A stretch of 64,000 nt of DNA from Candidatus Cybelea septentrionalis (lineage in GTDB: Bacteria > Vulcanimicrobiota > Vulcanimicrobiia > Vulcanimicrobiales > Vulcanimicrobiaceae), in contig PMHJ01000024.1 in NCBI GenBank assembly GCA_003158175.1, positions 82,443 through 146,442 on the forward strand, in the 5' to 3' direction. The position numbers and the translations under genes were made by a program. Below the pieces are notes generated by a model. That model was not told the DNA's origin, made no database searches, and saw only the letters and a program-made list of their open reading frames with translations. Below are positions 1-64,000 of the stretch, in pieces. How positions within the stretch are numbered: the stretch's first letter is position 1; each line of letters opens with the position of its first letter.

Positions 1-30
1 AAGGGCGATCTGGACTAAATCAAAGCTTCC

Positions 31-228
31 TTAGCGAATAACCGGATACTTCGAGCGGCGAAATAGATTGTAGACGAAAAGACCGCCGAGGACGAGAGCC
101 GCGATAATCGCCGCCACGACGAGCGCCTTGAGCGCGATCACCAGAAGGTGGGCGACAATCACCAGCACGACGATTCCGACGGCAATGATCGCGGTGAGTC
201 GCAGAAACAGCACGAGAGTGGGATTCAC
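31..228 (-). CDS. Small hydrophobic membrane protein, function unknown
   Basis: A 65-residue product that is almost entirely hydrophobic: two closely spaced membrane segments (about residues 5-30 and 32-54) followed by a basic tail (RRSK). The start is a GTG at 228; an ATG just upstream is out of frame and stops at once. It lies downstream of the Nudix gene on the same strand with a 40-base gap, so the two could be cotranscribed. No family is recognised. It could be a small inner-membrane accessory protein. The low complexity of such a sequence leaves some doubt that it is expressed. Confidence 0.5.
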   Translation of the reverse strand: MNPTLVLFLRLTAIIAVGIVVLVIVAHLLVIALKALVVAAIIAALVLGGLFVYNLFRRSKYPVIR

Positions 229-268
229 GCCATTACCTACCGCTCGTCCGAGGCACAGGTTTCACTCT

Positions 269-817
269 TCATAGGAGCTTGAGATAATCGAGTGCCCGGT
301 AGCCGGCAGCGATCGAGGCGCCTGCGTCGATCGTTCCGTCGGCAAGCATCTCTCGAAAGCGCGGCAACGGGGCAAGCTCGGCTTGAAGGTGTTCGGTGGG
401 GTCGAGCTGCGGCTCGCGGGTCTTGCGCGCGTCGAAGCCGACGTAAACGTAGGCCCGCGCCGTCGAACGTACCGGTTCGGGCAGGTAGACCGCAGCCGAC
501 TCGCTACGGGCGACCTCGTAGCCGGTCTCCTCGGCCAGCTCGCGCAGCGCGCACTCTTGCGGGGCCTCTCCATCTACTAGCATGCCCGCCGGGAGCTCGA
601 GATGAATTGAGTCGGCTCCGTAGCGATACTGCCGGACGAGTATCACCTGCCGGTCTGGAGTCAGGGCGAGAATCGTGACGAAGCCGAACGACTCGCGCAC
701 GTAGTAGTTCGGCACGATGGTCCCGTCCGGAAGCTCCAACTCGTCCGCGCGCAAGCGCATGTACGGCGAATCTACGACGTAACTCGATCTCCGCACGCGC
801 CACAGCGGCTTCTCCAT
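269..817 (-). CDS. Nudix hydrolase, ADP-ribose pyrophosphatase type
   Basis: A 182-residue protein with a complete Nudix box at about residues 78-100: G-x5-E, then seven residues, then RELAEETGY. This metal-binding motif hydrolyses nucleoside diphosphates linked to another group. The length and the N-terminal beta-rich part (WRVRRSSYVVDSPYMRLR) fit the ADP-ribose/ADP-sugar pyrophosphatase (NudF-like) branch; the exact substrate cannot be read from sequence. ATG start. It is divergent from the acyl-CoA dehydrogenase operon with a 52-base gap. A role in removing ADP-ribose or nucleotide-sugar by-products in the cytoplasm is inferred from the family. Confidence 0.85.
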   Translation of the reverse strand: MEKPLWRVRRSSYVVDSPYMRLRADELELPDGTIVPNYYVRESFGFVTILALTPDRQVILVRQYRYGADSIHLELPAGMLVDGEAPQECALRELAEETGYEVARSESAAVYLPEPVRSTARAYVYVGFDARKTREPQLDPTEHLQAELAPLPRFREMLADGTIDAGASIAAGYRALDYLKLL

Positions 818-869
818 ACCGCACCACTATCGACGAAGCGTTTGCGCATCCTTTCGCGAAGTCGGTTTT

Positions 870-2459
870 ATGGCGGAACGAATACTGATTGCGGGCGGCG
901 GAACGATGGGTGCCGGCATCGCGTTCGTCGCCGCTAAGGCGGGCTACGAGGTCGAGATCGTCGAGCCGCAGGAGGCGGTCCGCGAGCGAGCGTTGCTCGA
1001 AATTGCGCGCCAGTCGGAGCGGTCGGGCGATCCTTCGATTGGACGACGCGTTGCTTTCACGAACGCCATCCCTCCTCGCAGCGACGCAATGCTTGCCATC
1101 GAAGCCGTCTCCGAACGTTTCGAAATCAAACGCGACGTTTTAGCGGCTTTGGCGGAGGCGCTACCGCCGGACGCACTGCTCGCGACCAACACTTCGTCGC
1201 TCTCCGTCGGCGAGCTAGCCGATGCCGTCACCCATCCGGAACGGGTCCTGGGACTGCACTTCTTCAATCCTCCGGTCCGAATGCAGCTCGTCGAAATCGT
1301 ACGCGCGCCGCAGACCGGCGACGATACGCTCGAGCGCGCGTTCGAGATCGTCGAGCGTTTGGGCAAGACCCCCGTGCTGGCCGCCGACACGCCCGGATTC
1401 ATCGTGAATCGGGTGGCGCGCCCGTACTATTTGCAGGCGTTGCGTGCACTCGAGCGGGGCGTGGCTTCCATGGAAGAGCTCGATGCGCTCGCCCGCGCAG
1501 CCGGTTTTCGAATGGGGCCGTTCGAGTTAATGGATCTCATCGGACTCGATGTGAATCTCGCAACGAGCGAATCAATCTACGAACGCACGCAGGCTCCGCG
1601 TTTCGAGCCGGCGGAACTTCAACGGGGCATGGTCGCCGAAGGTTTGCTGGGCCGAAAGAGCGGCGCCGGATTCTATTCGTATCGCGACGGCAAGGCCGAG
1701 AGGTTCGAACTTGACGTGCCCGCGCCGGCGGCGGAGCCGAACGACGAAGAGATCGTCGCCATCGTCGGCTTCGGTAATCGCGCGGACGAGCTGGCGGACA
1801 TGGTCGCGCAAGGTTACCGGAACGTGCTACGCATCGACAACGATGAGTTCATTGACGAGGTCTTGGCCGAGGCCACGATACTGATCGACGCGGGCGACGG
1901 AAGTTCCGATCGCGGCGACGCCATCGTTCGGCTCGAAGCGTCGCTCGAACCGGAATGCGTTATTTTTACCGATGCATACGCGACCAACGTTGCGGCGTGT
2001 GCGGCTCGATTGCGTCATCCGGAGCGGTTGGCCGGCTTCGGCGTGCTCGGTTCTTTGTCGGATGTGGATGCCGTGGAAATCGTCAACTCGCAGAATGCTT
2101 CGGACGACGCGCTCGAGCTGGCGCAGGAGCTCTTCGCAACTATCGGCATGGCCTCCGTGCTCGTTGAAGACGTTCCCGGACTCTTTCTTGGACGGACCAT
2201 CGGCTCGATCGTCAACGAGGCGATGATTGCGGTTGCCCAGGAGGTTGCCACGCCCGAAGATATTGACGAAGCAATGCACCTGGGGGCCAACTATCCCGTC
2301 GGTCCGATCGCGTGGGGGCGCGAAATCGGCGGTACGCGCCTGCGACGCATCTTGAAACGGCTGGCCGACGCCGAGGGCGATGACTTCGCGGCACATCGTT
2401 CGATCTGGCTCCTCGACATGGAAGAGTCGCCCGCGCCCGAGGAGAGTCTGCAGCAATGA
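870..2459 (+). CDS. 3-hydroxyacyl-CoA dehydrogenase (PaaH/FadB-like, two-domain)
   Basis: A 529-residue NAD-dependent 3-hydroxyacyl-CoA dehydrogenase. The Rossmann motif GGGTMGAGIA is at the N terminus, followed by the family signatures NTSSLS and LHFFNPP, the latter carrying the catalytic His. After the first C-terminal helical domain (about residues 185-275) there is a second Rossmann-like stretch and a second helical domain (about residues 400-500). That gives the long architecture of PaaH-type enzymes, roughly 500 residues against about 285 for Hbd. It would oxidise 3-hydroxyadipyl-CoA or a similar intermediate. Its stop overlaps the thiolase start by 4 bases, so the two are translationally coupled. 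Assignment to phenylacetate or benzoate degradation rests on the nearby PaaX and BoxB-like genes. Confidence 0.85.
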   Translation: MAERILIAGGGTMGAGIAFVAAKAGYEVEIVEPQEAVRERALLEIARQSERSGDPSIGRRVAFTNAIPPRSDAMLAIEAVSERFEIKRDVLAALAEALPPDALLATNTSSLSVGELADAVTHPERVLGLHFFNPPVRMQLVEIVRAPQTGDDTLERAFEIVERLGKTPVLAADTPGFIVNRVARPYYLQALRALERGVASMEELDALARAAGFRMGPFELMDLIGLDVNLATSESIYERTQAPRFEPAELQRGMVAEGLLGRKSGAGFYSYRDGKAERFELDVPAPAAEPNDEEIVAIVGFGNRADELADMVAQGYRNVLRIDNDEFIDEVLAEATILIDAGDGSSDRGDAIVRLEASLEPECVIFTDAYATNVAACAARLRHPERLAGFGVLGSLSDVDAVEIVNSQNASDDALELAQELFATIGMASVLVEDVPGLFLGRTIGSIVNEAMIAVAQEVATPEDIDEAMHLGANYPVGPIAWGREIGGTRLRRILKRLADAEGDDFAAHRSIWLLDMEESPAPEESLQQ

Positions 2460-3652
2460 GCCGCGACGTTTGGGTTGTCGATGCCGTGCGCACGCCGATC
2501 GGCCGCAATGGCGGCGCGTTGGCGACCGTTCGTCCTGACGACCTTGCTGCGATCGTGTTACGTGCGGTGGTCGAGCGTACCGGCATCGCGCCCTCGATCG
2601 TTGAGGACGTTTACTTCGGCGCCGCCAATCAGAGCGGCGAAGATAATCGAAACGTCGCACGCATGGCCGTGCTCTTAGCGAATCTGCCGCTTTGCGTACC
2701 CGGCGTTACCGTCAACCGCTTGTGCGGTTCGAGTCTTCAGGCGATCAATTCGGCCGCGCAAGCGATAGCCTTTGGAGAAGGTGACGTCATGATCGCCGGG
2801 GGTGTCGAGTCCATGACGCGCGCACCCTACATTTTGCCGAAGAGCGATGGGCCGTTCGGCCGAGGGCAGCGGCTCTTCGATACGGTTCTCGGCTGGCGCA
2901 TGGTTAATCCGAAGATGCCGCCCGAGCACACGGTTTCGCTCGGCGAGACGGCCGAGAACGTCGCGCGAGATTACGGCATCACGCGTGAAGAGCAAGACCG
3001 GTTTGCGTTCGAGTCTCAGATGAAGTGCAAGGCGGCAACCCAACGCAACGCATTCGCCGGCGAGTTGGTTGCCGTGCCGATTGAGGGCCCGTCACCCGCA
3101 ACCTCAGTGACGAGTGACGAACACCCGCGGCCGGAGACGACGTTGGAGCGCTTGGCGAAACTGCGGCCGGCTTTCAAGAACGACGGCACCGTGACGGCCG
3201 GCAACTCGTCGGGCATCAACGATGGCGCGGCGGCGCTACTGCTTTGCGAGGCGCAGACGGCGCGCCGCTTGGACCTGCGGCCGATAGCCCGGATCGTCGC
3301 ATGCGCCAGCGTGGGCGTTGCACCCGATGTGATGGGTCTCGGACCGATACCGGCGACGCGCAAGGCACTTGCGCGCGCGGGCTTAACCGTCGAGCAACTC
3401 GACCTGATCGAAATTAATGAAGCCTTCGCGTCGCAAGCCGTCGCGTGCATGGGTGAACTGAGGCTCGACCCGGCGAAAACGAACGTCAACGGCGGCGCGA
3501 TCGCGCTCGGACACCCGCTCGGAGCAAGCGGCGCGCGCATCGCGACGACGCTGCTGCACGAGATGGCTCGGCGAAAGGCGCGCTTCGGCCTGGCGACGAT
3601 GTGTATCGGCGTCGGTCAGGGTATCGCAACGGTATTCGAGCGCGTGGAGTAG
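2456..3652 (+). CDS. Acetyl-CoA C-acyltransferase (thiolase; PaaJ/PcaF-like)
   Basis: A 398-residue thiolase. The acyl-accepting Cys90 lies in NRLCGSS, the conserved His in GHPLGASG and the second Cys in MCIGVGQG, so the catalytic set is complete. In beta-oxidation-like breakdown of ring-cleavage products this step splits 3-oxoadipyl-CoA or another 3-oxoacyl-CoA into acetyl-CoA plus a shorter acyl-CoA. It overlaps the upstream dehydrogenase by ATGA and sits 12 bases before the aldehyde dehydrogenase, consistent with one operon. Whether the substrate is 3-oxoadipyl-CoA or a simple fatty acyl-CoA cannot be decided from sequence alone. Cytoplasmic. Confidence 0.88.
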   Translation: MSRDVWVVDAVRTPIGRNGGALATVRPDDLAAIVLRAVVERTGIAPSIVEDVYFGAANQSGEDNRNVARMAVLLANLPLCVPGVTVNRLCGSSLQAINSAAQAIAFGEGDVMIAGGVESMTRAPYILPKSDGPFGRGQRLFDTVLGWRMVNPKMPPEHTVSLGETAENVARDYGITREEQDRFAFESQMKCKAATQRNAFAGELVAVPIEGPSPATSVTSDEHPRPETTLERLAKLRPAFKNDGTVTAGNSSGINDGAAALLLCEAQTARRLDLRPIARIVACASVGVAPDVMGLGPIPATRKALARAGLTVEQLDLIEINEAFASQAVACMGELRLDPAKTNVNGGAIALGHPLGASGARIATTLLHEMARRKARFGLATMCIGVGQGIATVFERVE

Positions 3653-3664
3653 AAGGCGTTTACT

Positions 3665-5158
3665 ATGACGACTGCGCCAACTATGACCAAGACGCAACTG
3701 CTAATCGGCGGAGCATGGCGAGATGCTTCCGATGGCGGCACGTACGAAGTTCGCAATCCGGCCACGGGGGTGAAGATCGCCGACGTCGCGGAAGCGACGC
3801 GCGAGGATCTCAACGACGCGGTGAACGCGGCGCGGCGCGCATTCGATGCCGGCAAGTGGGCGTCGATGGCGGCCTCGCGACGCGCAAAGATCGTTTATAA
3901 GATAGCGCAGCTCATCGGCGAGCGCGCCGCCGACTTGGCGTTATGCGAGGTTCGCAACAACGGAAAAACCATCGGGACCGCTAAAGGCGAGCTCGGCGCG
4001 ATCGTGGATTGCTTTGAGTTTTATGCCGGTGCGGCCACGAAGAACTACGGCGAAACGTTGCCGCCGCCGCTGCCGTTCTATCTCGCCAATACCGTGCGCG
4101 AGCCGGTCGGCGTTGTCGGTGCGATCGTTCCGTGGAACTTTCCGCTGCTGCTGGCTTCGTGGAAGGTTGCACCGGCGCTCGCCGCAGGCTGCACGATCGT
4201 GCTCAAGCCGGCGCACGCTACGCCCCTGACGGCGATCGAGTTGGGCAAGATCGCACTCGAAGCGGGCGTGCCCGAAGGCGTTCTCAACGTCGTCACCGGT
4301 TCGAAAGGCGGCCTCGGAGGGTGGCTCGTCGATCATCCAGCCGTCGATAAGATCGCGTTTACCGGTTCGACGGACACCGGACGTATCGTCGCTGCGGCCG
4401 CAGCGCGCACGCTCAAGCGCGTAACGTTGGAACTCGGCGGGAAATCGCCGTCCGTCGTTTTTGACGATGCCGATGTCGACGCCGCCGTAGCGGGTGCGCT
4501 GTACGGCGTCTACTATAATGCGGGCCAATGCTGCGAGGCGCGCTCGCGCATTCTGCTGCAGTCCGGAGTTTACGACCGTTTCGTCGAACGATTCGCCCAG
4601 AAAGCGCAGCTCCTGCGCGTCGGCGACCCGGAAGATCCGCAGACCCAGATCGGAGCGATTACAACGTCCGAGCAGTTCGAGAAGATTCGCTCGTATTGCG
4701 AGGTCGGCGCGGCCGAAGGCGCCCAGATGCTTTTCGGCGGCACCTCGCCCGAGCTCGGCCAGAGCTTCGCATCGGGAATGTTCTGGAATCCGACCGCCTA
4801 CGAAGCGAAGAGCGGTCACCGGATCGTCCGCGAGGAGATCTTCGGCCCGGTCGCCGTCTTGGTACGGTTCGACGACGAAGCTGAAGCGATCGCGTTGGCA
4901 AACGACAGCGAGTTCGGCCTCGCCGCCAGCGTCTGGAGCTCGAATATCGGGCGCGCGAATCGCGTCGCCCGAGCGATCCGAAGCGGCTCGGTTGCGATCA
5001 ACACGCCATACTCGGTCTTTCCCGGCGTTCCGTTTGGCGGATTTAAGGCATCCGGGTACGGACGCGAGCTAGGCATGGAAACGATGCGGCTTTACAGCGA
5101 AACCAAGAGCGTCCTCACCTATATTGGGGAGAAACCGATGGACCCGTTTCGGGTATAG
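3665..5158 (+). CDS. NAD(P)-dependent aldehyde dehydrogenase
   Basis: A 497-residue member of the aldehyde dehydrogenase superfamily at full length. Visible motifs are the PWNFPLLL cofactor-site segment, FTGSTDTGR, the catalytic Glu in LELGGKSP and the nucleophile in NAGQCCEA (Cys289/Cys290, the second being the usual catalytic position). The closest style is betaine/phenylacetaldehyde dehydrogenase rather than the two-domain PaaZ. In this operon it may oxidise an open-chain semialdehyde (the BoxD role) or an aryl aldehyde that feeds the pathway; neither is proven. An alternative ATG lies six codons downstream of the chosen start. A small unknown gene follows 8 bases later. Confidence 0.88.
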   Translation: MTTAPTMTKTQLLIGGAWRDASDGGTYEVRNPATGVKIADVAEATREDLNDAVNAARRAFDAGKWASMAASRRAKIVYKIAQLIGERAADLALCEVRNNGKTIGTAKGELGAIVDCFEFYAGAATKNYGETLPPPLPFYLANTVREPVGVVGAIVPWNFPLLLASWKVAPALAAGCTIVLKPAHATPLTAIELGKIALEAGVPEGVLNVVTGSKGGLGGWLVDHPAVDKIAFTGSTDTGRIVAAAAARTLKRVTLELGGKSPSVVFDDADVDAAVAGALYGVYYNAGQCCEARSRILLQSGVYDRFVERFAQKAQLLRVGDPEDPQTQIGAITTSEQFEKIRSYCEVGAAEGAQMLFGGTSPELGQSFASGMFWNPTAYEAKSGHRIVREEIFGPVAVLVRFDDEAEAIALANDSEFGLAASVWSSNIGRANRVARAIRSGSVAINTPYSVFPGVPFGGFKASGYGRELGMETMRLYSETKSVLTYIGEKPMDPFRV

Positions 5159-5166
5159 CCTGGCGT

Positions 5167-5493
5167 ATGGTGGAAACGCTCAAGATCGGCCGGCGCTACG
5201 GCACCAGCTACGGCACGCTGTGGAAGGACGGAACCTATTTTCCCCGGGGTACCGAGGTGACGGTCGTTGGGGTGCATCTGGACCAAGGATTCTGCGTGCG
5301 CTTTCCCGCGACGGAGGACGGCGAACCGCTCGAAACCTGGGAAGACTGGAGCGAAGTGGATTTCCTGGCCGAGCCGGGCTCGGTCGAACCTCCACCCCGG
5401 CCACTTTCACGAGCCGTGCTTGCCGAAGCGCGCGACGTGCTCTCGGAGGCGGAAGACGGATCTCATCTTCACTTAGATGAGGACGAAGCCTAA
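5167..5493 (+). CDS. Hypothetical protein, acidic C terminus
   Basis: A 108-residue protein with no recognised family. Residues 1-65 look like a small beta-rich fold (RRYGTSYGTL, TEVTVVGVHLDQGF), and the last 40 residues are helical and acidic, ending DEDEA. It follows the aldehyde dehydrogenase by 8 bases and is probably the last gene of that operon. Its TAA stop lies inside the left arm of the inverted-repeat element, so the element insertion may have set its C terminus. Confidence 0.6.
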   Translation: MVETLKIGRRYGTSYGTLWKDGTYFPRGTEVTVVGVHLDQGFCVRFPATEDGEPLETWEDWSEVDFLAEPGSVEPPPRPLSRAVLAEARDVLSEAEDGSHLHLDEDEA

Positions 5494-5626
5494 GGCTCCT
5501 GATTTAGCCTAGCTCTTCGTTGGCTCGGGGTTCATTTACCATAGTAAACTTCACCCCTCGCCGATGCCTGTCCGGAGCGAGCGCAGCGAGTCGAAGGATG
5601 ATCTAGGCTAAATCAGGAGCCTTAGG
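5489..5626. repeat. 138-bp inverted-repeat element with 24-bp perfect arms
   Basis: Arm 5489-5512 and arm 5603-5626 are perfect reverse complements over 24 bases and stop matching on both sides. Each arm begins CCTAAGG and thereby supplies the TAA stop of a convergent gene: 5491-5493 for the plus gene and 5624-5622 for the minus gene. The 90-base centre contains a small hairpin (TTTAC CATA GTAAA) and a stretch reading GCGAGCGCAGCGAGTCGAAGG, similar to the intergenic repeat near 9.4 kb. It encodes no protein. It could be a non-autonomous, MITE- or REP-like element or a bidirectional terminator. No flanking target duplication is evident. Confidence 0.85.
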
Positions 5627-6011
5627 TTCCGAGGCTGATGAGGGTGGTCTGCCATATTTCCCAGTCGGCACATTCAAACGACTTGCCCGTGGGCAGAATG
5701 GCTACCCAGCAGTAGGTTTTAGCCGGCTTGAGGCCGGTGAACTTCACCTTGCCGTTGTGGTTGGTAGAGAGCGTTTCAAAGGGTGTTCCCGGACGAGGGC
5801 TCGACGTCGACTTTGGCGTCGATTCCTGGACGGGAATCTTCGGCTTAGGCAAGCCATTGATCGTGACTAAGACGTGCGCAGCGGTGATGGACGGATCGGG
5901 CGAGGGCGAGCCGGGCGTAAATGACGGGGTGGGAGTCGTAGAGCTGCTGCTATGGCAAGCGGCGACCGCCAGCGCGGCGACGCAGAGAACGATCATCAGG
6001 CGTTTCGGCAT
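5622..6011 (-). CDS. Putative lipoprotein, Pro/Ser/Thr-rich linker
   Basis: A 129-residue protein. It has a signal peptide ending in a lipobox (LAVAAC, acylated Cys near residue 19), a linker rich in Ser, Thr and Pro (residues about 20-45), and a C-terminal beta-rich region (HVLVTINGLP through TYCWVAILPTG) that looks like a small Ig- or fibronectin-like domain. It probably sits in the inner or outer membrane facing the periplasm. Its start overlaps the 3' end of the PaaX gene by 16 bases, so it may be cotranscribed with the repressor, although no functional link is evident. Its stop lies inside the inverted-repeat arm. Confidence 0.65.
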   Translation of the reverse strand: MPKRLMIVLCVAALAVAACHSSSSTTPTPSFTPGSPSPDPSITAAHVLVTINGLPKPKIPVQESTPKSTSSPRPGTPFETLSTNHNGKVKFTGLKPAKTYCWVAILPTGKSFECADWEIWQTTLISLGT

Positions 6012-6874
6012 GGGCGGCTCGCTTCGACGCTTTTATGCTCGCCCCCGTTCGTAAGGCGCGAGCAAAGATGAAAGTAACGTTGTGATTTTTTTTCGAGCGC
6101 GGCATAGTATTCGCGAAAGAGCGCCGCCGCCGCGGTCCCCGGCCAATGAGCCGGCAGCAGTTCGCTGGGCAGACCCGGGTCGAGATAGGCAAACTTCCGG
6201 TAATCGTGGACGAGCCAGAGGCGCTCGACGAACGCGCCTTCGTCACTGAGCTCGCCTCGGGCGATTTCAAGGTCGAAACGTGGCCGGTAACGGGAGACGA
6301 ACTCCCGATATGCCGCCGCAATTGAGTCGACGTTCCAGCAACGCTCGAGGAGCGCGCGATCGCTGCGCGGCCCGCGGTACTCGGCCTCGAAGAGATCGGT
6401 CGCACTTAAGGCCACGGTTGCTTCGGCCGCTTGGCGAGCGGCTTCGAGCGCATTCGAGGGCGAGATCCAGGTGGACGACGAGAGTTGCGCCCAGCCGAGC
6501 GCGGCGAGCTCCTTTCGAAGACGTTCTCGCCCTTGACGCTGCGCCTCCCCGACTGCGTAGGTGAGCAAACGCCAGCGACCGTCCCACTCGATGACGGGTC
6601 CGTAGATGCGGGGGCTCAGTTCCTCTATCCGGCGGCGTCCACGGGCGGTTACCATATAGAAGGCGCGATTACCGTCGCGGCGAGCGGTAAGCCATCCTTG
6701 GCGACTCATGCGCGAGACGGCCTGGCGGACGGCCTGCGACGACACGCCGAACGCAGCCATCAGGCGGATTAGTCCGCCGATCCAAAGCGCTCCGTCGCCC
6801 GCGAGGCGATGTACCATATCGCCGTAAAGTGTAAATATAAACGAGTTGGGCCGAGTAACCGGGCGGTGGTCCAA
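5996..6874 (-). CDS. paaX: PaaX-family transcriptional repressor
   Basis: A 292-residue regulator of the PaaX family. The N-terminal winged helix (about residues 10-85: SFIFTLYGDMVHR, SSQAVRQAVSRMSRQGWL) is followed by the PaaX ligand-binding and C-terminal domains. In characterised bacteria PaaX represses aerobic phenylacetate genes and is released by phenylacetyl-CoA. The start is a TTG at 6874 preceded by a good ribosome-binding site (AGGAGGTG, five bases upstream); no better ATG exists. The divergent oxygenase promoter begins two bases away, so binding by this protein would block both directions. The effector (phenylacetyl-CoA, benzoyl-CoA or another aryl-CoA) is not determined. Confidence 0.85.
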   Translation of the reverse strand: MDHRPVTRPNSFIFTLYGDMVHRLAGDGALWIGGLIRLMAAFGVSSQAVRQAVSRMSRQGWLTARRDGNRAFYMVTARGRRRIEELSPRIYGPVIEWDGRWRLLTYAVGEAQRQGRERLRKELAALGWAQLSSSTWISPSNALEAARQAAEATVALSATDLFEAEYRGPRSDRALLERCWNVDSIAAAYREFVSRYRPRFDLEIARGELSDEGAFVERLWLVHDYRKFAYLDPGLPSELLPAHWPGTAAAALFREYYAALEKKSQRYFHLCSRLTNGGEHKSVEASRPCRNA

Positions 6875-6875
6875 C

Positions 6876-6905
6876 TTGACACCTCCTGGGCTTAGGACCT
6901 AGTAT
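6876..6905 (+). promoter_or_regulatory. Sigma70-type promoter of the BoxB-like operon, with possible operator
   Basis: TTGACA at 6876-6881 and TAGTAT at 6900-6905 are separated by 18 bases, an almost ideal housekeeping promoter. The spacer ends with an odd palindrome TAGGACCTA (6893-6901) that overlaps the first bases of the -10 box and is a candidate repressor site. The -10 hexamer overlaps the ATG at 6904, so that ATG cannot be the translation start of the transcript made here. Confidence 0.7.
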
Positions 6906-6960
6906 GACGGTATTCTCGCCGTTTGAGAAAATTCCGTTATATGAGCTTGAGGGGCTGCCG

Positions 6961-8082
6961 ATGAACCGAATCGCGACGTTTGACGACTGGATCACGATGC
7001 TGGACGAATGGAGGCGCGATGTCGGGCTCGATCGTGAGCTGGTGGATCGCTTCATGCCGGGCTACATCTTCGAAGCAAAGTATGGCGAGCTGCCAACCCC
7101 GGAAATCTACTTTGGGGACTTCAAGGGCGACCGCCGTTGGGAGCGCGTTCGTGAGATCCCCGATCAGCGCATGAAGGACGCCGTCCTCAACATGGTCGTC
7201 TATCAAGGTGACACCGAGTTTGCCTCCAACGAGCAGCAGCGATTCCTGGTCAACAATGCGCCGAGTGAGTATGATCTGGCATCGCTGGTTCGGATCATGG
7301 TCGAAGAGACGCGTCACGGCTATCAGATGTGTCATCTGATGGTCGAGCACTTTGGCAGCGAAGGGAAGATCGAAGCGCAGAAAATGCTCGAGCGCCGCGC
7401 TTTCGGCAAGAAGAACCGTTTGCTCAACGCTTTCAACGAAGACGTGACGCATTGGATGGACTTCTTTGCATACACGAACTTCATGGATCGCGACGGCAAG
7501 TTTCAGCTGAGCATGCTCTCTCACTCCAGCTTTGCTCCGCTCGCGGCCTCCATGGGACCGATGCTTCGCGAAGAGGCCTTTCACATGGGAACCGGCATTA
7601 CGGGGCTGCGTCGCATCGCGAAGGCGGGCGTCATTCCCGTCGAGATTCAGCAAAAATACTACAACAAGTGGATCTCGGGCTCGCTCGATCTCTTCGGAAC
7701 CGATCACTCGGGCTCGGCGCAATGGGCCTACACCTGGGGAATCAAAGGGCGCGTCGACGAGGATAAAGCCGGTGACGGCGCCGACAAGGAGCATCTCAAC
7801 GAGCGCGCGCGCGGACAGTTCCACGAGGAAATCTCGGCCACGGTCGCCCGCGTGAACGAGGTCAACTCGAGCGAGACGAAGTTCTACGTTCCCGAGATGA
7901 GCTTCAACCGCAAGATCGGCGATTACGGCGGAGAACGCTACACTGTCGACGGCCGCAAACTTACCGAGGAAGAGTGGGTAGCCTATGCTCCCACGGTGCT
8001 GCCGACCGCTGACGACGAAGCGAAACTTAAAGAGTACTTCAAAGAACCCCACTGGATCGCCCCCAAAGGAAAACTTTCATGA
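6961..8082 (+). CDS. BoxB-like diiron oxygenase (benzoyl-CoA 2,3-epoxidase family)
   Basis: A 373-residue member of the PaaA/BoxB ferritin-like diiron family. The pattern QGDTE-x-AS-x-EQQR, then E-x-x-H, then FMDRDGKFQL, then EEAFH is that of BoxB. Candidate iron ligands are Glu86, Glu116, His119, Asp176, Glu205 and His208, with spacing very close to characterised BoxB. BoxB epoxidises the ring of benzoyl-CoA with O2 and electrons from BoxA. This protein is about 100 residues shorter than typical BoxB (about 470). The frame extends up to 6904, but that ATG lies in the -10 box; ATG 6961 has GAGGGG upstream and is preferred. It overlaps the hydratase by ATGA. No reductase is in the window. The true substrate could be another aryl-CoA. 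Confidence 0.8.
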   Translation: MNRIATFDDWITMLDEWRRDVGLDRELVDRFMPGYIFEAKYGELPTPEIYFGDFKGDRRWERVREIPDQRMKDAVLNMVVYQGDTEFASNEQQRFLVNNAPSEYDLASLVRIMVEETRHGYQMCHLMVEHFGSEGKIEAQKMLERRAFGKKNRLLNAFNEDVTHWMDFFAYTNFMDRDGKFQLSMLSHSSFAPLAASMGPMLREEAFHMGTGITGLRRIAKAGVIPVEIQQKYYNKWISGSLDLFGTDHSGSAQWAYTWGIKGRVDEDKAGDGADKEHLNERARGQFHEEISATVARVNEVNSSETKFYVPEMSFNRKIGDYGGERYTVDGRKLTEEEWVAYAPTVLPTADDEAKLKEYFKEPHWIAPKGKLS

Positions 8083-8936
8083 GCACCACAATTGACGGCG
8101 CGACAAAACAGACTCCGTTTGGTCGCGAGCAGCGCGCGCTCGACGGAAAGCGCGTCATTAACTACTGGAAAGATGGTCACGTCGGATTCATCGAGATGGA
8201 CGATCCGCCGGCCAACACCTATACGCACGAGATGATGCGGCAACTCGACGAAGCGATTCTCGACGCGCGGTTCGACTCCGACGTCGAGGTCATCGTGCTT
8301 ACCGGCAAGGGCGAAAAGTTCTTTTCGGCCGGGGCCAATATCGGGATGCTCAACCAGGTGACGCCTGAGTTCAAGTACATGTTCTGCCTGCACGCAAATG
8401 AGACGCTGGCGCGGCTCGAGCAAACGTCGAAGCTTGTGATCGCCGCTCTCAACGGGCATTGCGTCGGCGGCGGCCTGGAGATCGCGATGGCGGCAGACCT
8501 GCGCATCGCCCGGAAGGACGCCGGAAAGATCGGTCTTCCCGAAGTCGCGCTCGGAGTTCTGCCGGGAACCGGTGGAACCCAGCGCTTAGCGCGCCTCGTT
8601 GGCAAATCGCGCGCGATCGAGATGATGGTGACGGGCAAGACGGTCAGTTTCGAGCAGGCGATGGAGTGGGGCATGCTCACCGATCTGTTCGAAGGGAATG
8701 CGAGCGAGTTCCGCGAGCAGATCACGGATTACGCCAAACAGTTCTGCTCGCCGAACAAGGCGCCGATGGCCGTCGGCAACATAAAACGCAGTGTCCAGAC
8801 GGGAGCCGAGCTTCCGCTGCAAGACGCGCTTGCGCTCGAACGCGAACTGCAGTCGCTGCTCTTCAAGAGCGAGGATGCGAAAGAAGGGCTCGCGGCTTAT
8901 AACGAAAAGCGTGTCGCCCGCTTCAAGAACAAATAG
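8079..8936 (+). CDS. Enoyl-CoA hydratase/isomerase (crotonase family)
   Basis: A 285-residue crotonase-fold protein. The oxyanion-hole segments are KFFSAGANIGML and NGHCVGGGLEIA, and the catalytic-Glu region is LPEVALGVLPGTGGTQRL. Family members hydrate or isomerise enoyl-CoAs. Coupled by ATGA to the BoxB-like gene, it may act on the epoxide, the dihydrodiol or a ring-opened enoyl-CoA, the place filled by PaaG/PaaF in the paa pathway. It is much shorter than BoxC (about 550 residues), which performs the equivalent ring cleavage in the box pathway. The exact reaction is not determinable from sequence. Confidence 0.87.
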   Translation: MSTTIDGATKQTPFGREQRALDGKRVINYWKDGHVGFIEMDDPPANTYTHEMMRQLDEAILDARFDSDVEVIVLTGKGEKFFSAGANIGMLNQVTPEFKYMFCLHANETLARLEQTSKLVIAALNGHCVGGGLEIAMAADLRIARKDAGKIGLPEVALGVLPGTGGTQRLARLVGKSRAIEMMVTGKTVSFEQAMEWGMLTDLFEGNASEFREQITDYAKQFCSPNKAPMAVGNIKRSVQTGAELPLQDALALERELQSLLFKSEDAKEGLAAYNEKRVARFKNK

Positions 8937-8939
8937 AAG

Positions 8940-9101
8940 ATGAAAAGCTCGTGTCAGGGGTGTGGGCGGAACATTCAAACCGGCGCCGAGGCGCGCGCGT
9001 GCTCCTACGACTGCACCTTTTGTACGGCCTGCGCGGCTGCAATGAACGACCGCTGCCCGAACTGCGGTGGCGCGCTCGAGACCGTAAGCGAGGTTGCCTG
9101 A
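8940..9101 (+). CDS. DUF1272 small zinc-binding protein
   Basis: A 53-residue, cysteine-rich product. Its eight cysteines are arranged C-x2-C (5, 8), C-x3-C-x2-C-x2-C (21, 25, 28, 31) and C-x2-C (39, 42), ending CPNCGG. This matches the DUF1272 family, short proteins that probably bind two zinc ions and have no known function. The ATG lies three bases after the hydratase stop, and the stop overlaps the next gene by 8 bases, so it is embedded in the oxygenase operon. An assembly, redox-sensing or metal-handling role for the oxygenase is conjecture. Confidence 0.85.
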   Translation: MKSSCQGCGRNIQTGAEARACSYDCTFCTACAAAMNDRCPNCGGALETVSEVA

Positions 9102-9378
9102 AGTGGTAGCTGCGTTCATTCTGATGGAGGTCGAAAGGCCGAGGTTGCGCTCGATCGCCGACGATCTGCTGGCGATCGATGGTATCGCCGAAGTCTATTC
9201 CGTCGCGGGCCCGTACGACATGATCGCGATCGTGCGCGTGAAGCAGCATGAAGAGCTCAACGATCTCGTTACGGAACGGGTCGCCGCACTCGACGGTATC
9301 CTCAGCACCGAGACGCTGATCGCCTTTCGTTCGTTCTCGAAGAAAGATTTGGGCCTTCTCTGGGACATCGGCGAGTAG
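9094..9378 (+). CDS. Stand-alone Lrp/AsnC ligand-binding (RAM) domain protein
   Basis: A 94-residue protein consisting only of the alpha-beta RAM domain of Lrp/AsnC regulators (VVAAFILMEVE, IAEVYSVAGPYDMIAIVRV, DGILSTETLIAF), with no helix-turn-helix. Stand-alone RAM proteins oligomerise and bind amino acids or related small molecules, and may modulate partner regulators or enzymes. The start is TTG 9094, overlapping the DUF1272 stop; GTG 9103 is an alternative. As the last gene of the oxygenase operon it may sense a pathway compound, which is inference. Confidence 0.8.
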   Translation: MPEVVAAFILMEVERPRLRSIADDLLAIDGIAEVYSVAGPYDMIAIVRVKQHEELNDLVTERVAALDGILSTETLIAFRSFSKKDLGLLWDIGE

Positions 9379-9382
9379 CGAG

Positions 9383-9513
9383 GTCATCCTTCGACCCGTC
9401 GACAGGCTCAGGGCAGGCTAAGCTCAGGATGACATACGTTAGCGCCTGCGCGAAGCGCAGTCCCGACCCCTTCGACAAGCTCAGAACAGGCTGAGTCGAA
9501 GGGTCAGGATGAC
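9383..9513. repeat. Intergenic REP-like palindromic repeat cluster
   Basis: The gap between the convergent RAM-domain and serine-hydrolase genes is filled with palindromes. GTCATCCT (9383-9390) can pair with AGGATGAC at 9426-9433 or 9506-9513. CTGCGC-GAA-GCGCAG forms a hairpin at 9446-9460. CCCTTCGAC...GTCGAAGGG with an inner CTCAG/CTGAG pair forms a larger hairpin at about 9468-9503. The sequence belongs to the TTCGACAAGCTCAG-type repeat seen between genes in many bacteria. It probably also acts as a transcription barrier between the convergent genes. No REP transposase is in the window. Confidence 0.75.
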
Positions 9514-9517
9514 AAAG

Positions 9518-11263
9518 CTAAGGTAGTTCGACTCGATATAAGTGCATGGCGTCGATGCTCAAACGCTGCGGTTGATTTCCGGCATACGCGTCGAAGCGAA
9601 CGACTGAATCCCCCAGCGCGAAACTTCCGTCTGAGAGCGGCGTCAGCGAATCGGTGCCGTCCAACGTCAACCGATTCTTGACGATTACCACCCGCGTGAT
9701 GGCCGGCTCCCCCAAGTACGTATTTTCATAGCGGCCGGCCAAGGCGTTCCAGCTCGGGGGATAAGCGAACGTGCGCGGTCCGCGATAGCGCTCGCCGCCG
9801 TACCAGCGTGGACCATAGTTAATCTCCACTACTTTTCCGTCGCGATCGCGCCCAAACGCCAGCAGAAAGATCGCAAACTCGGGATCGTCGGCCCAGAAAA
9901 GATCCCGGCCGCGCGGATAGATCTCGATTCGCTTTGCCGCATTCACGATATAGATGCGATCTCCGGCGACGACGACGTGCAATGACGCGCCGTTCGTTGC
10001 AGTATACGTACCCGCATACTCGTTTGCGCGACCGACTCTTGCAGGGTCGCGTGCCGGCGGCGGCGATGGAAGCGGCTCGCCGAGGCTCTGCGCTCGCAAG
10101 ACCCGCATCGCATAGAGCACGATTGCGCACGGATGCAGCGGCGCTTCGACGAGATTTGCGAATGCGATGGCGCCGAAGCCGCGGGTCAGGTTGACCTGCA
10201 TGCACGCCGTATAGCCGGAGATCCCACCGGTGTGGCCGACGAGGTGATCGCCGCCGTCGTTAAAGATGGAAAGCCCGTAGCCGTACTGCCGATAAAACGA
10301 GGGCGCCTCGGCGAGCACCGCACCCGGTGATCCGGCCGGCTCTCCGTTCTTCAAGCGGTCGGGACGCGTCATCGCGGCAAAGGCGGCAGCCGAGATCAGT
10401 CGTCGTCCGTCGCTCGCCATTCCGCCATTCAAGTAGAAACGCATGTACTTCGCCATGTCCTCGGGAGTCGAAAGCACCGAACCGGCGGGAGCGACGAAGT
10501 CCAAGGGAGGCGAGGCAACGAGCGGCGGCTGTTGCGACGGCGGACGATCGTTGTCGCGAAACTGATAGCCGATGGCCGCGCTCGCCATCTCCTCCGGCGT
10601 AAAGACGTCGGAGCTCGCGCTCATTCCGAGCGGCTGCAGAACGCGTGCCCGTACGGCATCGGCCCACGAACGCCCGTCGAGCCGGGCCAGAATCGCACCG
10701 GCCGTAGCGTAGCCATCGTTGGAATACGACCACGAAGTTCCGGGTGCAAACAGCGTTTTTGCCGTGCGTAGTGCGAGGATATCGTACGTGTAGCCCACCT
10801 CGGGCGAGAAATCGTCGGGGGTGCCGGCAGTGTGCGAGAGCAACTCGTGCACGAGTATCGGCCCGCCGAGCGTCTGGATCGAAAACCACGGAAGATATTC
10901 GCGGGCCGGCGCATTGAGGTTGAGGCGTCCGGCGTCGTGGAGCTCGAGCAGCGCGAGCGCGGTCATCGATTTGGTAATCGATCCGATTGGAAATCGAGTC
11001 TGCGGCGTGACGGGAGTCTGTGTGTCGCGATTTGCGTCGCCCAGCGTGATGATTCGCAGCGTTGCGTTTCGGTCGGTGATTGCAACCGAAAGTCCCGGCG
11101 TGCCCTGCTCTTGCATCGCGCGCGGCGCGTAGGCGGCGATCGCATCGAGCGCGTCTGAGCGCGTTGGCGTTTCCTGCGAAGCGCCCGGCGCGCTCGCCAC
11201 GGCGAAAAGCGCGACGGCGATCAGCGTGCAGAAGCTTCGAAAAACGATTGCGTGCCAGGGCAT
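9518..11263 (-). CDS. Secreted serine hydrolase, class C beta-lactamase/esterase family
   Basis: A 581-residue member of the beta-lactamase class C / DD-peptidase / esterase family. After a signal peptide (MPWHAIVF to SAPGAS) come the Ser-x-x-Lys nucleophile motif SITK, the Tyr-x-Asn motif YSNDGYA and HTGGISG, equivalent to the KTG box. The last 180 residues form a separate beta-rich domain often found in this family. The frame is open 38 codons further upstream, but ATG 11263 gives a normal signal peptide and is preferred. Such proteins are mostly esterases or peptidases rather than antibiotic-destroying enzymes. Probably periplasmic or secreted; its substrate is unknown. Confidence 0.82.
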   Translation of the reverse strand: MPWHAIVFRSFCTLIAVALFAVASAPGASQETPTRSDALDAIAAYAPRAMQEQGTPGLSVAITDRNATLRIITLGDANRDTQTPVTPQTRFPIGSITKSMTALALLELHDAGRLNLNAPAREYLPWFSIQTLGGPILVHELLSHTAGTPDDFSPEVGYTYDILALRTAKTLFAPGTSWSYSNDGYATAGAILARLDGRSWADAVRARVLQPLGMSASSDVFTPEEMASAAIGYQFRDNDRPPSQQPPLVASPPLDFVAPAGSVLSTPEDMAKYMRFYLNGGMASDGRRLISAAAFAAMTRPDRLKNGEPAGSPGAVLAEAPSFYRQYGYGLSIFNDGGDHLVGHTGGISGYTACMQVNLTRGFGAIAFANLVEAPLHPCAIVLYAMRVLRAQSLGEPLPSPPPARDPARVGRANEYAGTYTATNGASLHVVVAGDRIYIVNAAKRIEIYPRGRDLFWADDPEFAIFLLAFGRDRDGKVVEINYGPRWYGGERYRGPRTFAYPPSWNALAGRYENTYLGEPAITRVVIVKNRLTLDGTDSLTPLSDGSFALGDSVVRFDAYAGNQPQRLSIDAMHLYRVELP

Positions 11264-11270
11264 CGTTGGT

Positions 11271-11297
11271 GAAGTGGGCGCCTGAAGCGCCCGCTTC
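11271..11297. other. Perfect hairpin between divergent serine hydrolase and cysK
   Basis: GAAGTGGGCGC (11271-11281) and GCGCCCGCTTC (11287-11297) pair over 11 positions with one G-U wobble and a five-base loop (CTGAA). It lies 7 bases upstream of the hydrolase start and about 90 bases upstream of cysK, so it would fall in a leader transcript of either gene. Its function is unknown; no matching riboswitch is recognised. Confidence 0.5.
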
Positions 11298-11383
11298 CTT
11301 CTGCGCGAGACCGTTAGCCATCGAGGAGCCGGTGCCCCGGGCGTGCAACGCTCGAACGAGAAGCGAGGGTTAAGCACAATATC

Positions 11384-12346
11384 ATGGCACGCATCTACGA
11401 CAACTTAGCAGACACGTTCGGCAATACGCCGTTGGTCAGGATTCCGCGGCTCAACGCGGGGATACCCGCGACGGTTCTCGTGAAGATGGAATCGTTCAAT
11501 CCCGCCGGCTCGGTGAAGGATCGGATCGGCCTATCGATGATCGAGGCCGGAGAACGCGACGGCCGCCTGCTGCCCGGGATGACGATCCTGGAACCGACCA
11601 GCGGAAACACCGGCATTGCGCTGGCATTCGTGGCGGCGGCGAAGGGCTATCCGATCATTTTGGTGATGCCCGAGACGATGACGGTCGAGCGGCGTAACCT
11701 GCTCAAAGCATATGGCGCCCAAGTCGTGCTGACGCCGGGATCGGAAGGCATGCCGGGCGCCGTTCGACGGGCAACGGAGATTGTCGCAACCGCCCCCGGC
11801 AAGTATTTCATGCCGCAGCAGTTCGAGAATCCGGCGAACCCGGAAATCCATCGCCGCACGACCGCCGAAGAGATTTGGCGCGACACGGAGGGAGCGGTGG
11901 ACGTCGTCGTGTCGGCGATCGGCACCGGCGGCACGATTACCGGTGTCGGTGAAGTGCTGCGCGCGCGTAAGCCCAGCGTACGGATGATCGCCGTCGAGCC
12001 CGATGCGTCGCCGGTGCTTTCGGGCGGAAAGCCGGGGCCACACAAGATTCAAGGAACCGGCGCCGGATTCGTCCCCAAGGTTCTCAACACCGAGGTTTAT
12101 CAGGAAGTCGTGCGCGTTACGGATGCCGACGCTATCGCAACGGCACGCCGGCTGGCGCGCGAAGAGGGCATGCTCCTCGGCATTTCGGCCGGTGCAAACG
12201 TTTGGGCGGCCCTGAGCGTTGCGGCGCGCCCGGAGTTGCGTGGCAAGACGATCGTGACCTTCGGATGCGATACCGGCGAGCGCTATTTGAGCAATCCCGT
12301 CTTCGCCGAGCAGGAAGCAACGATCGTCGAACCTGCGCTCGTTTGA
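11384..12346 (+). CDS. cysK: Cysteine synthase (O-acetylserine sulfhydrylase)
   Basis: A 320-residue fold-type II PLP enzyme. The PLP lysine is Lys45 in NPAGSVKDR, the substrate loop is [10 protein letters not shown], the phosphate-binding loop is [11 protein letters not shown], and the C-terminal region [10 protein letters not shown] is typical. It makes cysteine from O-acetylserine and sulfide in the cytoplasm. Length and motifs fit CysK/CysM; CysK is favoured by overall resemblance. It is the first gene of a run with asparaginase II, methionine synthase and a TauE-type exporter, overlapping the next gene's TTG start. Confidence 0.9.
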
Positions 12347-13350
12347 TCGCGACCGATGAAGTCTATGTCGACGTAACCCGCGGCGGATACGTCGAGTCGG
12401 TTCACCGCGTCGCCGCCTGCGCGGTCGATGCAGGCGGAACGGTGCTCGAGCAGGCCGGCGATATCGAATCGCCGATCTTCCTTCGTTCGGCGGCAAAACC
12501 GTTCATTGCGGCGGCGGCGATTGCCGCCGGCGTGCGCGAACGATTCCATCTCGACCCCCGCGAAATCGCGGTGATGACGGCCTCGCACTCCGGAGAGCCG
12601 TTCCACGTCGCCGCCGTCGCTTCGATCTTGGATAAAATCGGCATGGACGAATCGGCCTTGCAGTGCGGTACGCATCAGCCGTACGACGAGACCGCGGCGC
12701 AGGGACTTGCCGACGCGGGACTGGAACCGACCGCGCTCTATAATAACTGCTCCGGAAAACACGCCGGCATTTTGGCGCTTTGCTTGGCAATCGGCGCCGA
12801 TACAACGACCTACTTGAGCGCCGAGAATCGCGCTCAGCAGCAAATTCTCGCATTGTGCGCGCGCCTCTCCGACGACGACGCTTCGACGTGGCCCATCGCG
12901 ATCGACGGCTGTGGAATTCCGGTTTATGCGACGGGGCTGAGAAAGGCCGCGATCTCTTTTGCGCGGCTCGCGACGCTTTCCGGCGTCGCTTCCGCAGACG
13001 CACGAGCGCTCCGGATCGTGCGCGATGCGATGCTCGCTCATCCGGAGTACGTGGCCGGAACCGCCCAGTTCGACACCGAGCTGATGATCGCCGGAGCTGG
13101 GAACATCGTTTCGAAGGCCGGCGCCGAAGGAGTTCATGCAGCCGCGGCCATTTCCCAAGGTTACGGGTATGCGTCCAAGGTGGTCGACGGCGCTTCACGA
13201 GCGCGGGGACCCTCCTCGATTTCCGCGTTGCGGCGGTTGGGCGTCCTCGACGAGCGTCAAGCCGGCGCACTTGTGCGATTCGCGCGTCCGCCGGTGTATA
13301 ATCGGGCCGGAAACCAGGTGGGCGAGATAGCGAGTCGGGATCGTGTCTGA
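12343..13350 (+). CDS. Asparaginase II family protein
   Basis: A 335-residue protein of the asparaginase II family (PF06089 type), distinct from the classic type I/II L-asparaginases. Characteristic segments are [29 protein letters not shown] and [12 protein letters not shown]. Members hydrolyse asparagine to aspartate and ammonia in the few cases studied. The frame is open upstream inside cysK, but homology begins at the TTG at 12343, which overlaps the cysK stop as TTGA. The stop in turn overlaps the metH GTG by 8 bases. Its placement between cysteine and methionine biosynthesis genes is unusual; aspartate supply for methionine is one possible link. Confidence 0.85.
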
Positions 13351-16300
13351 GTACTTGCGCCTGCTCGAAGAGCGGGTCGCGATCTTCGACGGCGCCATGG
13401 GCACGCAGCTCATGGCGCTCGAACTTTCCCCTGAGGACTTTGGCGGCACGGCCCTTCACGGCTGCAACGAAGCGATCGTGCTCACGCGTCCCGATATCGT
13501 TCGCTCGATACACGAGGCCTATCTCGTGGCCGGCGCAGACGTCGTCGAGACCGACTCCTTCACCGCGTCGCGATTAAAGCTCGACGAGTACGGCCTCGGC
13601 GAGCGAACGCAAGAACTCAACTTCCAAGCCGCCGCGATCGCGCGCAAAGCCTGCGACGCCATTTCGACGCCGCAGCATCCTCGCTTCGTCGCGGGCTCCA
13701 TGGGGCCCACCGGAATGCTGATCTCCTCTTCGGATCCGTCGCTCTCGAATATCACGTACCAGCGGCTGCGCGACGTCTATGGCGAGCAGGCGCGAGCGCT
13801 CGTCGAAGGGGGCGCCGATCTGCTCTTGCTCGAGACGATGCAAGATCTGCTCGAGTTAAAGGCGGCAATCGCAGGAATTACCCGTGAGTTCGAGCGCGGA
13901 TTGCGCCGCGTGCCGATTCAGGCGCAACCGACGCTCATCACCGATGGCCGCATGCTCCTGGGCACGGACATCCGTGCGATTCGCGCGACGCTCGACGCGC
14001 TGCCAATCGATGTGATCGGGCTCAACTGTTCGACCGGCCCTTCGCAGATGCGCGACTCGATTCGCTATCTCTGCGAGACGTCACGCTGTTTCGTCAGCGT
14101 CATACCGAACGCGGGGCTCCCCCTCATGGGTCCGCATGGCGAGACGATCTATCCGGAAGGTCCACAGGAGCTGGCCACGGAGCTCGCCGCGTTCGTTCGC
14201 GATTTCGGCGTCAATGCGACCGGCGGCTGTTGCGGTACGACGCCGGCGCACATCAGCGCGCTTCGCGAAGCCGTCGAATCGGTCGAGCGCCCAACGCGAC
14301 CGCGCGCCGATCGCCCGCAAGAGATCGCATCGGCGATGACGGCAATCTCGCTGGAACAGCAGCCGCGACCGCTGATCGTCGGGGAGCGCATCAACGCCCA
14401 AGGTTCGAGGAAGGTCAAGCGGCTGCTCCTCAACGACCGGTACGACGACGTCGTGCTCATCGCGCGGGAGCAAGTCGAGGGCGGCGCGCACGTGCTCGAC
14501 GTATGCTGCGCGCTGACCGAACGCCCCGACGAAGACGAACAGATGCGCGACCTCGTCCGACGGCTCGCGCAATCCATCGAGGCGCCCCTTTCGATCGATT
14601 CGACCGAGCCGAAAGTGCTCGAAACTGCCCTGCAAAACTACCCTGGCCGAGCGATTCTCAACTCGGTGCACCTCGAGTCGGGCCGAGCCAAACTCGACGC
14701 CGTTTTACCGCTTGCGCGCGAGCATGGCGCGGCGGTCGTCGCCTTGACGATCGACGAAAACGGCATGGCGAAAACGGCGGAACGCAAACTCGAGGTCGCT
14801 CGCCGCATCTATGAGATTGCGGTCGGCGAGTACGGTCTTCCGCCGGGGGCATTGATCTTCGACGATCTCACCTTCACGCTGGCAACCGGCGAGCCCGAGT
14901 TCTTAAACTCTGCCGTGGAAACGATCGAAGGCATTCGCCTCATCAAACGCGAGTTGCAGGGCCCGCTCACTTCGCTTGGCGTTTCCAACGTTTCGTTCGG
15001 CCTGCGGCCCAACGCGCGCGCCGCGTTGAACTCGGTCTTCCTGTATCATTGCGTCGAAGCGGGCTTGGACTGCGCGCTCGTCCATCCCAAGGAAATCGTT
15101 CCCTATTTCGAAGTCGACTCGACGGTACGCGAGCTGTGCGACGATCTCGTTTTTAATCGGCGGCCGGACGCGTTGCCGCGGCTCATCGATCATTTCGAGC
15201 GCGAAGCTTCTGACGGCCGCTCGGAGACCGATCGTGCCGCTGCAGAAGAACAGACGGAAGAGACGACGATCGCAGAACGGATTCATCAAGCGATTCTGCG
15301 GCGCCGTAAAGACGGCATCGAGACGAAGATCGATGAAGCTCTGTTGGAAAGAGCGCCGGTGGCGGTACTCAACGAAATCCTCCTGCCCGCTATGAAAGAT
15401 GTCGGGGATCGCTTCGGTCGCGGCGAACTGATTCTGCCGTTCGTCCTGCAATCGGCCGAGGTGATGAAGAAGGCGGTCGCACATCTCGAACAGTTCCTCG
15501 AGCGCTCCGAAGGCGCGACGAAGGGGACCGTCGTCATCGCGACGGTCTTCGGCGACGTGCACGACATCGGGAAGAACCTGGTGCACACGATCCTCGCCAA
15601 CAACGGCTACACGGTGCACGATCTCGGCAAGCAGGTTCCGATGAATACGATTCTCGAGAAGGCTGTTGAAGTAAAGGCCGATGCGATCGGGCTCTCCGCG
15701 CTTTTGGTTTCGACCAGCAAACAGATGCCGGTCTGTCTGGAGGAGCAGGACGCTCGCGGTTTACGATTCCCCGTGATCATCGGCGGAGCCGCGATCAACC
15801 GGGATTTTGGCCGGCGGATCGCGCTCTTGGAGGGCGGTACCCGCTTCTTCGAGCCTGGCGTCTTTTATGCGCGCGATGCGTTCGAAGGACTCGATCTCGT
15901 CGATGCACTTACGAGCGATCCGCAACGGCGGCGAGATCTCGTCGAGCGGACGAAGGGCGAAGCTCTTGCGCAACGTGAACGCCGCCCCGCGGCCGCACCG
16001 TCACGCCCACCGTCGATCTCTGCAGTCAAGGCCGACCGCGCTCCGGTGCCACAACCGCCGTTCTGGGGCGTTCGCATGCTGGACCGAATCGATCTTCGCG
16101 AACTCTGGCCGTGCTTCGATCTGCGCAGCCTCTACCGGCTTTCGTGGGGCGCCGCGAATACAAAAGGCGACGCGTTCGCGCGGCTCGTCAGCGAGGAGTT
16201 CGAGCCTCGCCTGCACCGCTACCAGGCGCAGGCGATTGCGGAGGCCCTGCTCGAGCCAAAGGTCGTGTACGGGTATTTTCCCGCCGCTGGTTTAGGTAAC

Positions 16301-16852
16301 GACATCATTCTTTACGATCCGGTGCAGCCGACCAACGAAATCGCTCGCCTGAGCTTTCCGCGTCAGACCGGCGGAGAGCATTTGAGCATCGCAGATTATT
16401 TGCTCGAGCCCAGCGACGGCGGCTCCAGCGACGTGGTGGCGTTACAGATCGTAACGGTCGGACGCAATGCGACGCAACGGACCGAAGCGTTACAGGCCAC
16501 GGGCGATTACAGCGAATCGTACTTCGTGCATGGCTTTTCGGTGCAGGCCGCCGAGGCGCTCGCCGAGTACGCCCACCGTCACATTCGCCGTGAGCTCGGT
16601 TTAGAGGACGGCCGTGGGAAACGGTATTCCTGGGGCTACGGAGCTTGCCCCGATCTCGGAGCTCACGACGTGGTGTTCGGGCTGCTCGATGCGACCTCGA
16701 AGATCGGAGTAACGCTGACGCCGGCTTTTCAAATCGTTCCCGAGCAATCGACCGCCGCGATCGTGATACATCACCCAAAGGCCGCCTACTTCAACGCCGC
16801 CGCAACCAGGGAGGTCGTGGCGGCTTCCCCGGCAGGCGGCGGGGCGTCGTAG
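13343..16852 (+). CDS. metH: Cobalamin-dependent methionine synthase
   Basis: An 1169-residue, four-module MetH. (1) Homocysteine-binding barrel (about 1-310), with zinc ligands Cys229 (LNCSTGP) and Cys296/Cys297 (GGCCGTT). (2) Pterin-binding barrel (about 340-600). (3) Cobalamin cap and binding domains (about 640-870), with the DVHDIG motif and His740 as cobalt ligand. (4) AdoMet reactivation domain (about 930-1160; YSWGYGACPDLG). It transfers the methyl group of methyltetrahydrofolate to homocysteine. It starts with GTG inside the asparaginase gene. The riboswitch-controlled B12 uptake genes some 5 kb away supply its cofactor. No riboswitch is seen directly upstream. Confidence 0.95.
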   Translation: MSEYLRLLEERVAIFDGAMGTQLMALELSPEDFGGTALHGCNEAIVLTRPDIVRSIHEAYLVAGADVVETDSFTASRLKLDEYGLGERTQELNFQAAAIARKACDAISTPQHPRFVAGSMGPTGMLISSSDPSLSNITYQRLRDVYGEQARALVEGGADLLLLETMQDLLELKAAIAGITREFERGLRRVPIQAQPTLITDGRMLLGTDIRAIRATLDALPIDVIGLNCSTGPSQMRDSIRYLCETSRCFVSVIPNAGLPLMGPHGETIYPEGPQELATELAAFVRDFGVNATGGCCGTTPAHISALREAVESVERPTRPRADRPQEIASAMTAISLEQQPRPLIVGERINAQGSRKVKRLLLNDRYDDVVLIAREQVEGGAHVLDVCCALTERPDEDEQMRDLVRRLAQSIEAPLSIDSTEPKVLETALQNYPGRAILNSVHLESGRAKLDAVLPLAREHGAAVVALTIDENGMAKTAERKLEVARRIYEIAVGEYGLPPGALIFDDLTFTLATGEPEFLNSAVETIEGIRLIKRELQGPLTSLGVSNVSFGLRPNARAALNSVFLYHCVEAGLDCALVHPKEIVPYFEVDSTVRELCDDLVFNRRPDALPRLIDHFEREASDGRSETDRAAAEEQTEETTIAERIHQAILRRRKDGIETKIDEALLERAPVAVLNEILLPAMKDVGDRFGRGELILPFVLQSAEVMKKAVAHLEQFLERSEGATKGTVVIATVFGDVHDIGKNLVHTILANNGYTVHDLGKQVPMNTILEKAVEVKADAIGLSALLVSTSKQMPVCLEEQDARGLRFPVIIGGAAINRDFGRRIALLEGGTRFFEPGVFYARDAFEGLDLVDALTSDPQRRRDLVERTKGEALAQRERRPAAAPSRPPSISAVKADRAPVPQPPFWGVRMLDRIDLRELWPCFDLRSLYRLSWGAANTKGDAFARLVSEEFEPRLHRYQAQAIAEALLEPKVVYGYFPAAGLGNDIILYDPVQPTNEIARLSFPRQTGGEHLSIADYLLEPSDGGSSDVVALQIVTVGRNATQRTEALQATGDYSESYFVHGFSVQAAEALAEYAHRHIRRELGLEDGRGKRYSWGYGACPDLGAHDVVFGLLDATSKIGVTLTPAFQIVPEQSTAAIVIHHPKAAYFNAAATREVVAASPAGGGAS

Positions 16853-16867
16853 GCGTACGGTCTGGCG

Positions 16868-17767
16868 ATGACGGTCCACACGCTCCTTTTCGCCGGCTTG
16901 GTCGTGGTAGCGGTTGCCGTGATCGTTGCGCTGGTGCGGGCGATGCCGCGCCACCGTCCGGCATTGCCCGAGCCGGTCGGCGCCGCGATCGGGATCGCGA
17001 TCGGCTTCGTCACGAATTTCTTCGATACACTGGGCATCGGTTCGTTCGCGACGACGACCTCCTTGTTTAAGCTGCTGCGCTTCGTTCCCGACGAACGAAT
17101 TCCAGGGACGCTCAACGTCGGCCACGCCCTTCCGACCGTCGTCGAGGCCGCGATATTCATCGGCATCATCGCCGTCGAGCCCCGCACGCTGTTGTTGCTG
17201 ATCCTTGCGGCGGTCGTGGGCGCGTGGCTCGGCGCCGGCTTCGTCGCTCGTTTGCCGCGACGGTACGTCCAGATCGGCATGGGAACCGCGCTACTTGCGG
17301 CCGCCGTACTCTTCATTCTGAGCAACTTAAAAGGAAGTCAGTTTGGACTCGGCGGCCAGGCACTCGGGCTCGCCGGCACGCGCCTCGCGATTGGGATCGT
17401 GGTGAGCTTTTTCTTAGGTGCGCTGATGACGATCGGCATCGGGCTTTACGCGCCGTGCATGATTATGGTGAGTCTGCTCGGGATGAATCCGATCGCCGCA
17501 TTTCCCATTATGATGGCGTCGTGTGCGTTCCTCATGCCGGTTGCCAGCCTACGGTTCATCCGCTTCGATGCCTTCTCGATGCGGGCAGCACTGGGTCTAA
17601 CGCTTGGAGGAATACCCGGCGTGCTCATCGCCGCGTTCCTCGTGAAGAGGCTGGACATCGTTCTCCTGCGGTGGCTTGTCGTCGTGGTCGTTCTTTACGC
17701 CGCCATCGTCATGCTGCGCTCCGCGATGCGTTCGCAGCAGCCGGCGGAAATCATACTGACAGACTGA
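16868..17767 (+). CDS. TauE/SafE-family membrane transporter
   Basis: A 299-residue integral membrane protein with eight or nine predicted helices and the paired repeats of the TauE/SafE (sulfite/sulfonate exporter) family. It begins with a helix at residues 5-22, continues with SFATTTSLFKLLRF, and has the second half-repeat near MTIGIGLYAPCMIM. Members export sulfite, sulfoacetate or other anions. It starts 15 bases after metH in a run with cysK, so export or import of a sulfur compound is plausible, but the substrate cannot be read from sequence. Its end overlaps the convergent nagA gene by 17 bases. Confidence 0.82.
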   Translation: MTVHTLLFAGLVVVAVAVIVALVRAMPRHRPALPEPVGAAIGIAIGFVTNFFDTLGIGSFATTTSLFKLLRFVPDERIPGTLNVGHALPTVVEAAIFIGIIAVEPRTLLLLILAAVVGAWLGAGFVARLPRRYVQIGMGTALLAAAVLFILSNLKGSQFGLGGQALGLAGTRLAIGIVVSFFLGALMTIGIGLYAPCMIMVSLLGMNPIAAFPIMMASCAFLMPVASLRFIRFDAFSMRAALGLTLGGIPGVLIAAFLVKRLDIVLLRWLVVVVVLYAAIVMLRSAMRSQQPAEIILTD

Positions 17768-18923
17768 GCCCTTCCGTCATCGGCAGCTCGATCGAAGGAT
17801 GATTGTAAACGAAGCGGCCGCCGACCATCGTTGCGATGACGTGATACTCCTTATCCCAGAAGGAAAGGTCGGCGCGCGCGCCGCGGGTGATGCGGCCTAG
17901 CTCGGCGTCGTGCCGAATCAATCGTGCCGGGGCATGGGTTGCCGCAACGATCGCCGCGGCGAACGGAATCTGCGCGTACGACATGTAGTTTCGCAGCGCT
18001 TCGTCCATGCGCAGCGCGCTTCCGGCAATCGTGCCGTCGGCCGAACGCACGACCCCGCCCTCGATATGATAACCCGGATCCGCCACAGGCATCGCATCGG
18101 TCACCAGCACGAGCCGATCGCCCAGCGTTCGGTGCAAGATATCGATCATGACCGGCGAGACGTGAAATCCGTCGCAAATTACTTGCACGAGGGTGCGCCG
18201 GTCTTGGATGAACGCCGCTAGAATTGAAGGATCGCGGTGGTCGAGCGGCGGCATTCCGTTGAACGCATGCGTCAAGGAGCGAAAGCCCAGTCCTATCGCC
18301 AACATTCCTTCGCGATAGCGCGCGCCGGTGTGACCGGCCGAACAGACGACTCCGTTCTCCAAAAAAACGCGCAGCGCTTCGCTCGCGCCGTCGATCTCCG
18401 GGGCCATCGTTACCAATAAGCAGGCACCTTTGCACGAATCGACCATTTCTTGCGCGCGAGCGGCGCCGGCAGTAAGGAGCCACTCATTGCGATGAATGCG
18501 CCGAAATTTCGGATTGAGGAACGGGCCTTCAAAATGCACGCCGAGACAGCGGGCGCCGTTGGGTAGATCCTCCTCCAACTGGTTGGCCGCTTCGACGATC
18601 TCCGATGCGGCATGGAGCATGGACTCCCACGGAGCGGTCATGACGCTCGCCACGAAGCCGGTCGTACCGGTCTGCGCGTACGCGGTGCCGGCCACTGCGA
18701 CGGCGTTACCTTGATCTCGATTAAAGAGATATGCGCCCGCGCCGTTTGTGTGCACGTCGATGAGGCCGGGAGCGATCGTGCTCCCGCCGGGCAGCGGATA
18801 ATCCGAGGGGCCGTCGGCGGCAAGAACGCTTACGATGCGGCCGTCTTCGACTTCCAGGCGTCCGAACGTCGACGTTCCATCGCCGACCGCAATGAAGGCG
18901 GGCCCGAGCAGGCGTTTGGACAT
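17751..18923 (-). CDS. nagA: N-acetylglucosamine-6-phosphate deacetylase
   Basis: A 390-residue amidohydrolase-fold enzyme. Signatures are APGLIDVHTNG near residue 55, the metal-binding Glu in HFEGPFLN, GHTGARY, THAFNGMPPL and the catalytic Asp in VTDAMPVADP. NagA removes acetate from GlcNAc-6-phosphate, feeding amino sugars into glycolysis or cell-wall synthesis. The ATG at 18923 is preferred over a TTG three codons upstream. No nagB, transporter or NagC-type regulator is beside it, so its place in recycling versus catabolism is open. Cytoplasmic. Confidence 0.9.
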   Translation of the reverse strand: MSKRLLGPAFIAVGDGTSTFGRLEVEDGRIVSVLAADGPSDYPLPGGSTIAPGLIDVHTNGAGAYLFNRDQGNAVAVAGTAYAQTGTTGFVASVMTAPWESMLHAASEIVEAANQLEEDLPNGARCLGVHFEGPFLNPKFRRIHRNEWLLTAGAARAQEMVDSCKGACLLVTMAPEIDGASEALRVFLENGVVCSAGHTGARYREGMLAIGLGFRSLTHAFNGMPPLDHRDPSILAAFIQDRRTLVQVICDGFHVSPVMIDILHRTLGDRLVLVTDAMPVADPGYHIEGGVVRSADGTIAGSALRMDEALRNYMSYAQIPFAAAIVAATHAPARLIRHDAELGRITRGARADLSFWDKEYHVIATMVGGRFVYNHPSIELPMTEGLSLSV

Positions 18924-19071
18924 TAAGGTCAAGTTCGGCGGATTAGCGCCAGCGCCTCGTCCCCATCGAGTTCAGACGGATAAATTCGACGAACGTCGTA
19001 GGACTTAAAACCGTGGTTCCGACCCGGCTGTACACAGCCCGCTGTTCTTCGACTTTCTCGGCGAGGCCTTT

Positions 19072-20439
19072 GTGAGGAGCGTCTCGTTCGCGAGTGTCAC
19101 GGGAACGATGTTATTGACGGCCTTTTTGCTGCTGTCGCTGGGTTTTGCCGTTGAGGGCTCATTCGAGACGCGCTCGCAGATCGCGAATACTTTCGCGCGC
19201 CAGGCGCAGATCCAGCAAGCGCAGATCGATCTCGAAGAGTTGTTGCGCTTACAAATCGATGAAGAGAATTCGCTTCGCGGCTACCTCCTGACGCGCGACC
19301 CGTTTTATGACGCCGAGTACCGCGCGGCTTCTGCCGGATACGACGAAAAAGAGGCTGCGATTCGTAGGGCGCTGGGCAAACAGCTACTCGGCGCCGATAA
19401 GCTGCTCACCGACTACGCGCACCTTCAGCGCGAGTGGAGGAATACCGTTGCGGCGCCGCTGCTCGCGCATCCGCAGCTCCGTCTGCAGGAGCTAGACAAG
19501 AGAAACAAACTCTTCTCCGACTATGAGACGCTGACGGCCGCGGCGATCCGCCGCGAGCTCGCCGGCACCGGCGACGAGCTGGAGCGCAGCACGCAGATGC
19601 AGCTCGATCGCTCGTCTTATCTGCGCGCCGCGTGGGTGCTTGCGTTCGGTCTCCTTGCGATCGTTTTGAACGCCTACCGCACGCGGTTGAACCGCGAGCT
19701 CGAAGAAGAACGCACCGTTACACGGATTCTTCAGCGAGCCTTTCGAAGCGAGTCGGCTCCACTTCCGCATTGCGACGTCGGCAGCGCGTACCTGTCGGCG
19801 AGCAGTGACCGCGCCGTGGGCGGGGACGTATTCGACGTCTATCACCTTCGCGAAAACCAGGCGCTGATCTTGATCGCAGACATCAGCGGAAAGGGCGTCG
19901 GCGCAGCGGTGCTGACGGCGTTCGTCAAGTTTATGGTGCGCGCGATTGCGCTGCGCAATAGCGATCCCATGGCAATTCTTACGGAGTTTAACGTCGTTCT
20001 CTCCAAGGCGGTCGGAGATCCGTATATTTTCGTTTCGATGTTCGTCGGTCTGCTCGATACCGATACGTTCCGTTTGACGTATGCGAGCGGCGGTCACGAT
20101 ACCGCGTTCGTGCGCCGCAGTAACGACGTCGTCCAGCTTGCGATAACCGGACCGGTCCTGGGCGTCATGGAAGAGCCGTTCGGGTCCGAAACGATCTGCT
20201 TGCAGCCCGGCGATACGCTCGTCTTGGCGACCGACGGTTTAACGGAAGTTCGCAACAGGGCCGGAGAGCAACTTTCGGACCAGGGTGCGATGGAGCTGAT
20301 CGAACGCGCAAGCCCGGGCGCGCAGCAGCTCGCAGACGAGCTTGCTGCGGCCGTTCGAGTGCGCGGCGGGAGTCGCGTAAGAGACGACTTGGCGATTCTT
20401 GCAATTCGCGTGCTGGACGGGGCGCCGGCTCGTGCGTAA
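19072..20439 (+). CDS. Membrane sensor phosphatase: CHASE3-like domain plus SpoIIE/RsbU PP2C
   Basis: A 455-residue protein. A membrane helix (about 9-30), a periplasmic helical CHASE3-like sensor (about 35-175, with NSLRGYLLTRDP) and a second membrane helix (about 178-196) lead into a cytoplasmic SpoIIE-type Ser/Thr phosphatase (about 215-450). The metal-binding motifs GGDVFDV, DISGKGVG, ATDGLTE and RDDLAIL are all present. In partner-switching systems such phosphatases dephosphorylate an anti-anti-sigma factor and so release a sigma factor under stress. The start is a GTG at 19072. No STAS-domain protein or sigma factor is adjacent; an RsbW-like kinase lies 38 kb away. Confidence 0.87.
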   Translation: MRSVSFASVTGTMLLTAFLLLSLGFAVEGSFETRSQIANTFARQAQIQQAQIDLEELLRLQIDEENSLRGYLLTRDPFYDAEYRAASAGYDEKEAAIRRALGKQLLGADKLLTDYAHLQREWRNTVAAPLLAHPQLRLQELDKRNKLFSDYETLTAAAIRRELAGTGDELERSTQMQLDRSSYLRAAWVLAFGLLAIVLNAYRTRLNRELEEERTVTRILQRAFRSESAPLPHCDVGSAYLSASSDRAVGGDVFDVYHLRENQALILIADISGKGVGAAVLTAFVKFMVRAIALRNSDPMAILTEFNVVLSKAVGDPYIFVSMFVGLLDTDTFRLTYASGGHDTAFVRRSNDVVQLAITGPVLGVMEEPFGSETICLQPGDTLVLATDGLTEVRNRAGEQLSDQGAMELIERASPGAQQLADELAAAVRVRGGSRVRDDLAILAIRVLDGAPARA

Positions 20440-20815
20440 GGCGTGTGCGTTCCTCATCGTCTGCTTGACCTTGGTTTCCGCCAAGGCGTTGGCCGATTGC
20501 CACGTCCATCGCGGCGAGCACGTCGTGCTCTACAGCACGACGGACGACCCCTCAGTGCTGATGTGGGACTCGCGCACGCGCCTGCGCGAGTATCACGGCG
20601 CATCCTTCGACGAAGCTCAAGCGATGTTGCCGCACGCCGTGCTGGTTTCGCCGGGCACGCACGCCGATGTCGTCACTTGCCTCCCCGGCTACGTCGTTTC
20701 ACCGCTCTTCGCATCACCGGACGATGCAGTCGGCGTCACGTTTTCGAGCGGTCCTTTGAAGGGAATCGTTCGGTGGGTGCTAGGTTCCGACGTGCGACCG
20801 CGCCACAAGAACTGA
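20432..20815 (+). CDS. Secreted hypothetical protein
   Basis: A 127-residue protein with a clear signal peptide (MRKACAFLIVCLTLVSAKALA) and a mature part with two cysteines (DCHVHRGEH and VTCLPGY) that may form a disulfide. The start is a GTG at 20432, overlapping the phosphatase gene by 8 bases, so the two are probably translationally coupled. No family is recognised. A periplasmic partner of the CHASE3 sensor is one possibility suggested only by position. Its 3' end overlaps the convergent btuD gene by 36 bases. Confidence 0.6.
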   Translation: MRKACAFLIVCLTLVSAKALADCHVHRGEHVVLYSTTDDPSVLMWDSRTRLREYHGASFDEAQAMLPHAVLVSPGTHADVVTCLPGYVVSPLFASPDDAVGVTFSSGPLKGIVRWVLGSDVRPRHKN

Positions 20816-21559
20816 GTCGGGCAAGAGTGCACTGCGCCGCGCGAAGGCGATTCCGTACGCTCGTTGGAGCAGAGGCTCGGTGAGCACGGCGTCCGGCGGC
20901 GCCAGCGCGAGCAACGCTCCATCGCCCAAAAGCGCTATGCGGTCGGCGTAGCACGCCGCTTCGTTGATATCGTGCAGCGCACAGACGACGGTCTTTCCCT
21001 CTCGGGTTAGTCGCCGAAGTAACGCGAGGATGTCGTGCGCCACGCCGACGTCGAGATGGCTGGTTGGTTCGTCGAGCAGCAGGATCGGAGTCTCTTGGGC
21101 TAGCCCCAGTGCGATCCAAACGCGTTGGCGCTCGCCCGCGCTCAGCGTAGAAAAGAGGCGTTGCGCGAAGGCCTCGAGCCGCACGGCGGCAAGCGCAGAA
21201 TCGACGGCCGCATCGTCGTCTGGCGCAGCGTTCCACTGCCACCAGCGATGATGCGGGAACCGTCCGATGGAAACGACGTCGCGAACCAGCAGCGACTCGA
21301 GGAAAATTTCATCGCCGGTTACGAACGCAATCCGCTTTGCGCGGTCGAGCGCCGGCAGGTGCGCGCTGGGTGCGCCGTCGATCGATATCTCCCCCGAGCG
21401 CAAGCGATGCAATCCGGCGATTGCACGAAGGAGGGTCGTCTTGCCGGCGCCGTTGCGCCCGAGGAGCGCCACGAACTCTCCCGTTGCGACGCGAGCCTCG
21501 ATATCGTGCAGGAGCGCGCGGCCGCCGACGTCGAGCGTGACGCCGCGCAACTCGATCAT
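20780..21559 (-). CDS. btuD: ABC transporter ATP-binding protein, cobalamin/iron-siderophore type
   Basis: A 259-residue ATPase with Walker A GRNGAGKTT, the ABC signature LSAGERQR, Walker B ILLLDEPTSHLD and the switch His in ALHDINEA. It belongs to the FecE/BtuD group that powers import of cobalamin, heme or siderophores. The correct start is ATG 21559, overlapping the permease stop by ATGA; a longer open frame upstream is read-through of the permease region. As third gene after the riboswitch-controlled receptor, cobalamin is the likely cargo. Inner-membrane-associated, cytoplasmic face. Confidence 0.88.
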   Translation of the reverse strand: MIELRGVTLDVGGRALLHDIEARVATGEFVALLGRNGAGKTTLLRAIAGLHRLRSGEISIDGAPSAHLPALDRAKRIAFVTGDEIFLESLLVRDVVSIGRFPHHRWWQWNAAPDDDAAVDSALAAVRLEAFAQRLFSTLSAGERQRVWIALGLAQETPILLLDEPTSHLDVGVAHDILALLRRLTREGKTVVCALHDINEAACYADRIALLGDGALLALAPPDAVLTEPLLQRAYGIAFARRSALLPDSVLVARSHVGT

Positions 21560-22557
21560 ATACTCTTGGTGACGGCGTCCCGGCTGGACGCACTTGCCGG
21601 ACGAAGGTACAGATAGAGAAATGCGGGGACGCCGATAAAGGCCAGTAAGACTCCGATAGGAAGCTCCGCGGGCGCCACGATCCGCCTGCAAACAGCATCG
21701 GCGAACATGCAAAGCGCTGCCCCGATCGACGCGCACGCCGGCAGCAGCACTCGAGCGTCCGAGCCGACGATGCGCCGGCCGATGTGAGGAACGATCAGTC
21801 CAATGAAGCCGACCAGCCCGGCTAGAATGACGCTGCTCGCCGCCAAGAGCGACGACGCGGCCAGCATTATCCACTGTGCTCGGTTGACGTTGAGGCCGAC
21901 GGAGCGCGCGCGAAGCTCACCGACTCGTAACGCGTTGAGCGGCGCCGCGACCGCAAACGCGAGCAGAGCCCCGAGTGCCGCGTAGGGTGCCGCCGTTGCC
22001 AGTTCGGGCCAGCCGCGCCCGGCCATCGAACCGGCTAACCACGCCACGACCGTACTGGCGTATTGGTTGGATTGCGCGCGAACTAATGCCAGGGTAACGA
22101 TTGCTGCAAAGAGCGTTGAGAGCGAGACGCCGGCCAGGATCAGACGATTGGAATCGATTCCGCCGCCGCGCCGCGCGAGCGCTGCGACGAGCAGTGCCGC
22201 ACCGAGGCCAGCGACGAATCCGATTCCGGGCGTTGCGGCGGCCGACACTCCCGCCACGATTGCAATCGCGATCGCGGCGGCAGCGGCTGCGCTGACGCCG
22301 GTGAGATAGGGATCCACAAGCGGGTTACGCAGCATGCCTTGCAGGACGGCTCCGCAGAGCGCAAGCGATGCACCAACCGTCGCGGCGATGCAGACGCGCG
22401 GCAATCGGAGCTGCCAAACAATGGTGTGCAGCACGCCGGTGGCGTGGGGATGAAGCAGCTCCGACGCGACCGCTGCCGGCGAAAGCGAAGTCGAGCCAAC
22501 GAGCAGACTCAATACGGCGGCCAAGAGAGGCAAGACTACAAGCGCCGCCGCTCTCAT
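21556..22557 (-). CDS. btuC: FecCD/BtuC-family ABC permease
   Basis: A 333-residue permease with about ten membrane helices typical of the BtuC/FecCD family. Conserved stretches include LRLPRVCIAATVGASLALCG near residues 50-70, QGMLRNPLVDPYLTGVS, and the C-terminal GFIGLIVPHIGRRIVG, which contains the cytoplasmic loop that contacts the ATPase. It overlaps both its neighbours (btuB upstream and btuD downstream) by four bases. Placement in the transcript downstream of a cobalamin riboswitch supports vitamin B12 import over iron-siderophore uptake. Confidence 0.88.
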   Translation of the reverse strand: MRAAALVVLPLLAAVLSLLVGSTSLSPAAVASELLHPHATGVLHTIVWQLRLPRVCIAATVGASLALCGAVLQGMLRNPLVDPYLTGVSAAAAAAIAIAIVAGVSAAATPGIGFVAGLGAALLVAALARRGGGIDSNRLILAGVSLSTLFAAIVTLALVRAQSNQYASTVVAWLAGSMAGRGWPELATAAPYAALGALLAFAVAAPLNALRVGELRARSVGLNVNRAQWIMLAASSLLAASSVILAGLVGFIGLIVPHIGRRIVGSDARVLLPACASIGAALCMFADAVCRRIVAPAELPIGVLLAFIGVPAFLYLYLRPASASSRDAVTKSI

Positions 22558-24452
22558 CTGCCTTGCAGCTCGATCTGCACCGAACGTCCCGGCATCGGAT
22601 ATCCCGCGAAGAGCGCGTAGCGATCGTTGCCGAGATTGTAGCCGCGCACCTCGATGCGCAGCGATGGGGCAAGCCGATAACCCGCGTAGGCGTTGACCTG
22701 CGTGAAGTCTCCCGGCTCATAGGTCGCATAGACGGGAGAAAGGTAAGGATCGGGCGCCTCTTGCGGTCCTTGCGCTCGAGCCTCAATCGTAAATCCGTCG
22801 AAACGGCTGGTTGCCGGTGCGCGGTAGCGCAAGGCGGTCGTCACCGCGAAGACCGGGCCGCGCCCGGATATCCGTTGATCCGTTTCGAGATCTTGCGCGC
22901 GATAGAGGTTGACGACGCCGACGGTTGCGGTCAACCCGTGCTCCGGGGGCGTTTGCACCGAAAACGCGAGGCCCGCAATCGACGCGCGCCCGACATTCTC
23001 GGGTATGTAGAGCGGCGGCGGCGAGACGATCAGGTTTGAGCCGCTCGTCGTGAACCATCCAAGGCTTACGCCTCCCCAAAGCGCTGGATCGTAAAACGTT
23101 GCATCTCCGACCCGCGTGCGCTCGGCAACGAGATCGGGATTGGAGAATCCTGGATAGTACAGCTCCTCGGCGGTCGGCGCCCGAAACGCGGTAGCCGCGT
23201 TGAGGCGTAGCTGCAGCGGTCCGGCGATCTGCGCGATGCCGCCCACCGAGGGAGAGAATGCGCCGCCCAGACCGCCGTCGCGCTCGGCGCGCAGTCCCGC
23301 GTAGATCTGATTGCCGTTGGTGGCGAACCACTGCGACTGCGCGTAGGCTGCAGTTTGCGCGTACGCGTCGAAGATCGGCGAGTTATCGGCGGCGAAGGGC
23401 GATCCACCGCCCGTGCCTTCGTCGACGCGCGCGAGCCCGCGCATGAGGTCGACGCCGTAGACGAACCGTTCGCGGGCGTCACCGACGACGTTACGCAGGC
23501 TCGCCATCCAGTGCTGATCGTAGAGCACCTGCGCGTAGGGGGGATTTGACGTCTGCCCCGGTGCGGGCGTTGGATAGAATGAGTTCGGGCAGTTCGAATC
23601 GACGGGCGTGTCGCACGTGTACGAAAGATCCTGCGATGAGTCGCCGAGCTCGAGCGTGGATGTCGAACGCGTGCCGTGCGTTTGCGCGACGAGCCGCACG
23701 TTGCGGCCGATGCTGCTTTGTTCGCTCGTCGGCGAGAAGTAGCCCAGCTCACCCGGCGCGCCGGCGAGCGCGTCGGCTAGATTACCGGATAGCGTGACAT
23801 CGACGGAACCAATTGCATGTCCGTAGCGGGCGGAGAGGCCGGTCAGTCCGGCTTGCGCGTTTTCGCGATTCGGCGCGTTTACGACGGAATAGTCGTTGGT
23901 TGCATACGTACGCTGAAAGGACAGGTACGGTGTTTGGAAGAGATACGTTTGCTCCCCGAAGGATCCCGTCGAGATCGTCGCGGAGCTGCGGGCGCTCGCG
24001 GGTGCCGTGATGATATTGATGACGCCCCCGATCGATCCGGAGCCGTAGAGCGTCGAACCGCCGCCTTCGACGACCTCGACGCGGTCGATGCCGCTGACCG
24101 GGATCTGCTCGAGGTCGACGTCGTCGATCTGATTGCCAGCGACGGGCAGACCGTCGACGAGAACGAGAACTTGCTCCGATGAGCTGCCGCGAATCCCGAC
24201 GCTCGTTGAGGCGCCGAAGCCTCCGTAACGGATTACGTCGACGCCCGGGACGGATTCGACGGCGTCGGCTACGGTACGATCGCCGTCTTGTGCGATCTGC
24301 GCGGCCGTGACGACGTAAGTGGTGCGTGCGGTACGCTGCGCGGATTCGATGCCCCGATCGCTGGTGACGACATGGGCGATCTGGGGAACGACCGTTGGGG
24401 TGGGGGAAGGCAACGGCATGGCCGCGACGAGCGCGGCGAGCACTGGAAACAT
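22554..24452 (-). CDS. btuB: TonB-dependent outer-membrane receptor, cobalamin type
   Basis: A 632-residue TonB-dependent receptor. A signal peptide is followed by a plug domain (about 45-155: VADAVESVPGVDVIRYGG, VLVLVDGLPV, GGVINIITAP) and a 22-strand beta-barrel ending in an amphipathic strand with a C-terminal basic residue. It is similar in size to BtuB. It binds the substrate outside and uses TonB energy to pass it to the periplasm. ATG 24452 follows GGAGAGG; upstream codons in the open frame are riboswitch sequence. The cobalamin riboswitch directly upstream identifies the cargo as B12 or a cobinamide. TonB-ExbBD are not in the window. Confidence 0.88.
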   Translation of the reverse strand: MFPVLAALVAAMPLPSPTPTVVPQIAHVVTSDRGIESAQRTARTTYVVTAAQIAQDGDRTVADAVESVPGVDVIRYGGFGASTSVGIRGSSSEQVLVLVDGLPVAGNQIDDVDLEQIPVSGIDRVEVVEGGGSTLYGSGSIGGVINIITAPASARSSATISTGSFGEQTYLFQTPYLSFQRTYATNDYSVVNAPNRENAQAGLTGLSARYGHAIGSVDVTLSGNLADALAGAPGELGYFSPTSEQSSIGRNVRLVAQTHGTRSTSTLELGDSSQDLSYTCDTPVDSNCPNSFYPTPAPGQTSNPPYAQVLYDQHWMASLRNVVGDARERFVYGVDLMRGLARVDEGTGGGSPFAADNSPIFDAYAQTAAYAQSQWFATNGNQIYAGLRAERDGGLGGAFSPSVGGIAQIAGPLQLRLNAATAFRAPTAEELYYPGFSNPDLVAERTRVGDATFYDPALWGGVSLGWFTTSGSNLIVSPPPLYIPENVGRASIAGLAFSVQTPPEHGLTATVGVVNLYRAQDLETDQRISGRGPVFAVTTALRYRAPATSRFDGFTIEARAQGPQEAPDPYLSPVYATYEPGDFTQVNAYAGYRLAPSLRIEVRGYNLGNDRYALFAGYPMPGRSVQIELQGR

Positions 24453-24458
24453 AGCAAT

Positions 24459-24600
24459 CCTCTCCTTGGCGCGAGGTGGACCTGCTCGAGCGTTTTGCGC
24501 GCATCCTGACTCGCGTGCCTCGACGAGCTCAGCACGCATACAGTGGCGCGACCGTGCCGGCTTCACACCGGCTTCCCGCGCAAAACGTAGAATCGTCTCT
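24459..24600 (-). promoter_or_regulatory. Cobalamin (B12) riboswitch controlling btuBCD
   Basis: Read on the minus strand, the leader contains the conserved core: GGGAA, GGTG, AA, then CGCGCCACTGTA (the B12 box), a variable hairpin, and GAGTCAGGA. The core is closed by a perfect 9-bp helix between GTTTTGCGC (24586-24578) and GCGCAAAAC (24502-24494). Downstream, CCTC (24476-24473) can pair with GAGG of the ribosome-binding site (24462-24459), suggesting translational control of btuB. The variable stem is GCGTGC...GCACGC, with a loop resembling the TTCGACAAGCTCAG repeat. The start and end of the element are approximate. Confidence 0.9.
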
Positions 24601-24601
24601 T

Positions 24602-25444
24602 GTGCAAATCCGAGCGGCGACCCTTTTCATTGCCCTCTTGGGCGGGGCGTGCGCCTCGCATTCCGGTGCGGCTGAAAGCGGCGGCATCGTAACGTTGGTG
24701 CCTTCATTTGCCGACGACGTTTACGCGCTCGGCGCCGGGCGGGAGCTCGTTGCCGTCTCCGCCTTTACCGACGATAGGCGAGCGTCGGCCCTGCCGCGTG
24801 TTGCCGATTCGAGCAGCGTCGATGTCGAAGAGATCGTCGCATTGCGCCCCAGCCTCGTGATCGGCATTCCCTCGCAAGCCCGATTGGTAGAACCCTTGCG
24901 CCGCGCGCATCTCCGCGTCGTGCTGCTGGCCGATGATGGCTACGAGCGGATCTTCACGAACCTACAAACGATCGGGGCGCTCGCCGGGCGCCCGGGACAG
25001 GCCGCGGCGCTCGTGGAGCGCTTGGCGCGAGAGACCGCGAAACTGCACGCCCGCACGTACCGGTTCGCGTGGCATCCTCGCGTCTTTATCGTCCTGGATA
25101 GTGCGCCGGTATGGACCGCGGGCTCCGCTTCGTATATTTCCAAACTCATTACGATTGCCGGCGGCCGCAACGCCGCGGCGGATCTTGGCGTGCCATACGC
25201 ATCGTACAGCAGCGAGGCGCTGGTTGAAGATCGGCCCGATGTGCTGATCGCAGATCGCGCCGCGCATCTCGACGCCGCGCTCGATCGGGAACCGTGGCGC
25301 AGTTTGCGAGCGGTTCGCCTGCATCGCGTCTATTCGGTTGACTCCGATCTGTTGGAGCGCCCCGGACCGCGCTATAACGATGCGATCCGCTGGCTCGTGG
25401 ATCGCTTGAGCCCCATCGCGACGCGGCAAGAAGGGCACCTATAG
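24602..25444 (+). CDS. btuF: Periplasmic cobalamin-binding protein, BtuF-like
   Basis: A 280-residue substrate-binding protein of the helical-backbone class III (BtuF/FhuD) type. After an N-terminal signal (IALLGGACA, possibly a weak lipobox) come VTLVPSFADDVYALGAG, the conserved EEIVALRPSLVIG, and the second-lobe segment DRPDVLIADRA. It would deliver B12 to BtuCD. GTG 24602 is chosen because it gives the signal peptide; upstream codons overlap the riboswitch of the opposite strand. It is divergent from btuB, so the riboswitch does not cover it. Its stop overlaps the hflX GTG by one base. Confidence 0.82.
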   Translation: MQIRAATLFIALLGGACASHSGAAESGGIVTLVPSFADDVYALGAGRELVAVSAFTDDRRASALPRVADSSSVDVEEIVALRPSLVIGIPSQARLVEPLRRAHLRVVLLADDGYERIFTNLQTIGALAGRPGQAAALVERLARETAKLHARTYRFAWHPRVFIVLDSAPVWTAGSASYISKLITIAGGRNAAADLGVPYASYSSEALVEDRPDVLIADRAAHLDAALDREPWRSLRAVRLHRVYSVDSDLLERPGPRYNDAIRWLVDRLSPIATRQEGHL

Positions 25445-26514
25445 TGCAACGCGCGATTGTCGTCGCGGTCGAGACTCGCGCCCTTCACGCAACGATCGAC
25501 GCAGAGCTCGACGAGTTTGAGGCGCTCGCGCGGGCGGCCGGGGCGAAGATTCTCGAGCGTATCGTGCAGCGACGAGACGCCGTGGATGCCGCGACGCTCG
25601 TTGGAAGCGGAAAGGCGAGCGAGATCGCGCAGCGGGCGCACGACGAACGCGCGGACCTGATCTTGGTCCTCAACGATCTGCGGCCCCGGCAACGAAAGAA
25701 TCTCGAGAAGATCATTCCGCTGCCGATCGTCGATCGCACGATGCTCATTCTAGACGTCTTTGCGCGGTATGCGCGCAGTCGTGAGGGAAAGCTTCAGGTC
25801 GAGCTCGCGCAGCTGCGCTATCGCCAATCGAATTTGATCGGCTCTGCCGCCGACCTCTCCCGGCTGGGCGGCGGCATCGGAACGCGCGGACCCGGTGAGA
25901 CCAAACTCGAAGTCGACCGGCGGCGAATCGCACAGCGAATCGCCGCACTGAACGTCGCGTTGCGGAACATTCGAAGTCAGCGCGCGCTGCGACGGAGTGG
26001 ATCGCAGCGCGAACCGCTCGTCGCGCTGGTCGGATACACCAACGTCGGGAAATCGTCCCTTCTCAACGTCATGGCCCGTAGCGACGCGTACGTTGCCGAC
26101 CGGCCGTTTGCGACGCTCGATCCGACGATTCGGCGCGTCTATCTCGCCCCGGGTTCGTACGTTCGAATGGCCGACACCGTCGGGTTCATCACGGACCTTC
26201 CGAAAGAGCTCGTCGCGGCATTTCGCGCGACGCTCGAAGAGCTGCAGGAAGCGGACCTGCTGCTGCACGTGCTGGACGCAAGCAACGCCCAGTGGCTTCG
26301 GCAGCGGCGCGCGGTCGAAGCGATTCTGGCGCAGTTGGAGCTCGATAGCGTGCCGGCAATCACGGTCTTCAATAAATGCGATCGCGCAGTGGCGGAGGCG
26401 TTGGGTCAAACCGGGGCACTCTACGTCAGCGCCAAAACTCGGGAAGGTCTAGATTCGCTGCGCGCCACCATCCATCAGCGAGTTGCAGCGATCAATGATG
26501 AGACGAAAGTGTGA
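25444..26514 (+). CDS. hflX: GTPase HflX
   Basis: A 356-residue HflX. The N-terminal domain (about 1-95, with TLVGSGKASEIAQ) and the glycine-rich GGGIGTRGPGETKLE linker with its coiled segment (about 145-190) precede the GTPase domain: GYTNVGKSS (G1), DTVGFI (G3) and NKCD (G4). HflX splits stalled or hibernating ribosomes, particularly after heat stress. It starts with a GTG overlapping the btuF stop, an unusual partner; hflX is more often beside hfq. No functional link to B12 is known. Its 3' end overlaps the convergent channel gene by 23 bases. Confidence 0.93.
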   Translation: MQRAIVVAVETRALHATIDAELDEFEALARAAGAKILERIVQRRDAVDAATLVGSGKASEIAQRAHDERADLILVLNDLRPRQRKNLEKIIPLPIVDRTMLILDVFARYARSREGKLQVELAQLRYRQSNLIGSAADLSRLGGGIGTRGPGETKLEVDRRRIAQRIAALNVALRNIRSQRALRRSGSQREPLVALVGYTNVGKSSLLNVMARSDAYVADRPFATLDPTIRRVYLAPGSYVRMADTVGFITDLPKELVAAFRATLEELQEADLLLHVLDASNAQWLRQRRAVEAILAQLELDSVPAITVFNKCDRAVAEALGQTGALYVSAKTREGLDSLRATIHQRVAAINDETKV

Positions 26515-27571
26515 TCGCCGAGCGGTCGCCGATCCACGAAATCGGCGGAATCGCAAAGAGTCGCGCCAGCTCGTTCAAGTGATTGGCGTACGTGGCGCGC
26601 AGATCGCTGAAGCGCAACCAGGCTTCGTCCCGGTCTTGGAGCTCGTAGCCCGCAGCAACGAGTCGATCGCAGGCGTGATCGAACTCCGATCGCTCGATAC
26701 CGACCGCCTTGTCCTCCGTTCCGGCTCCGAAGTATACCGCCAGGTCGCGCGTTGCGTGGCGGCCGACGTTGTACATGATGCGAGCTTGACCGGCCTGTCC
26801 GCCGGCGACGGTGGTCATCAGGAGCGTGGCCGCATCGAGCAGGGTCCCCAGCGTCCCGATCCAGGACTGATCGTCGTGACTCGACCGGAAAAACGCCAAG
26901 ACTGGGTAAGCCAGGTGACTCTCCATCACGAGTGCGGCCCAGCGCTGCGCGTCGATCATCAGCGCGGGCAGATCGTCGCGCGTCATCGAGTACCCCGCGA
27001 TCGCGAGCAGATCGACGCCGCTTGGCGGCGTGCCCGCGCGAGCAGCGACCGTTACGACAAAGGTCTCGCGTCGCTGAAAAGATCCGAAGATTGCGAACAG
27101 ATAGGCGGTAGTGATCGAAAGGAGCGAGAGGCCGGCCAGGCCCGCAAGGACTGCTACGAGCCGAGGTCCGGCGGTTCGACCGATGACGTCGCCAAATCCG
27201 ATCGTCAGCAACGACGTTCCGGCGAAGTAGAGCATCGTCCCGAACGATGCGTTAGCCGGCGTTACGCCCGAGCGCAGACCCCAGCTCAACAACGCGAAAC
27301 CGAGGATCAACAAGGCGACCCAAACTCCAAGCAGCGCGATCAGCATGAACGGCGCGAAGGTCGCTAGGAACTCCTCGCGTCGATCCGCGTCGGAGGCGTA
27401 GAGGCGCCACCCCACCGTGGGCCATACCAGCCACATCGAGCGCCACACGTAAAAACTGATGCGATAGCGCCGCCCGGTAGAGCGCGGCACGACGACGACC
27501 TGAAAGATGTCGCTGAGCGTTATCACGACGAGGGCGATGCCCGCGGCCATGCTGAGGATGTTGATTGCCAT
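26492..27571 (-). CDS. K+ channel-like membrane protein (two-pore-helix type)
   Basis: A 359-residue membrane protein. N-terminal helices (about 5-25 and 75-100) are followed by a pore helix and a potassium selectivity filter, TIGFGD, then a further helix (about 130-165) and a long cytoplasmic C-terminal region (about 170-359) with no recognised RCK/TrkA nucleotide-binding motif. The filter supports K+ or related cation conduction in the Ion_trans_2 family. The ATG is 65 bases from the cobU ATG on the other strand. The C-terminal domain is of unknown function and may gate the pore. Confidence 0.75.
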   Translation of the reverse strand: MAINILSMAAGIALVVITLSDIFQVVVVPRSTGRRYRISFYVWRSMWLVWPTVGWRLYASDADRREEFLATFAPFMLIALLGVWVALLILGFALLSWGLRSGVTPANASFGTMLYFAGTSLLTIGFGDVIGRTAGPRLVAVLAGLAGLSLLSITTAYLFAIFGSFQRRETFVVTVAARAGTPPSGVDLLAIAGYSMTRDDLPALMIDAQRWAALVMESHLAYPVLAFFRSSHDDQSWIGTLGTLLDAATLLMTTVAGGQAGQARIMYNVGRHATRDLAVYFGAGTEDKAVGIERSEFDHACDRLVAAGYELQDRDEAWLRFSDLRATYANHLNELARLFAIPPISWIGDRSAITLSSHH

Positions 27572-27636
27572 TTTGTAGGTTCTCGCGTTTCGTCGCTGCG
27601 GGGCGGTAAGCCGCTCAAAGTCGAATGGCGTGCGAG

Positions 27637-28230
27637 ATGGCGCTCATATTCATCACGGGGCCGGTAAGTTCTGGCAAGAGCGCGTTCGCCGTCCGCCTCG
27701 CCCTCGAAAGCGGCCGCGAGGTGACCTACATTGCGACCGCTGCCGGCGAACCCGAGGACGTCGAATGGCGAGCCCGCTTGACGCGGCACGTGCGCGACCG
27801 TCCGAAGGCGTGGCGCACCGTCGAAACCGCCTCCATGGCGCTTGAGGCGCAGCTCGCACTCTTTCGAGAGGCACCGGCGACGGCATGCCTCCTCGTCGAT
27901 GCGCTGGGGACCTGGTTAGCTGCGCGGATTGCGGCCCGCATCGATCTGCTGGAGATTGACTACAATGTCTTCGCCTCGCAGTTGGACGGCGAGGCGGCTC
28001 AGTTCGTCGACGCGATGCTCGCTTCGCGTTCGTCGATCGTCGCCGTCAGCGAACAATTCGGCTGGGACGTCGTCCCGGTCGCGGCCTCGGCGCGCCTCTT
28101 CCGCGACGCAATGGGGCGGATGGTTCAGCGATTGGCCAAGCAGGCCGATAACGTCTACCTTGTCGTCGCTGGATATGCGCTCGATCTCCGTCGCATCGGT
28201 CAGCCGATCGACTGCGAGCCGGCCGACTAA
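27637..28230 (+). CDS. cobU: Adenosylcobinamide kinase / adenosylcobinamide-phosphate guanylyltransferase
   Basis: A 197-residue CobU/CobP. The P-loop GPVSSGKS is at the start, then YIATAAGEPEDVEWRARL with the conserved HVRDRPKAW (covalent guanylyl-His region), LLVDALGTWLA and SEQFGWDVVPV. It phosphorylates adenosylcobinamide and transfers GMP to it, the nucleotide-loop step of B12 salvage. ATG 27637 is chosen; another ATG lies four codons upstream. CobS, CobT and CobC are not nearby. With btuBCDF it suggests that the cell salvages incomplete corrinoids for enzymes such as MetH. Confidence 0.88.
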   Translation: MALIFITGPVSSGKSAFAVRLALESGREVTYIATAAGEPEDVEWRARLTRHVRDRPKAWRTVETASMALEAQLALFREAPATACLLVDALGTWLAARIAARIDLLEIDYNVFASQLDGEAAQFVDAMLASRSSIVAVSEQFGWDVVPVAASARLFRDAMGRMVQRLAKQADNVYLVVAGYALDLRRIGQPIDCEPAD

Positions 28231-28691
28231 GAAGGGGTGGGGGACGCCGATGCCGCCGGGCTCGTCGCGGCGCGCGGCGTCGTTGCCGGCGCCGGGCTTG
28301 GCGAGGCCGACGGCGTCGGAATCGCCGGAGGCTGCAGCGTCGGCTGGCCCTGCGGGACGATGAGCGGCACCAGCCGGATGTATCCGATCGACACGGTCGT
28401 GTCTTTGGTGATCGTCGTATCGGCGGTTACCGTCGCGTAACCGGGGGCCCGGGCGGTAACGGTCTGGTCGCCTGCTACGGCGCGGAGCGTGAAGCCCCCG
28501 TTCACGTCCGCTCGTGTCGTATAGAGCGAACCGACGGAGAGCAGAGCATTTGCAATCGGGCGATTGGTCATAGCGTCCAATACGCGGCCGGTGACGTGTC
28601 CGAAGTCTTGCACGCCTACGACATTTGGCGGTGGCGAGCATCCGTCGCCGAGCGCGAAGAGCAGGAGCATCCCCAAAACCGCATACCGCAT
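28227..28691 (-). CDS. Putative lipoprotein with carboxypeptidase-regulatory-like domain
   Basis: A 154-residue protein. The signal peptide ends near a Cys (FALGDGC, residue 18), though the -3 position of a lipobox is not ideal. A beta-sandwich of the carboxypeptidase regulatory-like family follows (about 30-110: GHVTGRVLDAMTNRPIANA, GGFTLRAVAGDQTVTARAPGY). The last 40 residues are low-complexity Pro, Ala and Ser. It probably faces the periplasm or cell surface. It is divergent from nuoA, and its stop overlaps the cobU stop region by 4 bases. Confidence 0.65.
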   Translation of the reverse strand: MRYAVLGMLLLFALGDGCSPPPNVVGVQDFGHVTGRVLDAMTNRPIANALLSVGSLYTTRADVNGGFTLRAVAGDQTVTARAPGYATVTADTTITKDTTVSIGYIRLVPLIVPQGQPTLQPPAIPTPSASPSPAPATTPRAATSPAASASPTPS

Positions 28692-28808
28692 GAGCGGATG
28701 TACGTTTGAGACGTCGTCGCGTCCCCCCTTGGCGATGGCCGTTTAGCAGGCGGCCGACGGACGCGGAGGACAGGTATGGCCCACGATTTGCAAAAACGTT
28801 CGTGAGCC

Positions 28809-29162
28809 ATGAATCCATACGGACCAGTCGCGATCTTCCTCTGCGTAGCGCTTGCGGCGGCGTTGTTCTTTAGCGTGTTGCCGGGCCTTCTGGGACGCGC
28901 CAAGCCGAACGCGCACAAACGCGAAGCCTACGAATGCGGAGTCGAGCCGACCTCGGCGGTCGTAGGGCGGTTTCCCGTGCGGTTTTATTTGATCGCGATG
29001 CTGTTCGTGGTCTTCGACGTCGAAGCGGCGTCGTTCTATCCGTGGGCCGTGCAAATGCATGCGCTGCGCGTCTTCGGGCTCCTGGAGATGGTCGTGTTCA
29101 TCGTGGTGCTCGCGATCGGCTACGCCTATGTTTGGAAGAAGGGCGGCTTCGTGTGGCGTTAG
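28809..29162 (+). CDS. nuoA: NADH-quinone oxidoreductase subunit A
   Basis: A 117-residue membrane subunit with three helices (about 8-30, 60-82 and 88-110). The conserved loop YECGVEP follows helix 1 and the FDVEAASFYPWA segment lies in helix 2, both typical of NuoA. It sits at the junction of the membrane and peripheral arms of complex I, near the quinone site. It is the first gene of a complete nuoA-to-nuoN series and is preceded by a 117-base gap shared with a divergent lipoprotein gene; no promoter is clear there. Confidence 0.95.
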   Translation: MNPYGPVAIFLCVALAAALFFSVLPGLLGRAKPNAHKREAYECGVEPTSAVVGRFPVRFYLIAMLFVVFDVEAASFYPWAVQMHALRVFGLLEMVVFIVVLAIGYAYVWKKGGFVWR

Positions 29163-29199
29163 CTTTCCCTCGTGATCTTTTGCAAGGAACTCCTGGTTC

Positions 29200-29679
29200 A
29201 TGACAGTCAGTCCGGGGCACTTCATGCTGGCGCGACTCGACGACGTCGCGCGCTGGGCGCAGAGTTCGTCGGTGTGGCCGTTGACGATGGGACTCGCATG
29301 CTGCGCCATCGAGATGATGTCGGTAACGTCCTCGGAGTACGACATCGCTCGGTTGGGCTCCGAGGTCTTTCGAAGCTCGCCTCGTCAAGCCGATCTCATG
29401 ATCGTTTCGGGGCGAGTCGCGCAGAAGATGGGGCCCGTCATCAAACGACTTTACGATCAGATGGCGGATCCCAAGTGGGTCATCTCGATGGGGGCGTGCG
29501 CAAGCTCGGGCGGAATCTTCGATAACTACGCGATCATCCAAGGCGTCGATACGATCATTCCGGTCGACGTCTACGTTCCCGGCTGTCCGCCGACACCCGA
29601 CGGACTTCTCTACGCGGTCAACCTGATCCAACAACAGATCCGTGAAGGTGGCCGTGGCGGCATTCTGGCGCGAGCCTAG
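29200..29679 (+). CDS. nuoB: NADH-quinone oxidoreductase subunit B
   Basis: A 159-residue subunit that binds the terminal [4Fe-4S] cluster N2. Its ligands are the adjacent Cys34 and Cys35 in [10 protein letters not shown], Cys100 in [10 protein letters not shown] and Cys129 in [10 protein letters not shown]. It passes electrons to quinone next to NuoD. ATG start with GGA-type ribosome-binding bases; 37 bases after nuoA and 23 bases before nuoC. Size and motifs are those of the standard NuoB family. Confidence 0.96.
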
Positions 29680-29702
29680 AGTCTAAGACCCCTACATCTA
29701 TT

Positions 29703-30302
29703 ATGCCAAGCACGCAAGTTCCGCCGATCGCCGGTGCCGCGATCGACCCGCCGAGCCTACGCCCGCCGATCGACGATGCCGCCATCGAGCGCGTCGCTCC
29801 ATCCGAGCTGCGCGCGCGTCTCGAAGCGCTCAAAGCCGGCGGCTATGCGATGTTGCTCGATCTCGGGGCGGTCGACTATTTGGGTCGCGCGCCGCGTTTT
29901 GACGTCGTTTACCACCTGCTCGCGCTCGCGGCAAAAGTGGCAACGGTCGCAGAGATCGCCACCCCCGCGCGCGTGCGGATTCTTTGCGGAGTCGATGAAG
30001 GCCAGTCCCTGCCGACGGTCTCGGACGTGTGGAAGTCGGCCGACTGGGCCGAGCGCGAGGTCTACGACCTCTTTGGAATTCCTTTCGACGGACACCCGGA
30101 TCTCCGGCGGATACAGATGCCCCACGACTGGGCCGGCCATCCGCTGCGCAAAGACTACCCGATGCGCGGGCCTGCGCTGGAGCGCGCGCCACGCCCCGCA
30201 TTTGCAAATAAGACCAACGTCGTAGCGGGCAGCCCTCCTTCGGGGCGTACTCTCGAAGCGTTGCAAGAACAAGTGAAGCGGGTTCGCGAGGGACGGCCAT
30301 GA
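29703..30302 (+). CDS. nuoC: NADH-quinone oxidoreductase subunit C
   Basis: A 199-residue 30-kDa-type subunit, separate from NuoD and not fused as in Escherichia coli. The signature [19 protein letters not shown] lies near residues 115-135. A 40-residue N-terminal extension rich in Pro and Ile precedes the family core. It is a structural part of the hydrophilic arm that supports the NuoD/NuoB quinone site. The stop overlaps nuoD by ATGA. Confidence 0.93.
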
Positions 30303-31516
30303 CAATGTCCGCTACGCCGCCGCCCGAGATAATCGCTCAAACTGAGAATACGATGGTGCTCTCGATGGGACCGCAGCACCCATCGACGCACGGCGTCTTG
30401 CAGATCGTGCTCGAGATCGACAGCGAGAACGTCGTCAAAGCCGACCCCGAGATCGGATATCTCCACACCGGCATCGAGAAAAGCGCCGAGGGTCTCTTCT
30501 GGACGCAAGCGCAGACCGTCATCGAGCGCATGGATTATCTCGCGCCGTCTTCAAACGCGCTCTGCTACGCCTTGGCGGTCGAGAAGCTGCTCGGCATTAC
30601 CGACGGGATACCGGAGCGCGCGCAGACGATTCGCGTATTGATTGGAGAGCTGACGCGCATCGCATCGCATTGCGTGTGGCTGGGCACGCACGGCATCGAC
30701 CTCGGCGCGATCTCCATCTTCTTTTACTGTTTCGATTTACGTGAGAACATTCTCGACCTGCAAGAAGCTGTGGGCGGCGCGCGCATGCATCCGAACTACG
30801 TGCGCGTCGGCGGACTCAACGGCGATCTGCCGGAGGGCTATCTGGCGAGGCTCGACGCGCTGATCGAAAAGATTCCGGGCCGCATGCGCGAGCTGCGCGG
30901 CCTCCTGCAGGCCAATCCGATCTTCCAAGACCGAACGATCGACATCGGCATGCTCACGCCCGAAGAAGCGCTGCAGTGGAGCGTCACGGGCCCGAGCCTG
31001 CGCGCCAGCGGCGTCGCCTACGACGTCCGCAAAGCCTTTCCGTATTGCGGTTACCAAACGTACGACTTCGAGATTCCAACGCGGCCCGAAGGGGACGCAT
31101 ACGCGCGATTCTTGGTGCGCCTCGATGAAATGGACCAGTCGATCCGCCTCATCGAGCAGGCTCGCCGGCGTCTCGACAAGCCCGGTCCGGTCATGATCGA
31201 CGATCCCAAGGTCGCGCTTCCTCCCAAAGAGACGATCGCGCTCTCGATGGAGGCGCTGATCCATCACTTTAAGCTGATCAGCGAAGGCTTTCGCGTTCCG
31301 CCGGGCGACGTCTATCAGTCCGTCGAGTCCCCGCGCGGCGAGCTCGGATACTACGTCGTCAGCAACGGCGAGAACAAGCCCTACCGCATCCGCACCCGCC
31401 CGCCCAGCATGTACAATCTGCAGGCGCTCAAAGGGATCGCGCCAGGGAATCTCATTGCGGACCTGGTCGTCATGATCGGCTCTCTCGATCCAGTCTTCGG
31501 CGAGGTCGACCGCTGA
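30299..31516 (+). CDS. nuoD: NADH-quinone oxidoreductase subunit D
   Basis: A 405-residue 49-kDa subunit related to the large subunit of NiFe hydrogenases. [12 protein letters not shown] with the quinone-contacting His is near residue 25, [11 protein letters not shown] is near 175, and the C terminus ends [12 protein letters not shown] as in family members. It forms the quinone-binding cavity with NuoB. It overlaps nuoC by four bases; a second ATG (codon 3) could also be used. A 79-base gap separates it from the chosen nuoE start. Confidence 0.95.
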
Positions 31517-31595
31517 TGCCGCGCTCTGTCCCGGCGTCGCGACGGGATGGTGTGGGGCCGCTCGTCAGCATCACGCCGACCTCAGAGTGCGACGC

Positions 31596-32375
31596 ATGAA
31601 CGAGAGAGAGAAGAACTTTCCGGCGCTGCTTGAGCGGCTCACTCCGGAGTGTCAGCGGATCATGGCGCAGTATGAGCAGAAGGGCTCCGCACTTTTGCCG
31701 ATTATGCATTTGTTTCAAGAGCATGAAGGGTATGTGAGCGCGCAAGCGATGACCGCGGCTGCGCTGATGTTGGACCTTACGGATGCCGAAGTGGAAGCGA
31801 CGGTTTCGTTTTATACGTTGCTCTATCGGCGTCCGGTGGGGAAGTACATGCTGCAGGTTTGTCGGGGGTTGGCGTGTTCGATTAACGGCGCCGAGGATAT
31901 CATGGCGTATTTTCGGGAGCGGCTCGGCATCGGGCATCTCGAGACGACGGACGATGGAGTTTTTTCATACGAGGAAGTCGAGTGTCTTGCAGCGTGCGAT
32001 CGAGCGAGCTGCATGCAGGTGAATCTCGATTTTGTGTATAGTTTGACGCCGCGCGCGATCGACGAAATGCTGGCTTCGATGCGTTCCGGAGCGTATTCGA
32101 CGCCGCCGATGGCGCAGACCGAAACTCCGGGGCGGACGTGGGCGATCTCGCAAGAGAGCGATATTGCGCGGGGGAAGAAGTCGTCCGGCGCCATAGGCGT
32201 CCCGCTGCCGAACAATGCCGGAGGCGTCGGCGATCGGAGCGGCATCATCATGCTCGATCACATCATCAGTCACGACGTCGAGTTCTTCACCAAGACTTCG
32301 GAACGCGCGGTCGTGGATTCTCGCGCGGTGGTCGAAGTCGCTCAAGAAGAAGAAGGCAGCCATGCCGGTCACTAA
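31596..32375 (+). CDS. nuoE: NADH-quinone oxidoreductase subunit E, with long C-terminal extension
   Basis: A 259-residue 24-kDa-type subunit that binds the [2Fe-2S] cluster N1a. The ligands are in CRGLAC (C-x4-C) and CLAAC (C-x3-C), within a thioredoxin-like fold at about residues 80-165. The family normally ends near residue 160-170; here about 85 further residues follow, partly disordered and ending EEEGSHAGH. ATG 31596 is chosen; a GTG three codons upstream is possible. The first 500 bases use more T/G-ending codons than neighbouring nuo genes. It overlaps nuoF by 14 bases. Confidence 0.92.
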   Translation: MNEREKNFPALLERLTPECQRIMAQYEQKGSALLPIMHLFQEHEGYVSAQAMTAAALMLDLTDAEVEATVSFYTLLYRRPVGKYMLQVCRGLACSINGAEDIMAYFRERLGIGHLETTDDGVFSYEEVECLAACDRASCMQVNLDFVYSLTPRAIDEMLASMRSGAYSTPPMAQTETPGRTWAISQESDIARGKKSSGAIGVPLPNNAGGVGDRSGIIMLDHIISHDVEFFTKTSERAVVDSRAVVEVAQEEEGSHAGH

Positions 32376-33624
32376 GGTCTTGACGGAAGGTATCGGCGAG
32401 GTCGACATGCGCGGCATCGACGCGTATCGCGCGCGTGGCGGCTACAAGCAATGGGAACGCGCGGTACGCGAGATGCAGCCGGTCGACGTCCTAAACTTGG
32501 CCGAAAAATCCGGCCTGCGCGGACGCGGGGGCGCCGGTTTCCCGACCGGGCGCAAATGGTCGTTTCTTCCGAAGGACAAGCTCCTGCGTTATCTGGTCTG
32601 CAACTGCGACGAAGCGGAGCCCGGAACGTTCAAGGATCACATGCTGCTCGAGAAGACGCCGCATCTAGTGATCGAGGGCATGCTCATCGGCGCCTACGCA
32701 ATCGCCTCACATCACGCGTTCATCTATATCCGCGGCGAGTTCCGGCGCGGCTACGAGATCTTTTGTGCGGCCTTAGAGGAAGCCAAACGCGCCGGATACA
32801 TCGGCAAGAATATCTTCGGTAGCGGCTTCGATTTGGAACTCACCGTCCATCGGGGCGCGGGCGCGTACATCTGCGGCGAAGAGACCGCGCTCCTCAACTC
32901 GCTGGAGGGCAAGCGCGGGGAGCCGCGCCTCAAGCCGCCCTTCCCCGCAGTTGAAGGCTTGTATGGTATGCCGACGGTGGTCAACAACGTCGAAACGCTC
33001 GCCTATCTCGTTCCAATTCTCGAGCGCGGTGCGCAATGGTTTGCGGCGGTCGGCACCGAGCGGAGCAAGGGTTACAAGATCGTCTCCGTCTCCGGCCACG
33101 TTCGCAATCCAGGGAACTACGAGATCGCGTTGGGCACGACGATCCGCGAGCTCATCGAGATCGCGGGCGGCCTTCGGCCGGGCCGAAAGCTCATGGCCGT
33201 CCAGCCCGGCGGCGGTTCGTCCGCGTGCGTTTTTGAAGAGCACTTGGACTGGCCGTACGACTACGAGAGCTTGGCCAAAGCCGGCTCGATGCTCGGATCC
33301 GGTGCGATGGTCGTGTTCGACGACACGACCGATTTTGTGAAGGCGGCCTACAATCTCGTACGCTTTTTTGCCCACGAATCGTGCGGCCAGTGCACTCCTT
33401 GCCGCGAGGGTGGCGATTGGATGGCACGCGTGCTGAATCGACTCGTCAATTACCGTGGCGTTCCCGGTGACATTCAAATGCTCTTGCGAGTTTCGAGCGG
33501 CATCACCGGTTTGAATCTTTGTCCGCTGGGCGACTCGATCGAACCGTTTCTGAAATCGGTGATGCTCCGCTTTCCGGATCAGTTCGAGTCGCGCATTCTG
33601 GCGCCGCAGGCGCAGCCGGCATGA
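32362..33624 (+). CDS. nuoF: NADH-quinone oxidoreductase subunit F (NADH/FMN-binding)
   Basis: A 420-residue subunit that oxidises NADH. GRGGAGFPTGRKWSF and the CNCDEAEPGTFKDH segment form the FMN/NADH site, GAGAYICGEETAL follows, and cluster N3 is bound by the Cys of ESCGQCTPCREG and GLNLCPLGD. The open frame extends 49 codons further upstream, but homology starts at ATG 32362 (MPVTKVLTEG), which overlaps the nuoE end by 14 bases. The stop overlaps nuoG by ATGA. It lies at the tip of the cytoplasmic arm. Confidence 0.96.
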   Translation: MPVTKVLTEGIGEVDMRGIDAYRARGGYKQWERAVREMQPVDVLNLAEKSGLRGRGGAGFPTGRKWSFLPKDKLLRYLVCNCDEAEPGTFKDHMLLEKTPHLVIEGMLIGAYAIASHHAFIYIRGEFRRGYEIFCAALEEAKRAGYIGKNIFGSGFDLELTVHRGAGAYICGEETALLNSLEGKRGEPRLKPPFPAVEGLYGMPTVVNNVETLAYLVPILERGAQWFAAVGTERSKGYKIVSVSGHVRNPGNYEIALGTTIRELIEIAGGLRPGRKLMAVQPGGGSSACVFEEHLDWPYDYESLAKAGSMLGSGAMVVFDDTTDFVKAAYNLVRFFAHESCGQCTPCREGGDWMARVLNRLVNYRGVPGDIQMLLRVSSGITGLNLCPLGDSIEPFLKSVMLRFPDQFESRILAPQAQPA

Positions 33625-35612
33625 GTACCTCGACCGCACCGCAGACGGAGCTCGTCAGTCTCAGCATCGATGGCGTGCCGGTGAACGTTCCCAAAGGAAC
33701 GCTCCTGGTGGAAGCCGCCAAGACGGTCAAGCAAGAGATTCCGGTCTACTGCTATCACACGAAGTTGGGGCCGGCCGGACTCTGCCGAATTTGCCTCGTC
33801 GACATCGAAGGGACGCCGAAGCTGCAGATCGCCTGCAACACCGTCGTGGCCGACGGCATGGTGGTGCGAACGCGCGGCGAGCGCGTCGAAGCGGCTCGCG
33901 CGATGGTGCTGGAGCTCTTTTTGGTCAACCATCCGTTAGACTGTCCGATCTGCGACAAAGGCGGCGAATGCGATCTGCAAGACTACGCGATGGCCTATGC
34001 GCGCGGCAACTCCGACGTCGCCGATCCGAAGCTCGCCAAGCCGAAGGCGGTCGATTTGGGCCCGACGATCGTTCTCGACGAGGAGCGCTGCGTCGTCTGT
34101 CAGCGGTGCGTTCGCTTCGACGACATCATCGCGGGCGAACGGCAACTCGTCGTCAAGGATCGCGGCGCCCGAGACATTATCGCGACCGCGAGCGGCCGCC
34201 CATATCGACACAACTTCACGGGAAACGTGACGGAGCTCTGTCCGGTCGGCGCCTTGACGTCGAAAACCTATCGTTTTAAGTCCCGTCCGTGGGATTTGGA
34301 GCGCACGCAAACGAGCTGCACGCAGTGTGCCGTGGGTTGCCGGCAGTACGCCGACGTGCGGTACGGCCGGCTTTTGCGAACGATGCTCGTCGAGGAGGAC
34401 CGGATCTCCGATGGTTGGCTCTGCGACCGCGGTCGATACAACATCGGCTTCTATGAGTCGCCGGACCGTTTAAAACAGCCGCTCTATCGCAAGCATGGAA
34501 GTTGGACGCAGGTCGGCTGGGAAGACGCGTTCTTCCTGTGGTCCAAAGCGATTGCCGATGCGATCGCGCAACGCGGCGCGGAGAACGTTGGCGTAATTGG
34601 CGGCGGACGGCTGACCAACGAAGAAGCATTTGCACTCGCCCACGTTTTTCGCAGCGCGGGCGTGCGAAATCTCGATTGGCGCGCGGGGCGTCAGTCTCAG
34701 GCGACGCCCGGCGCACGCGGCGGTTCGCTCGATGATATCGATTGCGCGCAAGCGATCGTGATCGCGGGAGAGTCTCCGGAGCAACGCGCTCCCGTGCTAT
34801 GGCTGCGCATCCAAAAAGCGGCGCGCAACGGCGCGAGGATCGTTTCGGAGGAATCTGCCGTGAAGGCTCGCGCGGGCGTCGGGGATGCGACCCGCGTCGC
34901 GCTGATTTGGGACGGTCTCGATCCGAAGGTGGGAAGCAGTTACACGCAGGCTTTCGCCGATCTCTCCGAGTTAGCGACCTACATCACGAGCGAACAAGCC
35001 AACGCCCGCGGCGCGGAGGCGATGGGCATGCTGCCGGGCAGCGGCGCCGGATACGCGCCGGTCGAACGGGGATACGACACGTCTGAGATGTTCGAAGCGG
35101 CGCGCGAAAACAGGCTCGCCGTACTCTCTATCTTCGGGGCGAACCCAGCGCGTAACGCACCGGATCCGGCAGCCGTCTGCGCGGCGCTCGAAGCAACGCC
35201 GTTCGTCGTCGTCAGCGAGCTCTTTATGACGGAGACCGCGCAGCGAGCCACGCTCGTTCTGCCCGCCGCCGGCGCCTTCGAGAAGAGCGGCACGGTCGTA
35301 AATCTCGCCGGCGATCTGCTTCCGGTGAGCGCGTCTCTGACGGCATCCGATTTTATTCGCTCCGATTTCGAAATTCTCACCGACCTGGCGGGAGCGCTTG
35401 GCGTCTCGCTCCCACCGACGCCCGAGCTCGAGCGCTCGGTGATCCTCGCGGCCACAAGCGAGCCGCGCGATTTTACGCTTGGCGACGAACGCTTCGTCCT
35501 TCGACAAGATCACGATGGCGGTGCTCGGGGTGACGAGGAGAACGGCGGGATCATGTCGGGGGGCGGGACGTGGCTGCACGACCCGTCGCTTGTGGGGATG
35601 AGGATCTCATAG
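33621..35612 (+). CDS. nuoG: NADH-quinone oxidoreductase subunit G
   Basis: A 663-residue 75-kDa subunit. The N-terminal ferredoxin-like domain carries a [2Fe-2S] site (CYHTKLGPAGLCRICLVD), then a His-Cys3 [4Fe-4S] site (HPLDCPICDKGGECDLQD) and a Cys4 cluster (CVVCQRCVRFDD with ELCPVGAL). A further SCTQCAVGC motif fits the extra N7 cluster seen in some bacterial NuoG. The rest is a molybdopterin-oxidoreductase-like fold that binds no cofactor in complex I. ATG 33621 overlaps the nuoF stop. It is shorter than the E. coli protein (about 900), mostly in the C-terminal half. Confidence 0.94.
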   Translation: MSTSTAPQTELVSLSIDGVPVNVPKGTLLVEAAKTVKQEIPVYCYHTKLGPAGLCRICLVDIEGTPKLQIACNTVVADGMVVRTRGERVEAARAMVLELFLVNHPLDCPICDKGGECDLQDYAMAYARGNSDVADPKLAKPKAVDLGPTIVLDEERCVVCQRCVRFDDIIAGERQLVVKDRGARDIIATASGRPYRHNFTGNVTELCPVGALTSKTYRFKSRPWDLERTQTSCTQCAVGCRQYADVRYGRLLRTMLVEEDRISDGWLCDRGRYNIGFYESPDRLKQPLYRKHGSWTQVGWEDAFFLWSKAIADAIAQRGAENVGVIGGGRLTNEEAFALAHVFRSAGVRNLDWRAGRQSQATPGARGGSLDDIDCAQAIVIAGESPEQRAPVLWLRIQKAARNGARIVSEESAVKARAGVGDATRVALIWDGLDPKVGSSYTQAFADLSELATYITSEQANARGAEAMGMLPGSGAGYAPVERGYDTSEMFEAARENRLAVLSIFGANPARNAPDPAAVCAALEATPFVVVSELFMTETAQRATLVLPAAGAFEKSGTVVNLAGDLLPVSASLTASDFIRSDFEILTDLAGALGVSLPPTPELERSVILAATSEPRDFTLGDERFVLRQDHDGGARGDEENGGIMSGGGTWLHDPSLVGMRIS

Positions 35613-36593
35613 ATGCCGTTGTGGCTTGAGGTCCTCATTAAATCGGTGATCCTGCTCTTCGTCGTCGTGACTTCGTTTGCGTACGCGATGCTGGCCGAAC
35701 GCAAGATTTTGGGATGGATGCAGCTACGCCCCGGGCCGAATCGCGTCGGTCCTTGGGGGCTCCTGCAGCCCGCCGCCGATGCCGCCAAGCTTATGCTCAA
35801 GGAAGACTTGACGCCGGAAACGGCCGATCCACTCCTCTATAAGCTTGCGCCCTTCATTTCGCTGCTGACGGCATTTTCGGTCTATGCAATCATTCCGTTT
35901 GGCGCGTCGGCATCGGGGCAAACCTGGGCGATCGGCAACGTCAACGCCGGAATTCTGCTGATTCTGGCGATCGGTTCGTTGGGCGTGTACGGAATTTGCT
36001 TAGGCGGCTGGGCATCGGGATCGAAGTATCCGCTGCTGGGCAGCGTGCGTTCGACGGCGCAGATGATCAGTTACGAGCTCGCCATGTCGCTGTCGTTCGT
36101 AGGCGTCCTGATTCTCGCCGGCACCACTTCACTCGACGGCATCGTCAACGCGCAGGCGCGCTGGTGGTTCGTACTTCCGCAGTTCGTCGGTTGTATGATC
36201 TACGTGATCACGGCCGTCGCGGAGACGAATCGGGCGCCGTTCGATCTGGTCGAGGCGGAGACCGAGCTGGTGGCAGGCTTCCACACCGAGTACTCGGGTT
36301 TGCGTTTTGGTTTGTTTTTCATCGCCGAGTACGTCAACATGCTCACGGTGTCGTGCATCGCGACGCTGCTCTTCTTCGGTGGATGGAACGCGCCGCTGCA
36401 CCTGACGTTTATTCCCGGCGTCGCCTGGTTCGTCATCAAGGTTGCGTGCTTTATGTTCTTTTATATGTGGTTGCGTGCGACGCTGCCGCGGCTTCGATAC
36501 GATCGCCTGATGGCTTTTGGATGGAAGATTCTGCTGCCGCTGGCGACGCTCAACCTCGTGGTCACGGCAATCGTCGTGGCGTATACGGGTTAG
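35613..36593 (+). CDS. nuoH: NADH-quinone oxidoreductase subunit H
   Basis: A 326-residue membrane subunit with eight helices. The first conserved loop is LAERKILGWMQLRPGPNRVG and the quinone-channel loop is ETNRAPFDLVEAETELVAGF, both hallmarks of NuoH. It anchors the hydrophilic arm and forms the quinone entry channel and the first proton-path residues. It begins directly after the nuoG stop, without a gap, and ends 7 bases before nuoI. Confidence 0.96.
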   Translation: MPLWLEVLIKSVILLFVVVTSFAYAMLAERKILGWMQLRPGPNRVGPWGLLQPAADAAKLMLKEDLTPETADPLLYKLAPFISLLTAFSVYAIIPFGASASGQTWAIGNVNAGILLILAIGSLGVYGICLGGWASGSKYPLLGSVRSTAQMISYELAMSLSFVGVLILAGTTSLDGIVNAQARWWFVLPQFVGCMIYVITAVAETNRAPFDLVEAETELVAGFHTEYSGLRFGLFFIAEYVNMLTVSCIATLLFFGGWNAPLHLTFIPGVAWFVIKVACFMFFYMWLRATLPRLRYDRLMAFGWKILLPLATLNLVVTAIVVAYTG

Positions 36594-36600
36594 GCGATCC

Positions 36601-37227
36601 ATGGCTTCACGCAAGCATCTCTATAACCCCGGCGCGATCCTGAAGGGGCTCTCGATTACCTTCGGGTTCATGTTTCGGAAGCGCCCGACGATCCCGTATC
36701 CATCGCTTAAGAAACAGCACTCGCCGCGCTTTCACGGGCTACACGAGTTGCGCCGCTACGCCGACGGCAAAGAGCGGTGCATTGGGTGCGAGCTCTGCTC
36801 GAGCGTTTGCCCGGCCAACGCCATCACCGTGATCGGGGCGGAAAACTCGCCGGACGATCGCCGGTCGCCGGGTGAGCGCTACGCCGCGCGCTATGAGATC
36901 GACGAGCTTCGCTGCATCTTTTGCGGAATGTGTGAAGAGGCGTGCCCCACCGATGCGATCGTGCTCACGCCGCGCTTCGAAATGGCCGACTATCGCCGGG
37001 GTTCGTTTATCTACGATAAGGACCGGCTGCTCGTGCCGCCCGACGCCGGCGTCGGCATGCCTCCCGACGACCGGCCCGGTGGAATCCCCGGCGATCTCGG
37101 CCGCGTCGCCGAGATCAAATCGACGACCGATGTCGATACCGGCTACAGCGCAACCTGGCGAGGGGAGATCCTCAAGACCCAGCACGAGGGGCTGGCTATC
37201 CTCAAGAAACCCGAGGCACAGGAATGA
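36601..37227 (+). CDS. nuoI: NADH-quinone oxidoreductase subunit I
   Basis: A 208-residue ferredoxin-like subunit with two [4Fe-4S] clusters, N6a and N6b, bound by CIGCELCSSVCPANAI and CIFCGMCEEACPTDAI. The N-terminal amphipathic helix (LKGLSITFGFMFRK) lies on the membrane. The C-terminal 60 residues after the second cluster are longer than in short NuoI forms. ATG 36601 is chosen because homology starts there, although the frame is open upstream inside nuoH. Its stop overlaps nuoJ by ATGA. Confidence 0.95.
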   Translation: MASRKHLYNPGAILKGLSITFGFMFRKRPTIPYPSLKKQHSPRFHGLHELRRYADGKERCIGCELCSSVCPANAITVIGAENSPDDRRSPGERYAARYEIDELRCIFCGMCEEACPTDAIVLTPRFEMADYRRGSFIYDKDRLLVPPDAGVGMPPDDRPGGIPGDLGRVAEIKSTTDVDTGYSATWRGEILKTQHEGLAILKKPEAQE

Positions 37228-37811
37228 TCGCATTTTGGGTGCTTGCGGCGATGCTGATTGCCAGCGCCGTGTGGACGATCGTGGCGAAGAAGCCCGTCTA
37301 CAGCGTCGTCGCCCTGTTGCTCAACTTTGCCACGCTCGCGGTTCTGTACGTTACGCTCTCGGCCGAGTTTCTGGCGGTCATCCAAATCATCGTCTACTCT
37401 GGCGCGATCCTCGTGCTCTTCGTCTTCGTGATCGCGCTCTTGGGCAGCGGGGTCGCCCCCTTTCCCACCGGCCCGAATCGCTTGCCGAAGATCTGGCTGC
37501 CTGCCGGGCTCTTCACGCTTGCGGCGTTCGGATTCCTCATCTATGCCGTCTCGAACGTCAAGATGGCCGCGGCGCCGGCAACCGGCGCGGTTGGAAATGC
37601 GAACGTTTTCGGCAGCGTCGCCGACTTTGGTAAAGCGCTCTTTACGGTGCAACTGCTTCCCTTCGAAGCGACGGGACTCGTCTTGATGGTGGCCGTAATC
37701 GGCGTCATCACTTTGGGCGGCGAACAGATGAGCGACGCCGAGGCGCAGCAGAGCCGCATGCGGGCGGATCGCGCGGTGCGCGAGGCGATCTTGCGCGAAG
37801 GCAAGGGCTGA
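37224..37811 (+). CDS. nuoJ: NADH-quinone oxidoreductase subunit J
   Basis: A 195-residue membrane subunit with five helices (first at residues 2-20). The segment AEFLAVIQIIVYSGAILVLF contains the pi-bulge region typical of NuoJ helix 3. The C-terminal 35 residues are charged and cytoplasmic. It takes part in coupling quinone reduction to proton pumping. It overlaps nuoI by four bases and nuoK by one. Confidence 0.93.
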   Translation: MIAFWVLAAMLIASAVWTIVAKKPVYSVVALLLNFATLAVLYVTLSAEFLAVIQIIVYSGAILVLFVFVIALLGSGVAPFPTGPNRLPKIWLPAGLFTLAAFGFLIYAVSNVKMAAAPATGAVGNANVFGSVADFGKALFTVQLLPFEATGLVLMVAVIGVITLGGEQMSDAEAQQSRMRADRAVREAILREGKG

Positions 37812-38116
37812 TGAGCGTTCCGATCAACGACTACGTGACCCTCGCTTCCGTCATTTTTTTCATCGGCGTCGTCGGCGTGATCGTTCGGCGCAATCCGCTC
37901 ATTATGCTGATGAGCGTCGAACTGATGTTCAACGCCGCAAACCTGCTCCTGATCGCCTACGCCCGCCTCTGGCTCCATAACGTCGGCCACATCTTTGCGT
38001 TCATCGTGATTACCGTTGCCGCCGCGGAGGCCGCGATTGGCCTCGCGATCGTGGTGACGACGTTCCGCCCCGAAAAGTACGTCGACGTCGACGATATTCG
38101 GAGGCTGCATGGGTGA
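37811..38116 (+). CDS. nuoK: NADH-quinone oxidoreductase subunit K
   Basis: A 101-residue three-helix membrane subunit related to MrpC. The conserved glutamates of the proton path are in helix 2 (LMSVELMFNAANL) and helix 3 (AAAEAAIGLAIV). The size is exactly typical. Its end overlaps the nuoL start by 8 bases. Confidence 0.94.
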   Translation: MSVPINDYVTLASVIFFIGVVGVIVRRNPLIMLMSVELMFNAANLLLIAYARLWLHNVGHIFAFIVITVAAAEAAIGLAIVVTTFRPEKYVDVDDIRRLHG

Positions 38117-40061
38117 TGTCGGCATGACGCATCACGTGCTCGGCGTCGCAGGCTCGTACCCGATGTTGCTGGCGTTGTGGCTGCTGCCTTTGGCGGGCGC
38201 GGTTATTTGTTGGGCGTTTGGGCCGCAGTTGCGCGCGATGGCCGGATGGCTTGTATCGGCGCTGGTCGGGGCATCGTTCGTACTGGCCGTGCTTTCGTGG
38301 CACGACGGCACGCAGAGCGTCGCGGGAGCCTCCGGCGCCAATCAGCCGCTCTTTTCCTGGATGCCTGGATTTGATTTTGGGCTCTTGCTCGATCCGCTCT
38401 CGCTGCTGTGGACCTTCATCATTACCGGCGTCGGGTTCTTAATCGTCTTCTATTCGATCGGGTACATGCAAGGCGATCGCGCATTCGCGCGATTCTTCGC
38501 CTACATGAGCTTCTTCGTTTTTGCGATGCTGACGCTCGTGCTCTCCGACAACTTCATAGGCCTGCTCGTCGGGTGGGGCCTGGTCGGCTTGGCGTCATAT
38601 TTTCTCATCGGCTTCTGGTTCGAGCGGCCCTCCGCCGTCGCCGCTGCGCGCAAAGCGTTCGTCATCAACGTGGTCGGAGACGTCGGTGTGATGTTTGCGA
38701 TCTTCGTGATCGTGGCCCACGTGCACTCGATCGGCTTCGGCGATACCTTTGCGGCTACGGGAACGTTGAGCGCGGCGGTCGTCCTTACGATTTGCATTGC
38801 ACTCTTCATCGGCGCAGCCGCCAAGTCGGCACAGGTGCCGTTGCACACTTGGCTGCCCGATGCGATGGAGGGGCCGACACCCGTTTCGGCCTTGATTCAC
38901 GCTGCCACCATGGTGACGGCGGGCGTCTATCTCATCGCACGCTGCGCGCCGCTGTGGAACGCGAGTCACGAAGCGCAACTAGTGGTTGGGACGGTCGGCG
39001 GACTGACGGCGCTGCTCGGAGCGATTCTCGGGACCGCGCAATGGGACATCAAACGGATCCTCGCCTATTCGACGATGTCGCAAATCGGCTACATGATCAT
39101 GGGCGTCGGGACCGGTGCCTACGAGGCCGGCATCGCACAGTTCTTTACCCACGCGTTCTTTAAGGCTCAACTCTTTTTAGGTGCCGGTTTGGTGATCCAC
39201 GCGCTCTCCGACGAGCAAGATATTCGCCGCATGGGCGGGCTCTGGAAGAAGATGCCGTTTGCGTTTTGGGTGATGCTGACCGGCGTGCTCTCGATCACCG
39301 GAGTTCCCGGTTTCTCGGGGTTCTTCTCGAAGGATGAGGTCATTTACGGTGCGCTGCAGCACGGGCATCCGTGGCTCGACGCAATCGGCATCGTGACGGC
39401 CGGCATTACCGCTTACTACATGTTCCGCCTGCTCTTCGTCGCGTTCTTGGGCGAATACCGCGGCGAGGCGCCCGTGCACACGGGCGGCGCCGGGTCCTGG
39501 ATCATGAACGTGCCGGTAGCGATCTTGGTCGTTCCAAGCGTCGCGATCGGCGGCGCATTGCTTTTTGGCGGCGACGCATCGCCGTGGGCGCACTTTTTTG
39601 CACCGCTCTTCGCGGCGCAGGCGCATCTGGCAGCGGCGCAAACTCCGGCACCGGCGATCTCCGAGAACCTCACCTCGGTGATCGTGGTGATCGTCGTGGC
39701 GATTGGTTTTGCCATCGCCTGGCAGCGCTACGCCACTGCGACCGCGCAACGCAATGCGGTCGATCGGCTTCGCACAGAGGCCGAGAGGATGCCGGCGGTT
39801 CTCACGAACCTCTTTTATTTTGACGCCGCGATCGATGCGATCTTCGTACGCCCGTCGCAAGCCTTGGGACGATTTTTTGGGCACGTGTTCGATCCCCGCA
39901 TACTCGACGGCGCCGTTCGCGAGATCGTCGTGACCGTTGGCGGCCTCGGAACGCTCGTACGCTCGCTGCAGACCGGCCTCTTGCGCGCGTACGCGTTGAT
40001 TTTGGTTTTCGGAGCGGCCTGCTTCATCGCATACTATGCCATCGCCGGAGCCGCACACTGA
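38109..40061 (+). CDS. nuoL: NADH-quinone oxidoreductase subunit L (antiporter-like)
   Basis: A 650-residue distal proton-pumping subunit with about 16 helices and a long C-terminal lateral helix. Conserved Mrp-antiporter segments are VGLASYFLIGFW, SAQVPLHTWLPDAMEGPTPV with SALIHAATMVTAGVYL, the lysine region QWDIKRILAYSTMSQIGYM and HAFFKAQLFLGAG. ATG 38109 lies inside the nuoK end; a second ATG five codons on is possible. nuoM follows with a one-base overlap. Confidence 0.95.
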   Translation: MGDVGMTHHVLGVAGSYPMLLALWLLPLAGAVICWAFGPQLRAMAGWLVSALVGASFVLAVLSWHDGTQSVAGASGANQPLFSWMPGFDFGLLLDPLSLLWTFIITGVGFLIVFYSIGYMQGDRAFARFFAYMSFFVFAMLTLVLSDNFIGLLVGWGLVGLASYFLIGFWFERPSAVAAARKAFVINVVGDVGVMFAIFVIVAHVHSIGFGDTFAATGTLSAAVVLTICIALFIGAAAKSAQVPLHTWLPDAMEGPTPVSALIHAATMVTAGVYLIARCAPLWNASHEAQLVVGTVGGLTALLGAILGTAQWDIKRILAYSTMSQIGYMIMGVGTGAYEAGIAQFFTHAFFKAQLFLGAGLVIHALSDEQDIRRMGGLWKKMPFAFWVMLTGVLSITGVPGFSGFFSKDEVIYGALQHGHPWLDAIGIVTAGITAYYMFRLLFVAFLGEYRGEAPVHTGGAGSWIMNVPVAILVVPSVAIGGALLFGGDASPWAHFFAPLFAAQAHLAAAQTPAPAISENLTSVIVVIVVAIGFAIAWQRYATATAQRNAVDRLRTEAERMPAVLTNLFYFDAAIDAIFVRPSQALGRFFGHVFDPRILDGAVREIVVTVGGLGTLVRSLQTGLLRAYALILVFGAACFIAYYAIAGAAH

Positions 40062-41470
40062 TGCCGCTCGTTCTCGTCAGCATTCTGCTTCCGATCGTTG
40101 CCGGCGCGTTGCTCGTGTTGCTGCCGCGCGGCGATCGCGTGCTCTCACGAGCGATCGGGACCGTCGTGGCGGCGATTACGTTTGGGACGGTTTTGGCGGC
40201 CGGTACCAGCGAATGGAGCGCGCGGTGGCTCTCGCGGCCCTTCGAGTCCGCCTTCCACTTCGGTGCGACGCCGATTTCGTATTGGATCGCATTACTCTTA
40301 GCACTCTGTACGGCGTGCGCGGTCGCCGCCTGCCGCGTCGAACGGACGCGAGACTTCGTCGCGCTTCTGCTCGCGCTCGAAGGGACGATGCTGGGCCTCT
40401 TCCTGGCGCGTGACCTCCTCGTCTTCGCTCTCTTTTGGGACCTGATGCTCGTCCCCGTGTTCTTTGCTCTCGTCGGTTGGGGCGAACATCCGGCGACGGC
40501 GTGGCGCTATTTCATCTATAATTTCGCGGGCGGTTTGACGTTGCTGCTCGCGACCGCCGCCTTCGGCATCATCTACGGCTCGACCGATGTGATCGGGAGC
40601 GGGGGCGCTCCGCTGGCCGGCGGGTGGGCTCCCTGGATCTACGCCGGGTTTGCCTTCGCATTTCTCGTGAAGACGCCGGTGTGGCCGCTCCATACGTGGA
40701 TGCCGCCGACCTACAGCGGGCTTCCCTCGCCGATGGTTTCGGTGGTCTCCGGCGTGCAGTCAAAGGCGGGACTCTACGGATTTCTTGTCATCGGCACGGC
40801 GTTGTTGCCGGCGTACGTACATCAGTACGCCACGCCGCTCATGGTTCTGGCCGGGATCTCCCTCATTTATGGAGCCGTCGTTGCATTAACGCAAAACGAC
40901 GCGAAGCGGATCGTCGCCTATTCCTCGCTCTCCCACCTTGGGCTCATCATCATCGCCATCGCGTCGGCGAATCCGCTCGCGCTCGACGGCGCACTGGTGT
41001 ATATCGTCGCCCACGGGCTCTTCTCCGCCGCATTATTTCTGCTGCTCGGTTACGTCGAGGAGCGCGAAGGGACTCGAGGCCTCCCTCGACTCGGCGGCTT
41101 GGCCTGGATGAATCCTCGCCTCGGCGGCGCGCTCTGCATTGCGGCGCTCGCGGCGTTGGGTCTGCCCGGCTTAGCGGGTTTTGCCGGCGAACTCTTGATC
41201 TTGATCGGCGTCTATCAAGCGGGATATGTCTGGCCGGTCGTCGTCGCGCTCGTTGCGATCGTGCTGGCGTCGGCATACATGCTGCGCCTTTATCAAGACA
41301 TCATGAACGGTCCCCAGCGGGAGGACTTGCCGATCCGTGCCGATCTCACGTGGCTTGAAGGTCTTGCGGTCGCGCCGCTGCTGGCCGCGCTGCTGCTGGT
41401 CGGAGTCTTTCCCAAGCCGCTCTTGGTCAACGCCGCAATCACCTCCGCTCAGAGTGGAACTCTTCGATGA
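40061..41470 (+). CDS. nuoM: NADH-quinone oxidoreductase subunit M (antiporter-like)
   Basis: A 469-residue proton-pumping subunit with about 14 helices. Typical NuoM segments are FALFWDLMLVPVFF (containing the proton-path Glu position of the antiporter family), VWPLHTWMPPTYSGLPSPM, GVQSKAGLYGF and the lysine region NDAKRIVAYSSLSHLGL. It sits between NuoL and NuoN in the membrane arm and overlaps both genes by one to four bases. Confidence 0.95.
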   Translation: MPLVLVSILLPIVAGALLVLLPRGDRVLSRAIGTVVAAITFGTVLAAGTSEWSARWLSRPFESAFHFGATPISYWIALLLALCTACAVAACRVERTRDFVALLLALEGTMLGLFLARDLLVFALFWDLMLVPVFFALVGWGEHPATAWRYFIYNFAGGLTLLLATAAFGIIYGSTDVIGSGGAPLAGGWAPWIYAGFAFAFLVKTPVWPLHTWMPPTYSGLPSPMVSVVSGVQSKAGLYGFLVIGTALLPAYVHQYATPLMVLAGISLIYGAVVALTQNDAKRIVAYSSLSHLGLIIIAIASANPLALDGALVYIVAHGLFSAALFLLLGYVEEREGTRGLPRLGGLAWMNPRLGGALCIAALAALGLPGLAGFAGELLILIGVYQAGYVWPVVVALVAIVLASAYMLRLYQDIMNGPQREDLPIRADLTWLEGLAVAPLLAALLLVGVFPKPLLVNAAITSAQSGTLR

Positions 41471-42897
41471 CGCTTTCGTTCACGAACGCCGACTGGAGCG
41501 CGATTCTTCCCGTCGAGATCGTCGCCGCGGCAGGCCTTGCGGTACTGCTCGCCGACCTCTTTTCCGGTCGCAAGCAGTGGCGTTATGTTTCGATCGTCAT
41601 CGGGCTGCTGGGCGTGGTGGCTGCAGGCATTGTTGCGGGACGGCAGTTCGGGCATAACTACGACGCATTCTTCGGCGGTTTCATGGCCGGTGGATTCGCC
41701 ACCGTTTTCGAGGAGATCGTGCTGATTGGGACGGCCGGTTCGTTGCTGCTCTACGGCACGATCGGGCCGGCCGGGCGCGTGGCCGGTACGACGGCGATCA
41801 TGCTTTGGAGTGCGTGCGGTGCGATGCTGATGGCGGGCGCGGCGAATTTGATCGCGATCTTTCTGGGTCTCGAGCTGCTGTCGTTGGGCCTGTATGCGCT
41901 CTGTGCTTCCGTAGATCGAAAAACGGCGCGAGAGTCGGCGCTCAAGTATTTGATCCTCAGCTCGACCGCCACGGCCTTCTTACTTTTTGGCGCGGCGCTG
42001 CTCTTCGGCGCGACGGGAAGCGTCATGCTGGACGATTTCATCAATCCGTCGCTGGCAACGAGCCCGATCTTTTGGATGGGCGCCGGCATGTTCCTCATCG
42101 GCTTGGTTTTTAAACTGAGCCTCGTGCCGTTCCACACCTGGACGCCGGACGTCTTCGAAGGGGCGCCATTGCCGGTGACCGCTTTCATGAGCGTGGTGAC
42201 AAAGACCGGAGCGCTCGCCGTCTTCGCGCGCTTCACGTACGACGCGTTGCCGCCGGGGGTGGCCGCAAAGCTTTTGCTGCCGGTATGGATCGTGGCGGCC
42301 ATCTCGATGATCGTGGGGAACGTCGGCATGCTCGCACAGGTCGATCTAAAGCGGCTGCTGGCGTATTCGGGCATCGCGCAGGTCGGATATATCGTCGTCG
42401 CGCTGGCGGGGGGGACGCCGCTTGGGCTGCGTTACGCGATCTATTATTTGACGGCGTACGCGCTCATGAACTTGGGTGCGTTTGCGGTCGCGGCTTCAAT
42501 ATCGGGTCCCGACGAAGACGGGTCGCAATTGAGCAGTTATCGCGGTCTCGGGCGGCGGCGACCGTGGCTTGCCGCAGCGATGACGATTTTTCTGCTGGCG
42601 CTGTCGGGCTTGCCGCCGACCGCCGGTTTCCTAGGAAAGATATTGATCCTTGCCGTGACGGTGGCAAATGGCTATATCTGGCTGGCCGCCGCGCTGATCG
42701 CCGGCACCGCGATCTCGCTCTATGCCTATGCCAAAGTGATCCGCGCGATGTATGCCCCGGAGGAGGGCCAGCACGAGCACGATCTGCGCCCCTTCGTCCC
42801 CCTGGCCTGGGCCAGTGCGGCACTCTGCGCCGCCGCCGTCGTCGCGATGACGTTCTATCCGCTGACGCCCAGCAACGTGCTGCCCCTCGTGCGATAG
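41467..42897 (+). CDS. nuoN: NADH-quinone oxidoreductase subunit N (antiporter-like)
   Basis: A 476-residue proton-pumping subunit with about 14 helices. Recognisable segments are FLGLELLSLGLYALCA, LKYLILSSTATAFLLFGAAL, LSLVPFHTWTPDVFEGAP and VDLKRLLAYSGIAQVGYI. It completes the standard A-to-N order, so the complex has all 14 core subunits with separate C and D. It overlaps nuoM by ATGA and is followed by a hairpin. Confidence 0.95.
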   Translation: MTLSFTNADWSAILPVEIVAAAGLAVLLADLFSGRKQWRYVSIVIGLLGVVAAGIVAGRQFGHNYDAFFGGFMAGGFATVFEEIVLIGTAGSLLLYGTIGPAGRVAGTTAIMLWSACGAMLMAGAANLIAIFLGLELLSLGLYALCASVDRKTARESALKYLILSSTATAFLLFGAALLFGATGSVMLDDFINPSLATSPIFWMGAGMFLIGLVFKLSLVPFHTWTPDVFEGAPLPVTAFMSVVTKTGALAVFARFTYDALPPGVAAKLLLPVWIVAAISMIVGNVGMLAQVDLKRLLAYSGIAQVGYIVVALAGGTPLGLRYAIYYLTAYALMNLGAFAVAASISGPDEDGSQLSSYRGLGRRRPWLAAAMTIFLLALSGLPPTAGFLGKILILAVTVANGYIWLAAALIAGTAISLYAYAKVIRAMYAPEEGQHEHDLRPFVPLAWASAALCAAAVVAMTFYPLTPSNVLPLVR

Positions 42898-42932
42898 CGC
42901 CCGCGTCACGCCGCCGGGCGGCCGTGCGCTAT
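42894..42932 (+). terminator. Hairpin after nuoN, possible attenuating terminator
   Basis: ATAGCGC (42894-42900, covering the nuoN stop codon) pairs with GCGCTAT (42926-42932), with an inner GCCG/CGGC pair. No run of T follows, and the ribosome-binding site of the TPR gene begins 6 bases later, so it may stabilise the nuo mRNA or reduce read-through rather than terminate fully. Confidence 0.35.
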
Positions 42933-42954
42933 AGCTCTCGAAGGGGTGCCTACA

Positions 42955-44151
42955 ATGATTCGACGCGCATTCGCTGCCTTGGTTTTCGCGGTTCTGCCGT
43001 TGACCGCGACGTTCGCGGGGCCTCTTAGGGCACAAGACGCGGACATCATTACGAATGAGGCCCACACTGCGGTGGACCAACAGGTAGCGATCCTCTATTC
43101 GCGCCAGTTGATCGCCGCGGGAGAGTTCGATCGAGCGGTCGATGCGCTCGCGAGTTTTGTCGCGACTCATCCAAAAGGCGTGGACGCGGCGCGTTTTCTC
43201 GGCGACCTCTATTACCGGCAGGGACGCTTCGATCGCGCCGAAGCGATCTATCAGCAGCTGCTTGCCGGCAACTCACACGATAAAGAGACGCACAATCGCC
43301 TCGGTGTCGTCTATGCTACTGAGAACCGCGTGGACGACGCGATCTTCCAGTTCCAAAGCGCGCTGCCGGGCACCGATTCTATTCGAGACCTGGTGCTGCT
43401 GCATTTGCGTAAGGGTGATCTCCCTCAATATCAAGCGGAGATGGAACGCGTGGCTAAGTCGGAGCCATCGGATTCAGACATACAGGAAGAGCTCGGCGAA
43501 GTCTTTGAGGCGGTCCATCGCCCGACCGACGCGATCGTCTATTTTCGGCGAGCGCTCGACACCGACCCGACGTCGATCGCCGCGCTCAACGGTACCGGCA
43601 TGGCCTACCTGGATATCCACGATCACGCCACCGCACTTACCTATTTGAATAACTGTCTCAACGCCGATCCCACGAACTATGCCTGCCTCGACAATGTCGG
43701 GGTGGCAAAAATACAGGCCGGCCTCTACGGCGACGCAATCGGCGTTTTTATGCGCGCGCGCCGATTGGAGCCCGAACGCCCCGAAGCCCTCGTGAACTTC
43801 GGTTACCTCGCCGACCTTCGCGGCGACTGGAAACGTGCCGTTGCGTATTACGTAGAAGCGATCGCCGTCGATCCATACGTTCCCGAGTCGTACGTAAACT
43901 TAGGCATCGATTACGAAAAGAACGGCCTCTATCCGCTGGCTCAAGCGTCGCTGCTCAAGGGCGTCGCCGCCGCGCCGTACGACGGCCGCGTGCATTACTT
44001 GCTTGCCCGAGCCTACGCAGCTCAGGGGCAAAGGGAGCTCGCCTTAGCGCAGCTCAAAGCGGCAGCGAGTTCGCTCGATCCCGATGTCGCCCAGATCGCC
44101 AAAGAAGAGACCGCCCGCCTTATGACATCTTCCGACAGCGCCCCGCAGTAG
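42955..44151 (+). CDS. Exported TPR-repeat protein
   Basis: A 398-residue protein with a signal peptide (residues 1-25) and tandem tetratricopeptide repeats over most of its length, about nine units. Examples are the repeats beginning near DAARFLGDLYYRQGRFDRAE, ETHNRLGVVYATENRVDDAI and ALVNFGYLADLRGDWKRAVA. TPR solenoids bind partner proteins. ATG 42955 is supported by AAGGGG eight bases upstream; the GTG three codons earlier lies too close to that site. It follows nuoN, but a complex I link is not established; it could assist periplasmic or outer-membrane assembly. Confidence 0.85.
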   Translation: MIRRAFAALVFAVLPLTATFAGPLRAQDADIITNEAHTAVDQQVAILYSRQLIAAGEFDRAVDALASFVATHPKGVDAARFLGDLYYRQGRFDRAEAIYQQLLAGNSHDKETHNRLGVVYATENRVDDAIFQFQSALPGTDSIRDLVLLHLRKGDLPQYQAEMERVAKSEPSDSDIQEELGEVFEAVHRPTDAIVYFRRALDTDPTSIAALNGTGMAYLDIHDHATALTYLNNCLNADPTNYACLDNVGVAKIQAGLYGDAIGVFMRARRLEPERPEALVNFGYLADLRGDWKRAVAYYVEAIAVDPYVPESYVNLGIDYEKNGLYPLAQASLLKGVAAAPYDGRVHYLLARAYAAQGQRELALAQLKAAASSLDPDVAQIAKEETARLMTSSDSAPQ

Positions 44152-44167
44152 CGCTGCCGGTTGGTTC

Positions 44168-44548
44168 TCAGGTCCTGGCTATGCAGTCGATCTCGACGCG
44201 GGCGCCGCGTGGCAGCGCTGCGACGGCGACGGTCGAGCGTGCGGGCTTGGTCGCGCCGAAGTATTTTTCGTAGACGGCATTGACCGCGGCGAAATCGTTC
44301 ATGTCGATCAAAAAGATCGTTGTCTTGACGACGTCGGCGTACAGATAGCCGGCGGCGCAGAGCACGGCGCCGATATTCTCGATAACGCGTTCGGCCTGTG
44401 TTGCGGCGTCGCAGCCAACCAGCTCGCCCGTTCGCGGGTCCAAGGGAATCTGCCCGCTGCAATAGAGCTCGTTTCCCGCTTGGATCGCTTGGCTATACGG
44501 TCCGATCGGTGCAGGTGCGTGTTGCGTAAGAATCTGCTCGGGTTTCAT
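44168..44548 (-). CDS. ridA: RidA family reactive imine/enamine deaminase
   Basis: A 126-residue RidA (YjgF/YER057c/UK114) protein. PIGPYSQAI near residue 14, LYCSGQIPLDP near 28, and ARSTVAVAALPRGARVEID near the C terminus with the conserved Arg are all present. RidA hydrolyses reactive 2-aminoacrylate and other imines released by PLP enzymes, forming trimers in the cytoplasm. It starts 4 bases after the aldo/keto reductase stop and is probably coexpressed with it. A PLP decarboxylase lies on the other side of that gene. Confidence 0.9.
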   Translation of the reverse strand: MKPEQILTQHAPAPIGPYSQAIQAGNELYCSGQIPLDPRTGELVGCDAATQAERVIENIGAVLCAAGYLYADVVKTTIFLIDMNDFAAVNAVYEKYFGATKPARSTVAVAALPRGARVEIDCIART

Positions 44549-44552
44549 GGCT

Positions 44553-45590
44553 TTAGGACAAGCTCGCGTGGCTGAGCGGAGTCATCGTACCTTTGAAAGC
44601 CATGGGCGGTTCCTCAATGCCGAAGTTGTTCTTGTAGAGCGTGTCGATTTGATCGAGCTCCGCTGCGGTTAGAGCGGGCGTCTCCGGCGCGGCGGCAAAC
44701 TCGCGCAGCTGGGGGGAATCGTAGATGTTCGGCAGGACGCTCACGACGCGCGGCTCGGCCAGGAGCCATTGGATTGCCGCTTGACCAAGCGTCCGGTTTG
44801 GGCGCTCGAGGAAACGGAGCTGCGCAACCTTCTCGACGCCGTTGAGCAGCCACTCGCGGGGACGATGGCGGCGGTGGTCGTTTTTCGGGAACGTCGTTTC
44901 GGCGGTGTAATGCCCCTCGAGCATTCCGCTGGAGTGCGGGACGCGGATCATATACCCGGTCGGCGCGCCGGCATCGCCGGCCGCGCGGATTTGCTCGTCA
45001 CCCGGGTACTGTTCGAGGATATTCCAGATGATCTGCATGGTCGCAACGTGGCGGCGGCGGACGGCTTCGACGCCCTCGCCAAGCCAACCGATCGCGGGCC
45101 CGAGCGCGACCCCGTACGTGCGAATCTTGCCCTCTTGTTTGAACGATTCGAGCAGCTCCCATAACGCGTCGTCGTCGATTTGAGCCATGCGCGCGTTATG
45201 CATCTGATAGATGTCGATATATTCGGTTTGCAAGCGGCGCAGCGACGCCTCGAGCGCCTTGCGCACGAAGGCCGGCGAAAAATCTTGCGGTAACTCGGAC
45301 TGGCCGCGCCGCGCCTGCCCGGCGTCGGAAAAATCGTAGCCGAACTTCGTCGCGTAGACGACGCGCTCGCGCCGGTCCGCGAACGCCTTCGCGAGCTGCT
45401 CTTCACTTCGACCGTTGCCGTACGTGTCGGCGGCATCGAAGAACGTAACGCCTAAATCGTAGGCTTCTCGCAGCAACGAAACGGCTTCGTCGTCGCTTTT
45501 GTCGCCCCACCATCCGGTCGACGTCGTCCAGAGCCCGAAGCCGACTTCGCTGACGGTCACGTCGCTGTCCGGATACGTCCGATACTTCAT
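44553..45590 (-). CDS. Aldo/keto reductase
   Basis: A 345-residue NADPH-dependent aldo/keto reductase. FFDAADTYGNGRSEEQLAKA contains the catalytic Asp and Tyr, VVYATKFGYDF the Lys, and YIDIYQMHNAR has an Asn following the usual His; RFLERPNRTLGQAAIQWLL is near the C terminus. It resembles the YajO/Tas-type group that reduces aldehydes. ATG 45590 follows GGAGAAGG; the long upstream open frame is antisense to the decarboxylase gene and is not coding. It is divergent from the decarboxylase with a 20-base gap and cotranscribed with ridA. Confidence 0.87.
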   Translation of the reverse strand: MKYRTYPDSDVTVSEVGFGLWTTSTGWWGDKSDDEAVSLLREAYDLGVTFFDAADTYGNGRSEEQLAKAFADRRERVVYATKFGYDFSDAGQARRGQSELPQDFSPAFVRKALEASLRRLQTEYIDIYQMHNARMAQIDDDALWELLESFKQEGKIRTYGVALGPAIGWLGEGVEAVRRRHVATMQIIWNILEQYPGDEQIRAAGDAGAPTGYMIRVPHSSGMLEGHYTAETTFPKNDHRRHRPREWLLNGVEKVAQLRFLERPNRTLGQAAIQWLLAEPRVVSVLPNIYDSPQLREFAAAPETPALTAAELDQIDTLYKNNFGIEEPPMAFKGTMTPLSHASLS

Positions 45591-45610
45591 GCCAGGGCCT
45601 TCTCCGTCTG

Positions 45611-47062
45611 ATGCGCCAACACTCCATCGGTATGGATGACGAGGCCCTGCGAGACGGACTCGACCGGGCCGGCGCCTGGATCCGGGAGTACTTCGCGCAC
45701 CCAGAAGCGCATCGCGTGATGCCGGCGGTCGCGCCGGGGCAAATCGCGGCTTTGCTGCCGGAGACCGCGCCCGAGGAGGGCGTGCCGCTCGACGAGATTT
45801 TCGCCGATTTCGAACGCATCGTCGTACCGGGCACGACGCATTGGAATCACCCGCGGTTCTTTGCCTATTTTGCGACGAGTTCGGCGCCCGTCGCGATCGC
45901 GGCGGAGGCCTTGGCGGCGACGCTCGACGTGAAGGCGATGCTCTGGCGCACGTCGCCGGCGGCCACCGAGCTGGAAGAAGTGATGATGCGGTGGCTGGGG
46001 CGTCTGCTCGATCTGCCGCCGCAATGGACCGGCGTGATTTACGACACCGCATCGATCGCCGGCTTCACGGCGCTGGCGGCGGCGCGCGACGCGCTCGGGC
46101 TGCAAATCCGCGAGCGGGGTATGAGCGGTCGCGACCTGCCGGCTTTACGGATCTACATCACCGGCGAAACGCATTCGCACGTCGAAAAGGCAGCGATCGC
46201 CCTAGGCATCGGGCAAGAGAACGTGGTGCGCGTTGCCTGCGACGACGCCTATCGGATGCGTCCGGAAGCGCTTTGTGCCGCGATCGGAGCCGATGAAAAG
46301 GCCGGAATGCGGCCGCTCGCCGTCGTTGCTACCGTTGGAACGACGTCGACGACGTCGGTAGATCCGGTTGCCGCGATTGCCGAAGTAACGCGCGAACGCA
46401 AGGTCTGGCTGCACGTGGATGCCGCATACGCTGGGCCCGCTGCGATAATCCCCGAGTTTCGCTGGATGCTCGACGGTGTCGAGCTCGCGGATTCACTCGT
46501 GCTCAATCCGCACAAGTGGATGTTCGTTCCGATGGATCTCTCGGTACTCTTCTTGAAAGACGAGTCCATCGTCCGCCGCGCGTTTAGCCTCGTGCCCGAG
46601 TACCTTACGACACCCGAGGCCGGCGTCGTCAACTATATGGACTACGGTCTGCAGTTAGGACGGCGTTTCAGGGCGCTCAAACTTTGGTTCGTGCTCCGCC
46701 ATTTCGGCGCGCAAGGCATCCGCCAGCGGCTTCGGCGGCACATCGCGCTCGCCGCGGAGTTTGCGTCGTGGGTTAGCGCAGAGCCGGGCTGGGAAGTCAT
46801 GGCACCACACCCACTCTCGGTCGTCTGCTTTCGTTGGGCGCCGGCGGAACGCGACGAAGCGCAACGCGATGCGCTCAACGCGGAGATCCTGCACGCCGTC
46901 AATGCATCGGGCGAGGTCTTCCTTTCTCACACGAAAATTGACGGTCGCTACGCCATCCGACTAGCCGTCGGCAACTTACGCACACAGCGCACGGACGTCG
47001 AGCACGCCTGGAACCTGCTCCGGACGTTCGCTGGTGTCAATAAAAACGAGAGTCGGTCTTAA
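45611..47062 (+). CDS. PLP-dependent amino acid decarboxylase (aromatic-L-amino-acid decarboxylase family)
   Basis: A 483-residue group II decarboxylase. The region HWNHPRFFAYFATSS near residue 77 is typical, VDAAYAGPA carries the Asp that pairs with PLP, and LNPHKWMFVPMD contains the PLP lysine (near residue 302). Overall it resembles the aromatic amino acid decarboxylase / tyrosine decarboxylase group, which makes tryptamine, tyramine or phenethylamine; the substrate is not certain. ATG 45632 is an alternative start that fits family N termini better. The 20-base divergent gap implies shared regulation with the aldo/keto reductase-RidA pair. Confidence 0.85.
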   Translation: MRQHSIGMDDEALRDGLDRAGAWIREYFAHPEAHRVMPAVAPGQIAALLPETAPEEGVPLDEIFADFERIVVPGTTHWNHPRFFAYFATSSAPVAIAAEALAATLDVKAMLWRTSPAATELEEVMMRWLGRLLDLPPQWTGVIYDTASIAGFTALAAARDALGLQIRERGMSGRDLPALRIYITGETHSHVEKAAIALGIGQENVVRVACDDAYRMRPEALCAAIGADEKAGMRPLAVVATVGTTSTTSVDPVAAIAEVTRERKVWLHVDAAYAGPAAIIPEFRWMLDGVELADSLVLNPHKWMFVPMDLSVLFLKDESIVRRAFSLVPEYLTTPEAGVVNYMDYGLQLGRRFRALKLWFVLRHFGAQGIRQRLRRHIALAAEFASWVSAEPGWEVMAPHPLSVVCFRWAPAERDEAQRDALNAEILHAVNASGEVFLSHTKIDGRYAIRLAVGNLRTQRTDVEHAWNLLRTFAGVNKNESRS

Positions 47063-47081
47063 AAGCCCGGCTCCCTTCCTC

Positions 47082-47315
47082 CTAATGGGGTTGCGTGTTC
47101 GTGTTCGTATTCGTAGTGGTATCGCTCTTTTGCGTGCTACCATTGGCCGGTTGGGTGACGGTCGTGCTGTTGGTGGTCGACGTGGTACTCCAGGGATGCC
47201 AGTAGAACATCACCAGCAGGACCGCCGCAACGACTACCACGACCCCAACGACCCATGCGAGCGGACCTGCCGAGTTTCCGCGACGATCGACTATTACGGT
47301 TCTATCATCAGCCAT
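47082..47315 (-). CDS. Small single-pass membrane protein with Thr/Asn-rich tail
   Basis: A 77-residue protein. A short charged N terminus (MADDRTVIVDRRG) leads into one membrane helix (about 19-40, LAWVVGVVVVVAAVLLVMF), then a Thr-, Ser- and Asn-rich tail with many TNT-type repeats. ATG 47315 is preferred over an in-frame start eight codons upstream. The tail is probably periplasmic. No family is recognised. Confidence 0.55.
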   Translation of the reverse strand: MADDRTVIVDRRGNSAGPLAWVVGVVVVVAAVLLVMFYWHPWSTTSTTNSTTVTQPANGSTQKSDTTTNTNTNTQPH

Positions 47316-47388
47316 GCATAATACCTCAAGACGCATCATTCCCAGGGCCTAGCTGTCTAAACTAAAGAATTAATGAAATAACGCCGGC

Positions 47389-48708
47389 TTAGTACAACCG
47401 TAGGTACCGTTCCCGCTCCCATGGATGGACGGCGCGGCGATAGCGTTCGTACTCTTCGAGCTTCGCATCGCGAAAGGCGTGGTAGAGATGATCGCCGAGC
47501 GAACCTCGCACGACGGGATCCGCATCGAGTTCCGCGATAGCCTGGCGCAGCGATTTCGGCAGCGTGCCGATGCCGCGTTCGCGACGTTCGTGTTCGGTTA
47601 GATCGTACGTCGAGCCGGCAAAGGCCGCGCCCGGCAACGTGCCGGAAGCGATCCCGTCGGCTGCTGCTCCGATCAAGACCGCGAGTGCGAGATACGGATT
47701 GCAAGCCGGGTCGGGGCTGCGCATTTCGATGCGCGCCGGCTTCTGTCGGGGCGGTACGCGCACGAGGGCGTTCGCGCTGCGCTCCGACCAGACGGCATAG
47801 ATCGGCGCGTCCCACGCCGCGACCAAACGTTTGTACGAGTTGACCGTCGGATTGCAGATCGCGGTAAGCGCCGGTGCGTGCTCGAGCAATCCTCCGACGA
47901 CATAGAGCGCCGTCTCTTCGTCGCTGTCGTCGGCTAGGCGAAAATCCGCATGAAGCCCGCTGCCGGCGCGCTCTTCCAGCGGCTTCGGCATGAAGGTTGC
48001 ATCCAAATCGAAATCGGCGGCAACGTGCTTGACGATCGTGCGCAACGTCAGTGCGTGATCGGCGGCGGCGAGCGGGTCGTCGTGCGCGACGTCGATCTCG
48101 TGCTGGCCCGCGCCATGCTCGTGATGCGCCGACTCGATCGGAACGCCCATCGAGCCCAGCGCAGAGACCATTGCATTGCGAGCTTCCTCGCCGCGATCGT
48201 TCGCCGAGAAGTCGAAATAAGAGCCGACGTCGGTCGTCGTGGTTGAGGGATCGCCCGCGGCGGCGCGTTCGAAAAGATAAAACTCGATCTCCAGGCCGAT
48301 TCGCACGCCGCTCAGCGACGGGGCGCTCTCAATGGCGCGGCGCAGCGTCGTTCGCGGGCAGCCCTCAAACGGTGTACCGTCCGGCATCGCGATGTCGCAG
48401 ATTAGCCGTCCCTCCCGCCCTTGCGCTACTGCGCGCCACGGGTAGATCGTAAAGGTGGCCGGGTCGGGACGAAGCACCATGTCGAGCTCTTCCCCGCGAA
48501 CGAAACCGTCGATCGAGCCGCCGTCGAAGGTAATGCGGCCCTCGAGCGCGCCTTCGAGCTGCTCGACCGGAATCGAAACGTTCTTGCTCACGCCGAAAAC
48601 GTCGGCGAAGACGAGACGGACGAAGCGCACGTCCTCCTCGCGCGCGAGCTTGACGACTTCGCGTTTATTGGTGGGGCGGCGCCACTGTGGTTTAGACGTG
48701 GAGTTCAT
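47389..48708 (-). CDS. Glutamine synthetase, type I (or GS-like amide ligase)
   Basis: A 439-residue GSI-alpha-type protein close in length to Bacillus GlnA. The beta-grasp domain (about 15-100; TFDGGSIDGFVRGEE) is followed by the catalytic domain with GLEIEFYLF, HHEHGAGQHEID, ATFMPKP, GSGLH, NPTVNSYKRL and RIEMRSPDP. It ligates ammonia to glutamate with ATP; GS-like relatives instead couple amines such as putrescine or aniline. ATG 48708 is preferred over a TTG three codons before. It begins inside the PucR gene and ends a run that includes kynurenine-pathway genes, so a secondary, non-housekeeping role is possible. Confidence 0.87.
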   Translation of the reverse strand: MNSTSKPQWRRPTNKREVVKLAREEDVRFVRLVFADVFGVSKNVSIPVEQLEGALEGRITFDGGSIDGFVRGEELDMVLRPDPATFTIYPWRAVAQGREGRLICDIAMPDGTPFEGCPRTTLRRAIESAPSLSGVRIGLEIEFYLFERAAAGDPSTTTTDVGSYFDFSANDRGEEARNAMVSALGSMGVPIESAHHEHGAGQHEIDVAHDDPLAAADHALTLRTIVKHVAADFDLDATFMPKPLEERAGSGLHADFRLADDSDEETALYVVGGLLEHAPALTAICNPTVNSYKRLVAAWDAPIYAVWSERSANALVRVPPRQKPARIEMRSPDPACNPYLALAVLIGAAADGIASGTLPGAAFAGSTYDLTEHERRERGIGTLPKSLRQAIAELDADPVVRGSLGDHLYHAFRDAKLEEYERYRRAVHPWERERYLRLY

Positions 48709-49822
48709 CAATTGCAATGGCCATTCGCAACGTCAGTTGATCGTGCGGGCTTTCCAGCGTTCTTGAGGTGATTTCGCCGATCTGCCGCAGGCGATAGAAA
48801 ACGGTGTGCCGGTGAACGTTCAAGGATAGCGACGCCGTCTTGACGTTCTGGCCGACGTTGAAATACAGCTTGAGCGTTCGCTCCAGCTCCGTCTGATGCT
48901 TCTCGTCGTAGGAGCGTAAGGGCGCGAGCACGCCGGCGGCAAAGGCTCGGAGGCGTTGCACGTCCGCGCCTTCGTATAACAACGAATACGCCCCGAGATC
49001 TTCGTACGCCGTTACGTGTGCCGATCCGAAGAGACGCCGCCCGATCGTCAACGCGGCCGCAGCCGTTGCCTCGCTGCGAGGGAGTGCCATCGCGGACTCG
49101 ACTGTGCCGACGCCGCCGGAAATTCGTAGCTGCGACTTTCGCCGCGCTGCCGTACGCGGCAAGAGGCCGGCCGCCGTTTTGGCGTTGGCCGCATCGATGG
49201 CGCGGGCGGCCGGCACGAAAACGAAGAGCGACTGCTCCCGCTCCAAAAAGCCAAGCTCCGCATCGGCCGGCCGAAAAGCGTCGGCCGCCAGCGCTCGCAG
49301 CTCCGTCATTACCGCCGGCGCCGCGCCGGTCGCGTCGCACTCGAGGATGACGATGCAATACTGCTGGGCGAGGGCGATGCCGTGCGCGCTGGCCTCCTCG
49401 CGTGCCGCGGTGATGTCGGAAAAACTCTCCGAGAGCAGCGAGCTCCAAAGCGTTCCCTTCTTGGCTCGCGGGCCGAACGCGTCGCGCGCGAGCTCGACGC
49501 CGATGGCCGCCGCGGTGAGCCGCAGCATCAGTTCGGCCTCCGGCTTTGAGTTGGTGCCGAAGAGCGAGAGCCAGCCGACGTGGAGATCGCCCGAGTTAAC
49601 GCGTTGCACTTTCCCCGCGGCCCCAGATTCGACGACGCCGCGCGCGCTCGGCGAAATGCGCCGCGACCCGGCTGCAGCGAGGTGACGCCACTGCGCGTCT
49701 TCGAGCAGCACGCCGCCGCCGGCGGCTAGAGCCAAATGCGCCGCCAGTGCCTTCGGACCGCCTCCCGACGCGGTGATGCGCGCAAGCGCCTCGGCGAAAT
49801 CAACGATCTCTTCCGGCCTCAC
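48692..49822 (-). CDS. PucR/CdaR-family transcriptional regulator
   Basis: A 376-residue regulator. The C-terminal helix-turn-helix of the PucR/CdaR family (about 325-370: LKLYFNVGQNVKTASLSLNVH, then FYRLRQIGEIT) is preceded by a GGDEF-related middle region (about 160-300) and an N-terminal sensor-like part. Such regulators control purine, sugar-acid, proline or amine catabolism. The GTG start overlaps the upstream CBS-protein stop as GTGA, and the gene overlaps the glutamine synthetase start by 17 bases, so it probably regulates this operon. Confidence 0.83.
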   Translation of the reverse strand: MRPEEIVDFAEALARITASGGGPKALAAHLALAAGGGVLLEDAQWRHLAAAGSRRISPSARGVVESGAAGKVQRVNSGDLHVGWLSLFGTNSKPEAELMLRLTAAAIGVELARDAFGPRAKKGTLWSSLLSESFSDITAAREEASAHGIALAQQYCIVILECDATGAAPAVMTELRALAADAFRPADAELGFLEREQSLFVFVPAARAIDAANAKTAAGLLPRTAARRKSQLRISGGVGTVESAMALPRSEATAAAALTIGRRLFGSAHVTAYEDLGAYSLLYEGADVQRLRAFAAGVLAPLRSYDEKHQTELERTLKLYFNVGQNVKTASLSLNVHRHTVFYRLRQIGEITSRTLESPHDQLTLRMAIAIDELHV

Positions 49823-51108
49823 GGCGCTGTAGCGTGCAAATGATGGCGGGCACGCAAGTGAGGCAGCTTCTTCGCAATATCGGCGGGCATGATCGCGTCG
49901 ATGGCGTCGTCGACCGTGACGATGCCGAGCAGCTTGCCGGCGTCGTCTACGACGGGTACCGCCAAGAGATCGTACTTCGCGATCGTCGACGCGACGTCGA
50001 CGGCCGGCGTGTCTGGAGCCACCGTCACGAGGTCCGTATCCATGATGCGTTCGATGAACGCGGTCGGTAAGGCGAGCAGCAGCGTCCTCAAGGAAAGCAC
50101 GCCCAAGACGTGGTCGCTCTTGTCCAACACGTAGAGGTAGTAGATGAACTCCGAAACCGGCGCGATTTCGCGGATCTTACGAATCGTCGCTTCGGTCGTG
50201 CGATGCGGATAGATCCAAACGTAATCCGTCGTCATCATACCGCCGGCAGTGTCTTCGGGATACTTCACCAGTTCGCGCAGCTCGCCGGCCGTGTACGCGT
50301 TCATCTCGGCGAGCAGTTCCGACTGCTGCTCTTCCGGAAGCTCGGCTAAAAGGTCGGCTGCATCGTCGGCATCCATTTCTTCGATGATGTCGGCGGCGCG
50401 CTCGGTGCCGATATCCTCGATCAGGCTCTTGCGCGTATCCGCGTCGAGATGTTCGAACGCGTCGGCGGCGGTTTCGTCGTCCAGCTGTCCGACGACGGCG
50501 GCGGCCTCGCGGGCGGAAAGTTCGCCGATGATCTCGGCCAGTTCGGAGGGATGCATTCGCGCGAGCCGGTTCTCTTTGACCGAGAGGCGCACTTGCGACG
50601 GATTGACTTCTCGGATCGGCGCGACCGAATCCCAGGCGATCATCGAACGCGGAACGTTGCCGATGCGCGAGAGCCAACGCTTGCCAAACGATCGCAATCC
50701 AAGGCGGCGCAGAAGTCCGGCGATTCCCACGTCGGCGGCAACAACGTGCAGCCGCCCGTTGGCGTTGGCAACCTCGATATCGTTGATGCGCACGACCTTA
50801 CGGCCGTCAACGTCGACGATCTGCTTATCGAGCAAATCGGCGACGAGATAGAGCTCCTCTTGTTCCGGCGGGACGGGTTCTTTTGGGGCCATCGTCAGTG
50901 CGACGGTTCCATTGCGGTCGACGTCGGCGACGGTCTCGATTGGAGCAAAGCGCAGGCCTTGCGTCGTCTTGATTACCAGGCCGTCGACCAGCGGAAAGAC
51001 GGCGTCCGGCTTGCCAACGACAAAGTCGGTTACCTTTCCGATCGGAAGGTCGTTGATGGTCGCCCGACGGCCAACGAGCTCCGAGATGAATCCCTCGGTG
51101 AACGCCAC
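49819..51108 (-). CDS. PRC-barrel / MgtE N-domain / CBS-pair protein (soluble Mg2+-sensor type)
   Basis: A 429-residue protein without membrane helices. Two PRC-barrel-like units (about 5-65 and 85-130) are followed by an MgtE_N superhelix (about 170-280; LARMHPSELAEIIGEL, DADDAADLLAELPEEQ) and two CBS domains (about 295-415; VIGVDDAIDAI-like ends). The MgtE channel domain is absent. In some actinobacteria such proteins neighbour Nramp-type metal transporters; none is here. GTG 51108 is chosen at the beginning of homology. It overlaps the PucR start and lies 47 bases after the MATE gene. A metal- or nucleotide-sensing role is inferred. Confidence 0.8.
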   Translation of the reverse strand: MAFTEGFISELVGRRATINDLPIGKVTDFVVGKPDAVFPLVDGLVIKTTQGLRFAPIETVADVDRNGTVALTMAPKEPVPPEQEELYLVADLLDKQIVDVDGRKVVRINDIEVANANGRLHVVAADVGIAGLLRRLGLRSFGKRWLSRIGNVPRSMIAWDSVAPIREVNPSQVRLSVKENRLARMHPSELAEIIGELSAREAAAVVGQLDDETAADAFEHLDADTRKSLIEDIGTERAADIIEEMDADDAADLLAELPEEQQSELLAEMNAYTAGELRELVKYPEDTAGGMMTTDYVWIYPHRTTEATIRKIREIAPVSEFIYYLYVLDKSDHVLGVLSLRTLLLALPTAFIERIMDTDLVTVAPDTPAVDVASTIAKYDLLAVPVVDDAGKLLGIVTVDDAIDAIMPADIAKKLPHLRARHHLHATAP

Positions 51109-51155
51109 AGTGCGCGCTTTGGACCAAGTCCTATGGAAAACCCGCCGCTGGGAGC

Positions 51156-52505
51156 CTACGCCGCCAGCGGGGCCCGCCGCATCCAAGCGCCATCGCGCAG
51201 CTTCCACTGCGTGAGCAGCGCGCGCGTGCTCCAAGCCGCGATCCAGCCCATCGGAACGCTGTAAAGCCCAAGGTGCAGCCGTTCGATGCCGATCCACGAC
51301 AGGGGAATGACGAGCGCACCGCAGACCAGCCCGACGGTCATCGAGAAGCGCGTGTCGCCGGAGGCGCGAATTGGCGCTAGGGAGATCATGGCCCACCCTT
51401 TGAGGGGAAGCGTGACCATGTGGAGTGCCAACGGCAGCGCCGCGAGCGTGGCTGCCGCCGCATCGAGCGTAAAGACGTAGGCCAACGGCCATGCCACCAG
51501 TGCGATAATCGCGCCTGTCAGCGTAGTGGCGACGAGCGAAAGGCGCTGCGCGCGCTCAAGAAACCAACGCGCGCCCAGCGGATCGCCTGCACCCAAGCGT
51601 TGGCCGATCACAATCTGCGCCGCGCTTTGTAGCGGGCTTGGCACGATGAAGGTCAGGTCGGAAACGACGTTGAGTGCGCGAAAGGCTGCAACGAAGATCG
51701 CACCCAGCGGCGCGAGCATTGCGACGATGAAGATGTCGGGTGAGAGAGCGCCCAGCAGGAAGACCGCTTCGGGGAGGCCCAGTCGCGCGCACCGCAGGGC
51801 CAACGGCCACGAAACCCCGAGCTTTTCGAAAACGCGGTATTGAGGGCATCGCGTGACGTACGCAATGGCGAATGCAGCGGCGATCGTTTCGGAGAGCAAC
51901 GACGAGACGCCGGCGCCGACAATGCCGAACGGATGATGCGTCCACCAGCCCAGTCCAAGCATCAGCAACAGCGGAATGTGGATGAGGTTCACCACCAGCA
52001 ACACCAGCACGCCGAGACGCTGATTTCCGGCCGCGCCGATTCCGACGATCAGCGTCGCCGAGAGCGCAATCGGCATGATGGCGGCGCAGCGCAAGATGAG
52101 ATAGATCGCGCTTGCATGCGCGCTGGGCAAGTCGCCGATCAATCCGTGCATCGCCGCGGTGGCACCGAACAGGCTGAGCAGAAGGCAGAAAGCGCCAAGG
52201 GCAACCGGCGCGATGGCGCCGGCCCGCAGCGTACGGCCGAATCCCTCGACATCCTCTGCGCCGATCCGTTGTGCCGCAATGATTCCGGTGCCGCTGACCA
52301 AGCCGAAGGCGGCGAACGTGAGTGCGAGCGAGACCGTGTTCGCCGCGGTCGCGCCCGCGAGTGCGACGATTCCTAAGCTGCCGATTGCGATCGTGTCGAC
52401 GACCCCGAGCAGTTGATCCCCGAGCATCTGCACGGCAACTGGAAGCGAAAGGCGCCGGATCGCGGCGCCAATCTTGGTGTGGTCGACGATCATCGACCCG
52501 ATCAA
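51156..52505 (-). CDS. MATE-family efflux transporter
   Basis: A 449-residue transporter with twelve membrane helices in two six-helix halves. The N-terminal region (LSLPVAVQMLGDQLLGVVDT) and the loop GTGIIAAQRIGAEDVEGF, repeated in the second half as AAQIVIGQRLGAGD, are characteristic. MATE proteins extrude drugs or organic metabolites using Na+ or H+ gradients. The start is TTG 52505, overlapping the kynureninase stop (TTGA); an ATG lies four codons further on. Position suggests export of a tryptophan-derived metabolite, which is inference. Confidence 0.87.
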   Translation of the reverse strand: MIGSMIVDHTKIGAAIRRLSLPVAVQMLGDQLLGVVDTIAIGSLGIVALAGATAANTVSLALTFAAFGLVSGTGIIAAQRIGAEDVEGFGRTLRAGAIAPVALGAFCLLLSLFGATAAMHGLIGDLPSAHASAIYLILRCAAIMPIALSATLIVGIGAAGNQRLGVLVLLVVNLIHIPLLLMLGLGWWTHHPFGIVGAGVSSLLSETIAAAFAIAYVTRCPQYRVFEKLGVSWPLALRCARLGLPEAVFLLGALSPDIFIVAMLAPLGAIFVAAFRALNVVSDLTFIVPSPLQSAAQIVIGQRLGAGDPLGARWFLERAQRLSLVATTLTGAIIALVAWPLAYVFTLDAAAATLAALPLALHMVTLPLKGWAMISLAPIRASGDTRFSMTVGLVCGALVIPLSWIGIERLHLGLYSVPMGWIAAWSTRALLTQWKLRDGAWMRRAPLAA

Positions 52506-53629
52506 GTCAGTCCGTCTAAGGCAATGAAGAACGCCTCGATTTCGTCGTCGCCCGTGTAAAAGTGCGGACTGAGGCGAATGCCGCAGGTCGGGCGATAGTC
52601 CACGAATACACGTTGTGCTATCAGTTGACGGCAGGCAGTTTCGGCGCCGTCGAAATCGATGCCGATCCAGCCGGTGCGCCGTTCCGGCTCCAGGGGAGTC
52701 CTGACCACGAGTCCGCGCTCGAGCGACATCGCAATGATCCTCTGGGTCAGGCGAATGTTGTGCTCGCGAATTTGTGGTACGCCGATCGCGCGAATAATTT
52801 CGTGGCCCGGCGCAGCGGCGACGTATCCCGGGATCGTTGGCGTTCCGTGGCCGAAGCGGTACATCGATGCGGCGTAAACGATGGGCGACGGTTCAAACGC
52901 GAACGGACGCTCGTGCGCCATCCATCCGGTAACGGCCGGACGCAGCTCGCGCGCTAACGAAGGTTTGACGTAAATCCATCCGCAGCCCGGCCCTCCGCAG
53001 AGCCACTTGTGCGATCCGCCGGTTACGATGTCTAAATCCCATTGCGTCACGTCGTATGGAAGGATCCCCGTCGTCTGGTAGGCGTCCACGCAAAGCAGCG
53101 CGCCGACCTCCCGGCAGTGCTTCTGAATCGCGCGAACGTCGGCGAGTGCGCCGGAGACGTAGTAGGCATGCGAGAGTACGGCAAGCGCCGTCTTTTCGGT
53201 GATCGTTTCGACGATTCTTTGCGTTGGAATCGTGCGGCCGTCGTCGGAGTCGACGATGCGATTGACTGCCCCATAACGCTCCCACTCGCGCCAAACGTAG
53301 GTGAGCGACGGGAACTGCAACGATTCGTAGACGACTTCGTTGCGATCGCCGCTAAAGTCGATGCAGCTTCCGATTGCGGCCTGCAGTACCGAAACGTTCG
53401 GCCCCAGGAAGACGGAGCCCGGCGGAGCACCGATGATTACGCCAATACCGTCGGCGATTTCGCCGATGCGCGGCAGCCAACGCTCCCAAGCCTCCGGACC
53501 ATCGCTCGCCCACTCGTCCCAATATGCTTTCAGCGACTCTCTGGCCCCAAGCGGCGCCGCTCCCATCGAATGACTGACGAGATAGGTGGAGTCTGCGAGA
53601 ATTGGAAACTGCTCGCGCCATTGCTTCAT
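52502..53629 (-). CDS. kynU: Kynureninase (class V PLP enzyme)
   Basis: A 375-residue fold-type I class V aminotransferase-like protein. YLVSHSMGAAP near the start, LCVDAYQTTG with the PLP-facing Asp, the PLP lysine in VTGGSHKWLCGGPGCGWIYV, and RLSPHFYTGDDEIEAF at the C terminus match kynureninases, which split kynurenine or 3-hydroxykynurenine into anthranilate and alanine. Sequence alone would also allow another class V enzyme; ATGA overlap with tryptophan 2,3-dioxygenase settles it. It is slightly shorter than typical (about 415). Cytoplasmic. Confidence 0.86.
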   Translation of the reverse strand: MKQWREQFPILADSTYLVSHSMGAAPLGARESLKAYWDEWASDGPEAWERWLPRIGEIADGIGVIIGAPPGSVFLGPNVSVLQAAIGSCIDFSGDRNEVVYESLQFPSLTYVWREWERYGAVNRIVDSDDGRTIPTQRIVETITEKTALAVLSHAYYVSGALADVRAIQKHCREVGALLCVDAYQTTGILPYDVTQWDLDIVTGGSHKWLCGGPGCGWIYVKPSLARELRPAVTGWMAHERPFAFEPSPIVYAASMYRFGHGTPTIPGYVAAAPGHEIIRAIGVPQIREHNIRLTQRIIAMSLERGLVVRTPLEPERRTGWIGIDFDGAETACRQLIAQRVFVDYRPTCGIRLSPHFYTGDDEIEAFFIALDGLT

Positions 53630-54396
53630 CCGTAGTTTCCCTCGCCGAGGCAGGTACGCACTTCCCAGAGTTCGGGGAAAAACCGATGCTGTAAGGTGCT
53701 CTGGAGATATTTGGCGCCCAGCGAGCCGCCGGTTCCCGGCCGTTGGCCGATCATGCGCTCCACCATCATCACGTGACGCGAGCGCCAGAGCAAGAACCGC
53801 TCGTCGAATTCGATCAGGTCCTCGAGCAAGCGGTACAGATCGTAATGCGCCGCTTCGTTCGAATAGATTTGCCGGAAGGTTTCGACCAGCTCCGGCGAAG
53901 TCGCGACGGCGAAACCGCGGCGCGCAAGCAGTGCTTTGACGCGATCGTACAGCGATGGCGAATCGGCGCGGCGCTCGAGGCGGACGCGTTGCGCGTCGTC
54001 GAGCTCGATCCACTTTAGGACCTCCGTGCGCCGGACGCCGCAAGCGAACTCGAGCTCGCGGAACTGCACCGATTGAAAGCCGCTGGCCGGATGGAGATGG
54101 TCTCGAAACTGATTGAACTCCTGTGGCGCCATCGTCTCCAAGATGTCGATTTGCTGTTCGAGCAGTCGCTGGATCGTGTGAATGCGGCGAAACCGCTTGG
54201 CGACCGAGGGCAAGTCGTCGCGATCGAGCGCGAGCATGGCGGCGTCTAACTCATGCAAGATCTGTTTGAACCACAGCTCGTACACCTGATGGATGATAAT
54301 GAAGAGCATCTCGTCGTGATGCGCGGGACGCGAGAGCGGCTGCTGCAAGGCGAGGAGCTCGTCAACTTTGAGATAGGATCCGTATGATAGCGGCAC
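53626..54396 (-). CDS. kynA: Tryptophan 2,3-dioxygenase
   Basis: A 256-residue heme dioxygenase that opens the indole ring of tryptophan to N-formylkynurenine. LSYGSYLKVDELL at the N terminus, FIIIHQVYELWFKQ, the substrate-contacting FRELEFACGVR segment, the proximal heme His in SRHVMMVERMIG and the GTGGS loop are all present. The frame remains open to a GTG at 54507, but the extra residues look unrelated and overlap a divergent lipoprotein gene; GTG 54396 starts exactly at the conserved region. Kynurenine formamidase (KynB) is not in the window. Confidence 0.9.
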   Translation of the reverse strand: MPLSYGSYLKVDELLALQQPLSRPAHHDEMLFIIIHQVYELWFKQILHELDAAMLALDRDDLPSVAKRFRRIHTIQRLLEQQIDILETMAPQEFNQFRDHLHPASGFQSVQFRELEFACGVRRTEVLKWIELDDAQRVRLERRADSPSLYDRVKALLARRGFAVATSPELVETFRQIYSNEAAHYDLYRLLEDLIEFDERFLLWRSRHVMMVERMIGQRPGTGGSLGAKYLQSTLQHRFFPELWEVRTCLGEGNYG

Positions 54397-54448
54397 GCTT
54401 GCAGGGCTTACGGGGGGCGGCGAGCTTCTCCTCGAATCGTCTGCCTCG

Positions 54449-55117
54449 ATGAAGCGTTCGTGTTTCGCCGTGCTCGCGGCCGTGCTGACCGCGTGCTCGG
54501 GCGGCACTCATGGCTCGGCAGGGGGGCCTGCCGGCGACCCGATTGCATTTCCGCTGTTCAACGGTGCTAACGTGCTTTCGGCGCACCAATGGCATCGCAC
54601 GATCACGGCAGCGCCGGGGGTCGCCGATCACGCCGTTTTCGCGCAAGGAGCCGGCACCTACGATGGCCACGACGTCGTTGCGGGAACCCAAGCGTTCATG
54701 CCCGCCCTCGAGGCGTGGCTCGGGGATCTGAGCGCGCATCCGCCGGCGGGCTACGCGGTCGCGGTTACCGGAAATGGTATCGACTCAGTGCGCACGCACA
54801 CGCGTCAGCTCGGCTTGGATTTTCAAGCCTTCACGAACATGGAAACCGGCAAACGTCACGGCGTGGTCGTCATGGTCGTCGATCCCCAAGTGCTCAACGA
54901 CAAAGCCGGGTCGATGCTCCAGTTGATCGGCCGGCTCAAGTACGCGCCGAAAATCTTTCGGGATCCGATCGATGCGCAAATCAAGAGGCAGACCGGTCTT
55001 ACGCTGGACGACGTCACCAATCCGGATACGCCGGTTGGTGCGGCCATCGCCGCTCTCAATGAGTTGCAGGATTTTGGCGGTCGCGGAATCGTCCTGATCG
55101 ACGCCGTCAAACAATAA
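54449..55117 (+). CDS. Putative lipoprotein, function unknown
   Basis: A 222-residue protein with a good lipobox (AVLTAC, Cys16) and a soluble domain of about 190 residues, partly alpha/beta (GLDFQAFTNMETGKRHGVVV, VVDPQVLNDKAGSMLQL), with no recognised family. The ATG lies 52 bases from the preferred kynA start, divergently. The next plus gene follows within 70 bases and may be cotranscribed. Likely anchored to the inner or outer membrane on the periplasmic side. Confidence 0.65.
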   Translation: MKRSCFAVLAAVLTACSGGTHGSAGGPAGDPIAFPLFNGANVLSAHQWHRTITAAPGVADHAVFAQGAGTYDGHDVVAGTQAFMPALEAWLGDLSAHPPAGYAVAVTGNGIDSVRTHTRQLGLDFQAFTNMETGKRHGVVVMVVDPQVLNDKAGSMLQLIGRLKYAPKIFRDPIDAQIKRQTGLTLDDVTNPDTPVGAAIAALNELQDFGGRGIVLIDAVKQ

Positions 55118-55184
55118 AGCGCTTAAGGAACACCTGATTAACCGCATCACAAGGGCCCAGCTGCGCGAGATCGGCGGCTGGGTC

Positions 55185-57494
55185 ATGCTGAACGCGCTCT
55201 GGATCCCGCTGACCGTTCAAGACACCGCGTTGATGGCGATCGCCGTGCCAGCCACGACGATTCAGTTGGCGCCGGAGAGTCACGTCTTCGTGCTCGCGGT
55301 GCTCGCCAGCACCGTCGCGCTCGCGACGGCGGTCGTTCCGCTCTTCGCCGGCTGGTTCTCCGATGCGTTACGGCGCCGAGGCGGATCACGTCGCGCCTTC
55401 GTCGGTGCGGGCGTTGCGATCGACGTTAGCGCATTGGCCGCGCTTTCGTACGTGCATACGCTTGCATGGTTCGCTTTTCTGTTGATCATCGCGACGCTGG
55501 GAGCGAACGTCGCGCTAAGCGCCTACCAGGTGCTGCTCCCCGAATCCGTGCCGCGACGGAACTGGGGCGTCGTCTCCGGCGTGCGCGGCGCCAGCACGCT
55601 GGTCGGCAGCGTGCTCGGCTTCGCCATTGCCGGCTCGATGCCCAATCCTTCGCTGAGTTTTATGGCCACGGCCATCGTCATGGCCGTGGGCGGGCTTTCG
55701 CTGTTGGGAATCGGCGAAGGAACGTACGATGGAGAGGAACACGCTCGCGTTCGCGACTGGCACGACTTCATCATCGTCTTCGTCGCGCGCGTGCTGGTCT
55801 TTTTTGGGTTGACGATGCTGCAAACGTTCGTGCTCTTTTTCTTCCGCGACGTCCAAAAGATCGGCAACCCTTCGGCCGGAACGGCTTTGTATGCGTTCTG
55901 CACGATCGTGGGCGCCGTCATCTCCAGCCTCTATCTTGGTTTGCTCTCCGATCGCGTTCCCCGCAAGATCGTTACCGCGGTGGCGATTGCGTTGATGTCG
56001 ACGGCGACGATTGGATTTGCCCTCGCACCGGTTCTGGCGTGGATGCTCCCGTTCGCACTGCTGTTCGGCATCGGGTTCGGCGGCGTGATGTCGAGCGGTT
56101 GGGCTCTTGCGATGGACGCAATTCCGAAGATGCGCGACGTCGGGCGCGATCTTGGCCTTTGGGGAATCGCGACGAGTCTACCCAACATCGCCGCTCCGCT
56201 GGTCGGAGGTTGGCTGATCGGTCTCTTCGGCGGAACTCGCGCCGGCTACCAAGCGGTCTTCGGACTCTCTGGCTTTAGCTTTGCGCTCGCGGCGCTGTCG
56301 GTGTTGCGCGTTGGGCGCCGGCCGCTTTCTTCGTTATGGGGCTGGCCGCTGCGGTTCGCAGCCGTTACGTCGAACTACGTGTGGGATCACCTCGCCTATC
56401 GCGTACGCAGCTGGGGGAGGCTCCCCCGGCGACGCGGTCCGACTCTGATCGTGGCCAACCATCAGCACGATTTCGAATCGCCGGCGATCGTCTCGTCGAC
56501 GACGGTAGAGAGCGGTTCGTGGCGGCATCCGATATTTACGGCGAGCTCGCGTCGTATGTACGAACCGGGCTTTTTTGCAGACCGGCTTCCATGGCTGAGG
56601 TTTGCCCTACGTGCGGTCAACGCCGGACCGCTCTTTATGACTCTCGGGCTGCTGCCGCTCGAAAACGAGTTGGGTGCGCGGGCGCTGGCCGCTTTTGCGT
56701 GGGCCGTCCATCGACGGCATGGCCCACTCTTGATCGGCGAGATCTTCGACGATTCCGTGGCTTCGCGGTTTCCTCCCGAAACGAAGAGTGGGGATCTTTG
56801 GCGCAGCGAGTTTTTTGACCGTGCACGCGCCGTCGTAAAAATCTCAACGGTGCGCGAACCCTATCGGCGCGAAATTCTCGACGAAACCCGTGACAACCTC
56901 GAAAAGGATCTGGCGCTCCTGGAAGACGTCGTTCGCCGCGGCGGCACGTTCTATCTCACCCCCGAGGGACACTACTCGTACGACGGGCGCCTCCGGCCCA
57001 TGCGCGGTGCCGTCCATCGTTTGGCGCCGCTTGCAACGATCTATCTGATCGGTGTCAGCTACGACCCGTTCGTTTCGCGGCGTCTCTCGATGCTTTACCG
57101 CGTGGTGCGCCTCGACGGCGCGCCGATGCTTCCTACGCTGGCAGCAATTCGGCCGGTCGTGACAAGTCAGCTCCTCGGTGCATGGCTGAATAATCGTGAC
57201 GACGCCTTCACGCTCGACGAAGCTTGCGCTGCAGTTGAAGAAGGCATCGCGAGTCTTCCGTCGCGGATTTTCGTCGACCCGGAGCTGCGGCGCCACGCTC
57301 GCCGTAGGGTTAGGGCCGCGCTACCGTTGATGGTGTATTGGAAGATCTTGGAGCGCGACGGCGATCGTTATCGGACGACGGCCGAGCGTCGCCATCCGCA
57401 GTTTCCGTTCGTCCAGGATATCCTCGCCTATCAAGCAGCCTTCTTAGAAGAGACGATCGAGAATGCACGCTATGGGGATGTCCCGACTCGGTGA
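55185..57494 (+). CDS. Fusion protein: MFS transporter plus PlsC-like acyltransferase
   Basis: A 769-residue protein. Residues 1-390 form a twelve-helix major facilitator domain (SDALRRRGGSRR loop, GVVSGVRGASTLVGS, SDRVPRKI). Residues about 405-640 form a glycerolipid acyltransferase domain with motif I NHQHDFES (His426 then Glu431, where most enzymes have Asp) and motif III TPEGHYSYDG. LplT-Aas systems flip and reacylate lysophospholipids and are sometimes fused; here no acyl-ACP ligase part follows. ATG 55185 has no ribosome-binding site; an in-frame CTG at 55134 preceded by AAGGAA would add 17 basic residues and may be the real start. Confidence 0.82.
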   Translation: MLNALWIPLTVQDTALMAIAVPATTIQLAPESHVFVLAVLASTVALATAVVPLFAGWFSDALRRRGGSRRAFVGAGVAIDVSALAALSYVHTLAWFAFLLIIATLGANVALSAYQVLLPESVPRRNWGVVSGVRGASTLVGSVLGFAIAGSMPNPSLSFMATAIVMAVGGLSLLGIGEGTYDGEEHARVRDWHDFIIVFVARVLVFFGLTMLQTFVLFFFRDVQKIGNPSAGTALYAFCTIVGAVISSLYLGLLSDRVPRKIVTAVAIALMSTATIGFALAPVLAWMLPFALLFGIGFGGVMSSGWALAMDAIPKMRDVGRDLGLWGIATSLPNIAAPLVGGWLIGLFGGTRAGYQAVFGLSGFSFALAALSVLRVGRRPLSSLWGWPLRFAAVTSNYVWDHLAYRVRSWGRLPRRRGPTLIVANHQHDFESPAIVSSTTVESGSWRHPIFTASSRRMYEPGFFADRLPWLRFALRAVNAGPLFMTLGLLPLENELGARALAAFAWAVHRRHGPLLIGEIFDDSVASRFPPETKSGDLWRSEFFDRARAVVKISTVREPYRREILDETRDNLEKDLALLEDVVRRGGTFYLTPEGHYSYDGRLRPMRGAVHRLAPLATIYLIGVSYDPFVSRRLSMLYRVVRLDGAPMLPTLAAIRPVVTSQLLGAWLNNRDDAFTLDEACAAVEEGIASLPSRIFVDPELRRHARRRVRAALPLMVYWKILERDGDRYRTTAERRHPQFPFVQDILAYQAAFLEETIENARYGDVPTR

Positions 57495-58036
57495 CCGAGC
57501 TCGAAAGCGGCGAGGCGGGCGCGCACGGATTTCGGATCGGCTCCCTTGATACGCCCATCCGAGCCGATTACGCGGTGAGCCGGAATGAAAAGCGCGAGCG
57601 GTGTTGCGCCCATGGCGGCGGCAACGCCGCGATGCGCTCGGGGGCGCCCGATCGCGCGCGCAACGTCGGCGTACGAAATAAACTCTCCGAAGGAAAGCGA
57701 TGCGACTGCGCGCCAGGCCGCCATCTGAAGCGGGGTCCCTTCGAGAAAGAAGGGCAGATCAAAACGGCGCAGGCGGCGCGCGAAATACGCTCGGACCTGT
57801 GCGCTCGCTTCAACGAGCAGCGCGTCGCTCGGTTTGTTCTGCGCGACGCGCCGGGGCGCGACGAAGGTGCTCTCGAGGATCGCCGCACCATTGCTTGCGA
57901 TCGCCAAATCCTTGCCAAAGGGCGTGCGAACGAGGCATCGCAGCGCATCGTGCGAAAGCAACGCAACCGCGTTCTCGTCACTCAGATGGTGGGAGGTTCT
58001 CGTGAAGCCGGCACTCGATCGAGTCATATCACTCAT
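57470..58036 (-). CDS. Alkyltransferase-like (ATL) protein, MGMT family without catalytic Cys
   Basis: A protein of about 188 residues in the methylated-DNA-protein-cysteine methyltransferase family. The DNA-binding domain is complete (FGEFISYADVARAIGRP, RGVAAAMGATPLALFIP), but the active-site motif, normally PCHR, reads PAHR: the codon at 57578-57580 is GCT (Ala). It therefore cannot accept alkyl groups. ATL proteins bind O6-alkylguanine and recruit nucleotide excision repair; Ala-type examples are known in Thermus. The start is uncertain (ATG 58036 or 58027; GTG 58042) and overlaps the divergent neighbour. It converges on the fusion gene. Confidence 0.85.
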   Translation of the reverse strand: MSDMTRSSAGFTRTSHHLSDENAVALLSHDALRCLVRTPFGKDLAIASNGAAILESTFVAPRRVAQNKPSDALLVEASAQVRAYFARRLRRFDLPFFLEGTPLQMAAWRAVASLSFGEFISYADVARAIGRPRAHRGVAAAMGATPLALFIPAHRVIGSDGRIKGADPKSVRARLAAFELGHRVGTSP

Positions 58037-58466
58037 CTTCACGGCCTACGCTGGCGTCGTTCTAATAGGTGCCGTGCCGCTCGATAGCGCCGTCATCGTC
58101 GATTCCGGCTCGACCAACACGCTGGGATATCGAATCGAGGTACGGTCGGACGGATCGGCCTCTGTTTCAACCGGATCGTCAAGCCCGAAGCCATTTGCCG
58201 TTCCCCAAGCCACAGTCGAGCGCTTTTTCGCAGATCTCGCGGCCGCGCGAAAGGCCAATGCAACGACCGCGTCGTGCATCAAGAGCGCGTCGTTTGGGTC
58301 GACGCTGCGCGTCACGTGGCAGCAATGGGTTTCGCCGGATCTTACTTGCCCACCGAACGGCGCGTTGGAAGCGGCGCTCGTCACCGACGTCCAAACCCTA
58401 CGCAAGGTGGCCGGTATCGGGGCTGCGCCGCTTCGCCAGGGACCAGGAATTCAACCGCCGGACTGA
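58002..58466 (+). CDS. Exported hypothetical protein
   Basis: A 154-residue protein. The N-terminal hydrophobic segment (about 8-25, VISLIFTAYAGVVLIGAV) is probably an uncleaved signal anchor or signal peptide. The rest has short beta strands (TLGYRIEVRSDGSASV) and two cysteines (SCIKSA, LTCPP) that may pair. GTG 58002 is chosen because GGGAGG lies five bases upstream; the longer open frame is antisense to the ATL gene. It is followed by the RsbW-like gene after 8 bases. No family is recognised. Confidence 0.62.
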   Translation: MKPALDRVISLIFTAYAGVVLIGAVPLDSAVIVDSGSTNTLGYRIEVRSDGSASVSTGSSSPKPFAVPQATVERFFADLAAARKANATTASCIKSASFGSTLRVTWQQWVSPDLTCPPNGALEAALVTDVQTLRKVAGIGAAPLRQGPGIQPPD

Positions 58467-58474
58467 GTCTACGC

Positions 58475-58876
58475 ATGAGCCGCACACCAAGGTTTAGCCG
58501 AAGCTTTCCGTGCTCGGCGGCCGGCGCGAGGCAGGCACGCGCGCTCGTCGCGGAGTTTGCGGCGAACTGGCTCTCCGGTGACGACCTGATCGGCTTCGAG
58601 CTTGGAGCCGGTGAGGCGCTGGCTAACTGCGTCGAGCACGGAGGCGGCCCGACGTTATCGGTGGAGTGCTGGTTGGATGGCGCGCGGCTCGTCGCCGAAA
58701 TACGGCACCAAGGGCAGGGCTTCACTCCGCCGCAGTGCGTCAACCCTCCGCCGCAAGGAGCGCCCCGTGGATACGGCCTCTTCATCATGCACGAAGTCGT
58801 CGACGGAATCGAGTTTATGGACGGAGGCACCGGGCTGCGGCTCTTCAAAAATCTGCCGCCCGGGTTGCCCCGTTAA
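58475..58876 (+). CDS. RsbW-like anti-sigma factor / histidine kinase-like ATPase
   Basis: A 133-residue HATPase_c_2 protein. The N-box is GEALANCVEHGG (about 45-56), an intermediate VAEIRHQGQGF carries the G1-like region, and the G2 box is GYGLFIMHEVVDG (about 100-112). Such small kinases bind a sigma factor or phosphorylate a STAS antagonist in partner switching. No sigma factor, antagonist or phosphatase is adjacent; the nearest SpoIIE-type phosphatase is at 19-20 kb. ATG start 8 bases after the previous gene. Cytoplasmic. Confidence 0.8.
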   Translation: MSRTPRFSRSFPCSAAGARQARALVAEFAANWLSGDDLIGFELGAGEALANCVEHGGGPTLSVECWLDGARLVAEIRHQGQGFTPPQCVNPPPQGAPRGYGLFIMHEVVDGIEFMDGGTGLRLFKNLPPGLPR

Positions 58877-59103
58877 GGCGTACTCTTTTCGTGAGCCTCA
58901 TCGGACGAATGGCTCCGGCCGCATTCGTGGCAGACTTCAATTGCTTCAATCGTTTTCTCTTCAAGCTTTATTTGGGCGTGAAGCAACTGGTCGCGACGTT
59001 CGGCGACCGGCTCATCTTCGAGCGCTTTTTCTGCCAACGCCTTGTTTTCGGCTGCCGTACGCAACTCGTAAATGGCGTCGATTTTCTTTCTTGACGTTCC
59101 CAT
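58873..59103 (-). CDS. Small coiled-coil protein with one CxxC pair
   Basis: A 76-residue, highly charged, helical product (ELRTAAENKALAEKALEDE, then IKLEEKTIEAIE) with one VCHECGRSH motif that could bind a metal or form a disulfide. GGAG lies about eight bases before the ATG, supporting translation. Its stop overlaps the convergent kinase gene by 4 bases. No family is recognised. Confidence 0.55.
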   Translation of the reverse strand: MGTSRKKIDAIYELRTAAENKALAEKALEDEPVAERRDQLLHAQIKLEEKTIEAIEVCHECGRSHSSDEAHEKSTP

Positions 59104-59206
59104 CGCAAATCTCCGTCCGCCTCACGGGGCCGCGTCCGTGCCAGTACGCTGCGAGAAGGGAACGTTCGTCTCCCCCGTCTAACGCCCTCGCTCGAGGAGG
59201 TTTGCC

Positions 59207-59611
59207 GTGACGAGAATCTCTCGCAGTCGTGTCGCGCTACTAGCCGGGGGGCTCGTCGTCGCCTTTGGCTCGCTTTCCACGCGGGCGCCCGCGGCGCTCG
59301 ATATGAACGTGGGCGCTGCCAAGGTCGTCCAGAGTCAGCCGGTAAGCGCCTGTAATAACGCCGCAAAGAGCGCGTTGAATGCCGTGCTGCAAAACGCCGT
59401 CGAGCTCGGCGGCGATACCGGCGAGTGGCTAGCATTCGCCGCGCCCGATTCTGCGAACGGCTCGACGGCGGCTGCCGCAATTAACTGCTATCCGCTCGCG
59501 GGCGCCTACGTCGCAACCTTTACGTGTGCCGCTCAAGTGCCTCCCAGCGTGGATAGTGCCACCGCACTTTGCACGAAACTGGCGACGGCGTTTGACGCAG
59601 GAGCGCGATAG
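59207..59611 (+). CDS. Secreted four-cysteine protein, first of a tandem pair
   Basis: A 134-residue protein. The signal peptide (residues 1-30) is followed by a domain with four cysteines (SACNNAAKSAL, INCYPLAGAYVATFTCA, ATALC) that could form two disulfides. The GTG start has a strong ribosome-binding site (GAGGAGG). It is clearly paralogous to the next gene, which shares the C-AAK-AL, GEW, CYPLA-YV-TF-CA and ALC pattern. Probably periplasmic. Function unknown. Confidence 0.7.
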   Translation: MTRISRSRVALLAGGLVVAFGSLSTRAPAALDMNVGAAKVVQSQPVSACNNAAKSALNAVLQNAVELGGDTGEWLAFAAPDSANGSTAAAAINCYPLAGAYVATFTCAAQVPPSVDSATALCTKLATAFDAGAR

Positions 59612-59613
59612 TT

Positions 59614-60279
59614 TTGAACGCTAAGCGTGGACTCTGGCTATTCGCCGTAGCGATTTTCCTTGGCTCGCTGTCGCATACCGCGGCGATCGCCTCCGTCGAT
59701 CTTTCGGCGGGAATTCGACACGTCAGCGACACCGGCTCGCTGAGTGATTGCAGCGCAAAGGCGAAGGCCGCGTTGGAGACTTACTTGCCCGGTGCGACCG
59801 AATCTTCGCCGGGCAGCGGCGAGTGGTCCGCCATGGGACAGAACCTTGCCACCGGCGCCGCCTCATCCGGAGCGACGGTGCGCTGCTATCCGCTTGCCAA
59901 GGGCTACGTGGTGACGTTTGTTTGCGCCGTTCAGCTGCCGGCGAACCCGTACGGCGCTAATGCGCTCTGCTTGGACATCGCACACAAATTTTACGGAGGT
60001 CCGATAACAACGTTGGCCGCGATGCCGACCGCAACGCCGATGCCGACGGGGTGCGCCACCACCAATCTCGTCGGAAACTGGGGTTCGGACAACGATCCGA
60101 AGCTGACGTTCAATATGCAGCTTAACGGCGACCTTACCGACAACGAAGGCGTCTCGGGCAACTGGATCATCGACGGTTCGACGGTGACCCTGACGTACTA
60201 CGGTAATCACACGCTGAAACTCTCGCCCGACGGTAAACACCTGTCGGGCCCAGGCTACAACCTGACGCGCAGGTGCTAA
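59614..60279 (+). CDS. Secreted four-cysteine protein with extra C-terminal domain, second of a tandem pair
   Basis: A 221-residue protein. After a signal peptide (1-26) the first 120 residues repeat the previous gene's domain (DCSAKAKAAL, GSGEWSAM, RCYPLAKGYVVTFVCA, NALC). A Thr/Pro linker (about 130-148) leads to a 70-residue beta-rich C-terminal domain (LVGNWGSDNDPKLTFNMQL, SGNWIIDGSTVTLTYY) resembling small lipocalin-like folds. TTG start two bases after the first gene's stop, so the pair is cotranscribed. Function unknown. Confidence 0.68.
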   Translation: MNAKRGLWLFAVAIFLGSLSHTAAIASVDLSAGIRHVSDTGSLSDCSAKAKAALETYLPGATESSPGSGEWSAMGQNLATGAASSGATVRCYPLAKGYVVTFVCAVQLPANPYGANALCLDIAHKFYGGPITTLAAMPTATPMPTGCATTNLVGNWGSDNDPKLTFNMQLNGDLTDNEGVSGNWIIDGSTVTLTYYGNHTLKLSPDGKHLSGPGYNLTRRC

Positions 60280-60312
60280 CCTCAAGAAGGAGGTCAGCCA
60301 CCCGGGAGCAGG

Positions 60313-60687
60313 ATGCAACCTTTTCGAGGCTACGGCTGTCTAATATCTGACATGCCGACCATTCTTTCCCCCGTCGCCGTCCTCTCGATCAGCGCCAATG
60401 GCACCGGCCGGAACCTTTCGGAGCTTTCCGAGCCGGTTTTCGGTGGCTATGCCAATGCGCGCGGGGAGGTCGTGCTGTTCGGAAAAGAACTGGCCTATCG
60501 CGTCAATTTCAAAAAGCAGACGGTGCAACAGCGTCCGCAACTGAACCCCGGTGCGCAAGCTCGCTACGACGCAACGAACGCCGGCGAGCCATTTGAGTAC
60601 GCCACGAAGACGTTCCAACGGCTCAGCAACGAGCAGATCATCGAGATCTGCACGTCGGGCCGATTCAAGCTTTCGTCGAGATACTAG
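60313..60687 (+). CDS. Hypothetical protein
   Basis: A product of up to 124 residues with no recognised family. The core (about residues 20-124) is mixed: [18 protein letters not shown], then [18 protein letters not shown] and a C-terminal helix ([13 protein letters not shown]). ATG 60313 has GGGAG at suitable distance; ATG 60352, without such a site, would give 111 residues. Its stop overlaps the convergent infA stop by 4 bases. Confidence 0.55.
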
Positions 60688-61037
60688 GGCAGTTGCCCGG
60701 ATCTTTGCGGGATCCGGCGCTCTTCTCCGGCGCGATAACGGTAGACGATTCGGCCTTTCGTTAGATCGTAGGGCGAAACTTCGATCTCCACGCGGTCTCC
60801 GGGGAGAATCTTGATACGGTGACGGCGCAGGCGTCCGGCTATGTGTGCCAGGATCACGTGCCCGTTATCGAGTTCGACCGAAAACGTCGTGCTCGGAAAG
60901 ACCTGTTTGATGCTGCCGAACACCTCGAGCGGAGCTTCCTTGGTATTTTGCGGAACGCTCGCCTTGGGTACGCGAGGGCCGGTCCTACGGGTTCTATTGC
61001 GAATAGCGATTGGACATACTCTTTTCAGGAGCGCCAA
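60684..61037 (-). CDS. infA: Translation initiation factor IF-1, start uncertain
   Basis: The C-terminal 85 residues match IF-1: [62 protein letters not shown]-1 binds the ribosomal A site during initiation. No ATG lies at the expected place before this OB-fold. The only upstream canonical start is TTG 61037, which adds about 38 residues, many basic. GTG 60923 would instead trim the first strand. A non-canonical or corrected start between them is possible. It is not in a ribosomal protein cluster here. Confidence 0.85.
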
Positions 61038-61108
61038 ATCTCTCGAATGACAGAGTGTGGCGCTCGACGGAAGGGGTTAAAAAACTGGGGTTCGTACCGA
61101 CTTTAAGA

Positions 61109-61138
61109 CAGGGAGGATTGTCTCATAAATCCTGCCTG
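61109..61138 (-). terminator. Hairpin downstream of the phosphoesterase gene
   Basis: CAGGGAGGATT (61109-61119) and AATCCTGCCTG (61128-61138) pair over 11 positions with one mismatch around an eight-base loop. On the minus strand it lies 22 bases after the phosphoesterase stop and is followed by TCTTAAAG, a weak T tract. It is a plausible intrinsic terminator for that gene. Confidence 0.45.
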
Positions 61139-61159
61139 CGTGCAACCGCCGCCCTCGCG

Positions 61160-62602
61160 TCATTCGCTGTCGACGGGCAAGTTCGACGGCTTCTGGTGCT
61201 CGAAGAAGGCGCGCGAATACGAGGAGCCGATCTCTTGGAATTGACGCGGCTGTTGCGTGAAGTCGAAGCAGTCGATGATGCTCGTGGCGCGCGCGTCCGT
61301 CGTCCCAAGCTGTCCGAGCCCCCAGATATTCTCTATGAATTTCAAGATGCTGCCAAACTCGTATTGCTGGTGCTCGACGAACCCAGGACCGCTTTTGCTT
61401 TCTCGCGCGTATGGCGACACGACGAGCATGGGGACGCGAAAGCCCAGACCGCCCCAGCGATCCTTGAACGGTGGCGCCACGCTGTCGTAGAAGCCGCCCC
61501 AGTCATCCCACACGACGATAATCGCCGTTGAGTTCCAGTATGAGCTTTCGCCGATCGCATTGACGATGCTGGCTACCCATGACGGACCTAGGTCTTTCCC
61601 GCCGCCGGGATGATCGGAGTTTACGTCGTCGGGAACAATCCACGAAACGTTGGCAAGATTACCGCTGGAGATATCGGAGAAGAGCTTGGTCGTGTCATGG
61701 ATATTGGTTTTCCACTCCGGGCCGTTGCGTACAGCCGAAATCGTATCGAAGGCATTCCACAGCCCTCCGGTGCTCCCCGTAACCGGCGGCGAGTAGTACG
61801 TCCACGAAACCGAGTTGGCGTCGAGCAAATCGCGCAACGTCTCGTAAGCACTTCCAGACGACGGGAAGTCGTCCGTACACGGAAACGGGCCTTTATCGTA
61901 CTCGCGTTTCAGTGGTTTGTGCGGATTCGAGATCAGCAGAGACGTCACCGTCCCCGGCGGCGAGTCGCACCCCCACGGATGGTGAGAGGGGAAGTCGACG
62001 AGGCTCTCGGTCTGGCTCTCGTTGATCGTTGTGCCGCCTCGGATCAGGTCCTGGTGCGCGGTATAACTGCCGCTGCCTTGCGTCTGGAACGTGTGGTCGG
62101 CTAGTACGTACTGCTGAGCGATCGTCCAGTAGGGCCCGATCTCTGACGGGTTGACGTACTGGTAGACTGCGGTGCCGGCCTTTCCCGGGCATTTCACGCC
62201 GCCGCCCTCCAGATTAAACTCGTCCATCATGCCCTTGTCCAAGTCCTTGACGTAGGTCCTCCAAGAGTGACCCCAGTCGCACGGCGAGGCCAGATCGACC
62301 TCCTTGAGCGGAACCGACTGGTCTCCCGATGGCAGCTTTTCTAGCCCCGCGGTCGCTCCGTCGGCACCTGGGAAGGTGGCAAAGAGATCGTCGAAGCTGC
62401 GGTTCTCCTGAATCACGACCACGACGTGCGAAATATAGTTGGAGCTTCCGCCGCTGCCACTGCCCGCGGCCGGCGAAAGCCATGCGGGCAAGGTCGAGCC
62501 CGTCGTTGCGCTATTCGAGCCGCTCGAGCATGACGTAACTGCTAGCGTGGCGATCAGAGCCGCGCAGCACGTACGAACAACACTCGACTGAAACCGCCTC
62601 AC
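61160..62602 (-). CDS. Phospholipase C-type phosphoesterase, lipoprotein
   Basis: A 480-residue member of the phosphoesterase family (PF04185, non-hemolytic phospholipase C / acid phosphatase type). A lipobox (AVTSC, residue 25) is followed by a Ser/Gly linker and the catalytic domain: HVVVVIQENRSFDDLF, QTQGSGSYTAHQDLIRGG, VWDDWGGFYDSVAPPF and a C-terminal SILKFIENIWGL. It would hydrolyse phosphodi- or monoesters outside the cytoplasm, possibly for phosphate scavenging. GTG 62602 is chosen because GGAGAAG precedes it and it gives a normal lipoprotein signal; the frame is open 25 codons further. Confidence 0.83.
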   Translation of the reverse strand: MRRFQSSVVRTCCAALIATLAVTSCSSGSNSATTGSTLPAWLSPAAGSGSGGSSNYISHVVVVIQENRSFDDLFATFPGADGATAGLEKLPSGDQSVPLKEVDLASPCDWGHSWRTYVKDLDKGMMDEFNLEGGGVKCPGKAGTAVYQYVNPSEIGPYWTIAQQYVLADHTFQTQGSGSYTAHQDLIRGGTTINESQTESLVDFPSHHPWGCDSPPGTVTSLLISNPHKPLKREYDKGPFPCTDDFPSSGSAYETLRDLLDANSVSWTYYSPPVTGSTGGLWNAFDTISAVRNGPEWKTNIHDTTKLFSDISSGNLANVSWIVPDDVNSDHPGGGKDLGPSWVASIVNAIGESSYWNSTAIIVVWDDWGGFYDSVAPPFKDRWGGLGFRVPMLVVSPYARESKSGPGFVEHQQYEFGSILKFIENIWGLGQLGTTDARATSIIDCFDFTQQPRQFQEIGSSYSRAFFEHQKPSNLPVDSE

Positions 62603-62728
62603 GTTCTTCTCCAAAAGAGCAGCTAGGCCCGAACCAACCGCTCTCGCTTCCATAGGGTCCGGCGACCACACCTGCAAAGCGCGAAGCGCGGCTTCCCGTG
62701 TTTCGCCAGGACGGCTCGAGAAGAGTAA

Positions 62729-63310
62729 TCAGCGCTCGCTATTGCCCGCCCGGACGATGGAGCTCAAGGTGACCCCAAGCGAACCTAGGCCGAGCGCCGT
62801 GTCGCGAATGGGGGCGACCAAATCGGTCTTTCGCTCGAGTGCGGCAAGCGTTTGCCCGATTTGCTCGCGCGACGACTCGACCCGAGACCTGCGCTCCTCC
62901 AAAGTCAGCTTATCTGCTTTAACGGACGCTACGAGCGCGCAGAGGTTCGAGGCGGCGGGTTCCGTGGCGCGCTCCAGGACGCGTCGCGCCGACGCTCCGA
63001 GGACCAATGCCGCGATCGCATAAAGCGCCGCGACGATTAGAGCCGCAACCCAGACGGAGGTAACGATCGCCAGAGCGACGATTGCGGCGACCGTCAGACA
63101 AGCCAAGGCGAGCAATCCGCAGGCCGTTGAAATCGCAAGACCACGAAGTCCTATCGCCGCAATACCGGCGCGCTGAATTATCTCCACCTTCGCGAGGTCG
63201 ACCTCTTCGGTAGCCAGCGACGAAAACTCGCGAGAGAGGCGCTGCAACAATGATTTTGCCGTCCGCGCCCTGAGCTCGTACGGGTGCACGGTTTTTTCTT
63301 CCTGAAACAT
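62729..63310 (-). CDS. Holin-3-superfamily-like membrane protein (DUF1469 type)
   Basis: A 193-residue protein. The N-terminal amphipathic helix (LLQRLSREFSSLATEEVDLAKVE) is followed by two membrane helices (about 55-78 and 82-110) and a long C-terminal helix (120-175). This layout matches the so-called phage holin family proteins common in bacterial chromosomes, which are usually not lytic. No other phage gene is near. ATG 63310 has GAGG upstream; further upstream codons in the frame lack homology. Confidence 0.72.
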   Translation of the reverse strand: MFQEEKTVHPYELRARTAKSLLQRLSREFSSLATEEVDLAKVEIIQRAGIAAIGLRGLAISTACGLLALACLTVAAIVALAIVTSVWVAALIVAALYAIAALVLGASARRVLERATEPAASNLCALVASVKADKLTLEERRSRVESSREQIGQTLAALERKTDLVAPIRDTALGLGSLGVTLSSIVRAGNSER

Positions 63311-63401
63311 GGTGGTTGCCTCGCTATCCGAATAAACGCTGGAAGTGTCGTACCACTCAGCCTTCCCGCTCGCCGGTAAGGTAAAACAGCCGATCACCGC
63401 G

Positions 63402-64000
63402 CTAACTGCGGCCGGGGCGTGCGATCGCCTCGAAGATTGCGCCGGATGCCAGGATGATAACCATCACTCCGAGCGTGACCCAGCCGTAGTTGAAGATCGC
63501 GCGACCGCTAGAAAGCGAACTCGGCCAGACAATGTTAATCAGCATGAGCAGCAAGTAAAGAGCGCCCGCAATTGTGATCGGCACGCCCCAGGCACCCAGC
63601 CTGAAGACTCCGCTCGGCCGCCAGCCGCGGCGGCGTGCTATGAGCGCGCCGAGCACCGTCAGAAAGAAGGCTAGGTAGATGCCCGATGTGGCGAACGAGA
63701 CCAACGCGTAGAGCGCATTGACGTTGGCAGGGTAGTCGAACCAGAGGATATGAACCGGCTTACTCGGGTTTATCAGCACGAGCAGTAAGAACAGGAATGG
63801 AACGATCGTTCCGACCAAGATCGCGTTAACCGGAGTGTGGTGGCGCTGCGAAATCGTTCGTATCTTTTCGCTTAGAGGCAGCGCTCCGTCGCGGGCGAGC
63901 GCGAAGGCGACGCGGGCGCCGGCGCCCTGAACGGCCGTCCCGCAACTAAAGAACGCAATGACGATCATGAGCAAGAAGAAGTCCGCAAGCCAAGCCGGCA
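63402..64000 (-). CDS. APC-superfamily amino acid permease, C-terminal part (runs off the window)
   Basis: The C-terminal 199 codons of an amino acid/polyamine permease. GAGARVAFALARDGALP and the loop SQRHHTPVNAIL correspond to helices 8-9 of APC transporters, and about four more helices follow. The frame continues past the window end without a stop, so the N-terminal half and the start lie outside. Substrate unknown; amino acids are usual. The stop is 91 bases from the holin-like start on the same strand. Confidence 0.8.
   Translation of the reverse strand, partial: PAWLADFFLLMIVIAFFSCGTAVQGAGARVAFALARDGALPLSEKIRTISQRHHTPVNAILVGTIVPFLFLLLVLINPSKPVHILWFDYPANVNALYALVSFATSGIYLAFFLTVLGALIARRRGWRPSGVFRLGAWGVPITIAGALYLLLMLINIVWPSSLSSGRAIFNYGWVTLGVMVIILASGAIFEAIARPGRS

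What the first reader, a model, noticed from the sequence alone, without database searches (positions are those of the whole stretch)
5996..9378. Hybrid aromatic-CoA cluster: PaaX regulation of a short BoxB-like oxygenase
The regulator is of the paa (phenylacetyl-CoA) type, yet the oxygenase has the ligand pattern of BoxB (Glu86, Glu116, His119, Asp176, Glu205, His208, spacing as in benzoyl-CoA epoxidase), is about 100 residues shorter than BoxB, and pairs with a simple crotonase instead of BoxC. PaaB-E, BoxA and BoxC are absent from the window. The divergent-side genes (HADH, thiolase, ALDH) could complete beta-oxidation. This may be a distinct, smaller aerobic aryl-CoA epoxidation pathway with an unknown substrate and reductase.
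Basis: partly seen in the sequence, partly recalled or inferred. Interest (0 to 1): 0.72.

Follow-up and report, generated by a model that had tools for sequence, protein, structure and literature searches.

The report
Compact benzoyl-CoA ring-opening gene cluster
A bacterial gene pair looks like a pared-down version of the known oxygen-using enzymes that open the ring of benzoate-type compounds; relatives of the pair occur in several groups of uncultured bacteria and in ocean archaea, so a small and so far undistinguished route for breaking down aromatic compounds may be widespread.

Summary
Window 6961-8082 encodes a 373-aa diiron oxygenase (OXY) with all six BoxB iron ligands; a 100/100 branch separates it from canonical BoxB, about 100 residues longer, the difference spread over six segments. 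Its partner crotonase (ECH, 8079-8936) carries the active-site signature of the catalytic half of BoxC, although by overall score it is nearer ordinary enoyl-CoA hydratases. The own genome has a single PaaA/PaaC/BoxB-family match (OXY) and no BoxA over the cut-off. OXY with ECH recurs in Eremiobacterota, Acidobacteria, Gemmatimonadota, one Planctomycetota locus and marine archaea; 67 of 80 loci carry beta-oxidation or aldehyde dehydrogenase partners. Neighbours hint at benzoyl-CoA: 4-hydroxybenzoyl-CoA reductase (7 of 11 Acidobacteria loci) and a benzoate-CoA ligase (one Eremiobacterota locus). In the window a PaaX-type repressor has one dedicated operator (6903-6941) over the OXY promoter. 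Best reading: a compact, second-type box pathway. Catalysis and substrate are inferred; the electron donor is unknown; neither the own genome nor the archaea tested have a benzoate-CoA ligase over the cut-off. MG-II 'boxB' transcripts are in print; my searches found no paper that sets this family apart. New variant of a known kind.

The parts
870..2459 (+). HADH: 529-aa 3-hydroxyacyl-CoA dehydrogenase with two matched stretches of each domain, PaaH-like
   Evidence: Pfam 3HCDH_N/3HCDH; TIGR02279 PaaH 358.6 bits, below cut-off 669.4; present in 16 of 19 same-family short-form loci (recount)
2456..3652 (+). THL: thiolase, nearest 3-oxoadipyl-CoA thiolase (PcaF/PaaJ-like)
   Evidence: TIGR02430 549 bits against cut-off 597; NF006551 554.5 against 605; in 16 of 19 same-family loci
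3665..5158 (+). ALDH: aldehyde dehydrogenase, candidate for the BoxD/PaaZ-ALDH step
   Evidence: Pfam Aldedh 564 bits; none of the best 25 NCBIfam models over cut-off; 27.6% identical to a 275-residue stretch of E. coli PaaZ; in 16 of 19 same-family loci
5167..5493 (+). ORF108: conserved small protein after ALDH, function unknown
   Evidence: no Pfam hit; in 16 of 19 same-family loci
5622..6011 (-). 129-aa lipoprotein-like protein following paaX, overlapping its end
   Evidence: ORF, no Pfam hit; relatives in 10 of 19 same-family loci
5996..6874 (-). PaaX-type repressor, divergent from OXY
   Evidence: three PaaX Pfam domains over gathering; TIGR02277 249.3 bits, just below cut-off 264.55
6876..6905 (+). 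sigma-70-like promoter of the OXY-ECH unit: TTGACA 6876-6881, TAGTAT 6900-6905, spacer 18
   Evidence: read by eye from the sequence; a similar layout is seen in upstream sequences of relatives printed, not counted
6903..6941 (+). inverted-repeat operator TATRACGNTATTC-N18-CCGTYATA overlapping the -10 box
   Evidence: 0 mismatches here; at up to 3 mismatches chance mean 0.02 in the window; besides this site (both strands) one 3-mismatch site in the genome; at up to 4 mismatches in 46 of 62 sequences with adjacent divergent PaaX, the window among them, and 0 of 14 without
6961..8082 (+). OXY: 373-aa short BoxB-type diiron oxygenase, predicted aryl-CoA (benzoyl-CoA) epoxidase; the ORF as called starts at 6904
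8079..8936 (+). ECH: single-domain crotonase with the signature of the catalytic N-terminal half of BoxC; Cys103, Glu134, Glu155 match BoxC Cys111, Glu146, Glu168
8940..9101 (+). 53-aa Cys-rich protein, DUF1272
   Evidence: PF06906 56.7 bits; relatives in 2 of 19 same-family loci and 1 of 80 loci
9094..9378 (+). 94-aa stand-alone Lrp/AsnC ligand-binding domain
   Evidence: PF01037 59 bits; relatives in 10 of 19 same-family loci, from next to ECH to about 6 kb away

Best explanation
A compact, second-type box pathway. OXY uses O2 at a BoxB-like diiron site to epoxidise the ring of benzoyl-CoA (or a close analogue); ECH, a one-domain BoxC relative, hydrolyses the epoxide and opens the ring, giving (by analogy with BoxC) 3,4-dehydroadipyl-CoA semialdehyde and formate; ALDH oxidises the aldehyde; an isomerase and a hydratase (beside OXY in other phyla, not in the window cluster), HADH and the 3-oxoadipyl-CoA-type thiolase finish by beta-oxidation to acetyl-CoA and succinyl-CoA. 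No BoxA was found, so electrons probably come from a general ferredoxin or flavin reductase. In the window PaaX sits on an operator over the OXY -10 box and represses OXY-ECH until an aryl-CoA releases it. Shown by computation: gene content, ligands, predicted fold, family split, conserved linkage, conserved operator-like repeat. Inferred: every catalytic step, the substrate, the electron donor, PaaX binding and its effector.
For: Iron ligands identical in 38 of 38 short forms; the BoxB substrate-contact residues Gln116, Thr119, Ser123 and Phe193 are kept in 38 of 38, while E. coli PaaA has His, Ser, Gly, Phe. Predicted fold: best PDB match BoxB with benzoyl-CoA, TMq 0.85, E 4.8e-19; PaaA only about 5e-4. 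ECH: motif FC-(3 or 4)-NET in 17 of 19 ECH, 10 of 10 BoxC N-halves, 0 of 27 other crotonases; PDB 2ppy, which has the motif, is the best hit of ECH and the best hit after BoxC of BoxC-N. ECH at 50% identity or more lies in 59 of 80 loci, within 300 bp on the same strand in 36. Gemmatimonadota loci L104 and L131 carry ECH, ALDH, THL, PaaG-like, OXY, PaaH and PaaF together; 67 of 80 loci have at least one such partner. Acidobacteria: HcrA 1027-1042 bits over the equivalog cut-off 994.55 in 4 of 4 copies tested, found in 7 of 11 Acidobacteria loci. L046 (G076): benzoate-CoA ligase family over cut-off next to ECH. HcrA-like genes of 780 bits or more (a line drawn by me after seeing the list) in 28 of 86 short-form genomes, 3 of 6 third-type, 0 of 12 with canonical BoxB only; Fisher p 1.5e-5 for short form against the rest, uncorrected for kinship. 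Operator.
Against: No activity data. TIGR03225 222 bits, far below its 499.1 cut-off. BoxB Thr210 is Met/Val/Ile in 38 of 38 and Phe206 is Tyr in 33 of 38, so the pocket differs. By overall score ECH is nearer ordinary hydratases than BoxC: E. coli PaaF 144 bits against BoxC 96, BoxC 43rd of 158 PDB sequences; the tree does not resolve its sister. The own genome has no benzoate-CoA ligase over cut-off (best 361 against 375) and no HcrA-like match above 418 bits; 0 of 14 archaeal genomes have the ligase over cut-off. Four genomes hold both canonical BoxB and the short form, which argues for divided roles. 21 of 80 loci show no ECH at 50% in the DNA held. No PaaE-like and only one BoxA-like stretch near OXY in 80 loci. 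Isomerase and hydratase were not located for the window genome.
Confidence: 0.57

Rival explanations
1. OXY is a stand-alone epoxidase for another ring carboxyl-CoA (a substituted or heterocyclic benzoyl-CoA analogue), with canonical BoxB handling benzoyl-CoA where both occur.
For: Pocket changes at BoxB Phe206 and Thr210; four genomes with both types; no ligase over cut-off and no high-scoring Hcr in the own genome.
Against: Four of the contact residues are unchanged in all 38; HcrA, whose product is benzoyl-CoA itself (recalled), is adjacent in Acidobacteria.
Confidence: 0.2
2. OXY is a one-component phenylacetyl-CoA epoxidase, as the PaaX-type regulator and the PaaH/PaaJ/PaaF/PaaG-like partners could suggest; in archaea phenylacetyl-CoA could come from phenylalanine without a ligase. 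ECH would then be an ordinary hydratase or isomerase.
For: PaaX family regulator in Eremiobacterota; lower-pathway genes shared with paa; archaea lack a benzoate-CoA ligase over cut-off; ECH overall score nearer PaaF than BoxC.
Against: TIGR02156 PaaA 35 bits against cut-off 280; a single PF05138 match in 26 of 32 genomes, so no PaaC seen there; PaaK over cut-off in 1 of 35; PaaA contact residues not shared; among the 80 loci PaaX relatives occur in 11, all from L075-L088, while other bacterial loci often have TetR-type regulators.
Confidence: 0.14
3. The module is biosynthetic or protective (for example a hydroxylation on a CoA thioester) rather than a catabolic ring opening.
For: High conservation; short form in 86 of 149 genomes of the phylum and in small-genome marine archaea.
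Against: Frequent company of ALDH, thiolase and beta-oxidation enzymes, a dedicated operator-like repeat under PaaX and aromatic-acid feeder genes in some loci.
Confidence: 0.05

Closest known systems
BoxAB benzoyl-CoA 2,3-epoxidase, BoxB component (Azoarcus evansii, PDB 3pm5/3per)
   Same: Predicted fold, six diiron ligands, most substrate-contact residues, action expected without a PaaC-like subunit
   Different: 373 instead of 475 aa; about 39% identity in the full alignment, 44-47% over the core to BoxB of the same phylum; below the BoxB equivalog cut-off; no BoxA found; Thr210 and Phe206 replaced
[quoted passage not shown]
   Same: FC...NET motif, Cys and two Glu of the N-terminal active domain
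   Different: One crotonase domain instead of two; 33% identity to the N-half, and overall score below that of ordinary hydratases
PaaABCE phenylacetyl-CoA 1,2-epoxidase and the paa catabolon
   Same: PaaX-family regulator; PaaH-, PaaJ-, PaaF- and PaaG-like partners here or in related loci
   Different: No PaaB/C/D/E or PaaK found; PaaA similarity only at superfamily level
Marine Group II 'benzoyl-CoA oxygenase (boxB)' transcripts (PMC5069720, passage seen)
   Same: Probably archaeal members of this family, judged by host and annotation only
   Different: Named in the passage only as boxB among highly expressed genes; not described there as short or paired with a one-domain BoxC

Membership tests
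BoxB (TIGR03225) | Score over the curated equivalog cut-off (499.1 bits) | tested here: not met
   222.3 bits; L104 relative 239.7; canonical L032 893.5 and L052 780.3
BoxB | Six diiron ligands E,E,H,D,E,H | tested here: met
   38 of 38 short forms, the window among them
BoxB | BoxB fold | tested here: met
   AlphaFold2 pLDDT 84.5; Foldseek ranks 1-11 are all BoxB; a predicted model
BoxB | Full length near 475 aa and placement in the BoxB clade | tested here: not met
   373 aa; split 100/100; missing segments of 19, 24, 19, 23, 7 and 13 residues
BoxB | BoxA reductase partner | tested here: not met
   0 of 149 phylum genomes over cut-off; 0 of 33 in a second set, four of them also in the first, with the control record at 682 bits; most are incomplete assemblies
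BoxB | Benzoyl-CoA epoxidase activity | not testable with these tools
   needs enzyme assay
BoxC | Active-site Cys and two Glu of the N-domain | tested here: met
   Cys103, Glu134, Glu155; the role of the two Glu in BoxC from PMC4498308 passages, that of the Cys recalled
BoxC | Two crotonase domains | tested here: not met
   ECH is 285 aa with one ECH_1 stretch
PaaA / PaaABCE | TIGR02156 over cut-off and a PaaC partner | tested here: not met
   35.4 against 280 bits; single PF05138 match in own genome
PaaX | PaaX N, central and C domains | tested here: met
   all three over gathering
PaaX | Equivalog TIGR02277 cut-off | tested here: not met
   249.3 against 264.55 bits
PaaX | Phenylacetyl-CoA as effector | not testable with these tools
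   needs binding assay

The most novel reading that the evidence does not exclude
A second, minimal box pathway for benzoyl-CoA, with a short BoxB, a half-size BoxC and no BoxA, that opens aromatic rings with O2 in several uncultured bacterial phyla and in Marine Group II archaea; in some Acidobacteria it couples 4-hydroxybenzoyl-CoA reductase, an enzyme known from anaerobes (recalled), to oxygen-dependent ring opening.
Probability: 0.4. Interest if true: 0.75.

Novelty: new variant of a known kind. Interest (0 to 1): 0.6.

Why it matters
If right, aerobic CoA-dependent ring opening is more widespread than paa and canonical box counts suggest, and reaches marine archaea and uncultured phyla. 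Searches based on BoxA or on equivalog cut-offs would miss it. It also gives a two-gene minimal system for asking what BoxB and BoxC really need, and poses a clear open question: which electron donor replaces BoxA.

Tried and rejected
Idea that OXY is a truncated or decaying BoxB: rejected, because 86 of 149 genomes of the phylum carry the short form by my sorting, 18 of them (own included) 85-100% identical to the window protein, relatives reach other phyla and archaea, and the missing residues are spread over six segments.

Idea that PaaA/PaaC or BoxA lie elsewhere in the genome: not supported. (BoxA as one protein) is a weak negative alone; the family model with a control record that scored 682 bits is the stronger test. 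The genome is 94% complete, so a missed gene is possible.

A GDPD-like protein between OXY and PaaH in Gemmatimonadota, considered as a reductase, is a glycerophosphodiesterase by Pfam. An archaeal flavoprotein near OXY in L137, considered as BoxA, is CysJ-like; similar partial BoxA-model matches (45-83 bits) lie in other archaeal genomes, in several of them on the OXY contig about 14-16 kb away. I fetched three such stretches but did not analyse them, so they are not excluded as donors.

The own-genome ligase (361 bits) first looked like part of an anthraniloyl-CoA cluster; its 860-aa neighbour is a mannosyltransferase, so no claim is made.

ECH as sister of BoxC-N: the tree leaves ECH, BoxC-N and the other crotonases as a three-way fork once BoxC-C is the outgroup, with long branches; overall scores favour ordinary hydratases (PaaF 144 against BoxC 96 bits; BoxC 43rd of 158 PDB sequences). 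The claim rests on the motif and on 2ppy as shared best PDB hit. Proteins more than 48% identical to the window ECH were removed from the 'other' set before counting.

The tree with PaaA as outgroup had end branches of length 10 and was not used for rooting; the clean split is from the tree of short forms and BoxB alone. With the third group added, the free tree does not keep the short forms as one group, but a tree that does was not rejected (p-AU 0.94).

A search for the family in Geobacillus (organism of PDB 2ppy, recalled) could not be made with these tools.

Paper searches listed no paper that by title, abstract or the passages I opened describes a short BoxB family; only some of the listed papers were opened, as passages, none as a whole, and the library holds open-licence papers only.
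Full report
WHAT IS THERE. The region holds a divergent pair: a PaaX-type repressor (5996-6874, -) and an OXY-ECH unit (6961-8936, +), followed by a DUF1272 mini-protein and a stand-alone AsnC ligand domain. Upstream on the + strand lie HADH, a 3-oxoadipyl-CoA-type thiolase, ALDH and a small conserved ORF. The genome is a 3.19-Mb assembly, 94% complete; the closest named record is Candidatus Eremiobacterota (L075, 97% identical OXY).

OXY. The first 19 codons of the called ORF lie over the promoter and operator; relatives start at Met20. The protein scores 222 bits on BoxB and 35 on PaaA, both below their cut-offs. BoxB, short forms and a third group share all six iron ligands. An AlphaFold2 model (pLDDT 84.5, pTM 0.87) matches BoxB best: 3pm5 with benzoyl-CoA, TMq 0.85, E 4.8e-19; the Sulfolobus protein 4mud follows at 5e-6 and PaaA at 5e-4. 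In a maximum-likelihood tree 38 short forms and 10 BoxB are separated by a 100/100 branch. With five third-type proteins added, the free quick tree does not keep the short forms together, but a tree that does has the higher likelihood and is not rejected (p-AU 0.94). Relative to BoxB six segments of 19, 24, 19, 23, 7 and 13 residues are missing, so this looks like loop and end trimming and not the loss of a domain.

POCKET. From passages of PMC5489048 the residues near the benzoyl group in BoxB are Gln116, Thr119, Ser123, Phe193, Phe203 (Phe206 in another passage) and Thr210. In 38 short forms Gln, Thr, Ser and Phe193 are invariant and Phe203 is kept in 33; Phe206 is Tyr in 33; Thr210 is Met, Val or Ile in all 38. 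The set is BoxB-like and unlike E. coli PaaA, with a change next to the ligand Asp.

ECH. By BLAST ECH is 33% identical both to E. coli PaaF (144 bits) and to BoxC (96 bits), and BoxC is only 43rd of 158 PDB sequences; on overall score it is an ordinary-looking crotonase. But it carries the BoxC N-half signature: F.AGA.I..L in 18 of 19 ECH and 9 of 10 BoxC-N, 0 of 27 other crotonases; FC followed after 3 or 4 residues by NET in 17 of 19, 10 of 10 and 0 of 27. Cys103, Glu134 and Glu155 match BoxC Cys111, Glu146 and Glu168. PMC4498308 (passages) says that only the N-terminal domain of BoxC has an active centre, with two Glu, and that BoxC co-purifies with BoxB and relieves its product inhibition; a one-domain BoxC beside a short BoxB fits this. 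PDB 2ppy, which has the motif, is the best hit of ECH (242 bits) and the best hit of BoxC-N after BoxC itself (84.5 bits against 67.8 for the next). The tree does not resolve which group is ECH's sister.

DISTRIBUTION. In 149 genomes of the phylum 105 have a match; by my sorting 86 have the short form, 16 canonical BoxB (four have both), 6 a third type and 1 a weak match. ECH at 50% identity or more is in 59 of the 80, on the same strand within 300 bp in 36 and within 3 kb in 44. Several of these loci are the same contigs as loci in L035-L074.

PATHWAY. Gemmatimonadota loci L104 and L131 hold ECH, ALDH, THL, a PaaG-like protein, OXY, PaaH and PaaF in one run; L108 and L110 lack only the PaaF hit. 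In 67 of 80 loci at least one such partner is a best hit. In 19 same-family loci ECH is in 19, HADH, THL, ALDH and PaaX in 16 each. Neighbours picked by me were named by family scans. The set can carry a ring-opened C6 semialdehyde to acetyl- and succinyl-CoA (established box/paa chemistry, as in PMC4498308 passages); for the window genome the isomerase and hydratase were not located.

SUBSTRATE CLUES. HcrA of 4-hydroxybenzoyl-CoA reductase is over its equivalog cut-off (994.55) in L100 1038.9, L102 1029, L105 1042.1 and L154 1027; hcrA relatives lie in 7 of 11 Acidobacteria-titled loci and 0 of the other 69; HcrB of L102 scores 340.9, below 404.55. In the phylum no HcrA-like protein passes the cut-off (0 of 149), but 31 genomes score 780-879 bits, a line drawn by me at a gap in the list: 28 of 86 short-form genomes, 3 of 6 third-type and 0 of 12 with BoxB only. 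G076 has a benzoate-CoA ligase family protein over cut-off beside ECH. Against this: the own genome has no ligase over cut-off and no HcrA-like match above 418 bits; 9 of 15 other bacterial and 0 of 14 archaeal genomes have the ligase over cut-off. PaaK is over cut-off in 1 of 35 genomes, and the own genome has no PaaK match at E 0.001. Of 32 genomes 26 have a single PF05138 match; G076, G150, G152 and G176 also have a better-scoring PaaA/PaaC-type match.

ELECTRON DONOR. BoxA is over cut-off in 0 of 149 phylum genomes and 0 of 33 in a second set with a control record at 682 bits. This includes the canonical BoxB genomes of the phylum, so a different donor may serve both types there. PaaE- or BoxA-like stretches near OXY are absent in 79 of 80 loci; the one hit is CysJ-like. 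Partial BoxA-model matches elsewhere in archaeal genomes were not followed up.

REGULATION. A TTGACA-18-TAGTAT promoter (6876-6905) is overlapped by an inverted repeat TATGACGG...CCGTTATA (6903-6941). With up to 3 mismatches the pattern is found only at this site in the window, on both strands (0 and 2 mismatches), chance mean 0.02; the genome has one further site with 3 mismatches. With up to 4 mismatches it lies upstream of OXY in 46 of 62 sequences that have PaaX within 400 bp (the window among them; some loci are copies of one contig) and in 0 of 14 others. The 16 without it are 10 loci of the f3 class or kin at about 60% OXY identity and L014, L025, L046, L058, L068 and L080. So PaaX here appears to serve this operon alone; binding is not shown.

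PRIOR WORK. PMC5069720 (passage) lists MG-II 'benzoyl-CoA oxygenase (boxB)' among highly expressed genes in the Red Sea. PMC13186573 (passages) surveys paa genes and does not contain the word BoxB. PMC10803450 (abstract and passages) says the box pathway has been tested experimentally in Alpha- and Betaproteobacteria. A paper on aerobic benzoate use in Bacillus stearothermophilus was seen only as a reference entry. The searches named in Tried and rejected showed no description of the short family.

Noticed in passing
L107, L112-L114, L117-L128, L130, L132-L152 (just downstream of OXY): A conserved protein of about 180 aa lies next to OXY in 38 archaeal loci; the one member scanned at default limits has no Pfam or NCBIfam match and two others only sub-threshold Pfam hits; an all-helical model (pLDDT 85.2) has no PDB match at E 0.001. 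Possible archaeal partner of OXY.
   Followed up: partly
L052, L053, L056, L064-L066, L176-L178: Canonical boxB-boxC clusters of this phylum (boxR in all nine, bclA in eight) go with no BoxA over cut-off anywhere in 149 genomes, so BoxB itself may use another donor there.
   Followed up: partly
L054, L055, L173-L175: A third, deeply separate BoxB-like group (open frames 413-499 aa) with all six ligands and a different pocket (Asn at the Phe203 site in 5 of 5); neighbours not examined.
   Followed up: no
L102:15034-16023, L104:12681-13583, L131:11718-12686: Amidohydrolase-2 family proteins recur in OXY clusters of Acidobacteria and Gemmatimonadota; role unknown.
   Followed up: no
window 36001-44000: Strong AT skew of about -0.21 over 8 kb, against -0.11 to 0.09 elsewhere.
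   Followed up: no
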